DNA of 39,215 nt from Acidobacteriota bacterium (lineage in GTDB: Bacteria; Acidobacteriota; Terriglobia; Bryobacterales; UBA6623), in the NCBI GenBank assembly GCA_027624045.1, contig JAQBUE010000026.1, positions 1-39,215 of the forward strand. Reading direction: 5' to 3'. The notes beneath the pieces were generated by a model, which made no database searches, had not been told where the DNA came from, and saw only the letters and a program-made list of their open reading frames with translations. A program made the position numbers and the translations under genes. This document shows, one piece after another, positions 1 through 39,215 of this stretch. Position 1 is the stretch's first letter; the number at the start of each line of letters is the position of its first letter.

Positions 1-57
1 CTGCCAGGGGAACGTTCTACTTTGCTCAATCAGGGGATCTTTCTAAATTGCGTTGAC
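1..57 (-). mobile_element. Probable terminal segment of an insertion sequence (IS21-like ends), body outside window
   Basis: Two related 16-mers, CAGGGGAACGTTCTAC (5-20) and CAGGGGATCTTTCTAA (31-46), match at 13 of 16 positions and are spaced 26 bp apart. The stretch ends at a CA dinucleotide (56-57), so read on the minus strand it begins TGTCAACGC. Multiple spaced repeats near a TG...CA tip are a known property of IS21-family ends. No transposase is in the window, so the family assignment is an inference. A related motif occurs at the other window edge (39163-39176). Confidence 0.4.
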
Positions 58-160
58 AGTGATCGCACGGCGCTTTGCCGCGCGGGGCTGGAGTGGTTCT
101 TTGCTGTGCCGTTCACGGTCGAATACGTGTTGCGGATGCTCTCCCTCGATTGTCCGTGGC

Positions 161-1033
161 CTATTCAACTGGGTCGGCGAAAACAACATTCGATTCAGCG
201 CTGAATTTGCGAAACTCGCCATAGGAGCCGATCACTTCCTGATTGAGACCTTTGAGCAGAGCCACTCGTCCCCGGAACCGCAGGCGAAACGAGTCGAGCA
301 TCCAGACTTCATCGTTCACCTTGGTTTGGTGGAAGTCCACGATCGAACCCTTGCCGAGCCGAAACAACACCCAGCCGAAGCTGATCTTGTCGAGCGTTTC
401 CGCTTCGAGGCGCACCCAGGATGAGTCGGCCTTCGAGATCCAGAATGTTCCTTTCATCTTCGTGAGGAACTTCGCCCTCCGTAACCGCGGCTTGTAATCG
501 GGCTTGGGCAGCGCGTCAATGACGTAAGTGTCGATTCCGTCGACCGTCTCTTCGCGGCGCAGCTGAAAGTCGAAAGTATTCTGGATCTCGGTGATCCACT
601 CGCGATGCTCTTGCTTGCGCTTGGCGCGGTCGGCGAGACGCTTGGCCCGTTGCCGTGGTGTTTCGTTCTGTACTTTGCGGATGCTGTTGTCAAGTTTGCG
701 TTGCTCCTTTGCCTCTTCCTCGGGGCTCAAGGGCTGATCGTCGCGAGCGATCAGGCGTTCGTACTCAGAGCCATCGAGCAGCGTGACGTCGTGTGTTTTC
801 GATTGCGACGATTTGATGTCGCCTCGTTTGCTGAGTTCGCGCTCCTCAATGCGCTGCTGGAAGGTGTAATGGCGGGCGATCTCATCGTTGCGTTCGTCGT
901 GTTCGAAAGCCTGGCGGATGATGGCCGCGGCTTCCGTTGTTTGGGCGCGGCCCGTGTGGGCGGCCGCGGCAGCCACGCAAAGAGCCAGGGTCCACCGGAT
1001 GACTTGGTTCGCTCGAAGAATCGAAGGCTTCAC
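161..1033 (-). CDS. Secreted hypothetical protein, possibly an outer-membrane lipoprotein-sorting-like fold
   Basis: The 290-residue protein starts at GTG 1033 and has an N-terminal signal peptide: a basic start, the hydrophobic stretch LALCVAAAAAHTG, and likely cleavage after GRAQ. Residues 40-150 are very rich in charged residues and probably helical (RKLDNSIRKVQNETPRQRAKR). The C-terminal half has alternating beta-like segments (GIDTYVIDALPKP, GTFWISKADSSWVRLEAE, FHQTKVNDEVWMLDSFRLR). These resemble the LolA/LolB-like sheet of secreted acidobacterial hypotheticals, but I cannot assign the family from sequence alone. It is divergent from the sensor kinase at 1174 and shares the 140-bp spacer with it. 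Function unknown. Confidence 0.75.
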   Translation of the reverse strand: MKPSILRANQVIRWTLALCVAAAAAHTGRAQTTEAAAIIRQAFEHDERNDEIARHYTFQQRIEERELSKRGDIKSSQSKTHDVTLLDGSEYERLIARDDQPLSPEEEAKEQRKLDNSIRKVQNETPRQRAKRLADRAKRKQEHREWITEIQNTFDFQLRREETVDGIDTYVIDALPKPDYKPRLRRAKFLTKMKGTFWISKADSSWVRLEAETLDKISFGWVLFRLGKGSIVDFHQTKVNDEVWMLDSFRLRFRGRVALLKGLNQEVIGSYGEFRKFSAESNVVFADPVE

Positions 1034-1048
1034 GGATGTACACTCCGT

Positions 1049-1062
1049 CTACGAATACTACG
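1049..1062. promoter_or_regulatory. Candidate operator: CTACG direct repeat in divergent spacer
   Basis: CTACGAATACTACG contains CTACG twice with a 9-bp period, about 16 bases upstream of the GTG start of the secreted protein and between two divergent genes. It lies where a promoter for the minus-strand gene is expected. No regulator can be named. Confidence 0.25.
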
Positions 1063-1173
1063 CATATTATTCTGTCGAAGTTGCGCTACGGCGGGTTTTG
1101 ACGCGGCGGTTTCACTGAGTTGGCTCAGCTGGGCTGTGTTGCGGCGCGACGCGATCGAACGTATGCTGCGGAT

Positions 1174-3075
1174 ATGGCGGACCGCTTCACGCGCGCTCAC
1201 TGGTCGCTGCTGCTCACGGCCGGCATGGCGTTGATCGTCGTCGTGCTCGCGGTCGTGCAGTATCAGTGGAGCGTTCAGGTTAGCGAAGCCGAACGGGAGC
1301 GAATGCGCAAGGGGCTGGAGACCTCCGTCCGGCAGTTCCGCGAAGATTTCAATCGGGAACTGCGGCGAGTAGGCAGCACGTTCCAGCCCGGTCCGGGCCC
1401 GCCCTTCGGCGAAGACTGGTCCGTTTTCGCCGACCGTCTTGATGAATGGAGACAGAGATCCAGCTACCCCGATCTTGTGCGGGCTGTCTTCTTCGTGCAG
1501 CCTGCTGATGACTCAAGTCGCGGCCTGTTGCGGCTGGACCCAAACACCCGCGCCATCGAACCTGCCGATTGGCCCCAGCAGCTTGGGGACCTAAGGCAGG
1601 CGCTCCGTCCGTCAGCGGGTGGTCTGGCCGGGCGGCCCGCGATCAGTCCGTTCGGTTGGACGATCTTCTACGATGCGCCGGCGTTGGTTCTGGCGTTGAC
1701 CGACTTTGGCGAAAGAGGCGATCCCAGGGAACGCTGGCGTGACCGGGAGTTCCAGGGCTATGTCATCTTGGAGCTGGACCGCGAGGTTCTCAGGAATACG
1801 CTCCTGCCTGAACTCGTCGAGCGGCATTTCGGCGGACCCGATGGGATCGTCTATCAGGTTTCCGTCTCGGGCTCCCAATCAACCCTCTACGAGTCAGCGC
1901 CGGATGCGCCCGTGGATGCCGGTAAGCGCGCTGACATGCGTGAGCCCTTGCTGTGGCGGCAACAGGAATTGGTGTCGGAGATCGCGGGTCGGGCAGGGCG
2001 GCGGGGTCGCGGCGGCCCACCGGGCGAGAGGCTTCCGCCCGGTGGTTGGCCTCCGCCGGATGACAGGCCGCCGCGGGGCCGCCGCCCTGAGATTGCACAA
2101 CCTGGGCGCGGGCCCGCGGGACCACCGCCAGGCGCCGAACCGTTTCGGCGTCTGCGCGCGTTTCGTGATGTCATCGTCTCCCCTCCCGACGCGCCCGGTG
2201 AGTGGATGCTGATCGTTCGTCACCGCCAGGAGTCGCTTGAGGAGGTCGTCGCGGCTCACCAGACTCGGAACCTGGCGGTGAGTTTTGGTGTCTTGTTCCT
2301 GCTCTGCGTCAGCATGGGCACTATCCTTGTTTCGACGCGGCGCGCGCAACGTTCGGCCAAATCACAAATGGACTTCGTCGCGGGAGTCTCCCATGAATTG
2401 CGAACTCCTCTGGCCGTTATCTGTTCAGCGGCGGAGAACCTGGCCGATGGTGTCGTCGCGTCCAAGGAGCAGGTCGCTCAATATGGGACGTTGATTCGCG
2501 AGGAAGGCCGGCGCTTGACCGGCATGATTGAGCAGACTCTGCAATTCGCCGCCGGACAATCGAACCGTCAAACCTACGATCTCAAGCCGCAGCAGGTGGC
2601 GGATATCGTCCAGACCGTGTTGCGGCAATCAGCTCCAACGATTCAAGCGGCTGACTGTCAGGTCGAGCAGAACGTGGCGGCGAATCTTCCAGACATCATT
2701 GTCGATCGGGCCGCCCTTTCGCAGTCGCTCCAGAATCTGATCGGCAATGCCGTGAAGTATGGCGGAGGCAGCCGCTGGCTGGGCGTTCGGGCGGAGACAG
2801 GCGACTCGCCCACGGGGGGAAGCGAAGTGCGCATCTCGGTCGAGGATAAGGGATTCGGAATCAGCCCTGCGGAATTGACGCACATCTTCGATCCGTTCTT
2901 CCGCGGCAAGGAGGCCACTTCACGTCAGATTCATGGGACGGGCTTGGGCCTCAGCTTGGCCCGCGACGCCGTCACGGCGATGGGCGGGCGCTTGAGCGTC
3001 AAGAGCAAGGCAGGTGAAGGCAGCACGTTCACGATTCACCTGCCGGCCGCCGCGGCCAACGGCGCGGCAGGCTAA
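1174..3075 (+). CDS. Membrane sensor histidine kinase (HAMP-less, HisKA/HATPase_c)
   Basis: The track begins at a TTG (1120), but ATG 1174 is preferred because it gives a compact basic start directly before the first membrane helix (residues about 12-30). A periplasmic domain of about 330 residues follows, then a second membrane helix (LAVSFGVLFLLCVSMGTIL). The kinase core has the H-box FVAGVSHELRTPL (phospho-accepting His407), the N-box NLIGNAVKYGGG, the G1 box EDKGFGIS, the F box FDPFFRG and the G2 box GTGLGLSLA, so it should be active. The periplasmic domain ends in a long Pro/Gly/Arg-rich stretch (about residues 271-325), which is unusual. The response regulator follows after two bases, so the pair forms a two-component system. 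The signal is unknown. Confidence 0.93.
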   Translation: MADRFTRAHWSLLLTAGMALIVVVLAVVQYQWSVQVSEAERERMRKGLETSVRQFREDFNRELRRVGSTFQPGPGPPFGEDWSVFADRLDEWRQRSSYPDLVRAVFFVQPADDSSRGLLRLDPNTRAIEPADWPQQLGDLRQALRPSAGGLAGRPAISPFGWTIFYDAPALVLALTDFGERGDPRERWRDREFQGYVILELDREVLRNTLLPELVERHFGGPDGIVYQVSVSGSQSTLYESAPDAPVDAGKRADMREPLLWRQQELVSEIAGRAGRRGRGGPPGERLPPGGWPPPDDRPPRGRRPEIAQPGRGPAGPPPGAEPFRRLRAFRDVIVSPPDAPGEWMLIVRHRQESLEEVVAAHQTRNLAVSFGVLFLLCVSMGTILVSTRRAQRSAKSQMDFVAGVSHELRTPLAVICSAAENLADGVVASKEQVAQYGTLIREEGRRLTGMIEQTLQFAAGQSNRQTYDLKPQQVADIVQTVLRQSAPTIQAADCQVEQNVAANLPDIIVDRAALSQSLQNLIGNAVKYGGGSRWLGVRAETGDSPTGGSEVRISVEDKGFGISPAELTHIFDPFFRGKEATSRQIHGTGLGLSLARDAVTAMGGRLSVKSKAGEGSTFTIHLPAAAANGAAG

Positions 3076-3077
3076 TC

Positions 3078-3797
3078 ATGCAGCAACGAATCTTGATAGT
3101 CGAAGATGAGCAGGGTCTGCGCTTGACGCTGTCCGACCGCCTCCGCAGCGAAGGGTATGAAGTCGATACAGCTTCCGACGGCGCTGAGGGTTATGAGCGT
3201 GCCTCGAAACTTCTATTCGATTTGATCGTGCTTGATCTGATGCTGCCCGAAAAGAGCGGTCTCGATGTTTGCCGCGATCTGCGGCGGATGGGCGTGACTA
3301 CTCCGGTGTTGATGTTAACCGCCCTCAGCCAGACGCATGACAAGGTCGTCGGTCTCAAGATCGGGGCCGACGATTACCTGACCAAGCCGTTCGAGATGGT
3401 GGAGCTGCTGGCGCGGATCGAAGCCCTGCTGCGCCGCCAGGATACGCCCTCGCGGCCACCCTCCTCCGCCTACCAGTTCGGCGCGGTCCGCGTGGACGTA
3501 CGGAGCACGCAGGCCTACCGCGATGAGAAGGAAGTAACGCTTTCGGCGAAGGAGTTCACGCTGTTGCGGTATCTGCTCGAACACCGCGGCGAGACACTGT
3601 CTCGTGAGAAGCTGCTGCATGAGGTTTGGGGATACGACAACATGCCCTCAACCCGAACCGTCGATGTGCATGTGGCCTGGCTGCGCCAGAAGCTCGAAGA
3701 AGACCCCAAGAAGCCGCGCTGGATACTAACCGTTCACGGCATCGGTTACAAGTTTGCCGAACAGAAAGAGCCTGCCGACCCGATCATGGGCGTGTGA
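3078..3797 (+). CDS. OmpR/PhoB-family response regulator
   Basis: The 239-residue protein has an N-terminal receiver domain with the acidic pocket ED (residues 10-11), the phospho-acceptor Asp53 in LIVLDLMLPEKSG, the switch Thr in VLMLTAL and the Lys in YLTKPFE. A C-terminal winged helix follows from about residue 130 (LSAKEFTLLRYLLEHRGETL, DVHVAWLRQKLEEDP, ILTVHGIGYKF). It begins two bases after the histidine kinase stop, so it is the cognate regulator and is probably translated by coupling. Its 3' end overlaps the convergent PEGA gene by 14 bases. It binds DNA, and the target genes cannot be read from the window. Confidence 0.95.
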   Translation: MQQRILIVEDEQGLRLTLSDRLRSEGYEVDTASDGAEGYERASKLLFDLIVLDLMLPEKSGLDVCRDLRRMGVTTPVLMLTALSQTHDKVVGLKIGADDYLTKPFEMVELLARIEALLRRQDTPSRPPSSAYQFGAVRVDVRSTQAYRDEKEVTLSAKEFTLLRYLLEHRGETLSREKLLHEVWGYDNMPSTRTVDVHVAWLRQKLEEDPKKPRWILTVHGIGYKFAEQKEPADPIMGV

Positions 3798-6789
3798 ACG
3801 TCAGCCTCTGCAATCCGACCTGACGTCGCCCCGGCAGATAGAAACCGAACTGCCCGTCCGACAGGTCTAACTGGCCGCCTGAAAAGCGGTCGATCTCGGT
3901 CCAATTCCCTTGTTCGCGGAGAGATGTGACAACCGCCCCGGAGCGAATGTCGATTCGCACGATGACGTAATCTCTCCAGTCCACCGCGTACCGCTTTCTG
4001 ATGTGCTCCCCGTGACGGCCGGCAGTGACCCGGCTTCGTTCAAAGTAGTCTTTGCCAATCTGAAAGTGCAGGTGGTTCTGCCGGGTGCTAAAGTCGACGA
4101 CCCATTCCAGGCGCTGTCCTTTCCGAACAAGGGCGGCGAATTCATACACGCCGGGCTGCGGCTGAAGAGGCGCCAGGAAGTAATTGCCCCCGGTGCGCAC
4201 GAGCAGGTCGTCCTGGCGCAGCCAGCCGCCGCGCTTCTCCCAGTCGGAGAGCTGAAACAAGGGCCCCGCCGGTTGGGCAATCGCGATGCGCTTCAGGGCG
4301 ATGCGGGCCGTTTTGGTCTCTTCGGGCGCCAGCCGGATGGTTGCTCCGTGATCCTTAAAGCCCTCGGAGGACACGCTGACCGTGTAGGTCCCCGCTTCGA
4401 GTTCAAGAACGCGGTTCGTCACCGTCCGTTCGGTGCTCTCACCTTCGCGGCGCAGGGTCAAGCGGACATCCGCGTTCGCCGGAGTCAACTCGATCCGCAG
4501 TGTTCCGGGCGCATTTTCCAGCGCCCCACTAACGTCGACGGACCCATTGGCGGCAAACTCCCGCTCAATCTCGCGCGGCTTGAACCCCTCCTTCTGCAAG
4601 ACCACCTTGTGCCGGCCCGGCTCGACGTTCGATATGGATAGGTTTCCGTCGGGTCCAAGTACACCGCTGCCGTTTCCGTCGAGCAGGACTTGCGTGCCCG
4701 GAGCGCCGTCGCGAATCCGAAGCGTGGCCGTCGTCGGCAGCGGCTCCAGTGTGAAGTTCAGCGCCACCTGTTCACCTTTGCGCACCGCGACGGTCTGCTC
4801 ACCGGACGGACGAAAACCCTCCTTCTCGACGCGAACCGAATACGTCTTCGGATAGAGGTAGATGAGTAGCCGGCCGCGCCTGGTCACACGCCGGTACTTG
4901 TCGCCATTGAGGAAGATCGCGACCCCGTCCTCCGCCGCATCAATCCGCAGTCCCCCGACGTTTCGATCGGACTGAATAAACGCCGCCAGCAGTGGTGAAG
5001 GCAAACTGTCGAACTCCACCTTGCGTGTCGTGCCGCCCGTCTTGACCTCAATCTCGTGCGCGCCTTCGCCCAAGTCGTTCCACTCCGTCGCCGTGTCACC
5101 CGTTTCGCTTCCGTCAAGTTGAACGGAGGTGATTTCACGGTCGCTATGGAGTTTCGCGGCCGAATGGAATCCGGCGACGACAACAGCGCTGAGGTCTCTT
5201 GTTTCGGGCAGACCGCTCAGCGTCGGCAGGGAGGCCGGAGCCATCTCGAAAGTGAAACTCGCCGTTGCCCCACTCGCGCTGACTTTCAACACGTGCTCGC
5301 CCAAGCTCAAACCTTCGACCTGCCGCTCCCACTCGCCGTCTTCCAATACGCCAAGGGGCTCGCCGTCAAGCTCCACGGTCCCGCTCGCGAGATCTGACGA
5401 AACGCGAATCAGCGGCGCCAAGGGCGGCAGCGTCACAACCACCGGCTCGATAACACCTTCACTGTCGACGTCGAAGGAAACGATCGTCGTGCGGTATCCG
5501 GTCAAGGTCGCTTCGGCGAAGTGAGTGCCGGGTTCGAGTTCGACTTCGCAGGCCGACGTCCCACAATTCCGGCTGTTCACAGAGAGCGCTGCCCCGGCTG
5601 GGTCGCTGCGGAAAGTGACGGCGCGCACAAGAATCGGCGGGGGCGCTTCAGCCTCCACACGGCTGTCACTCATCAACCAGACCGCAAAGATCATAATGAC
5701 GGCGATGCCCGCGCCCATCACGACCGGCAAAAATGGGCCTCCCTTGTCAAACTTCTTAAGCCAAGCGGCCCCTGCCGGAAGCTGCCTGCGCATCTCTTTA
5801 AGCAACCGAGCCGCGGCGCTTCCGGCAACTCGCATTCCTTCGTGCACCTGACGTACCAGTATCCTGGGCGTCGAGAATCCAGACTTTTCGGATTGGAGTT
5901 CGATCTCGGTTTCCGCTTCAGGCTGCGGCTCGTTCGCGGGCAGTTCCTCGATGTTCGCCCGCCCCTGGAAAAGTCGCGTCTCGTCCGGATACTTGGCGAT
6001 CCCCTGATCGAGTACCGCTCGCGCCCCGCGCCGGTCGCCCTGTTGCAGCAGGTGCTCCGACTGGGTCAGGCACCATTCGATGAACTCCTCTCGTTCCGGG
6101 CTTAGGCGATTTCTGATGTCGAGCGCCACTGGGTTCCGCGGATCGAGCTCCAGCGCTTGCTGCACCAAGTAAGCCGCTTCGTCGGGATGGGACTCCACGC
6201 GCCGCTCGGCGTTTCTTGTGAGCGCATCCAGAAGGCCTCCTCGGATGAGCGGATTTCCCGGATCGATCTCCACGGCTTCACGCAAACGGTCGAGGCTCTC
6301 GGCATCGTTTCCCTGCTCGGCCAGCCGCCTGCTCTCGACCAGCAGGCTTAAAGCGTCGGCAACGTCCTCGAACTGCGTGTCGAACGGAAACTCGAGCGCG
6401 CCCTGGCGCGCTGAGTCCAACGCCGCGGCAACGTTGCCGGAAGCAATCCACGCACGCATCTCCCGCTCGTGCCTGTCGAGTGCGCGCTCCTGCGCCTGCT
6501 CGTAGGCTGATTCAACCCACGTCTCAAGACCTTGGAACGATTCCAGAACTTCGGTCGCTATATAGTCGTGGCCGTCGCCGATCTCGATGACAGGCTGGGT
6601 GCCGGCCGGCGACTCGGAAAGCTGCTGAAGCCCCTCGGCCTTTTCGATCAACTCGGCGCCGCGCCCCGACTCGCCGGCGAACAGGTGCAGGTAGACCGGC
6701 CTGCCGCTCGCTTTCTCTGTTGCCTCGAAGGTCTTGACGTTACCGTCGAGCACGAGCTTTTGCAGTTCGTATTTGCTATGGAAGCTCAT
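3784..6789 (-). CDS. PEGA-repeat membrane protein with degenerate kinase N-lobe and TPR-like region
   Basis: The 1001-residue protein appears to contain, in order: (1) residues 1-95, which look like the N-lobe of a Ser/Thr kinase (YELQKLVLDGNVKTFEATEK then VYLHLF) but with no glycine loop, no catalytic lysine and no C-lobe; (2) a helical TPR-like region at about 115-285 with repeated IDPGNP/LDPRNP turns; (3) one membrane helix at about 353-373; (4) several PEGA-type beta domains from about 388 to 850 (DGVAIFLNGDKYRRV, PGTQVLLDGNGSG, PGRHKVVLQKEGFKPRE); (5) a C-terminal jelly-roll-like domain (about 855-1001, LEWVVDFSTRQNHLHFQIG). The cytoplasmic N-terminus with PEGA outside suggests an envelope-anchored scaffold. 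The role is unknown. Its stop overlaps the 3' end of the response regulator gene. Confidence 0.85.
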   Translation of the reverse strand: MSFHSKYELQKLVLDGNVKTFEATEKASGRPVYLHLFAGESGRGAELIEKAEGLQQLSESPAGTQPVIEIGDGHDYIATEVLESFQGLETWVESAYEQAQERALDRHEREMRAWIASGNVAAALDSARQGALEFPFDTQFEDVADALSLLVESRRLAEQGNDAESLDRLREAVEIDPGNPLIRGGLLDALTRNAERRVESHPDEAAYLVQQALELDPRNPVALDIRNRLSPEREEFIEWCLTQSEHLLQQGDRRGARAVLDQGIAKYPDETRLFQGRANIEELPANEPQPEAETEIELQSEKSGFSTPRILVRQVHEGMRVAGSAAARLLKEMRRQLPAGAAWLKKFDKGGPFLPVVMGAGIAVIMIFAVWLMSDSRVEAEAPPPILVRAVTFRSDPAGAALSVNSRNCGTSACEVELEPGTHFAEATLTGYRTTIVSFDVDSEGVIEPVVVTLPPLAPLIRVSSDLASGTVELDGEPLGVLEDGEWERQVEGLSLGEHVLKVSASGATASFTFEMAPASLPTLSGLPETRDLSAVVVAGFHSAAKLHSDREITSVQLDGSETGDTATEWNDLGEGAHEIEVKTGGTTRKVEFDSLPSPLLAAFIQSDRNVGGLRIDAAEDGVAIFLNGDKYRRVTRRGRLLIYLYPKTYSVRVEKEGFRPSGEQTVAVRKGEQVALNFTLEPLPTTATLRIRDGAPGTQVLLDGNGSGVLGPDGNLSISNVEPGRHKVVLQKEGFKPREIEREFAANGSVDVSGALENAPGTLRIELTPANADVRLTLRREGESTERTVTNRVLELEAGTYTVSVSSEGFKDHGATIRLAPEETKTARIALKRIAIAQPAGPLFQLSDWEKRGGWLRQDDLLVRTGGNYFLAPLQPQPGVYEFAALVRKGQRLEWVVDFSTRQNHLHFQIGKDYFERSRVTAGRHGEHIRKRYAVDWRDYVIVRIDIRSGAVVTSLREQGNWTEIDRFSGGQLDLSDGQFGFYLPGRRQVGLQRLTFTRP

Positions 6790-6971
6790 CGACAGCGCCT
6801 AAAACCTAGTTCGGTCACTCCCATCGTCCCATCCACCCCACAGGGCATCAATAGAGCTATCGTCCTAATGAAGCTAAGCGGATTCGCGATGCAGCATAGG
6901 GGAAGCTTCTTAGCGCCTTTCAACGGTCGCTTAGACTTTGTTAGCTGTCAGCCAACCTGCTGAATGCGTTA
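6790..6971. other. Intergenic spacer between divergent PEGA and amidohydrolase genes
   Basis: About 180 bases with no supported coding region. ORF-track lines crossing it are shadows of the PEGA gene. It must hold the two divergent promoters. The only motif I can point to is TGCTAGCCC at 6972, just before the amidohydrolase start. Confidence 0.5.
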
Positions 6972-6991
6972 TGCTAGCCCTCGATAACCTA

Positions 6992-7819
6992 ATGCCCATC
7001 ATCGATACCCACGCACACATCTACTCGCCCGACGAAACCAAGTACCCTGTCATTGAGAAGCCCCTCCGCCCGCCGAAGGGCAAGGGATCGCTGGAGGGCC
7101 TTCGCGAGGAAAGCCGCGCCAATGGCGTCCGGGCCGTGTGCGCCATCCAGACCAGCACGTTCTATCGTTTTGACAACCGCTATATCCTCGATAGCAGCAA
7201 GGCCAACCCTGATTGGGTCGCGGGTGTCTGCACCTTGGATCCTGATGACCCGCGGTCGCCGAGTCTGCTGGTCCGCAACGCCCGCGAGTATGGCGTCCGC
7301 GGTATGCGCAGCATCGCCGCCGCCGATAAGCGGTTGGATCATCCCGGGGTCCGCGCCCTCTGGAAAACGGCGCTCGACGAGGGCATCGTGATCAACGTTC
7401 TGACCGGTCCTGAGTTGACCGATCAAGTCGATCGACTACTGAGGCAGTTTCCCGCCCTGCCTGTCGTGCTCGACCATTGCTTCAACCCCAAGGCGGGCCC
7501 CGATCTCGACCCCACAGTAGAGAAAGTTCTGTGGCTTTCCCGTCATCACAATCTGCACGCAAAACTGACCTTCGTCGGCTCCAGCTGCGTCAGTAGCTAT
7601 CCCTGCACCGACCTTCACGATGCCTGCCTGCGCATCGCGAGAGCCTACGGCGCGGAGCGCTGCGTCTGGGGCAGCGACTATCCGAACGGCCTGTGGACGC
7701 CGAAGGTCACATATGCCGAGCATCTGAAGATCTTCACCGAGGCCCTTCCCTTCAGTCAAACCGAACGCGAAGCTATCCTCGGCGGGACCGCTCAGCGTCT
7801 GTGGTTCCCGAACTTGTAG
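6992..7819 (+). CDS. Metal-dependent amidohydrolase (amidohydrolase_2 family)
   Basis: This TIM-barrel hydrolase opens with the metal-binding HxH of strand 1, IDTHAHIYSPDE, right after the chosen ATG at 6992. The upstream in-frame starts 6938 and 6971 would add residues with no family resemblance. Further family signatures are PVVLDHCF (strand-5 His), HAKLTF and the C-terminal metal/catalytic Asp in CVWGSDYPNGLW. The members I know of (ACMSD-like, 4-sulfomuconolactone and 2-pyrone-4,6-dicarboxylate hydrolases) cleave C-C, C-N or lactone bonds. The substrate here cannot be chosen. It is cytoplasmic, with no signal peptide. It stands alone, divergent from the PEGA gene and about 70 bases before the phosphatase cluster. 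Confidence 0.9.
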   Translation: MPIIDTHAHIYSPDETKYPVIEKPLRPPKGKGSLEGLREESRANGVRAVCAIQTSTFYRFDNRYILDSSKANPDWVAGVCTLDPDDPRSPSLLVRNAREYGVRGMRSIAAADKRLDHPGVRALWKTALDEGIVINVLTGPELTDQVDRLLRQFPALPVVLDHCFNPKAGPDLDPTVEKVLWLSRHHNLHAKLTFVGSSCVSSYPCTDLHDACLRIARAYGAERCVWGSDYPNGLWTPKVTYAEHLKIFTEALPFSQTEREAILGGTAQRLWFPNL

Positions 7820-7867
7820 ACCGACCGCCGGCTGCTTTCTAAGCCAGTATTCAGCGCCTGAACCCGG

Positions 7868-7876
7868 TGCTACACT
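7868..7876 (+). promoter_or_regulatory. Candidate -10 element (TGCTACACT) 12 bases before start codon
   Basis: TGCTACACT resembles an extended -10 hexamer and ends 12 bases before ATG 7889, leaving a very short leader or none. Similar elements precede other starts in this window. Confidence 0.4.
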
Positions 7877-7888
7877 GAGTAATTCTCC

Positions 7889-8749
7889 ATGCCCCGTAAG
7901 AAGAGCACGCCCTTCAACAACTACATCCTCGTCATCTTTGATAGCTGCCGCTACGATGCTTTCGCGCGTGCGCGGCCGAAGGTGATGAAGAAGCTCGGCA
8001 AAGTCGAAAAGCGCTGGTCTTACGCTTCCTGGACCGGGCCTTCGCACTACAACCTGCTGATGGGTTTACTCCCCCACCACAGCCCGAAGCGCGTGTTTGC
8101 GTCCGAGTACTACAAGAACGACTTCTTGCGCTACAACGAACGGCTTGGCACGGAAACAATTGAGTTCAAATCACTTGTTCCGCAACTCTACTTCCCATCC
8201 TTCCTCAAGCACAAGATGGGATACAGCACCCACGCGATGGTTTCGCTTCCCGTACTCAACCCGCGCACGATTCTCAATAACGGATTCGATTCCTATCAGT
8301 TGATGGATAAGCACAACGACATGCGGGCCATGGTCAAGCAGATGAAGTTCTCGGAAGACAAACCAAGCTTCCACCTGTTGAACGTGGGCGAAACACATTA
8401 CCCCTACGCCCTGCCCGACGAGCCGCCCGAGAACTGGCCGCGCATCAGCGGCGTTCATGGTGTCTTTAAGCATCTCGATGACCACGTCGTGGGCGGTAAG
8501 CTCGCCAAGTCGAAGGAAAAGTTCTTCAACCAGAAAGCGCTTGACGACCTGCGAGACCGCCAAGTTAAGGCGGTCAAGTACCTCGACCGAGTCGTGGAAG
8601 AGCTGTTCGATATCGTTCCTAAGAACACCTACATCACGATCACCGCCGACCATGGCGAACTCTTCGGCGAGGACGGCTACTTCGGCCACGGCCCCATCAT
8701 GCACGAGAAGGTTTTCGAGGTGCCGTTCGTCGAGGGCAAGATTCGATGA
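7889..8749 (+). CDS. Sulfatase-like protein of the alkaline phosphatase superfamily, short form
   Basis: The 286-residue protein has the metal-binding Asp in YILVIFDSCRYDAF, the nucleophile region ASWTGPSHYNLLMG and the second metal site TITADHGELFGEDGYFGHGP. The sulfatase formylglycine motif (C/S-x-P-x-R) is absent. The SWT-x-PSH arrangement points to a Thr nucleophile, as in phospho- or phosphoglycerol-transferase relatives rather than true sulfatases. There is no signal peptide, so it is probably cytoplasmic. It ends soon after HEKVFEVPFV, where longer sulfatases continue. It overlaps the next gene by four bases (ATGA), so the two are translationally coupled. Confidence 0.85.
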   Translation: MPRKKSTPFNNYILVIFDSCRYDAFARARPKVMKKLGKVEKRWSYASWTGPSHYNLLMGLLPHHSPKRVFASEYYKNDFLRYNERLGTETIEFKSLVPQLYFPSFLKHKMGYSTHAMVSLPVLNPRTILNNGFDSYQLMDKHNDMRAMVKQMKFSEDKPSFHLLNVGETHYPYALPDEPPENWPRISGVHGVFKHLDDHVVGGKLAKSKEKFFNQKALDDLRDRQVKAVKYLDRVVEELFDIVPKNTYITITADHGELFGEDGYFGHGPIMHEKVFEVPFVEGKIR

Positions 8750-10908
8750 AGAAAGCCGTCGGCAACGGCGGCAGGCTGATTGCCCGCTTGGTCGTCGGCG
8801 GAATCGCCGCCCTAACGCTGTTCTTTCTTGTTGACATCCCCTCGGCCCCGCCCCCAGAGCCGTATCTAGCCTACGTCGGTCCCGGCGCCGGGTTCGCGTT
8901 CCTCGGTTCATTCATGAGCCTGCTCGCCGCTTTTCTTGTGGGCGCCGCATCGATTCTCGCTTGGCCCGTGCGCGTGCTCTGGCGGACTCTGTCGGGCAAA
9001 AAAGGTTGGAAGGACGCCAAGGTTCGCAAGGTTATTTTCCTGGGACTCGACGGATACGATCCGGAACTCGCCGAGCGCTACATGGGCGAGGGTAAGCTGC
9101 CGAATCTCGCGGGCCTCCGCGACAGCGGAACCTACAGCCGTTTGCGAACTACTTACCCGCCGCTTTCACCTGTCGCCTGGTCGACGTTTGCCACTGGCGT
9201 CAATCCCGCCAAACACAGCCTGTACGATTTCCTGAACCGCAGCATGAAGACGTATCTTCCCGAGCTTTCTTCGTCGCGAGTGCGTGAGCCGGCGCGTTTT
9301 CTGCGCCTGGGCAAGTGGCGGTTTCCGTTGGGGAAGGCCTCCATTGATATGCGCCGCAAGAGCAAGACGTTCTGGAGCATTCTCGGCGACGAAGGCATTG
9401 ATTCGTCGATTCTCCGCGTCCCGATCACGTTCCCGCCCGAGAAATTCAATGGCCGTATGCTCTCAGCGATGTGTACGCCTGACTTGCTTGGCACACAGGG
9501 CACCTTTCAACAATTCACCACGGTGGGCGAGGGCGGACAGTTCGATGAAGCCGGCCAGCAGCGTCCTTTGACGCGCAACGGCAAGGGGTTCAAAGGCGCC
9601 ATCGAAGGCCCTCCCAATCCCCTCAAAGACGAATCGGGGCCCATGATCGTCGCCTTCACGCTTCAGGTCAATGGAGCCGGCAGCGGCAAACTCGCTGTCA
9701 ATGGATCGAGCTACGACCTCAAACCGGGCGAATACACGCCCTGGATTCGTCTCACCTTCCGCGCCGCCCCCGGCGTCAAAGTCGAAGGGATTGCGCGCTT
9801 CCTGCTGACCGAGACTAGTCCCAACGTTTCGCTCTACGTTACGCCCATTAATATCGATCCGGAAAAGCCTGCCCTGCCAATTTCGCACCCTACTTACTAC
9901 GCCACGTATTTAGCGAAACTGCTTGGCGCCTATTCCACCCTCGGGCTGGCCGAAGATACCTGGGCGCTCAACGAACGCGTCATCGACGAGCAGGCCTTCC
10001 TCGACCAGGCTTACTCCATCTGCGGTGAGCGCGAAGCAATGTTCGACAACGCGCTCGACAAGACGAAGAAGGGCATCGTCGCCTGCGTCTTCGATACCAG
10101 CGACCGCGTACAACATATGTTCTTCCGCTACCTCGAGCCCGACCATCCGGCTCATCGGAACAACCCGCATGGCAACGGCGCGACGCAGTACGAGAACGTC
10201 ATCGAAGACCTCTACCAGCGCATGGACACCATCGTCGGCAAGGCACTCAAACACGTTGACAAGGATACGGTGTTCTTCGTCCTCTCCGACCACGGTTTCA
10301 AGTCATTCCGGCGCGGCATCAATCTCAATGCTTGGCTGCTCCAGAACGGCTATCTTGCCCTCAAGGACGGCGCCGATCTGGGAACCCCCTATCTCAAAGG
10401 CGTCGACTGGTCTCGTACCCGCGCCTACACGTTCGGACTCACCGGCGTCTATCTCAATCAGGAAGGGCGCGAGGCCCAGGGTATTGTGGCCAAGGGCGAC
10501 GCCGCCGCGCTGAAACGCGAAATCAGCGACAAGCTGAGCGGTCTGCGTGACGACGAACTCGATCAGCTCGCGATTCAGCAGGCCTGGCCCAAGGAAACCA
10601 TCTATCACGGGCCCTACATGGATGTCGCGCCCGACATCGTCATCGGCTACGCCAACGGCTATCGAAGTTCGTGGGATGCCGCGCTGGGCAAAGTCACCGC
10701 CGAGGTGTTTCAAGATAATCTCAAAGCGTGGAGCGGCGACCATTGTGTCGACCCCGCCCTCGTTCCCGGCGTGATCTTCTGCAATCGCAAGTTCGACAGC
10801 GACAACCCCGGCATCGAAGACCTGGCGCCGACAACGCTGGGACTCTTCGGCCAGAAACCCCCGGCCTATATGGATGGCAATGATCTGTTCGCCGCCCCGA
10901 AAACGTAG
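8746..10908 (+). CDS. Membrane-anchored alkaline phosphatase family protein (type I phosphodiesterase/NPP-like)
   Basis: The 720-residue protein starts with two membrane helices (about 10-32 and 50-75) around the motif YVGPGAGFAFLG. A phosphodiesterase-like domain follows: metal Asp in FLGLDGYDPE, candidate Ser nucleophile in PPLSPVAWSTFATG, NPP-type HSLYDF, the second metal site DTSDRVQHMFFRY, and VLSDHGFKSF with GDHCVDP near the end. All expected metal ligands appear present. It is clearly paralogous to the next gene (shared SPVAWS, INLN, GDHC and VPGV..CNRK blocks). The start overlaps the preceding gene. The stop codon TAG lies inside a palindromic repeat (10905-10930). The substrate is unknown; it is probably a phosphodiester or phospholipid-linked group at the membrane. 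Confidence 0.9.
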   Translation: MKKAVGNGGRLIARLVVGGIAALTLFFLVDIPSAPPPEPYLAYVGPGAGFAFLGSFMSLLAAFLVGAASILAWPVRVLWRTLSGKKGWKDAKVRKVIFLGLDGYDPELAERYMGEGKLPNLAGLRDSGTYSRLRTTYPPLSPVAWSTFATGVNPAKHSLYDFLNRSMKTYLPELSSSRVREPARFLRLGKWRFPLGKASIDMRRKSKTFWSILGDEGIDSSILRVPITFPPEKFNGRMLSAMCTPDLLGTQGTFQQFTTVGEGGQFDEAGQQRPLTRNGKGFKGAIEGPPNPLKDESGPMIVAFTLQVNGAGSGKLAVNGSSYDLKPGEYTPWIRLTFRAAPGVKVEGIARFLLTETSPNVSLYVTPINIDPEKPALPISHPTYYATYLAKLLGAYSTLGLAEDTWALNERVIDEQAFLDQAYSICGEREAMFDNALDKTKKGIVACVFDTSDRVQHMFFRYLEPDHPAHRNNPHGNGATQYENVIEDLYQRMDTIVGKALKHVDKDTVFFVLSDHGFKSFRRGINLNAWLLQNGYLALKDGADLGTPYLKGVDWSRTRAYTFGLTGVYLNQEGREAQGIVAKGDAAALKREISDKLSGLRDDELDQLAIQQAWPKETIYHGPYMDVAPDIVIGYANGYRSSWDAALGKVTAEVFQDNLKAWSGDHCVDPALVPGVIFCNRKFDSDNPGIEDLAPTTLGLFGQKPPAYMDGNDLFAAPKT

Positions 10909-10930
10909 GGGCATGGCAGGCCGTGCCCAC
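10905..10930. repeat. Dispersed GC-rich palindrome, copy 1
   Basis: GTAGGGGCATGGCAGGCCGTGCCC is an imperfect copy of a palindrome whose ideal core is GGGCACGGCATGCCGTGCCC. It supplies the stop codon of the upstream gene (TAG at 10906-10908). Related copies lie at 14062, 17317 and 31235. Confidence 0.6.
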
Positions 10931-10941
10931 GCCGAGCGCAA

Positions 10942-12888
10942 ATGAAGATCCGCGACAAAGCCACTCAAAACAGTGAACGCAAGTTCGCACCGGCCATCGC
11001 GGCTGTTTGCGCCCTAGCTCTGCTCATCCAAATCAACTGCGGCGGCCCCGTCACCGGCGATGTCGGCAAGCGTATCATCGTGCTCGGCATCGACGGCATG
11101 GACCCCAAATTCCTCGAAGCTCACTGGGATCAGCTTCCCAACCTCGACCGGCTGCGCCGCGAGGGCGACTTCAAATCCCTCGCCACCACCATCCCGCCGC
11201 AAAGTCCCGTCGCTTGGTCGAGCGTCATCACCGGACTCGACCCCGGCGGACACGGCATCTACGACTTCGTCCACCGCAACCCGTACTCGCGCATGCCGTT
11301 CTCATCCATGGCCGAGACGACCGAGGCCGGCAGCACGCTCGATATCGGCGACTGGGTGATTCCCCTCTCGTCCGCCGAAGTCAAACAGACGCGCCGCGGT
11401 GAAGCTTTTTGGCCGCATCTCACCGACGCCGGTATCCCGGCCAGTATCATCCGTATGCCGGCCAACTTCCCGCCCGCCGGTGAAGGGTCGCGCTCGCTCT
11501 CCGGCATGGGCACGCCCGACATGCATGGCACCTACGGCGAGTTCACCTTCTACACCGACGACCCGGAACGCAAGTCCGGAAATGTATCGGGCGGCGAAAT
11601 CGTGCGCCTTCCGGCGTTCCGTCATCACATCGAGCTGGAAATCAACGGCCCCGTCAATAGCTTCCTGAAAGACCACCCCGTAACAACCGTTCCCCTCACC
11701 GTGAACCGCGATCCCAGCGAGCCCATCGTGAGGTTCGATCTCGGCGAGGAGAGCTTCATCCTTAAAGAGGGTGAGTGGTCCGGCTGGCTGCGCGCAAGTT
11801 TCCCCCTGATCGGCGACCTGCAGAGCGCCTCGGGTATCTTCCGCGTCTTCCTGCGGCAGGTGCGGCCGCGCTTTGAACTTTACGTCACGCCCATTAACAT
11901 CGACCCCACCAGTGCGGCTCTCCCCATTTCAACTCCCGCTTCTTACAGCGCCGAACTGGCCGACGCCATTGGACTCTTTTACACCCAGGGCATGGCTGAA
12001 GACACCTCCGCCTACCGCCAAGGCGCTTTGAGCCTCGACGAATTCATGGAGCAAAGCCGCGACGTTCTCGAAGAGACACGCAGCATGTTGCGCTATGAGC
12101 TTTCGCAATTCAAGAGCGGACTCCTCTTCTTCTACGTTTCGAGCGTTGACCAGAATTCGCATATGCTCTGGGGACAGCACGACGACAAGCTGCTCGAAAT
12201 CTATCGCGAGACCGACAAGATGGTCGGCGAAGCGATGGAGCTGATCGACGACCAGACGACGCTGATCGTCATGTCCGACCATGGCTTCGAGCGCTTTGAC
12301 CGATCCGTGAACCTGAACACGCTGCTGCTACGCACCGGTTTTCTGGCGCTCGACGACCCGCGCAATACCGGCGGCGACGAGTTGTTCAAGCACGTCGATT
12401 GGTCCCGCACACGCGCTTACGCGATGGGCATCAACTCGCTCTACATCAACCGGCTTGGGCGTGAAGAGGGTGGCATCGTCGCCGAGGGCGAAGAGTTCCA
12501 ACAGACCATCGCGGAGCTCCGCAAGGCGCTACTTGCATTCCGTGACCCTGAAAACGGCGAGCAGCTGATCGAAGAGTTATACGAGTCAGAAAAAGTGTAT
12601 AAGGCCCTTCCCACCGAGTTCGCGCCGGATCTAATCGTCGGCTACCGTCCGCCCTATCGCGCGTCATGGGAAACAGGTCTCGGCGGCGTCCCCGCCCAAA
12701 CCGTTGTCGATAATGACGACGCCTGGATCGGCGACCATTGCATCGCCCCGCAATACGTGCCCGGCGTTCTGCTCAGTAATCGCAAAATTACTCTCGGCGA
12801 CCCCGGCCTCACCGACGTCCCTGTAACACTGTTGCGCGAGTTTGGCGTCGAGGTTCCCGGCGACATGATCGGACGCCCCTTGTTTTGA
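10942..12888 (+). CDS. Exported alkaline phosphatase family protein, paralogue of the preceding gene
   Basis: The 648-residue protein has an N-terminal hydrophobic segment (PAIAAVCALALLIQINCGG) that is a signal peptide or membrane anchor. The cysteine at its end could be lipidated, but QINC is a poor lipobox. The catalytic parts mirror the preceding gene: LGIDGMDPK, PPQSPVAWSSVITG, GHGIYDF, SSVDQNSHMLWGQ, MSDHGFERF and GDHCIAP. It lacks the two leading membrane helices of its neighbour. All metal ligands seem intact. It lies 33 bases after the previous gene on the same strand, so it probably belongs to the same transcript, with the palindrome between them. Confidence 0.9.
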   Translation: MKIRDKATQNSERKFAPAIAAVCALALLIQINCGGPVTGDVGKRIIVLGIDGMDPKFLEAHWDQLPNLDRLRREGDFKSLATTIPPQSPVAWSSVITGLDPGGHGIYDFVHRNPYSRMPFSSMAETTEAGSTLDIGDWVIPLSSAEVKQTRRGEAFWPHLTDAGIPASIIRMPANFPPAGEGSRSLSGMGTPDMHGTYGEFTFYTDDPERKSGNVSGGEIVRLPAFRHHIELEINGPVNSFLKDHPVTTVPLTVNRDPSEPIVRFDLGEESFILKEGEWSGWLRASFPLIGDLQSASGIFRVFLRQVRPRFELYVTPINIDPTSAALPISTPASYSAELADAIGLFYTQGMAEDTSAYRQGALSLDEFMEQSRDVLEETRSMLRYELSQFKSGLLFFYVSSVDQNSHMLWGQHDDKLLEIYRETDKMVGEAMELIDDQTTLIVMSDHGFERFDRSVNLNTLLLRTGFLALDDPRNTGGDELFKHVDWSRTRAYAMGINSLYINRLGREEGGIVAEGEEFQQTIAELRKALLAFRDPENGEQLIEELYESEKVYKALPTEFAPDLIVGYRPPYRASWETGLGGVPAQTVVDNDDAWIGDHCIAPQYVPGVLLSNRKITLGDPGLTDVPVTLLREFGVEVPGDMIGRPLF

Positions 12889-12926
12889 GTTCTTCAGCGC
12901 CCAGACACGCTAGGATGGGATCTACA

Positions 12927-12935
12927 CACTAGGAT
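12927..12935 (+). promoter_or_regulatory. Candidate -10 element; CTAGGAT occurs twice before the start
   Basis: CACTAGGAT ends six bases before ATG 12942, and CTAGGAT also occurs at 12910-12916. This is either an internal promoter within the cluster or a duplicated regulatory site. Confidence 0.3.
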
Positions 12936-12941
12936 TTAGCC

Positions 12942-13136
12942 ATGTTCGGACCTTCAATCAAACTCGACAAAGACCTCTACGACCGCATCAAACGCTGCTC
13001 CGACGCGGCCGGCTATTCCTCGCCCAAAGAGCTGATCCAGCACGTCCTCGAACGCGAGCTCGAAAAGATCGAAGTGGACGCGCGCTCCGACGAAGAAATC
13101 GTCAAGAAGATGCAGGGGCTCGGCTACATCGATTGA
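12942..13136 (+). CDS. Small ribbon-helix-helix-like protein
   Basis: The 64-residue protein has one short strand (SIKLDKDLY), then two helices (DRIKRCSDAAG and SPKELIQHVLERELEKI) in the order expected of a CopG/MetJ-type ribbon-helix-helix. It could be a dimeric DNA-binding regulator or an adaptor. The tail ends in KKMQGLGYID, which resembles the L-x-x-LGYI ending seen at the C-terminus of many sulfatase-family proteins. No toxin gene is next to it, so an antitoxin role has no support here. It sits inside the phosphatase cluster on the same strand, suggesting a cluster-specific role. Confidence 0.75.
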   Translation: MFGPSIKLDKDLYDRIKRCSDAAGYSSPKELIQHVLERELEKIEVDARSDEEIVKKMQGLGYID

Positions 13137-13167
13137 TCCACCCCTAAGACCGCCCGCCTAACCTCCC

Positions 13168-13986
13168 GTGGACTTCTTTAACCTCGTACTACGCACTGTG
13201 ATCGGCGGCATTTGCGGCCTCGGCATCGGCCTGCATCCGATGATCGGGATGACGCTCATCTCGTCCCTTACCGGCATCGGCATGTTGTGGGTCTTCGGCA
13301 GGACATCAAACCAGGACGCCATCGCGACAACCAAAAAACGTCTGCAAGCCTATCTACTCGAGATGCGGCTGTTCGGCGACGACATCGGACTCGTTTTTTC
13401 CGCGCAGAGGAAACTCATCTTCGGAAACGTTCGCTACATCGGCTTGATGATGAAGCCGATGATTTTTCTCACCGCGCCGCTGCTGCTTCTCCTCATTCAC
13501 ATGGACGCCTTCTACGGCGCGACGCCGCTCGTCATCGGCGAGCCCGCTGTCGTTACCCTGCAAGCCTCCGGACGATTCGGTACGAATGCCGCCGTACCCG
13601 AACTCGAAGCCCCCGCCGGCATCCGGGTAGAAACGCCCGGCGTTCGCGTCATCGAAAGCGGCCAAATGAGCTGGCGCATTCGCGCCGAGCAACCCGTCGA
13701 AGGTGATCTCAAATTCCGTTGGGGCGGCAAGGAGTGGACCAAGTCCGTCGCCTCCGGAGACCCCTTCCGCAACCTCTCCATCCGCCGCGTTACCGGCCTC
13801 TGGGATTCCCTCTTGAACGTCGGAGAAGATCGTCTAGCCCAAGACGAAGTCGACTGGATCGAAATCCGCTACCCAGCCGCCGAAGTCCCCCTAGCCGGCC
13901 TCAAGCTGCACTGGCTCATCTGGTTTTTCGTCATCTCGATGGTCGCCGCCTACGCCCTAAAGGGCTACTTCGGCGTGACCTTCTAA
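13168..13986 (+). CDS. Three-helix membrane protein with Oxa1/EMC3-like topology and an external beta domain
   Basis: The 272-residue protein starts at GTG. A long hydrophobic region at residues 5-43 is followed by a charged amphipathic hairpin (about 45-90, TTKKRLQAYLLEMRLFGDD...RKLIFGNVRYIG), a second helix (about 93-112, MKPMIFLTAPLLLLLIHMDAFYG), a beta-rich domain (about 120-240) and a last helix (about 248-266). A helix, a charged cytoplasmic hairpin and then a helix is the layout of Oxa1-superfamily proteins (YidC, EMC3, DUF106), but sequence identity is not evident, so this is a topological inference. It follows the ribbon-helix-helix gene by 31 bases and probably works with the two membrane or exported phosphatase-like proteins. 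Confidence 0.8.
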   Translation: MDFFNLVLRTVIGGICGLGIGLHPMIGMTLISSLTGIGMLWVFGRTSNQDAIATTKKRLQAYLLEMRLFGDDIGLVFSAQRKLIFGNVRYIGLMMKPMIFLTAPLLLLLIHMDAFYGATPLVIGEPAVVTLQASGRFGTNAAVPELEAPAGIRVETPGVRVIESGQMSWRIRAEQPVEGDLKFRWGGKEWTKSVASGDPFRNLSIRRVTGLWDSLLNVGEDRLAQDEVDWIEIRYPAAEVPLAGLKLHWLIWFFVISMVAAYALKGYFGVTF

Positions 13987-14043
13987 GCTCGTGACTGCAC
14001 CTCCCGTCGGGCTAGAATTGAGCTTGAACCTATACTCATGGCA

Positions 14044-14059
14044 ACGGTGTCACCACCGT
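14044..14059. repeat. Perfect hairpin ACGGTG-TCAC-CACCGT
   Basis: A 6-bp perfect inverted repeat with a 4-base loop lies in the 125-bp spacer after the phosphatase cluster. No T-run follows, so it is not a classical intrinsic terminator. Confidence 0.5.
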
Positions 14060-14061
14060 AC

Positions 14062-14082
14062 TTGGGCACCGTGGCGGTGCTT
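14062..14082. repeat. Second hairpin GCACCG-TGG-CGGTGC, palindrome family variant
   Basis: A 6-bp perfect inverted repeat with a TGG loop (14066-14080) starts seven bases after the previous hairpin. Its GGGCACCG...CGGTGC form resembles the dispersed palindromes at 10905 and 17317. It could end transcription of the upstream cluster, or be a mobile repeat. Confidence 0.45.
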
Positions 14083-14111
14083 GAGGATGTAGCGCAAGAC
14101 CAGAACTATAC

Positions 14112-14363
14112 GTGAGATATCTGAGAGTACTTGGCCGACTAAGTATCAGCGCAGTCGCAGGCGTCGCTGCGGGGGTTGTAGCCGCGGTCATAGTCGCGGT
14201 GATTGATCTCTACACCACTGGACACGGCTATGGCTCAATCACTCGCGAGTTCATTACGTGGGATCCAGCTGGCGTGCACTTGAGTATTGGAGGCGTGGTC
14301 ATGCTCGTAACCGTGGTCAGTGTCGCAGGTTTGACGTGGCATATTGTGGGCAATCGCGTCTAA
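14112..14363 (+). CDS. Small two-helix membrane protein
   Basis: The 83-residue protein starts at GTG. Two hydrophobic helices are visible: about 8-33 (GRLSISAVAGVAAGVVAAVIVAVI) and about 59-78 (GGVVMLVTVVSVAGLTWHIVG). A polar loop between them (YTTGHGYGSITREFITWDP) probably faces outside. I do not recognise the family. It lies alone between structured intergenic regions. The start is uncertain because no good ribosome binding site precedes it. Confidence 0.5.
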   Translation: MRYLRVLGRLSISAVAGVAAGVVAAVIVAVIDLYTTGHGYGSITREFITWDPAGVHLSIGGVVMLVTVVSVAGLTWHIVGNRV

Positions 14364-14383
14364 CTCGATGTGGAACGGTCTGC

Positions 14384-14454
14384 CGATGCAGGTAGACTTG
14401 CCCACTTGGCCGCCCAACAGCCTGCCTCAAGCACTGGCGGTCTACCTGCCATCG
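14384..14454. repeat. Long imperfect stem-loop in spacer
   Basis: CGAT-GCAGGTAGAC (14384-14397) pairs with GTCTACCTGC-C-ATCG (14440-14454): 14 base pairs with one bulged C and a 42-base loop. It fills most of the 156-bp spacer before the PHP gene. It could be a structured leader, a small RNA or a remnant of a miniature element. Confidence 0.45.
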
Positions 14455-14504
14455 CGGCTACGCAGAATGAGTACACTATCGGCCCCACCAGCCCGTAGCA
14501 ACTC

Positions 14505-14513
14505 GGCTACACT
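14505..14513 (+). promoter_or_regulatory. Candidate -10 element (GGCTACACT) six bases before start codon
   Basis: GGCTACACT ends six bases before ATG 14520. If it is a -10 element, transcription would start at or next to the start codon, giving a leaderless message. Confidence 0.4.
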
Positions 14514-14519
14514 CGGACC

Positions 14520-17303
14520 ATGCGAAGTTTCTTGCGCCTCGGTGGCGCGCTCGCCGTCGTCGCTGTTTCCGCTTGGCTCTGGCTAAGCCAACCCGACTCC
14601 TCAAACACGGCCGTAGCCCAAGCCTTCTCCGCCAACCAGCAAGCCTTCCTCATCCGCTTCGGCGTCAACGATACCCAACCTCGCAATTGGAGCGGCGAAG
14701 TCCGCGTCGAGAACGGACGCGTCGTCAATCTCGATCCGTGGCAATTCAGCAAAGGTGACGAGCTGCTCTCCGACTCCGCCTGGACTTGCGCCACAACCAC
14801 CGATACCTACTGGGACGCCCCCTGGGAGCGCAGCCTCGAAGGCACCAAGCGCCGCACCCGGCTCACCGCCAAAGGCGTCTTGCTGCGCATCGAAATGGCC
14901 GGTCCCGGCAAGATCAACATCCGGACCGCACAAGGTTCGTTCACCTTTAACCCCGAAGAGCTTTCCTGGTCCCGCCCCAAAACTTTCGCCGACGGACGCG
15001 TCGTCATCAGCCTCTCGCCGTCGCCCCAAAACCTTACCGAAGGCCCCGCCGCCGAAGACTATGTTGACGCCATCGAGTCATCAAAGGGCCAACGCTGGGT
15101 CGCCTACCAAACCTACGATGACGGCTCTGACCAGATCTGGATTCGCCGTGATGACGACGCCCCCGTCCCCCTGACCGACCCGGGACGCGATCTCTTCCGA
15201 GTCCAACTCGCCGAAGATTCCCAAGCACGCATCTGGGCCGTCTGGTCCGAGCAACGAGCCTCCAACTGGGACCTTTTCGCACGCGCTTTCGACGGCAATA
15301 GCTGGGGCGAAGAAACCCAACTCAGCACCGCTCCCGGCTCCGACATCTTTCACTCACTCGCCCGCGACGGCCAAGGCAATCTCTATCTCGTCTGGCAGGG
15401 CGTGCGCTCAGGCAACAGCGACATCTTCTTGCGAACCTATCGCGATGGCCGCTGGCAGCCGGAGGTTCAAGTCAGCGACGACCCCGCCAACGACTGGGAA
15501 CCGCAAGTCGCCGCCTCCAAAGACGGTGAAGTCTCGATCGTCTGGGACACCTACTCAAAAGGCAACTACGACGTCCTCATGAAGCAACTGCGCCGCGGAC
15601 GCTTCTCCGACGCCATCACCATCGCCGACTCTGATTCCTTCGAAGCTCGCGCCACCGCCCACTACGACTCCGGCGGCCGCCTCTGGCTCGCATGGGATGA
15701 AGGCGACGCCGACTGGGGCAAGGACTACGTGGCGGGCGCGCAGGACGCCGGCATGGGCCTGCTCCAGCGCCGCCAGGTTCGCGTCGCCACTTACAGCAAC
15801 GGCCGTCTCGAACAACTCCCCGGCAACCTCCCCGCCGCTCCGCCGGATGAAACCAGCCCAGTCTTCCAATCCCCGCGCCTCGCGGTCGACGGAAACGGCA
15901 ATCCATGGGTCTTCTTCCGCTACCGCACGCACACGCCCGTCGTTCAAGGCGAAGACAAGTTCCGTTCCATGTGGCGACTCGGAGCAACCAGCTACCAAAA
16001 CGGCGCATGGACGCCGCTCGTCCGCTTCCCCCTCGGCTACGGACGCATCGACATGCCCGTCTCGGTTTACACAGATTCCGGCGGCGACATCCAGGTCCAT
16101 TGGGCGAGCGACGGCCGGGAGTTCCCCGACGGCTTTCAGCGCGAGCAGAATCTTTTTGCGGCTGCTCTGACGGCCGACGCTCCGCCCGATAGCGCCCTCA
16201 CATTCGTTGCCTTCAAACCGTCAACTGACAAGTCCGCGCAAGTCCACCCAAACGAAACCACCGACGTTGCACGCCTGCGAAACTACCGAGCCGAGGTCGG
16301 CGGCAAAACCTACCGTCCCGTTCGCGGCGACATGCACCGCCACACCGATATGTCATGGGACGGTAATCGCGACGGCTCGCTCTTCGATGCCTACCGATAC
16401 GCGCTCGATGCCGCCGGACACGACTTCCTCGGCGTCGCCGACCATCAAGCCGGGGGAGAGGTTGAATACAGTTGGTGGATGATTCAGAAGGCCGTCGACC
16501 TGTTTACGATTCCCGGCAAATTCACACCGCTCTACGGCTACGAACGCAGCCGCGGTTATCCCAGCGGCCACCGCAACGCCATGTTTGCCCAACGCGGCGT
16601 GCCCGTTGTGAAGATGCTCGACGAAGAGCGCGAACGAAACAACGAGGTCGGCGTCGAGCATTTCTACGCAGACCTGCGCAAGAATCGCGGCGTTGTGATG
16701 AGCCACACCTCCGCCACCGGCGCCGGAACCGACTGGCGCGACAGCGATCCCGACGTCGAAACGCTCGTCGAAATCTACCAGGGCTACCGCCGCAACTACG
16801 AACATGAAGGCGCGCCGCGTTCGACCGATCGAGGCAGCCGTCCCGCCGGGTTCGTCTGGAAGGCCTGGGAGAAGGGGCTGAAACTGGGAGTGCAAGCTAG
16901 CTCCGATCACGTCTCAACTCACACATCCCACGGCATGATCTGGGTCGAGGACCTCAACCGCGAGAACATCATCGAAGCAATCCGCGCCCGCCACGCCTAC
17001 GCTGCTACGGACAACATCCTCGTCGACTTCCGCGTTAACGGCCGCCTCATCGGCGACGCGTTCGAAACCACGGAACGCCCCAAACTCGAAGCAAACATTG
17101 TGGGGACCGGGCTCGTGCGCAAAGTCGAGGTCATCAAAAACAACACCTATATCCACACTCAGAAGGGCGGCGGGCCCGAACTCTCCTTCACATATGTCGA
17201 CAACGATGTCCGCGAAGGCGAGAGCTACTACTACATCCGCGTTGAGCAGGAAAACGGCGAACTAGCGTGGGCGTCCCCTGTCTGGGTAACCTATAAGAAA
17301 TAG
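14520..17303 (+). CDS. Exported beta-propeller plus PHP-domain (DUF3604-like) protein
   Basis: The 927-residue protein has a signal peptide or anchor (residues 8-24, GGALAVVAVSAWLWLSQ). Residues about 170-560 hold propeller-like blades about 50 residues apart, with recurring SNWDLF, GNSDIF and GNYDVL. From about 600 a PHP metallohydrolase domain shows RGDMHRHTDMSWDG (HxH), FLGVADHQ, YGYERS, VMSHTSATG and VQASSDHVSTHTSHG, which together supply the usual metal ligands. The C-terminus is a small beta domain ending YYYIRVEQENGELAWASPVW, almost the same as the end of the DUF3604 protein at 32654. PHP domains hydrolyse phosphoesters in known cases. The substrate here is unknown, and the protein probably acts outside the cytoplasm. 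Confidence 0.88.
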   Translation: MRSFLRLGGALAVVAVSAWLWLSQPDSSNTAVAQAFSANQQAFLIRFGVNDTQPRNWSGEVRVENGRVVNLDPWQFSKGDELLSDSAWTCATTTDTYWDAPWERSLEGTKRRTRLTAKGVLLRIEMAGPGKINIRTAQGSFTFNPEELSWSRPKTFADGRVVISLSPSPQNLTEGPAAEDYVDAIESSKGQRWVAYQTYDDGSDQIWIRRDDDAPVPLTDPGRDLFRVQLAEDSQARIWAVWSEQRASNWDLFARAFDGNSWGEETQLSTAPGSDIFHSLARDGQGNLYLVWQGVRSGNSDIFLRTYRDGRWQPEVQVSDDPANDWEPQVAASKDGEVSIVWDTYSKGNYDVLMKQLRRGRFSDAITIADSDSFEARATAHYDSGGRLWLAWDEGDADWGKDYVAGAQDAGMGLLQRRQVRVATYSNGRLEQLPGNLPAAPPDETSPVFQSPRLAVDGNGNPWVFFRYRTHTPVVQGEDKFRSMWRLGATSYQNGAWTPLVRFPLGYGRIDMPVSVYTDSGGDIQVHWASDGREFPDGFQREQNLFAAALTADAPPDSALTFVAFKPSTDKSAQVHPNETTDVARLRNYRAEVGGKTYRPVRGDMHRHTDMSWDGNRDGSLFDAYRYALDAAGHDFLGVADHQAGGEVEYSWWMIQKAVDLFTIPGKFTPLYGYERSRGYPSGHRNAMFAQRGVPVVKMLDEERERNNEVGVEHFYADLRKNRGVVMSHTSATGAGTDWRDSDPDVETLVEIYQGYRRNYEHEGAPRSTDRGSRPAGFVWKAWEKGLKLGVQASSDHVSTHTSHGMIWVEDLNRENIIEAIRARHAYAATDNILVDFRVNGRLIGDAFETTERPKLEANIVGTGLVRKVEVIKNNTYIHTQKGGGPELSFTYVDNDVREGESYYYIRVEQENGELAWASPVWVTYKK

Positions 17304-17316
17304 TTCGACCGCCCAA

Positions 17317-17343
17317 CGTAGGTGCACGGCATGCCGTGCCCGG
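17317..17343. repeat. Dispersed GC-rich palindrome, copy 3
   Basis: CGTAGGTGCACGGCATGCCGTGCCCGG contains the perfect arms GCACGGC/GCCGTGC around an AT centre. It lies between the stop of the PHP gene and the start of the oxidoreductase. Confidence 0.65.
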
Positions 17344-17381
17344 TTCGACGAACGCCGACGCACCACCTCAAAGGCTACACA

Positions 17382-18635
17382 ATGGAATCCACAAACAACC
17401 TCTCTCGACGCTCCTTCGTTGCAAGTACGATCGCCGGCAGCGCCGTAGCAGCATCCGCGCGCGCCATGGCCGCCGCTCGCGTTCCGCGCATCATCGGAGC
17501 CAATGACCGTCTTAACGCCGCCGTCATCGGAGCGGGCGGCAATGCCACCGGCCACATGAAGGGCCTGCTCGAACTAAAAGAGGCCGAAAACGTCGAGATC
17601 ATCGCGGTCTGTGACATCTACCAGAAGCGCCTTGATGCCGCCGCCGAGCTCACCGGCGGCAAGCCCTATCACGACTACCGCCAAGTGCTCGAGAACCCAG
17701 ATATTGACTACGTCGTCATCTCCGTCCCCGAGCATTGGCACGCGCGGATGACCCTGGACGCCATCGATGCCGGCAAGCACGTCTATTGCGAGAAGCCGGT
17801 GACGTTCTCGATCGACGAGGGCCTGAAGGTCCGCAAGCGCGTCAAGCAGAGCAAGATCAAAATGCAGGTCGGCGTGCAAGGCATGTCCGACGACTCTTAC
17901 ATCACCGCGCGGCGCTACATCAAAGAGGGCAAGTTAGGCAAAATCGTCGCGGCGCAGATTGATTACTCGCGCAACCACCTCGACGACTACTGGACGAGAC
18001 CCTTCGACGACGACGTTCGTCCCGGCGAAAACCTTGACTGGAACGCTTTCCTCGGCTCCGCCAAGAAGCGTCCCTTCGACCCTGACCGCTTCTTCGCCTG
18101 GCGGCGTTACTGGGACTACTGCGGCGGCATCGCCACCGATTTATTCGTCCACCGGCTCACGCGCATCATCAAGGCCTGCGATCTGACCGTGCCCAGCCAA
18201 GTTGTTGCCACCGGCGGTAAGAACTTCTTTGCAAAGAGCGCCGCGGAGATTCCCGACACGTTCAATATGATGGTTGACTATCCCGAAGGCATCTCAGTCG
18301 CTGTCCTTTCATCCATGGCCAACTCCGCCCCGATTCGGCACCTCATTCGCGGCCACGAAGCGACTCTCGAGTTCACTAAGGAAGGCTTTACAATCACCCC
18401 GGAACGCGAATTCGCCAAGGACCGCGAGGTCCTGACTCATGTCAAAACGGGCGCCGAAGACGTCCGCCTGCACCATGCCAACCATCACCGCGCGATCCGC
18501 TTCAACGAGCCGCTGAACTGCGACATCGATCTCGGCTTCCATGGCATGTTGGCCTGCCGCATGGCCGTCGATTCATTTCGAACGAAACGGTATCTAGCGT
18601 GGGATGCGCGGCGAGAGAAGGTAGTTAAGGCGTAG
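17382..18635 (+). CDS. Tat-exported Gfo/Idh/MocA family oxidoreductase
   Basis: ATG 17382 is chosen because it opens a Tat signal ([20 protein letters not shown]). The longer track start would put the palindromic repeat into the coding region. An N-terminal Rossmann domain follows ([18 protein letters not shown]) with the family signature [13 protein letters not shown]. The C-terminal domain holds the substrate-binding beta sheet ([20 protein letters not shown]). The length of 417 residues fits exported members, which usually act on sugars or inositol derivatives with a tightly held NAD(P). It lies downstream of the PHP protein on the same strand, but the repeat between them makes a common transcript uncertain. 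The substrate is unknown. Confidence 0.93.
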
Positions 18636-18669
18636 CTCAAGTTAGAAGAGCCTCGCTCCAACCTCCAAG

Positions 18670-19596
18670 ATGACGTCGGCAAGCAATCTGCTGCTTCGGA
18701 TTGCCAGACGCCTTCTGCGAGGCGCACTCGCACGGGTCGAACGTTGGATCAATCCCTCTCTCCACCTAGGGACCCAACAACCGAAAACCTACAGAAACGC
18801 GGACACATGCAGGCAGCTTCTGCTTTCCGTTGACCCGCCCGACCCGAACGCCGCGGGCTACCTTCAATTTCACCTCGAACGGCTCGTGCGGACACTCGAG
18901 ATCATCCCACCACCTCGATCCACTTCGAGCGTGCTGGAACTCGGCTGCTACATGCAGCTCACTCCCGCGCTGACCAAGCTTTGCGGTTACGAGTCAGTCA
19001 CGGGAGCCTATTTCGGCCCGCAAGGGCAGACCGTTCTTAAGCAGGCCACGATCGAGGGCGCAGAGGTACTAACCTGTGATGTCGATCTTTTCGATGCCGA
19101 GCGCGATTCATTCCCGTACCCTGACGGCTGCTTCGAAATCGTACTGGCTTGCGAGATCATCGAGCATCTCAAGCGCGACCCGATGCATCTGCTGTTAGAG
19201 ACACGCCGTGTCTTGGAACCCGAAGGACTTTTGCTGCTCACTACACCGAATTGTGCGAGTGCGACGGCAATCGCCCGTGTGCTCCGCGGCGACCGCAATC
19301 CGTATACGTTCTCGTCGTATTCCCGGCCCGATGAAAGTGATGAAGACCAGGCAGCCCTTCATATTCGCGAGTACACCGCCGCTGAAATCGGCGAACTGCT
19401 CGACGCAGCCGGCTATGCGGTCGAGGCCCTGTTCACCGAGCGCATTGCGGGCTTTCCCGAAACTGGCTGGGTAGAAGAAATCATCGAGGCGCACGGGTTG
19501 CCGACCGACCTGCGCGGCGAGCAGATCTATTGCCTGGCGAGGAAGCGGACCGGCGCCGATATCACGCGCTATCCGGAGTTTCTCTACACAAGATAA
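18670..19596 (+). CDS. Class I SAM-dependent methyltransferase
   Basis: The 308-residue protein has a basic N-terminus (RIARRLLRGALARVERW). The SAM-binding motif I region is SSVLELGCYMQLTPAL, with GCY replacing the usual GxGxG. Motif II/III is IVLACEIIEHLKRDPMHLLLETRRVLEPEG, then LLLLTTPN, as in the Methyltransf_11/23 family. The C-terminal part (IREYTAAEIGELLDAAGYAVEALFTER) is typical of sugar or polysaccharide-associated methyltransferases. It starts 34 bases after the oxidoreductase. The acceptor is unknown; a surface glycan or glycolipid is plausible by family only. Confidence 0.88.
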   Translation: MTSASNLLLRIARRLLRGALARVERWINPSLHLGTQQPKTYRNADTCRQLLLSVDPPDPNAAGYLQFHLERLVRTLEIIPPPRSTSSVLELGCYMQLTPALTKLCGYESVTGAYFGPQGQTVLKQATIEGAEVLTCDVDLFDAERDSFPYPDGCFEIVLACEIIEHLKRDPMHLLLETRRVLEPEGLLLLTTPNCASATAIARVLRGDRNPYTFSSYSRPDESDEDQAALHIREYTAAEIGELLDAAGYAVEALFTERIAGFPETGWVEEIIEAHGLPTDLRGEQIYCLARKRTGADITRYPEFLYTR

Positions 19597-19648
19597 TCGG
19601 AGCAGCCTGGCCGATCCTACTATCGCGCATCCCATTATCATGGTTCAG

Positions 19649-19657
19649 TGCTAAGCT
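19649..19657 (+). promoter_or_regulatory. Candidate -10 element (TGCTAAGCT) before the Uma2 gene
   Basis: TGCTAAGCT ends nine bases before ATG 19667. This fits the short-leader pattern seen before other genes in the window. Confidence 0.4.
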
Positions 19658-19666
19658 GAAACCGCC

Positions 19667-20170
19667 ATGGCGACACAGGCCCTAGTCAGCCCTGAAGAGT
19701 ACCTCTCGACGAGCTTCGACGGAGCGGACCGCGAGTATGTCGATGGCCTGATTGTGGAGCGAAACGTGGGCGAAAACCCTCACAGCGAGGTTCAGGCCCG
19801 CCTTATCGAGATCTTCTACGAACTGCGCAAACGACACCCGCTGCATTGCCGTCCTGAACTTCGCCTCAAGCTTGCCCCGACGCGCTACCGAATACCGGAC
19901 GTCGCGGTCTTCCATCCCGATAAGCCCGTCGAGTTGGTCCCGGATCGGCCACCTTTGATCGTCATCGAGATCGTTTCGCGCGAAGATCGCTACACCGAGG
20001 TCCTGAAGAAGCTGGAGGAGTACAGAGTGTGGGGCGTACCCCATGTCTGGGTTGTCGATCCGTGGCGGCGTACTCTCTCCGCCTATGGGGAAAAGGGGTT
20101 GATCACCGCGGCGGCATTCCTCATCGGCGAATTGGGGATAGAGATTCCACGCGCCGAGATTCTTCCTTGA
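19667..20170 (+). CDS. Uma2 family (DUF820) PD-(D/E)xK endonuclease-like protein
   Basis: The 167-residue protein fits the Uma2 fold throughout: N-terminal SPEEYLS, YVDGLIVERNVGENPHSEVQ, the metal site around RIPDVAVF and VIEIVSRED, then YTEVLKKLEEYRVWGVPHVWVVDPWRR. The catalytic Asp, Glu and hydrophobic-x-E are present. The family is abundant in cyanobacteria and in many acidobacteria and is often assumed to be a nuclease, but its biological role is unsettled. It stands alone with its own putative promoter and converges on the sialidase-like gene with only 16 bases between stops. Confidence 0.93.
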   Translation: MATQALVSPEEYLSTSFDGADREYVDGLIVERNVGENPHSEVQARLIEIFYELRKRHPLHCRPELRLKLAPTRYRIPDVAVFHPDKPVELVPDRPPLIVIEIVSREDRYTEVLKKLEEYRVWGVPHVWVVDPWRRTLSAYGEKGLITAAAFLIGELGIEIPRAEILP

Positions 20171-20186
20171 CGCGCCGGCCCTTTGG

Positions 20187-21236
20187 CTACTGCTGAGGCA
20201 CTTCCGCTAACGGGAACCGCAGATGCCGAATCCGCTGCCGCTTCCACGTGTACGTAATCAGTAAATCCCCGTTCGCCGCCTGAATCATGGCCGGATACGA
20301 ATACTCCCCAGGCTCGTCTTCGATGACGTGGAACATGCGAAAGTTCTCGCCATCGCGGCTCACCGCCAGATTCAAAGGCGTACGCCCTTCGTCGGTGTGG
20401 TTGTAGATCATCACGACGCGCCCATCCTTCAACGCCACGGCGTCAATTCCCGAGTTCGGGTTTGGCAGATCCAGAGGACGCGCCTGCGTCCAAGTTACCC
20501 CGCCGTCGGAAGAGTCCGCGACGCAGATCCGCCCGGTAAGCGCCGTCGATCGTGCATAGAGCCGCAGCCAATTGCCGCCCATCAAGACCACCGACGGTTG
20601 AATAATCCCATCTGTAACGCTCCACTCCTTGGCTCTCGACTCGGGTTGCTGCCTATTGGCCGATCGAAACCGATCGGGCACTGTGATCGGGCCCGACTTC
20701 GTCCATGTCTCGCCCCCATCCGTACTGCGCTCGATCCATGCCGACCAGGAATGGTAAGACTCAACCGAAGTGCCGCTCACAATCGTGCCGTCTTCCATCA
20801 TCAGCGGCTTGGCCCGGATCGGCCCATAAATGCCCGCCGGCAGATGTTCGATCTCCGACCACGTGACGCCCTCGTCATCGCTCCAGCGCCGCCCCGCCGT
20901 CCATGAAACCGGGTGAGGACCGAACTTGTAGTACAGCCACAATCGTCCGTCTTTCGTGTAGAACAGAACCGGATTGAACGTCGGAATATCCGGCTCGCGC
21001 ACAAGCTCCACCGGTGCCGACCAAGCGCCGCCGCTCCGCCGCGAACTCCAGATCGCCACATCTTCCGCGCCCTCTTTCGTGCCGCCAAACCAGGCCGACA
21101 AAAGATCACCGTTACGCAATTCGATCACGGTCGACGCATGGCAAGAAGGGAACGGCGCTTCCGTGAATATGAATTCGCCGTTCGGTGCCGCTCCCGCAAC
21201 GCCCGCCGCCAGTAGCAACAAGACCACCCACTTCAT
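20187..21236 (-). CDS. Exported sialidase-like BNR-repeat protein
   Basis: ATG 21236 is chosen over the longer track start because it opens a signal peptide (MKWVVLLLLAAGVAGAAP) and has a good ribosome binding site. The mature protein is a six-bladed propeller of the BNR_2/exo-sialidase type. Asp-boxes are seen as SDDEGVTW, STDGGETW and SSDGGVTW, and the N-terminal ELRNGDLLSAWFGGTKEG is typical of the family. Several catalytic features of true sialidases (an arginine triad, a Tyr/Glu pair) cannot be confirmed by eye, so substrate use is open. It starts 20 bases after the ABC permease stop, so it may be the last gene of the biotin transcript. Confidence 0.9.
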   Translation of the reverse strand: MKWVVLLLLAAGVAGAAPNGEFIFTEAPFPSCHASTVIELRNGDLLSAWFGGTKEGAEDVAIWSSRRSGGAWSAPVELVREPDIPTFNPVLFYTKDGRLWLYYKFGPHPVSWTAGRRWSDDEGVTWSEIEHLPAGIYGPIRAKPLMMEDGTIVSGTSVESYHSWSAWIERSTDGGETWTKSGPITVPDRFRSANRQQPESRAKEWSVTDGIIQPSVVLMGGNWLRLYARSTALTGRICVADSSDGGVTWTQARPLDLPNPNSGIDAVALKDGRVVMIYNHTDEGRTPLNLAVSRDGENFRMFHVIEDEPGEYSYPAMIQAANGDLLITYTWKRQRIRHLRFPLAEVPQQ

Positions 21237-21245
21237 ATCCAAGAA

Positions 21246-21251
21246 CTCCTT
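21246..21251 (-). promoter_or_regulatory. Ribosome binding site AAGGAG deciding the sialidase start
   Basis: Read on the minus strand, AAGGAG lies nine bases before ATG 21236 and just after the permease stop. It supports the shorter start and translation from a shared message. Confidence 0.6.
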
Positions 21252-21256
21252 TTCAA

Positions 21257-22048
21257 CTAAGTCCCGGTACTCGAATAGTTCGCCACACCCTTGTTCCAAA
21301 GCAGGATCGCCCCTGACAGAAACACCAGCGTCACAAGCGGCAGGAACAAGACGTACGATTGATACTCCGCGCGGTCGAGCAATACCGTCGAAGGATAAAA
21401 GCTCGCGAACGCGAACGGAACAACCCAGCTCAACAAGAACTGAATAAACGGGCTATAGATATTCAGCGGATAGCGCCCAAACGCCAGCATATTGAACACC
21501 GGCGGGATGATCCCCACGCGGTCCTCGACCCAAAACGAAACACACGTCAGCATCAAGAAGACCGCCAGGTAAATCACCAAACCGCAGGCCCCGGCCGCCG
21601 CGACGAATAGCCATTCTTTGAGCCCATACTGAAAACCCAATTCGGCGGCCGTATACCGCACGATGAACAGCCCGACAACCGCGTCGCTCAACGCTTCGAG
21701 GCGGAACTGTTCACTCATCACCTGGAACAGTGAATGCACCGGACGCAGCAGCACGCGGTCAAACTTACCCTCGACAATGTACGACTCTCCGAAGTAGTAG
21801 AGGTTGATACTCACCACGTTGAACAACGACAGCGGGATCAGCCCAAACCCATACAGGAAGAGAATTTCATGAAATCGCCAGCCCGCGATCTCCGGCGCCC
21901 GTTGGAACAGAATGAACACCAGCGCGATGCCGAATCCCGTCGCAATCAAGGTCGTCAGAATCGAGACAACGAGGTCCCCCTTGTAAGCCAGGCGCACCTT
22001 GCCGTATTGCAAGAAGTACTGCGCCAGCAACTGGAGATATCGCCGCAT
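21257..22048 (-). CDS. ABC-2 family transporter permease (PF06182/DUF990 type)
   Basis: The 263-residue protein has six hydrophobic segments, including LVVSILTTLIATGFGIALVFILF, FLYGFGLIPLSLFNVVSINLYYF and VTLVFLSGAILLW. The block EGKFDRVLLRPVHSLFQV is characteristic of the family. Such permeases normally come as a pair with an ATPase, and neither partner is in the window. The gene starts three bases after the bioA stop, so it is co-transcribed with the biotin genes. It is not a BioY or ECF-type biotin transporter. It may be displaced from its ATPase, or use one encoded elsewhere. The substrate is unknown. Confidence 0.88.
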   Translation of the reverse strand: MRRYLQLLAQYFLQYGKVRLAYKGDLVVSILTTLIATGFGIALVFILFQRAPEIAGWRFHEILFLYGFGLIPLSLFNVVSINLYYFGESYIVEGKFDRVLLRPVHSLFQVMSEQFRLEALSDAVVGLFIVRYTAAELGFQYGLKEWLFVAAAGACGLVIYLAVFLMLTCVSFWVEDRVGIIPPVFNMLAFGRYPLNIYSPFIQFLLSWVVPFAFASFYPSTVLLDRAEYQSYVLFLPLVTLVFLSGAILLWNKGVANYSSTGT

Positions 22049-22051
22049 CAG

Positions 22052-23386
22052 CTAACCACCGGGCAAGGCCCGCAGTACCTCATGAATCTGCCCCAACACC
22101 CAATCCGTCTCCGTCTCTGAAATCACGTACGGCGGCATGAAATACAAAACGTTACCCAGCGGACGCAACAACACCCCGCGCCCCAAGAACTCCCCATAAA
22201 GCCGAGGCCCGATATCCGCCAGATACCCGCCGGCCGCGCTTGATTCCGCATCCTCAGTCAGTTCGACGATCCCCACGCCGCCAATCACCCGCACATCCCC
22301 CACGCACGCCAACGAACGCAACGGCTCCAGTCCAGCTCGCAGCTGCTTCTCGATCCCCGCGACGCGCTGCAGCGTGCCCTCTTCGCGAAACACATCCAGG
22401 CTCGCCAACCCCACCGCGCACCCCAGCGGATTCGCCGTGAACGAATGTCCGTGGAAAAAGGTCTTCGCTCGATCGTCGCTCAGAAAAGCCTCGTAGATGC
22501 TGTCCGTCATCGCCGTCGCCGCAAACGGCAAGTAGCCCGCCGAGAGTCCCTTCGACAAGCACATCAGGTCAGGACTCACCGGGCCATGCTCGGAAGCGAA
22601 CATCCGGCCCGTGCGTCCGAACCCCGTCATCACCTCGTCCGCGATCATCAGAGTCCCATGTTCGTCGCAAAGCTTTCGCACGCCTGACAAAAACTCACGA
22701 GGCCAAACGATCATCCCCCCCGCCGCCTGTAACATGGGCTCAACGATCACACCCGCAACCCGTCCGCCCTCGTCGCGCAGAATCCGTTCAAGATCCGCCA
22801 AACAATCAACAGCGCAACTCGCACGCTCCAGCCCTATGGGACATCGAAAGCAATAAGGTGCATGAGCCCGCGCCACCCGGAACAGCAATCCCTCGAACGA
22901 GAGAGTGAAGATCGACTCTTCGCTCACCGACATCGTCGCAACCGTGTCGCCGTGATAAGCGAACTTGAGCCCGACGAACAGCCGCCGCTCCGGCTCGCCG
23001 CGATTGCGCCAATACTGATAGGCCATCTTGAGCGCAACCTCGACCGCCGTCGAACCGTTATCGGAGTAGAAAATCCGGTTTAGCCCCGCGGGCAGAAGTT
23101 CCGTGAGCCGTTCCGCCAACTCAACCGCGGGACGGTGCGTGAACCCCGCGAAGATCACGTGCTCCAGTTCACCCGCCTGCCGGGTTAGCGCTTCGTTCAG
23201 CTTCGGGTGGCTATGCCCATGAATATTCACCCACCAAGACGAAATCCCGTCCAGAATCTTCCGGCCGTCCTCCGTATACAGATAGACGCCTTCGCCCCGA
23301 ACCACAGGGATCGGCGGCGGCGCTGTCTGCATCTGCGTATACGGATGCCACAGCCGCGCCAGGTCTCGCTCAACAAGGCTCGACAT
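22052..23386 (-). CDS. bioA: Adenosylmethionine-8-amino-7-oxononanoate aminotransferase
   Basis: This PLP enzyme transfers an amino group from S-adenosylmethionine to KAPA, giving DAPA, in biotin synthesis. The 444 residues match the family length. Signatures are LWHPYTQMQ at the start, DGISSWWVNIHGHSHP (substrate-site Trp pair), NGSTAVEVALKMAYQYW, the cofactor-binding Asp in LMIADEVMTGFGRTG and the PLP lysine in LMCLSKGLSAGYLPFAAT. It lies 20 bases after bioD in the bioBFDA operon and is cytoplasmic. Its lack of a KAPA-only (BioK) signature cannot be judged by eye, so a lysine-using variant is not excluded. Confidence 0.96.
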   Translation of the reverse strand: MSSLVERDLARLWHPYTQMQTAPPPIPVVRGEGVYLYTEDGRKILDGISSWWVNIHGHSHPKLNEALTRQAGELEHVIFAGFTHRPAVELAERLTELLPAGLNRIFYSDNGSTAVEVALKMAYQYWRNRGEPERRLFVGLKFAYHGDTVATMSVSEESIFTLSFEGLLFRVARAHAPYCFRCPIGLERASCAVDCLADLERILRDEGGRVAGVIVEPMLQAAGGMIVWPREFLSGVRKLCDEHGTLMIADEVMTGFGRTGRMFASEHGPVSPDLMCLSKGLSAGYLPFAATAMTDSIYEAFLSDDRAKTFFHGHSFTANPLGCAVGLASLDVFREEGTLQRVAGIEKQLRAGLEPLRSLACVGDVRVIGGVGIVELTEDAESSAAGGYLADIGPRLYGEFLGRGVLLRPLGNVLYFMPPYVISETETDWVLGQIHEVLRALPGG

Positions 23387-23406
23387 TTAGAGTTCCTGAC
23401 AGGAGT

Positions 23407-24063
23407 CTACCGCCAAAGATGTCCTGCCCTATCCAACTCGTCTCTCGCCCAATCTCCAACCACCGCCGCCGTCAGCTCACGAAACAGGGGCATTTCCGCG
23501 ATGACCCGCGTCCGGCCATAGTGCTCGATCGCGTGGCGGTTCTCCTCGTTTCGTTCTCCCACCATCACGACACCGGCCACTTTCAGCGACCGCTGTTTGA
23601 GGGCCTCCAGCGTCAACAAAGTGTGATTGATCGTCCCCACCGCCGTCCGCGCCACCACCAGCGCCGGCAAGCCAAGCCGCGCCATCCAGTCCGTCATTAA
23701 CTCTCGGTCGTTCAGCGGAACAAGCACTCCGCCCGCGCCCTCGACAATCCATGTCCGATCCGTCGCCAGCCTGCCCGCCAACGATTCTAAATCCGCCAAC
23801 GCGATCGTCGTCCCGCTCAGCCGTGCGGCCAGATGGGGCGAAACCGGATTCCGCAACCGCACACCCTCGTCGAAGATTTCCACCTCCGCGCAGTCGCCCA
23901 AATCTCTCACAACCGCCGTGTCGTCATCCTGCTCGATGCCGGTTTGCACCGGCTTCCAGTAGCCAAGAGGTCGCTCGTCGCGGTAGCGCTGCATCAACGC
24001 CGAGCAAACGATTGTCTTGCCGACGCCCGTGTCCGTCCCCGTTACGAAGAGGCCGCGCCGCAT
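23407..24063 (-). CDS. bioD: Dethiobiotin synthetase
   Basis: The 218-residue protein carries out the ATP- and CO2-dependent ring closure of DAPA to dethiobiotin. The N-terminal P-loop is [21 protein letters not shown] carries the conserved Lys for the DAPA carbamate, and WIVEGAGGVLVPLND is the family signature around the second metal site. Its start overlaps the end of bioF by 22 bases, suggesting coupled translation. Confidence 0.96.
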   Translation of the reverse strand: MRRGLFVTGTDTGVGKTIVCSALMQRYRDERPLGYWKPVQTGIEQDDDTAVVRDLGDCAEVEIFDEGVRLRNPVSPHLAARLSGTTIALADLESLAGRLATDRTWIVEGAGGVLVPLNDRELMTDWMARLGLPALVVARTAVGTINHTLLTLEALKQRSLKVAGVVMVGERNEENRHAIEHYGRTRVIAEMPLFRELTAAVVGDWARDELDRAGHLWR

Positions 24064-25208
24064 GCCACCTTCTCCGCCAAGGCCGCAACGACCAATGCCA
24101 CAAACGCCTCAAGGTCGGCCTCGTGTAATTTCGCATTCACCGAGATCCGCAGCCGTGCTGTGCCTTCGGGGACCGTGGGCGGACGGATCGCGCGAACATC
24201 GAAACCTTCTTGCTGAAGCACCGTCGCCACCTCTACCGCTCGCTCGTTATCGCCCAGAAAGATGGGGATGATCTGCGATTCTCCATCAGTTCCGCGGATA
24301 CCCGCCTCCGACAACAACGTGCGCAAACGCCGCGCAAACACCAGTGTCTTCGCGCGCAGTTCGGGCTGCTCGGCGATCACATTCAAAGCGGCATCGATTG
24401 CCGCCGCGACCGAAGGCGGCGACGCCGTCGTGAATACGAACGTGCGAGCCCGCTGCACCAGAAAGTCGATCGCCCAGCGCGGTCCCGCCACGAACGCCCC
24501 GCTCACACCCAAGGCTTTTCCCGCCGTGTTAACGGAAAGGAACACATCCGCGTCAATGCCCGATCGCTCAATCAGTCCGCTGCCGCGCTCGCCATACACA
24601 CCAACCGCGTGCGCCTCATCAACGATCAATCTCGTATCCGTCTCGCGGCAAAGCTCCGCGTACTCGGCGAGCGGCGCAATATCGCCATCCATGCTGAACA
24701 ACGATTCGGTAACCAGGAACCGCTGCCCCTCTCCCGGCTCGGAGCGCCGCGTCGATCCCAACAGCGAGCGCAACGCCGTCACATCGCAATGCGGGAAGAT
24801 TACCCTCCGCGCGCGCCCCAGACGCATACCGTCAATCAAACTGGCATGATTCAACTCATCCGAGAAGACGACGTCACCCTCCTCGAGAAATGTCGATAGA
24901 ACGCCCAAGTTTGCCGCGTAGCCGCTCGAGAAGTAGAGGCTTGCCTCATTGCCCTTCCACGCGGCGAAACGCTCTTCAATCTGCGCAAAGCCGGCCCGCT
25001 CGCCTCTGAGCAGCCGCGATCCCGTGGAACCCACACCCTCGTGCAGCACCGCCTGAGCCATCGCCGCGCGCACCAGTCGATGGTCGGCCAAGCCCAAGTA
25101 ATCATTGGAAGAGAGATCGATTCCCGCGGGTCGCCGGAGTTTTCTCGTTAGACCTTTCGCCTCGATTTCGTCGAGGGCAAGTCTGGTTCGTTGTTCGAGA
25201 TCAGCCAT
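24042..25208 (-). CDS. bioF: 8-amino-7-oxononanoate synthase
   Basis: This PLP enzyme condenses pimeloyl-ACP/CoA with L-alanine to KAPA. ATG 25208 (MADLEQR) is chosen over 25223, giving an 8-base overlap with bioB. Signatures are [24 protein letters not shown], the glycine-rich [30 protein letters not shown] and the PLP lysine in [14 protein letters not shown]. The length of 388 residues fits. No bioC, bioH or bioI gene for pimelate supply is present in the window. Confidence 0.95.
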
Positions 25209-26280
25209 GATTGGCTGTCGCAACAGTGGAGTTTTCGATCAGGGCGCTGCCGTGAGGCGCCGCCGTCACCGGCTCTTCCATGAGCCGCATCCCCAGCTTA
25301 TCGAGAAGCTGCCGGTCGCGGTCCATCTCAGGGTTGGGCGTGGTCAGCAACCGATCCCCCATGAAGACCGAATTCGCCCCCGCTACGAAACACAGCGCCT
25401 GGGCCTCATCCGACATCGAGAGGCGTCCCGCACTCAATCGCACCATCGAGGCCGGCATCAAAATCCGCGCCGCCCCGATCATCCGCACCAGCTCTAGATG
25501 ATCTGCCTGTTTCTGGTTCGCAAGCGGCGTTCCCTCCACGCTCACAAGCATATTGATCGGCACGCTCTCGGGGTGAGGTTTCTGATTCGCCAATTCACGC
25601 AGCAGTCCCACACGATCCTGCCGGCTCTCGCCCATTCCGATGATGCCGCCGCAGCATACCGTGACTCCCGCTTGCCGCACTCGCTCCAGCGTCTCCAGCC
25701 GTTCTTCGTAACGCCGCGTCGTGATGATCTCGCCGTAGAACTCAGGCGATGTATCGAGATTATGGTTGTACGCGGTGAGTCCTGCCTCGGCAAGCTGATC
25801 CGCCTGCCGCTGCGTCAGCATCCCGAGCGTGCAACAGGCCTCCATGCCCAACCGCCGCACGCCCCGCACCATCTCCACCACCTGCTCAAACTCTTCTCCC
25901 TCAGGCGCATCTCTCCACGCGGCGCCCATGCAAAAGCGGGTCGCACCGTTGCCGTGCGCCGTCTCTGCCATTCGTAGCGTCTCGGCAACGCTCATCAAAC
26001 CCGCCGACTGTACGTCGGTCTTGTAATGTGCCGACTGCGGGCAGTACGCACAATCCTCCGGGCATCCGCCGGTCTTGATGCTCAACAGCGAGCAGCCCTG
26101 TACCTCCGCTGGGTTGTGAAACACCCGATGCACCGCCTGGGCCCGAAACAATAGCTCCGGCAACGGTAGGTCAAGAATGGATGAGATTTCCGGCGCCTGC
26201 CAGTCATGGCGCAACGCTGGCTTGGGGTATGAGGTCACGTCAGCAGTATCCAGTGTGGGAGACCTTACATTATGCGACAC
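25201..26280 (-). CDS. bioB: Biotin synthase (radical SAM)
   Basis: This enzyme inserts sulfur into dethiobiotin. The radical-SAM cluster motif is CPEDCAYC (CxxxCxxC). [12 protein letters not shown] and [15 protein letters not shown] are typical BioB blocks, and the auxiliary-cluster residues C and R (MVRLSAGR) are present. The track start is GTG 26280. A second GTG at 26238 ([13 protein letters not shown]) fits the usual N-terminal length better and has a -10-like GGATACT just before it, so the true start is uncertain. It is the first gene of the operon and is divergent from the DUF2061 gene. I found no BirA- or BioR-type operator. Confidence 0.96.
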
Positions 26281-26342
26281 CGCCGCTCTTCCCGGCAGAA
26301 CGGTCGCTGCGGTAGAATAAACCCTAATCCCTATCGGGAATC

Positions 26343-26347
26343 AGGAG
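26343..26347 (+). promoter_or_regulatory. Ribosome binding site AGGAG selecting a TTG start
   Basis: AGGAG lies five bases before TTG 26353. A -10-like TAGAAT sits further upstream at 26313-26318. Together they place the DUF2061 gene start at 26353 rather than at 26272 inside bioB. Confidence 0.6.
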
Positions 26348-26352
26348 ATTCG

Positions 26353-26577
26353 TTGGAAAGCCACAAGCGCAGCATCGCCAAAGCCGCCAGCTACCGTTTC
26401 TTTGGGTCCTTGATTACCGGGGGAATCGTTTATGCCTTTAGCGGCCAGTGGGACGTGGCTCTGGGCGTGGGCGTTTTCGATGCGACCGCCAAGATGGGCG
26501 CCTACTTCCTGCATGAGCGCCTCTGGGCTCGAATCAAATGGGGTGCGCCGAAGCCGCCGTCCGACTATCAGATTTAG
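26353..26577 (+). CDS. DUF2061 membrane protein
   Basis: The 74-residue protein starts at TTG 26353. MESHKRSIAKAASYRFFGSL is followed by a hydrophobic pair (TGGIVYAFSGQWDVALGVGVFD) and the diagnostic ending KMGAYFLHERLWARIKWG, which matches PF09834/DUF2061. The family occurs alone or fused to sulfate-adenylation enzymes. Its role is unknown. It lies divergent from bioB and shares a spacer of about 75-115 bases with it. Confidence 0.9.
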   Translation: MESHKRSIAKAASYRFFGSLITGGIVYAFSGQWDVALGVGVFDATAKMGAYFLHERLWARIKWGAPKPPSDYQI

Positions 26578-26676
26578 AGAGCCCTTATCCGCAGCCTCTC
26601 AGATTATTAGCCCGTACTGAGCGTTACTTGGCCTGGTTGCCGTCGAACTTCCGCGAACGCGCACGGCGGACTGTCC

Positions 26677-26883
26677 CTATTCTTCCTGCTCCTCATTCTT
26701 CCCGCCGTGCTCGAACGTGTCCACCTCAATCGCATCTTCTTCAGACGGCTTTCGCCGCCGCCGGCGACCCCTCAGGCCACCGTCCTGACCACCCCGCGAA
26801 TCGAGGGTGGCGTCCTGACTTTTCGTCGTTCGGCGGATGTCGAGGTCGTTCGCCGGCCGATCTACTGGTGAGATTGACCACAT
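26677..26883 (-). CDS. Small charged hypothetical protein
   Basis: The 68-residue protein starts at ATG 26883. The ORF track extends further upstream, but a near-perfect ribosome binding site fixes the start here. The protein has a short N-terminus (MWSISPVDRPANDLD), a very basic centre (GGLRGRRRRRKPSEED) and an acidic tail (DTFEHGGKNEEQEE). It is probably disordered, possibly nucleic-acid binding. There is no known domain. It is divergent from the fadN-like gene and converges on DUF2061. The strong binding site makes it more credible than other small ORFs here. Confidence 0.6.
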   Translation of the reverse strand: MWSISPVDRPANDLDIRRTTKSQDATLDSRGGQDGGLRGRRRRRKPSEEDAIEVDTFEHGGKNEEQEE

Positions 26884-26888
26884 GGTTT

Positions 26889-26895
26889 CCTCCTC
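26889..26895 (-). promoter_or_regulatory. Strong ribosome binding site GAGGAGG
   Basis: Read on the minus strand, GAGGAGG lies five bases before ATG 26883. It is the best Shine-Dalgarno match I noticed in the window. Confidence 0.65.
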
Positions 26896-27015
26896 GTCCC
26901 GCCTATCGGCAGTTTGCGGGAAATCTTGAGGGCGGCGAACGTCTGATAGCCGCTCACCGCTCCGCCAACGGGCTGTGATAAGGTCAACCCTATCGACTCC
27001 AAAAGGGACTACGAA

Positions 27016-29379
27016 ATGAGTTTCAACGTACGCAAAGCCGCCGTCCTGGGCGCCGGAGCCATGGGATCTCGTATCGCCGCGCATTTCGCCAATGCCGGTG
27101 TGGATTGTCTTCTACTCGACCTCGCCGCCAAAGGCGAAACCGAGTCAGCCCGCAACGCGATTGTCGCCGCTGCTCACAAAGCGCTGCTCAGATCCCGGCC
27201 GCCGGCCTTGTTCACCGAAGCCACGCTGGGCCGCCTCGAAATCGGAAACTTTGACGACCATCTGGCGCGTATCGCCGAAGCCGACTGGATCATCGAAGCC
27301 GTGGTCGAAAATTTCGATGCGAAGCGTAAAATCCTCGCTCGCGTCAACGAACTCCGACGCCCTGGCACACTCATCACGACGAACACCTCCGGCCTGCCCG
27401 TCGCCAAGCTCGCCGAGGGCATGTCCGACGACTTTCGCAAACACTGGCTCGGGACGCATTTCTTCAATCCGCCACGCCACATGCGTCTGATCGAGTTGAT
27501 CCCCACGCCCGATAGCGATCCCCGCATCGTCGGGTTCGTCGATCAGTTCTGCAACCGGCGCCTCGGCAAGGTCGTCGTCTATGCCAAAGACCGCCCAAAC
27601 TTCATCGCCAACCGTATCTTCCTCTTCTCCGTCATGCACACCCTGCGCACGATGCGCGAGCACGGCCTCACGATCGAAGAGGTTGATGCCCTGACTGGCC
27701 CCCTCGTGGGACGTCCGCGCATGGCGACCTTCCGGCTCGCCGACTTCACCGGGATCGATGTCTGCCTCTTCGTTGCCGAGACGCTTCACCGCCTCGTCCC
27801 CGACGACGAGAAACGTGACATCTACGAGCCGCCCGACTTCCTGCGCAAAATGGTCGCGCAAGGCATTGTCGGCGACAAGGCCGGCCAGGGTTTCTACAAA
27901 AAGGTCGGTGGGAAGCGCGGCTCCGACCGTCTCGTCCTCGACCTTGAGACGCTCGAGTACCGCTCGGCGCGCCCGCCCAACATCCCCGAACTTGAGCAAG
28001 CCGCGAAAACGCGTGACCTTTCACAACGCATCAAGCTACTGATTGACTCACCCACGCCAGCCGGGAAGTTCCTCTGGGAAACATTGAGTGAACTATTTCT
28101 TTACACCGCCGCCCGCACCCCCGAAGTCACCGATGACATTCTTTCCGTCGACACGACAATGCGCTCCGGTTTCAACTGGCAACGCGGCATCTTTGAAATC
28201 TGGAACGGTCTTGGCGTCGAGCAAACCGTCGAGCGCATGCGCCGCGAGGGCCGCAAGATTCCGCCGCTCGTCGACGCCGTGCTGGCAACACCGGAAAAAT
28301 CCTTTTACCACGAACGTGACGTCTCACTCACCTACTTCGATCTGGCGACAAGGCGTCACCAACCACTCGTCGATCCGGATGGCGTTATCCGTCTGACGTC
28401 TCTTCACCGTCTCAAGAAGGTTCTCCAGTCGAATAGCAGCGCCGATCTGCTCGACCTCGGCGATGGCATCGTATGCCTTGAGTTTCATTCCAAAGCAAAT
28501 TCGCTTGATGAAGGCGTCCTTGATCTCCTCCGCCGGACCGTCGACGATCTCGCGGAAAGTCATCGAGCGCTCATCATCGGCAACGACGGCCCGAATTTCT
28601 CCGTGGGCGCCAACCTCGCCATGCTGCTCGCATGGTGTCGCGCCGAAGACTGGAAGCGTATCGGGCAGGCAATCGATGATGTGCAAGCGCTCTTCCGGTC
28701 GCTCCGCGATATCTCAAAGCCCGTCGTCGCCGCCGTCTTCGGACAGACGCTGGCCGGCGGCTGCGAACTCGCCCTCCATTGCGACCATGTTCAAGCCGCC
28801 GCCGAAACCTATATGGGGCTCGTCGAGGTCGGCGCGGGCCTCATTCCGGCGGCCGGAGGCTGCGCCGAACTCATGCGTCGTCATACTGCTGGGATCGAGA
28901 TGAACAGAGATTTGACGCCGCCCACCCGGACCGTCTTCGAGCGCATTGGCATGGCCAAGGTTTCGGGCAGCGCTGCCGAAGCCCGCGACGCTAAGCTGCT
29001 GCGTCCGTCCGACCGTGTCACGATGAACCGTGACCACCTGCTTGCCGACGCCCGGCAGGCGGCCCATCAACTCGCAAGCGCTTCCTACGAACCCACGGCG
29101 CCGGCGGAAGTCTTCGTGGGGGGGCAAGGTGTTCTTGCGGCGCTCGAACTCGAGCTATATCTGATGCACGAAGCCCGCTTCATTAGCGACTACGATCGGC
29201 ACATCGGACATAAGCTGGCTACGGTGCTTGCCGGTGGACCCCTTTCGCAGCCCAGCGCCGTCTCGCAAGAGTATCTATTAGGTCTCGAGAAGGAAGCCTT
29301 CCTCAGCCTCTGTGGCGAAAAGAAAACTCAAGATCGCATGAGCCATATCCTGGAGACGGGCAAGCCTCTGCGGAACTGA
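27016..29379 (+). CDS. fadN: 3-hydroxyacyl-CoA dehydrogenase / enoyl-CoA hydratase, FadN type
   Basis: The 787-residue bifunctional beta-oxidation enzyme has its domains in FadN order, dehydrogenase first. Residues 1-300 contain the NAD fold VLGAGAMGSRIAAHFANAGV, GTHFFNPPRHMRLIELIP (catalytic His region) and KDRPNFIANRIF. From about 460 there is a crotonase domain with the oxyanion-hole blocks NDGPNFSVGANLAML and TLAGGCELALHCD, and the acidic residue in GLVEVGAGLIPAAGG. Length and order match the Bacillus FadN type rather than E. coli FadB. AAAGGGA eight bases upstream is a fair ribosome binding site. The partner thiolase (FadA) and acyl-CoA dehydrogenase (FadE) that usually follow are missing here. 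Confidence 0.93.
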   Translation: MSFNVRKAAVLGAGAMGSRIAAHFANAGVDCLLLDLAAKGETESARNAIVAAAHKALLRSRPPALFTEATLGRLEIGNFDDHLARIAEADWIIEAVVENFDAKRKILARVNELRRPGTLITTNTSGLPVAKLAEGMSDDFRKHWLGTHFFNPPRHMRLIELIPTPDSDPRIVGFVDQFCNRRLGKVVVYAKDRPNFIANRIFLFSVMHTLRTMREHGLTIEEVDALTGPLVGRPRMATFRLADFTGIDVCLFVAETLHRLVPDDEKRDIYEPPDFLRKMVAQGIVGDKAGQGFYKKVGGKRGSDRLVLDLETLEYRSARPPNIPELEQAAKTRDLSQRIKLLIDSPTPAGKFLWETLSELFLYTAARTPEVTDDILSVDTTMRSGFNWQRGIFEIWNGLGVEQTVERMRREGRKIPPLVDAVLATPEKSFYHERDVSLTYFDLATRRHQPLVDPDGVIRLTSLHRLKKVLQSNSSADLLDLGDGIVCLEFHSKANSLDEGVLDLLRRTVDDLAESHRALIIGNDGPNFSVGANLAMLLAWCRAEDWKRIGQAIDDVQALFRSLRDISKPVVAAVFGQTLAGGCELALHCDHVQAAAETYMGLVEVGAGLIPAAGGCAELMRRHTAGIEMNRDLTPPTRTVFERIGMAKVSGSAAEARDAKLLRPSDRVTMNRDHLLADARQAAHQLASASYEPTAPAEVFVGGQGVLAALELELYLMHEARFISDYDRHIGHKLATVLAGGPLSQPSAVSQEYLLGLEKEAFLSLCGEKKTQDRMSHILETGKPLRN

Positions 29380-29385
29380 TCGGCA

Positions 29386-29400
29386 GTCTTGCTTGGCGTC
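29386..29400 (+). repeat. 15-bp direct repeat, left copy
   Basis: GTCTTGCTTGGCGTC recurs perfectly at 30351-30365. The two copies bracket the 29423-30226 methyltransferase gene. Confidence 0.45.
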
Positions 29401-29422
29401 CTTGATTGACGTGACGTCGCAT

Positions 29423-30226
29423 CTACTTGACCCTGCGGTAAATAAAGGGTTCGACGAACGGTAGGGGTTCCCGGGGTAATTCTTGAGCTCGGAACCCGTG
29501 CTCCGCAAAGAGGCTATCCCACCAATCGCGCCTTTCCAGGGTCACGTGCGTAGAATCATGGTCAAAGAAATCCAGCATATTATTGGGGTAGACTGGGATG
29601 CAGGCCACAACACAGTCTCTTACCAGAGGGCGCAACATGTTGAGGAACCCAGGAAGAGCATCGACCTGAATGTGCTCAAGAATGCTAATAAGAGTTACGA
29701 TGTCGGATGCCTGCTGGATATCGCCTAGCGCGTCTATCCGGCGGATGCGTGGGTGGACCGCGCTACGTATGGCCGCCTCGGAAATTTCATAGCCGACGCA
29801 GTTGTTGAAGCCTGTAGCATCCAGTTCGGCTAGAAAGTGTCCTCGTCCACAACCGATGTCACAGACTGAGGCGGTCCTGCTTGGGGCAGCATGTTCCACG
29901 ACTCGAAGGTTGGACCTCAGATAGGTTCGATAGTTTTCATCCTCGATCATCTCGTAGTAACCGGGCGCGTCGAAAGCCGCGAGAGCAGAAGTGCGAGGTG
30001 GGCTCTTGAAGCCGGTATAGACCAAATAGCGGTGTGCGATGTCCCGATGGCCATCGATATAGCTGAGCAAGCCGGCACTCAGCAACAGCGATCTCTTGAT
30101 TCGGTCCTGAGGGTCACGGCGTGCCAGCCCTTTTAGTATCCGGTGACAATATCGCTTCACCGGCGGAACAAGCATCCATCTAGACACGCTCGAAGGCCTT
30201 GCATAAAAGACTACGCTGAACCACAT
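29423..30226 (-). CDS. Class I SAM-dependent methyltransferase
   Basis: The 267-residue protein has an N-terminal helical part (RIKRSLLLSAGLLSYIDGHRD), then the Rossmann SAM fold: motif I ASVCDIGCGRGHFLAELD, GYEISEAAIRSA, and motif IV DIVTLISILEHI with VVACIPVYPN. The alternative start 30175 (MLVPPVKRY) is possible. By eye the N-terminus and C-terminus (FDHDSTHVTLERRDWWDSLFAEHGF) fit Methyltransf_23 proteins of polysaccharide clusters. G+C over 29461-29760 is 163 of 300 by hand count, lower than in neighbouring genes. Together with the flanking 15-bp repeats this hints at acquisition. It overlaps the 5' end of the divergent FkbM ORF as given in the track. Confidence 0.85.
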   Translation of the reverse strand: MWFSVVFYARPSSVSRWMLVPPVKRYCHRILKGLARRDPQDRIKRSLLLSAGLLSYIDGHRDIAHRYLVYTGFKSPPRTSALAAFDAPGYYEMIEDENYRTYLRSNLRVVEHAAPSRTASVCDIGCGRGHFLAELDATGFNNCVGYEISEAAIRSAVHPRIRRIDALGDIQQASDIVTLISILEHIQVDALPGFLNMLRPLVRDCVVACIPVYPNNMLDFFDHDSTHVTLERRDWWDSLFAEHGFRAQELPREPLPFVEPFIYRRVK

Positions 30227-31177
30227 AGGCTTGTCAAACTAGGAGTCCGTCCGAGTATCAATCCGCCGATTCTGTGGATTTCTCACGCGGGCCCGAGGGG
30301 GACGGGCCCGAGGGGGACAGCCACCCAAACCCAAGTACTCCAGCGCCAATGTCTTGCTTGGCGTCTCAGAGCCATCGCTCTCAAGTTCAAACTCGGACTG
30401 CCCGAGCTGAGCTGGGCCGCTCTCGGCGACGAACTATTGCGCGGAGGGCATTGGCCCTTATCCGTTGGGACCCTCGTCAGCGGCAGCGTGCGTTCAAAGC
30501 AGCGTCACAACGATTCTCCCTTTCCTTATATCTGCGACACTCCACTTGGGGACTTCCATGGCCGGCTTCAGGACGGCTGGCTGATCGGGCTTCTGTTGCG
30601 GGAGCAGATGGAAGAGGGCATCTACGACCACCCCTCGATCCGCATCCGGGCCGGCGACGTGGTGCTCGACGGCGGAGGGCATATTGGCACCTTCGCTCGC
30701 TTCGCCCTTGAGCGCGGTGCGCGCCAAGTCGTCTCGTTCGAGCCGGACCCGTCGAATGCCGCCTGCTACCGTCTCAATCTCGATAAAGAGATTCGCGAAG
30801 GCCGCGCTGTTCTAATCGAAGCCGGACTTTGGGATCAACAGGATTCACTGAAGTTCGCTCCTGATGCCAAGGGCAACAGTGGAAGCGGAATTGTCGGTCA
30901 GGCGGGTGAACTTGAAATTCAAACCGTCACTATCGACCGCGTTGCGGAGGATCTCGCGCTCGACCGCGTCGACTTCATCAAGATGGATATCGAAGGTGCC
31001 GAGCGACGGGCGCTCGCGGGAGGCTTTTCCGTCTTGCAGCGCTGGGCCCCGCGCATGGCCATCTGCACGTATCACGCCGAGGGCGATGCCGAAGCAATCC
31101 GGCAAATCGTCCAAACCGCGAGGCCCACCTACCAAGCGGCGGCTACAGAAAGTCAAACTTACTTCTACGAAGCCTAG
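30143..31177 (+). CDS. FkbM family methyltransferase (start uncertain)
   Basis: The C-terminal 240 residues are a clear FkbM domain: GDVVLDGGGHIGTFARFALE (motif I, with GGGH in place of the usual GAN), QVVSFEPDPSNAACYRLNL and VDFIKMDIEGAERRALAG. Such enzymes O-methylate sugars or natural products. The first 90 residues, from GTG 30143, are low-confidence: they overlap the divergent methyltransferase and include a 15-bp tandem duplication (GGGCCCGAGGGGGAC twice near 30290-30317). No ATG appears before the core. A later GTG (30488) or a damaged 5' end is possible. Confidence 0.75.
   Translation: MTISLHRRNKHPSRHARRPCIKDYAEPHRLVKLGVRPSINPPILWISHAGPRGTGPRGTATQTQVLQRQCLAWRLRAIALKFKLGLPELSWAALGDELLRGGHWPLSVGTLVSGSVRSKQRHNDSPFPYICDTPLGDFHGRLQDGWLIGLLLREQMEEGIYDHPSIRIRAGDVVLDGGGHIGTFARFALERGARQVVSFEPDPSNAACYRLNLDKEIREGRAVLIEAGLWDQQDSLKFAPDAKGNSGSGIVGQAGELEIQTVTIDRVAEDLALDRVDFIKMDIEGAERRALAGGFSVLQRWAPRMAICTYHAEGDAEAIRQIVQTARPTYQAAATESQTYFYEA
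30290..30318 (+). repeat. 15-bp tandem duplication
   Basis: GGGCCCGAGGGGGAC occurs twice in direct succession. It falls in the uncertain 5' part of the FkbM ORF, where it encodes GPRGTGPRGT. Confidence 0.6.
30351..30365 (+). repeat. 15-bp direct repeat, right copy
   Basis: A perfect second copy of GTCTTGCTTGGCGTC, 965 bases after the first. Confidence 0.45.
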
Positions 31178-31234
31178 GAGTCTGTCCTTTAGGAAACTTG
31201 ACCACTATTGCGGACTCATCCCGGAACGAAACGG

Positions 31235-31259
31235 AGGAGCACCGCATGCCGTGCCCTGA
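31235..31259. repeat. Dispersed GC-rich palindrome, degenerate copy
   Basis: GAGGAGCACCGCATGCCGTGCCCTG matches the palindrome family with one arm mutated. It sits in the 190-bp convergent spacer after the FkbM gene. I see no supported gene in that spacer (31178-31367). Confidence 0.5.
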
Positions 31260-31367
31260 CCCCTGAAAGAGGCCAGAAGATGGAAGCCGAGCCCCAGCGG
31301 GCCAATCCAACCGAGGCGCCGGCCGCGCCCGCCCGATCTCCATCTTCCCCAGTGAAGAGTATTGACG

Positions 31368-32339
31368 CTAGCGGTTATAAACCGGCGCCGGTCCTCGCAA
31401 CTGTTTCCAAACCAAATCACAGGCTTCGATGCATGATTCACTGAGCCGCGGCGTGTCGAACGCCTCAAGGTTTTCCTCGAGTTGTTCCAGTCGAGACGCT
31501 CCCAAAATGATGCAGTGAGCCTCCTCCTGTTGTAGAATCCAGGCGAAAGCAAGCTGAACCAAACTTAGCCCGGCCTCCGCGGCAATTGCTCGAAACTCGT
31601 CAACGGCGCCAAAGAACGGATCGTGCCAGTAGCGCTTCAGGTACATCTCATTTCCGTCGAACCGAGTGCCCGGCACAGGTGCCGCCTCTTTGTGTTGCTT
31701 TCCCGTCAGCATGCCCCCCGCTAACGGGTTGTAGCAGACATTGCTGATCCCAGCCCTTTTCGTATACCCAACATACTCCTGCTCGATGCCGCGTGCCGTC
31801 AGGTTGTACATCGGTTGCGCCAGCCAGGGCTTGGCGTAGCCGGCCTTTTCGCAGATACTGTGGATTTCACATATCTGCCAGGCGCTGTAGTTGGATGTCG
31901 CCGGGTACCGAATCTTACCTTCGCGGCGCAGCTCGTCCATCACATCGAGAGTTTCTTCAATGGGGACGCCGGAGTCAGGCTGATGGAGATAGTAGACGTC
32001 AAGGTAGTCAGTATTCAGGCGCTGCAAAGACGCTTCGAGCGCCTTGCGAATCGCATCGCGGGACAGTCCGGCGTACTCGACGGGTTTACCCATCGCCCCG
32101 CGGGCCTTGCTCGCCAGGATGACATCCTTGCGCCGCGCGCCCAATACTCGCCCTACGATCCGCTCCGACTCTCCTTGATTGTAGACATTGGCTGTATCGA
32201 AAAAATTGATCCCCGCATCGAAGCAACGGTCGGTAATCCTTTTCGATTCCTCTAGGTCTGCCTGAGAACCGAACGTCATGGTCCCCATGCAGGCCCGCGA
32301 GACTTCTAAGTCTGTATGTGCGATTCTAACCCGGTCCAC
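31368..32339 (-). CDS. Aldo/keto reductase
   Basis: The 323-residue (alpha/beta)8 NAD(P)H-dependent reductase starts at GTG 32339 with AGGAGG eight bases upstream. The catalytic tetrad is visible: Asp in INFFDTANVY, Tyr in the same block (NVYNQGESE), Lys in VILASKARG and His in DVYYLHQPD. The later NPLAGGMLTGK and LEQLEENLEAF are typical of the YajO/PdxI-like subgroup. RYPATSNYSAWQ replaces the usual GxSN. It is divergent from the AT-hook gene and probably independent of the TRAP operon. The physiological substrate is unknown. Confidence 0.94.
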   Translation of the reverse strand: MDRVRIAHTDLEVSRACMGTMTFGSQADLEESKRITDRCFDAGINFFDTANVYNQGESERIVGRVLGARRKDVILASKARGAMGKPVEYAGLSRDAIRKALEASLQRLNTDYLDVYYLHQPDSGVPIEETLDVMDELRREGKIRYPATSNYSAWQICEIHSICEKAGYAKPWLAQPMYNLTARGIEQEYVGYTKRAGISNVCYNPLAGGMLTGKQHKEAAPVPGTRFDGNEMYLKRYWHDPFFGAVDEFRAIAAEAGLSLVQLAFAWILQQEEAHCIILGASRLEQLEENLEAFDTPRLSESCIEACDLVWKQLRGPAPVYNR

Positions 32340-32347
32340 GCGGCGGA

Positions 32348-32353
32348 CCTCCT
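32348..32353 (-). promoter_or_regulatory. Ribosome binding site AGGAGG for the aldo/keto reductase GTG start
   Basis: On the minus strand, AGGAGG lies eight bases before GTG 32339. It supports this non-ATG start. Confidence 0.6.
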
Positions 32354-32386
32354 ACTAAATTTGCTTTGATTACGGTTGGATTTATA

Positions 32387-32396
32387 TGTTAGCATT
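32387..32396 (+). promoter_or_regulatory. Candidate -10 element (TGTTAGCATT) before the AT-hook gene
   Basis: TGTTAGCATT ends eight bases before ATG 32405. It lies in an unusually AT-rich divergent spacer (32340-32404). Confidence 0.35.
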
Positions 32397-32404
32397 AGGA
32401 CGCT

Positions 32405-32638
32405 ATGGCTGATGCACTTGGAATACTAATTGCTGAAAGAGATCGCTTGAATCAGGCGATCGAAATTCTTCAGGGTGACGCTCCGCGCCGAGGGCGCAAA
32501 CCGGGCCGTCCCCCTGGATCCACCAACAAGAAGACCGCCAAGAAACGCGGGCGCAAACCAATGAGTCCGACCGCGAAGAAGGCTGTCTCGGAACGCATGA
32601 AGAAGTATTGGGCTGCGCGCCGGAAGGCGAAGGGTTAA
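32405..32638 (+). CDS. Small AT-hook DNA-binding-like protein
   Basis: The 77-residue protein has an N-terminal helix (ADALGILIAERDRLNQAIEIL) that may be a dimerising coiled coil, then two basic AT-hook-like segments, RRGRKPGRPPGS and KKRGRKPMSP. The Lys-rich tail (KKAVSERMKKYWAARRKAKG) resembles histone H1-like or MucR-distant nucleoid proteins. The GRKPGRP core is the classic AT-hook. It probably binds the minor groove of AT-rich DNA and acts as a small nucleoid-associated or regulatory protein. The target is unknown. It lies between the aldo/keto reductase (divergent) and the DUF3604 gene (convergent, 15 bases between stops). Confidence 0.8.
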   Translation: MADALGILIAERDRLNQAIEILQGDAPRRGRKPGRPPGSTNKKTAKKRGRKPMSPTAKKAVSERMKKYWAARRKAKG

Positions 32639-32653
32639 CCGGCCCTTCGTCTC

Positions 32654-34918
32654 CTATTGTTTGGTTCGAGCGTGAACCCAGATAGGACTTGACCACGCCC
32701 GATGACCATCCTCCTGCGTAACGGCTATGTAGAGCGGGTTATCTTGACCTGCCTTGAGTCGTATCGTCTTTTCGAACCGGCATCCCCGGTAGGGATTAAC
32801 TTCCGGCAGGCGAAAGACCCGCACCCGGCGCCCTAGTTTTCCGGCGTCGTAGACAAGATCCTCCGCTCCGATCTCACCCACGGGTAGTTCGAACTTCACG
32901 AGTTCGGTTTCGAATCGAAGCGTGCCGCGGGAGGTGTCTTCCAAAATAGCGTCAAATCCTCCGAAGTTGCCGGTGGTGATTGCCTCCCACCGCAACCCGC
33001 TCTCGTCTGTCCTTTTGAGCTTCTTATCCGGGTTTATGAAATTGATAGGATGAGCGCGCAGGATGGCGTTGTCTGCAAACCACGCCTCGCCATCCCAAAC
33101 CGTCTGTCGAAACCGTCCGCGATACTCCGCACCTTCCCAGACGACGCGAATCCGGTTGCCACCGGCAGTCAACTCGGCGGCCGGTCGGACCACGCTTACC
33201 GTCTCCATCCCGTTTCGAACTTCAATCCGTTCAATCGGCGCGGACCCGAGCACATCGACGCACAGCCGGACTTCCTGATCCGACGTTTCGAGAACTTCGC
33301 CCATCTCGGCCCGGCACGCTTCGCGGCTCTCAGTGGGTCCCAACTTCGGATCATCGTCGAAAACCGTCGCCGGACTTTCGAATTCGGCATGGATATCCAC
33401 AATCATGCGTGCGCCCGTCGTTCCGTAATGACGCCTCTTTCGCAGGCAATCGAACCACGTATCGCGGTCCAGCCGCGGCATCAAATAGCAGGTCAGCCCC
33501 CCGTAGGCGCCAAACCACGACGCCCCCGGATAGCTCGCTCCGGGCCGCCCTTTGTGCCCGTCGCTATGGCATACAATGCCCACGCGGTAGCCCTTTTCGA
33601 TGGCATCCGCCAGCAGCCACTCGAACGTGCCCCACGCTGAGTGGATCTCGACGGCTCGCTCGAAACGCCCGTCATGGGCCATCTTGATGTCCGCATACCG
33701 TCCGCCAACGTGCGCGATCACAGCGCAATCTTCCCCAGCCTTCGTTAGCGCCTCGAACAGATCGGCGGCCGTATGGCAGTCCGTATCAACATCCGACAGA
33801 TCTTCGAGCAGCGCATGTGACGACCGCCGAATCGTTTCCCCTTCGCGCCGGAAGAAGACGTTCCGGTCGCCGCCCAGCGCCGTGTTCCCAGACCATTCAT
33901 ATCCCGGCACCGCCACAAAGCGGCCCGCTTCGTCGAAGTCACGCGTCACACGGTTGAGCTCATCCCAGAAGTCTTGCGTGATCTGGAAGTCGTTTCCTTG
34001 GTGGCCGCATATATCGAGGAACGCCCGGTCGCGCGCGAAGGTAAAGTATTCGCCTACCGAATTCGTGCCAACCGTCTCCTCGGTTTGCCCGTGCAGGTCA
34101 CCCCAGTAGGGAAGCAACTCCGCCGACTCCACGATCCTGAGCGGATTGGTCTCGGCGAGTAACACTCCGTCCGCATCCAGCAAATCAATCGTTACGTCAG
34201 CAGGTTCGGGAACTGTTAGGTTCTCCAGAAAGAACCCGAACTCGCCCTTTCGGTAACTCACTTCCTCAGGCAGATTCGCCACGGGAAATGAGGCGCGCAA
34301 GCGCAGCCGGCCCTCGGCCTGGTCCGTCGGATTGCCCCAACGATCCTCCGCTTTCATACAGAGCCGGAACGGCTCGCCTACCCGCCGCATCGTCGGCAGC
34401 ACCGCTTTCCAAACCGCCGCCGGCCCCGGTACGATCGCGATCACCGGCGACGCGGGCAGCTCGACATAGTTGTAAGTCGCAATTGCATCCACCAATACTC
34501 GAAACTCGAACGTCGACTCACAGAACGTTTGCAGCCGCAGTCCCGGCGAGCCCTCGCGCGGGTCGCCGAAACGCACCACGATCCGATCACCCTCCTTCAT
34601 GAAGCCATTGACGACCTTGATATAGAGGGTCTTGTCCCAGGGCCGCAGGTTCCCTTTCGGGTCATAGCGTGTTTCGAGCACTGCGTTGTTGCTCGCCTCG
34701 ACCGTTACATAGTTCGCCCCCTTCGGGTCATCGAACTGCAACCGGCCCATGTCGGCCGCGAATCGAAACACGATCTTCAAACTCGCCGTATCGTCCATTC
34801 CAAAGCGGCCCGCCGTATAGGTGAGCGTGAACGAAGCATAGGAACCGGCCTCGAACGATCCGGCAGGCGAGATTACGGCGCTGCCCATCTCCTCGGGCAG
34901 ATAGGTGGAATGAGGCAT
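32654..34918 (-). CDS. DUF3604 PHP-like metalloprotein
   Basis: ATG 34918 (MPHSTYLPEE) is preferred to the TTG at 34954. The N-terminal 280 residues are beta domains (ASFTLTYTAGRFGMDDTASL). The PHP-like core has YWGDLHGQTEETVGTNS, DICGHQGNDF, VPGYEWSGNT, CAVIAHVGG, EIHSAWGTFEW and GIVCHSDGHKGRPG, carrying the expected His/Asp/Glu ligands. The C-terminus ends LYIAVTQEDGHRAWSSPIWV, homologous to the end of the protein at 14520. There is no signal peptide, so it is likely cytoplasmic. It is the last gene of the TRAP/ComA-like operon, 109 bases after the permease, which suggests it processes the imported compound. The reaction is unknown. Confidence 0.9.
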   Translation of the reverse strand: MPHSTYLPEEMGSAVISPAGSFEAGSYASFTLTYTAGRFGMDDTASLKIVFRFAADMGRLQFDDPKGANYVTVEASNNAVLETRYDPKGNLRPWDKTLYIKVVNGFMKEGDRIVVRFGDPREGSPGLRLQTFCESTFEFRVLVDAIATYNYVELPASPVIAIVPGPAAVWKAVLPTMRRVGEPFRLCMKAEDRWGNPTDQAEGRLRLRASFPVANLPEEVSYRKGEFGFFLENLTVPEPADVTIDLLDADGVLLAETNPLRIVESAELLPYWGDLHGQTEETVGTNSVGEYFTFARDRAFLDICGHQGNDFQITQDFWDELNRVTRDFDEAGRFVAVPGYEWSGNTALGGDRNVFFRREGETIRRSSHALLEDLSDVDTDCHTAADLFEALTKAGEDCAVIAHVGGRYADIKMAHDGRFERAVEIHSAWGTFEWLLADAIEKGYRVGIVCHSDGHKGRPGASYPGASWFGAYGGLTCYLMPRLDRDTWFDCLRKRRHYGTTGARMIVDIHAEFESPATVFDDDPKLGPTESREACRAEMGEVLETSDQEVRLCVDVLGSAPIERIEVRNGMETVSVVRPAAELTAGGNRIRVVWEGAEYRGRFRQTVWDGEAWFADNAILRAHPINFINPDKKLKRTDESGLRWEAITTGNFGGFDAILEDTSRGTLRFETELVKFELPVGEIGAEDLVYDAGKLGRRVRVFRLPEVNPYRGCRFEKTIRLKAGQDNPLYIAVTQEDGHRAWSSPIWVHARTKQ

Positions 34919-35027
34919 GATATTTTCGTTGACCTGTTTCGCGGCGCCGCCCAATACGGGCCACTAGTAGACAGTAGCGCAGTTCCCGGAAATCGCCTCT
35001 GCGGTGACAGGAAGGGTCTGCACGCGC

Positions 35028-36902
35028 CTACAACGAGATACGTGTTTCCCCTGGCCTGTCACCCCGTCGCGGTAACGCAAACAACGTCGCCGCTCCGATG
35101 ATTCCGCCGCAGGCCGACACCCAAACGTGCGGCCAGACCAGCATAACGCCCGCCGCGAACAACGCCGCCCGCGCCGCCGTCGGAACCCGCGTCCGGAAGA
35201 ATCCCTCCAGTGCGATCGCCCAAACATAAATCCCTAAAGTGCAGCTGCCAACGTGAAGCACAATCTCCTGCCACTCGCCGATCAACAATAACGCCGGCCC
35301 GTAGACGAACGCGAATGGCAGCAGAAACGTGATCAGTCCCAGTTGGATCGCCTTGAACCCCGTTTGTATCGGGTCGGTCCCCGCAATCCCCGCCGCCACA
35401 TAAGCTCCCGTGCAGACCGGCGGCGTGATGGCCGAAAGAATCGCGAAATAGAACAAGAAAAGGTGTGCCGCGATCGCCGACACGCCGAGACTTGTCAGCG
35501 TTGTAGGGATCAATGTCGCCAATACCACGTAGGCCGCCACCGTCGGCAGCCCCATCCCCAATACAATGCACGCGATCATCGTCAGCAGCAGCGTCGCGAA
35601 AAGGTTTCCCTGTCCGATGCTCTCAATCAGATACGTGATTCGCAGGTTCAGGCCCGTCGCCGTCATCACTCCAACGATGATGCCCGCACCGGCGCAAATC
35701 GGCGTCAGCACCAGCATGCCGTGAATCGCGGTTCGAAACGCCCGGTCGAACCCTGCCACGTCAAGCCGGGTCTTGGGCCGCGCGAAACTCACCGCCGCCG
35801 CGCAAGCCACCGCTATAAACGCCGCGTACATCACACTGAACTGCAGCGCCAGCAGCACTACCAGCACCACAATCGGCAGCAGCATGTTGCCCCGCTTCGC
35901 CAGTTCGCCGCTCAGGCTCGGTATCTCATCTCGCCGAATCGGCAGCACGCCGTCTTTCACCGATCGAAAGTGAACAATCATCAGCACCGAAAAAAAGAAG
36001 AGCAACGCCGGTACGATCGCATGTAGCATCAGCTCGGCGTACGAGATGTTGAGATAGTCGATCATCACGAACGCCGCCGCGCCCATGATTGGCGGCATCA
36101 ACTGTCCTCCCGATGACGCCAGCGCCTCGACCGCCGCCGCGAATCGCGGGTCGTATCCCGAGCGCATCATCATCGGAATCGTGACCGCCCCCGTCGTCGC
36201 GACGTTCGCCACCGTTGCGCCCGTAATCATCCCCATCAGCCCTGAACTCACGACCGCGATTTTCGCCGGCCCGCCCACAAACCTCCCGGCAATCACCTTG
36301 CCGATATTCATGAACATCTCCGCGCCACCTGTCGCAGTCAAGAATGCCCCGAACAAGATGATCACCACAATGAACGTCGCGCACACACCCAGAGGTGTGC
36401 CAAATACGCCGAACGTTCCATAGAAGATGATGCTGACGACATCCTCGACAGTCAAGCCGCCGTGCCGCAACATCTCGCCCGGTACCCACGGCCCGCCGAT
36501 CGCGTACGCCAGGAACAGCAACAGGACTCCCGCTACCGCCCAACCGACCGTTCTCCGCACCGCCTCGATGATCAGTAACAGCCCTGCCGCCCCAACCGCC
36601 ACGTCAAACGCGCTAATGAAGGGCTCCGAGTAAAGGCGCTCATAATCGAACAGCGTCCAGCCCATCGCCAGCGCCGTCAGCACAGTCAGCGCCAGCCCCA
36701 GCGCCGTCTCGGCCGTCTTGCTCCGCGTAAAGTTCGAAGGACTCTGCAGGAAAACGAGTGGCAATATCACCAGCAGGAACACGCCCCGCTGAATCGGTGC
36801 CTGGAACGGCCCCGTCGCACCCGTGTAGAGCGCGAAGGCGCAACCGCCCCATATCAGGGCCGTCGTCAGGTACCGCGAAATGCTTTCAAGCAGGGTAGGC
36901 AA
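35028..36902 (-). CDS. TRAP transporter fused permease (4TM/12TM, DctQM type)
   Basis: The 624-residue integral membrane protein combines the small (DctQ) and large (DctM) TRAP subunits, as is usual for TAXI-type systems. Many hydrophobic helices are present. Signature blocks are GGPAKIAVVSSGLMGMITGATVANVATTGAVTIPMM, SSGGQLMPPIMGAAAFVM and IVLGMGLPTVAAYVVLATL. It imports an organic anion by Na+ or H+ symport, delivered by the binding protein encoded just upstream (24 bases between genes). The C-terminus has extra hydrophobic helices. The substrate can be guessed only from the operon (see the ComA-like gene). Confidence 0.95.
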   Translation of the reverse strand: MPTLLESISRYLTTALIWGGCAFALYTGATGPFQAPIQRGVFLLVILPLVFLQSPSNFTRSKTAETALGLALTVLTALAMGWTLFDYERLYSEPFISAFDVAVGAAGLLLIIEAVRRTVGWAVAGVLLLFLAYAIGGPWVPGEMLRHGGLTVEDVVSIIFYGTFGVFGTPLGVCATFIVVIILFGAFLTATGGAEMFMNIGKVIAGRFVGGPAKIAVVSSGLMGMITGATVANVATTGAVTIPMMMRSGYDPRFAAAVEALASSGGQLMPPIMGAAAFVMIDYLNISYAELMLHAIVPALLFFFSVLMIVHFRSVKDGVLPIRRDEIPSLSGELAKRGNMLLPIVVLVVLLALQFSVMYAAFIAVACAAAVSFARPKTRLDVAGFDRAFRTAIHGMLVLTPICAGAGIIVGVMTATGLNLRITYLIESIGQGNLFATLLLTMIACIVLGMGLPTVAAYVVLATLIPTTLTSLGVSAIAAHLFLFYFAILSAITPPVCTGAYVAAGIAGTDPIQTGFKAIQLGLITFLLPFAFVYGPALLLIGEWQEIVLHVGSCTLGIYVWAIALEGFFRTRVPTAARAALFAAGVMLVWPHVWVSACGGIIGAATLFALPRRGDRPGETRISL

Positions 36903-36926
36903 AGGAAGAAAACCAGGAGCGCAACT

Positions 36927-37931
36927 CTACCATGAATCCCAAACTCCCTGCTCACGGTAGTACCTCTCCGCGCCGGGGTGATACGGCAACGGTTTCATCT
37001 GCGCCGCTGATGCCAGGTCCGCCTCGCCCTCTTCTTTCCACCAAGGTAGTGACGCTTCGACCTCGTCCCAGTTGTCGAACAGCGTCTTCGTCATGCCGTA
37101 GACCAGATCCTCCGGCAGGTCGCCCCGGACCAATAGACACTGGTGAAACCCAATCCCGCGCAGCTTAGGACGGTCAAACACCGGCTCCCCCAACTCGTCC
37201 AGCACGAACGACGATTCGGCGGCCAGCAGCTTCTGCAGCCCTTCCTGCTCGGGCTCGACGAAATCAATCTCCGTGCCGATCTCGCGCGCCGCAAAAATCG
37301 GAGACAAATGTCCGCGATTGCTCCGCGAGTATCCGAACGCAATTGCATCGACCTGCCTGTTCGCCAAAGCTTCCTGCCCATCCGTCCGCTCGATGTAGAG
37401 GAACTCAGTGTTCTCGCGCGTCACACCGAAATATTTGAGGATGCGCTCGGCGATCACTTCCTCTCCCGTCCCCCGGCCGCCGATCACGACGCTGCGCCCG
37501 ATCAAATCCGAGTAGCTCTTGATGTCGCTCACCGCCACGACGCGAAACAAATGCGTCCCCAGCTTCATCCAGACCTGGGCATTGCGATAGTCAATCGGGA
37601 TCAACTCGTCCTTGGCGAAATGAGCCTCGCGCCGATAGGCGTTCTCGAGATCAAACCGGAAACACCGTCCGCCGTCGATCCGCCCGGCCGCCACTCGCTT
37701 CACGTTGCCGACCGACATTCCCTTGCCGATCACGCCATTCGCGATCACGCCCGGCATCTTCTGCGTCAGCACCTTTGACAGGATCGAAACTTCGGTGAAG
37801 TACCGCCCCTGTGGCCCCGCACCCGCCAGCGTGATCAGGCGGACATCTTTCGCCGCCACGCCGCAGCCAACCTCCAGTAGAGCCGCAAAGAGCAAACAGA
37901 ACGGTGTGCATACGTCAACGAGCCGCCGCAT
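36927..37931 (-). CDS. TAXI family TRAP transporter solute-binding protein
   Basis: The 334-residue exported binding protein has a signal sequence (LLFAALLEVGCGVAA) with a cysteine that could be lipidated, although EVGC is not a good lipobox. Mature signatures of the TAXI family are ITLAGAGPQGRYFTEVSILSKVL, MSVGNVKRVAAGRIDGG, YSDLIGRSVVIGGRGTGEE and VDAIAFGYSRSN. It captures an anionic ligand outside the membrane and passes it to the fused permease. The gene starts one base after the ComA-like stop and precedes the permease by 24 bases. Confidence 0.94.
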   Translation of the reverse strand: MRRLVDVCTPFCLLFAALLEVGCGVAAKDVRLITLAGAGPQGRYFTEVSILSKVLTQKMPGVIANGVIGKGMSVGNVKRVAAGRIDGGRCFRFDLENAYRREAHFAKDELIPIDYRNAQVWMKLGTHLFRVVAVSDIKSYSDLIGRSVVIGGRGTGEEVIAERILKYFGVTRENTEFLYIERTDGQEALANRQVDAIAFGYSRSNRGHLSPIFAAREIGTEIDFVEPEQEGLQKLLAAESSFVLDELGEPVFDRPKLRGIGFHQCLLVRGDLPEDLVYGMTKTLFDNWDEVEASLPWWKEEGEADLASAAQMKPLPYHPGAERYYREQGVWDSW

Positions 37932-37932
37932 C

Positions 37933-38733
37933 TTAGCGTTCCCTCCGCGCCGGGCCCACCACGCCCAGCCCCACTCGCAATGCCTCCGTCTCGATAATGT
38001 CGTCAGGCATCACGTTCGCTATGTTTACATCCGGACCGAACTCCGTCACCAGCAACTTCTTCACATCGTGAATCTCCGACAATGACACTCCGCTGATCCA
38101 CGGGCCCGGCAGCTCAAACAGCACCCGGTCGAGATCCAAATCATCACGGCACGCCCGCAGCAGATCCGCGTTCACCACCCCTTGCTCAATCAACTCCGCG
38201 CCTTCCACGAGCAACAACTCCGCGCCCGCTGCAAAGCAGTCCCGCGCCTGCGCGACTAGGTCGTCGGCCGCGTTCTTTTCGCTCTTCGAGCCCACTTCGC
38301 CGAACACCGTTAGCCCCTTGTCGCGAGCCATCGTAATCTGCTCCCGCCGCTCTTTGGGCGACAGCGGAATACAGTTGTCCGAGACCTCGACCACCTCGAA
38401 CCCGAGACGCTTCGCCTCATCGAAAAACAGCGGTAACGCTTGCGCCCCTTCGGTCGCGAATACATATTCTTGAAACTGCCCGCCGAGAAACGGCCGCACG
38501 CCGTGCTTCTTATATAGCTCCAGCTTCGCCCGGATCTGATGCTCCTGATAGAGGCGCGAGGTTCCGGTAGCGATCTTCGCTAAGTCGACATGAGCGCCCG
38601 CGATATCGAGGATATCCTTCTGCCGCCCCAGCCCCAACCCCCAATCGATCATCATCGTGAACCCGCGCGCGCGCGGCTTCGTCCGCGAACGTCTCGGCGG
38701 CAGCGACACAAACGCAAAAGGTTCCGGGGTCAT
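37933..38733 (-). CDS. Phosphosulfolactate synthase (ComA)-like TIM-barrel protein
   Basis: The 266-residue protein is a divergent PF02679 member. Family-like blocks are MMIDWGLGLG, LAKIATGTSRLY, GGQFQEYVF, EVVEVSDNCIPLSPKER, FGEVGSKSE, LLLVEGAELIEQG and DVNIANVMPDDIIETEALRVGLG. Known ComA adds sulfite to phosphoenolpyruvate to make phosphosulfolactate, for coenzyme M in archaea; bacterial relatives make sulfolactate. Differences from the canonical pattern (VSDNCI for VSDGTI, VEGAELIE for VEARES, the C-terminal GLGVVG for GLR) make a changed substrate likely. It is the first gene of a four-gene operon with TAXI-TRAP and DUF3604. TGGCATACT ends 11 bases before its ATG. Confidence 0.85.
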   Translation of the reverse strand: MTPEPFAFVSLPPRRSRTKPRARGFTMMIDWGLGLGRQKDILDIAGAHVDLAKIATGTSRLYQEHQIRAKLELYKKHGVRPFLGGQFQEYVFATEGAQALPLFFDEAKRLGFEVVEVSDNCIPLSPKERREQITMARDKGLTVFGEVGSKSEKNAADDLVAQARDCFAAGAELLLVEGAELIEQGVVNADLLRACRDDLDLDRVLFELPGPWISGVSLSEIHDVKKLLVTEFGPDVNIANVMPDDIIETEALRVGLGVVGPARRER

Positions 38734-38744
38734 GAAGGTCTTAC

Positions 38745-38753
38745 AGTATGCCA
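38745..38753 (-). promoter_or_regulatory. Candidate -10 element (TGGCATACT) for the ComA-like operon
   Basis: Read on the minus strand, TGGCATACT ends 11 bases before ATG 38733, the first gene of the operon. It fits the short-leader pattern seen elsewhere. Confidence 0.4.
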
Positions 38754-38825
38754 GAGTCCGGTCAGGCGGCTAGCTGGGCTATGAACAGATTGTGAGTCGG
38801 TTTGGTGTCACCAGCAATCCGTAAC

Positions 38826-38835
38826 GAGGTAGAAT
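38826..38835 (+). promoter_or_regulatory. Candidate -10 element (TAGAAT) for the kinase gene
   Basis: GAGGTAGAAT ends nine bases before ATG 38845. Confidence 0.35.
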
Positions 38836-38844
38836 TGAACCGGC

Positions 38845-39215
38845 ATGGTCGGTACCACCATCTCCCATTACCTCATCATCGAGAAGCTTGGTGAAGGCGG
38901 GATGGGAGTCGTTTACAAGGCCGAGGACATCAACCTCAAACGTCCCGTCGCCCTGAAGTTCCTCGCGGCCCATCTTCTCGCCGAAGAAGGGACCAAGGCC
39001 CGTTTCCGGAGGGAAGCGGAAGCTGCCGCTTCCCTGTCCCATGCCAACATCGCCGTTATCTACGACATCAGCGAATTCGACGGCTATTCGTTTATTGCCA
39101 TGGAGTTCGTTGAGGGACTCACCGTTAGCGAAACGGTCACTGAGCGCCCCCTAACAGCCTGTGGCAGAATACCCTGTTTTCAGGCGGCGAGAAGCAGCGG
39201 GGTGGCCAGCGGCGC
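38845..39215 (+). CDS. Ser/Thr protein kinase, N-terminal fragment, probably disrupted
   Basis: The ORF track omits this reading frame because it has no stop inside the window. It begins MVGTTISHYLIIEKLGEGGM, and the N-lobe is intact: glycine loop LGEGGMGVVYKAED, catalytic Lys in VALKFL, the RFRREAEAAASLSHANIA helix and the hinge FIAMEFVEGLTV. After TERPLTA (about 39159) the frame reads CGRIPCFQAARSSGVASG, which has none of the expected C-lobe sequence (no HRDIKPxN or DFG before the window ends), although the window is too short to show those. Sequence from 39160 resembles an insertion-element end, so the kinase is probably broken. Confidence 0.8.
   Translation, partial: MVGTTISHYLIIEKLGEGGMGVVYKAEDINLKRPVALKFLAAHLLAEEGTKARFRREAEAAASLSHANIAVIYDISEFDGYSFIAMEFVEGLTVSETVTERPLTACGRIPCFQAARSSGVASG
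39160..39215 (+). mobile_element. Probable end of an insertion element interrupting the kinase gene
   Basis: TGTGGCAGAATACCCTG begins where the kinase reading frame stops looking like a kinase. GGCAGAATACCCTG (39163-39176) is related to the motif at the left window edge: its reverse complement CAGGGTATTCTGCC compares with CAGGGGAACGTTCTAC. The TG tip and the repeat suggest an IS21-like end. The element body lies beyond the window. Confidence 0.4.

Follow-up and report, generated by a model that had tools for sequence, protein, structure and literature searches.

A divergent ComA-family enzyme, a TAXI-TRAP transporter and a DUF3604 protein in an acidobacterial operon: a candidate module for uptake and breakdown of an anionic organic acid

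The sequence analysed here (the window) is a contig of 39,215 nucleotides (39 kb) belonging to a 5.5-Mb draft genome in 342 contigs, from an Acidobacteriota bacterium which, judging by isolate names, is probably sponge-associated. Genes for a ComA-like enzyme, a TAXI solute-binding protein, a fused TRAP permease and a DUF3604 protein were identified in that order (Table 1), separated by gaps of 1, 24 and 109 bases, respectively. Order, strand and spacing were as given in the first-pass annotation, and the profile matches agreed with its family names. Its description as a group of four genes was incomplete, since it overlooked both an aldo/keto reductase (AKR) gene downstream of the DUF3604 gene and the two-module structure of the array described below. 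With the AKR included, the array is a five-gene operon on the minus strand. Two starts are given for the DUF3604 gene: ATG at 34918 is the start used for the sister proteins, while TTG at 34954 gives the longer open reading frame. Matches resembling promoters or terminators were no more numerous in this region than in shuffled sequence.

Table 1. Genes of the operon, in order of transcription
Feature	Position	Strand	Evidence
ComA-like enzyme, PF02679, non-biosynthetic subfamily	37933-38733	-	PF02679 194 bits, E 3e-57; subfamily from TIGR03849 score (169.9 bits, below cut-off of 280), EGAEL and FELPGPWISG motifs, alignment and tree
TAXI-family TRAP solute-binding protein	36927-37931	-	TIGR02122 130 bits, cut-off 84
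Fused TRAP permease	35028-36902	-	TIGR02123 593 bits, cut-off 320
DUF3604 protein	32654-34918 (ATG) or 32654-34954 (TTG ORF)	-	PF12228 46 bits, cut-off 20
Aldo/keto reductase (AKR)	31368-32339	-	PF00248 244 bits

Both sister species carry all five genes. The ComA-TAXI-TRAP genes were 79-86% identical to those of the window and the DUF3604-AKR genes 72-77%, the AKR adjoining DUF3604 in each case (72-73%). In the sister species these two groups sit on different contigs, and the window species has them side by side; the window array is therefore regarded as the union of two modules. No other window gene among those tested adjoined either module in the sister species.

The ComA-like protein had been called a divergent member of the phosphosulfolactate synthase family, and this was borne out. 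Its match to PF02679 was full-length (positions 4-240 of 243, cut-off 25 bits), and it fell short of the ComA equivalog model TIGR03849; a Legionella family member was also narrowly under that cut-off (276.8 bits). In a tree of 48 rows the window protein was placed in a clade of 19 rows (support 98/90), apart from the biosynthetic clade of 15 rows (support 100/98) which contains M. jannaschii ComA, B. subtilis YitD and members from coenzyme M biosynthesis. It grouped with neither archaeal ComA, YitD nor XcbB1. The acid/base-type positions D30, K53, E116, E146, K150, E177, E207 and N240 were kept in the alignment, K150 aligning with K137 of M. jannaschii ComA, a proposed catalytic base, and the motifs RE(S/A)G and PxKxQQ of biosynthetic members were replaced by the two motifs listed in Table 1. 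Based upon these kept positions and replaced motifs, the protein may retain enolate-type chemistry with an altered substrate. ComB (PF04029) had been claimed to be absent, and it was indeed missing from the window genome and from eight others carrying a ComA-like gene (0/9), in searches which detected the positive controls. Genes for ComC, ComDE and XcbC/D/E were not found in the neighbourhood of the window gene. Public records annotate proteins of the window clade as 'phosphosulfolactate synthase', a label which looks wrong. A structure model built from three sequences reached a pLDDT of 51. A search of viral contigs revealed no ComA-like relative and one DUF3604 protein.

The TAXI protein adjoins the fused permease and both scored above their cut-offs, which identifies the pair as a TAXI-TRAP transporter. 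In VcGluP, Y45 and Q93 are the key determinants of glutamate binding and arginine takes no part (PMC11574862). Upon alignment to 8s4j and 1us5, Y44 of the window protein corresponded to Y45, F91 to Q93 and H127 to E125; with the tyrosine kept and Q93 replaced, it does not class as a VcGluP-type glutamate-binding protein. In addition, R43 was found at the position of V44 and R92 at the residue following Q93, and both sister species were alike in this. Since the amino-group-binding Q and E are missing and R43 and R92 are present, an amino-acid ligand is disfavoured, and a ligand bearing an extra negative charge fits this low-identity alignment.

Nine residues of the DUF3604 protein (D286, H288, D314, N321, D322, H415, E436, D465 and H467, counted from the TTG at 34954) were invariant across 19 sequences, and divergent members carry an HxH form. 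These residues look like a PHP/amidohydrolase-type (PHP/CehA-like) metal site. The score against the CehA/McbA model NF038032 was 24 bits (cut-off 80), a profile search of the PDB revealed no solved relative detectable by sequence, and the structure model had a pLDDT of 32; neither this model nor that of the ComA-like protein was good enough for a fold search. Phosphatase activity, suggested at first pass, is possible; hydrolysis of an ester or amide is equally likely. In the literature searched, DUF3604 was almost absent, and nothing combined phosphosulfolactate synthase with a TRAP transporter.

The adjacency survey proposed at first pass revealed that the arrangement is not unique to the window genome: apart from the modules in the sister species, the ComA-like/DUF3604 pair recurs in 10 alphaproteobacterial loci and, together with TAXI-TRAP genes, on a haloarchaeal plasmid. 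A conserved cluster was found at seven loci in six genomes of one alphaproteobacterial order, that of the SZUA-8 metagenome-assembled genome, with the order GntR, ComA-like, SsuA-like binding protein, TauB-like ATPase, two permeases, TauD, DUF3604 and sulfatase. One of the seven loci, near a contig end, is without the sulfatase, and at another (L057, G622 C31) TauD is reduced to a C-terminal remnant. In SZUA-8 itself DUF3604 lies immediately upstream of the ComA-like gene, with FAAH, SDR, IlvD/EDD dehydratase and MlrC genes beyond; in genome G1024 the two are separated by one MBL-type gene, and on a Chelativorans plasmid both lie within one cluster. The plasmid of Natrinema halophilum holds fused TRAP, TAXI, ComA-like and DUF3604 genes within ~16 kb, where genes for two LLM oxidoreductases and one TauE/SafE exporter also lie; a sulfite oxidase gene (SorT-like, under the equivalog cut-off) and a sulfate exporter gene flank this stretch. 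Local identity to the window was 33% for its TRAP permease and 26% for its binding protein; its ComA-like protein was 28% identical. The last sits on a long branch that falls outside the window clade, so that this gene set may have arisen by convergence. Two further features were observed among these loci: a single in-frame TAG lies inside DUF3604 at L060/L117 (G448 C18), and genes for the large and small subunits of AcnX (aconitase X) lie upstream of the alphaproteobacterial cluster in three loci (L059 at 11816-13500, L057 and L061). AcnX subunit genes are also found immediately beside DUF3604 at L158 (G1106; 4789-6434).

Based on an alignment search for the DUF3604 clade, with the line at a score of at least 700 bits drawn after the scores were seen, a matching DUF3604 was present in 17 of the 18 genomes with a ComA-like protein of the window clade versus 6 of the 29 without. 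Fisher's test gave p = 5e-7, or 2e-4 for unlinked cases only and ~1e-3 with lineages collapsed, the 29 negatives being the non-random listed negatives of the same searches and kinship being only partly controlled. The pairing exceeds chance, as its recurrence in several unrelated lineages indicates.

Organosulfur genes neighbour the pair in two independent lineages, the alphaproteobacterial order and Natrinema. For the alphaproteobacterial TauD the best match was taurine dioxygenase 3pvj (186 bits), with RdpA-type aryloxyalkanoate dioxygenases close behind at 172 bits; the binding protein scored 46 bits against SsuA_fam, which is below the cut-off, and the sulfatases have an intact CVPAR motif. 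A sulfatase gene adjoins the ComA-like gene in G787, TauE/SafE genes adjoin DUF3604 copies in G1129, and distant DUF3604 genes lie beside ssuD/sfnG/msuE or soxC. Sulfur keywords were counted by eye in 5 of 11 plasmid DUF3604 neighbourhoods versus 0 of ~9 control windows (p ~0.03), with a control-window TusA and one LLM gene excluded from the matches; this is weak support, the count having been made by eye and the p value being what it is. In the Bryobacterales, TauD was considered as part of the pathway and rejected, the best match per genome being 35-40% like the alphaproteobacterial TauD with no sulfonate genes adjoining; sulfite-oxidase-family genes are present there and were set aside as evidence because the family is common.

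A scan of open reading frames and profiles across 31.3-38.8 kb of the window detected no sulfite-handling or sulfonate-specific gene. Likewise, no sulfur gene lies beside the pair in Chelativorans, G1024 or SZUA-8, where the neighbours are instead peptide-type ABC, FAAH, SDR or dehydratase genes. Many DUF3604 relatives without a ComA-like partner adjoin TTT, TRAP or CitMHS carboxylate importers, again with no sulfur gene. The suggestion that the ComA-like enzyme runs in the breakdown direction, or on a different substrate, stood in part: the gene surroundings suggest catabolism, with importers, GntR/IclR regulators, dehydratases and oxidoreductases among them, and organosulfur genes lie around several of the relatives, but the operon in the window and the three loci just named hold nothing specific to sulfur.

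We tentatively prefer to read the array as a module that takes up and degrades an organic acid of strong negative charge. On this reading the acid would most likely be a sulfonate and the ComA-like enzyme probably a lyase. We infer the substrate class, the direction, the sequence of reactions and the parts played by the DUF3604 protein and AKR as follows. The TAXI-TRAP transporter would import a small, strongly anionic acid, most likely an organosulfonate such as a hydroxy- or di-acid carrying a sulfonate group, or a conjugate of such an acid. Once this is inside the cell, the DUF3604 protein, as a cytoplasmic metallohydrolase, would cut it at an ester, amide or comparable bond, and the AKR would adjust an oxo or hydroxy group. 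The ComA-like TIM barrel would then employ the enolate chemistry of its family in the elimination direction; its products would be sulfite and an acid, either unsaturated or oxo, that enters central metabolism. This proposal draws upon the linkage and co-occurrence of the ComA-like and DUF3604 proteins, the organosulfur neighbours, the kept acid/base positions, R43 and R92 of the TAXI protein and the absence of ComB. Against it, sulfite might in fact be released by the TauD and LLM neighbours where these are present, the Natrinema ComA-like protein is distant and ungrouped, TauE/SafE spans carriers of many anions, and the sulfur-free loci and carboxylate importers noted above point elsewhere. 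A more far-reaching version is doubtful: that the window clade of ComA-fold enzymes represents a new type of C-S lyase, which desulfonates an imported sulfonate, with DUF3604 as the first-step hydrolase, in a pathway common to Acidobacteriota, Alphaproteobacteria and haloarchaea. It is the recurrence of the two proteins together in unrelated microbes that leads us to suspect an undescribed pathway.

The sulfonate reading is favoured, narrowly, over catabolism of a sulfur-free carboxylate or conjugate, a serious competitor also held tentatively, in which the ComA-like protein, with its nucleophile or leaving group changed, would be a hydro-lyase, C-O lyase or isomerase and DUF3604 would open an ester, amide or lactone. 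Such a role would suit the importers which DUF3604 relatives flank (TTT, TRAP, CitMHS and peptide ABC), the neighbouring AcnX, IlvD/EDD, FAAH and SDR genes, all known from sugar-acid or hydroxy-acid pathways, the replaced ComA motifs, and an operon in the window without a sulfur gene. It is at odds with the most conserved cluster of close relatives, with its SsuA-like, TauB-like, TauD and sulfatase genes, and with the archaeal cluster and its sulfite exporter and sulfite oxidase. Synthesis rather than breakdown seems improbable; here the ComA-like enzyme would join sulfite to an enol acid, and DUF3604 would replace ComB as phosphatase, to give sulfolactate or a similar sulfonate. This is the known direction of ComA, ComB is absent while DUF3604 has PHP-like metal motifs, and the Natrinema and alphaproteobacterial clusters hold possible sulfite-releasing genes (LLM, TauD); yet the tree sets the ComA-like protein apart from biosynthetic members, two canonical motifs are lost, nearly every linked locus has an importer, and some genomes possess the window-type DUF3604 without a ComA-like gene.

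That the DUF3604-AKR genes were joined to ComA-TAXI-TRAP by chance or by an assembly artefact is very unlikely. The different contigs of the sister species and the fragmented state of the window genome would allow it, but genomes assembled independently and finished plasmids show the pair linked as well, and its members co-occur when unlinked. Least probable of all, and hardly credible, is an ordinary ComA in coenzyme M or sulfolactate biosynthesis: PF02679 membership speaks for it, whereas the sub-cut-off equivalog score, the position outside the biosynthetic clade, the lack of ComB and the lack of adjoining XcbA/C/D-type genes, unlike at L009, L093, L097 and L098, speak against it.

Among known systems, ComA (M. 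jannaschii 1qwg; B. subtilis YitD 1u83) shares with the window protein the full-length Pfam family, the acid/base positions and the K137-equivalent lysine, whereas the window protein belongs to a separate, sub-cut-off clade with replaced motifs, lacks ComB and is transporter-linked. XcbB1-type ComA (Xanthobacter Py2, Mycolicibacterium NBB4, Methylocystis) is likewise bacterial, operonic and of PF02679, but adjoins XcbA- or lyase-family genes and groups with archaeal ComA. The glutamate importer VcGluPQM (8s4j) has a TAXI protein beside a TRAP permease, as in the window, where the Y45 equivalent is kept and F91/H127 stand for Q93/E125 in addition to R43 and R92. Alphaproteobacterial relatives share with TauABCD/SsuABCD an SsuA-like binding protein, a TauB-like ATPase and a TauD-family dioxygenase and add ComA-like, DUF3604 and sulfatase genes; the window operon has no Tau gene. 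The SuyAB sulfolactate sulfo-lyase route, which employs C-S elimination from a C3-sulfonate and TauE sulfite export (e.g. PMC12421959), would be a functional analogue of the proposed pathway, but its lyase is a different, two-component enzyme and no suyAB-type genes are present in the window operon. With the CehA/McbA carbaryl hydrolases DUF3604 shares metal-site motifs and a weak profile similarity, far under the model's cut-off and with no solved relative by sequence.

The two proteins form a conserved two-enzyme core within an uptake/breakdown module whose function is undescribed so far, and through their pairing both acquire a common role open to experiment. Were the sulfonate reading correct, uncultured Acidobacteriota, Alphaproteobacteria and haloarchaea would gain a route for recycling sulfur and carbon.

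Other PF02679 members were encountered in varied contexts. On a plasmid of Arthrobacter sp. ERGS1:01 (L008, 7452-16127), a ComA-like gene of the window clade (37% to the window) is flanked by a CocE/NonD hydrolase and by thioredoxin reductase, thioredoxin and UGSC (seleno)protein genes, and an ABC importer is also there. A Legionella lytica plasmid (L102, 2859-6487) encodes a 970-aa protein with a ComA domain (277 bits) behind a fatty-acyl-AMP-ligase-like region; the gene adjoins ComB and an aminotransferase and possibly functions in sulfonolipid-type biosynthesis. Other subfamilies (L095, L096, L099, L100, L101, L046, L047) lie with MmgE/PrpD or MmgE/PrpD-looking genes, often with tripartite tricarboxylate transporters. 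Acidobacteriota from other families (L040-L045) have ComA of the biosynthetic clade, and several of these genes adjoin one for a ~330-aa protein without an NCBIfam family match, near amidohydrolase-looking genes.

Elsewhere in the window, the plus strand at 14520-17303 encodes another DUF3604/CehA-McbA-like protein, a distant one with 927 aa (PF12228 26 bits; NF038032 59.7 bits, below cut-off). Upstream of it are a sulfatase-like ORF (7889-8749) and two type I phosphodiesterase genes (8746-12888). Genes for a class III aminotransferase, an AAA_26 (BioD-type) protein, a class I/II aminotransferase and a radical SAM protein with BATS were identified at 22052-26280 on the minus strand and are apparently for biotin synthesis.
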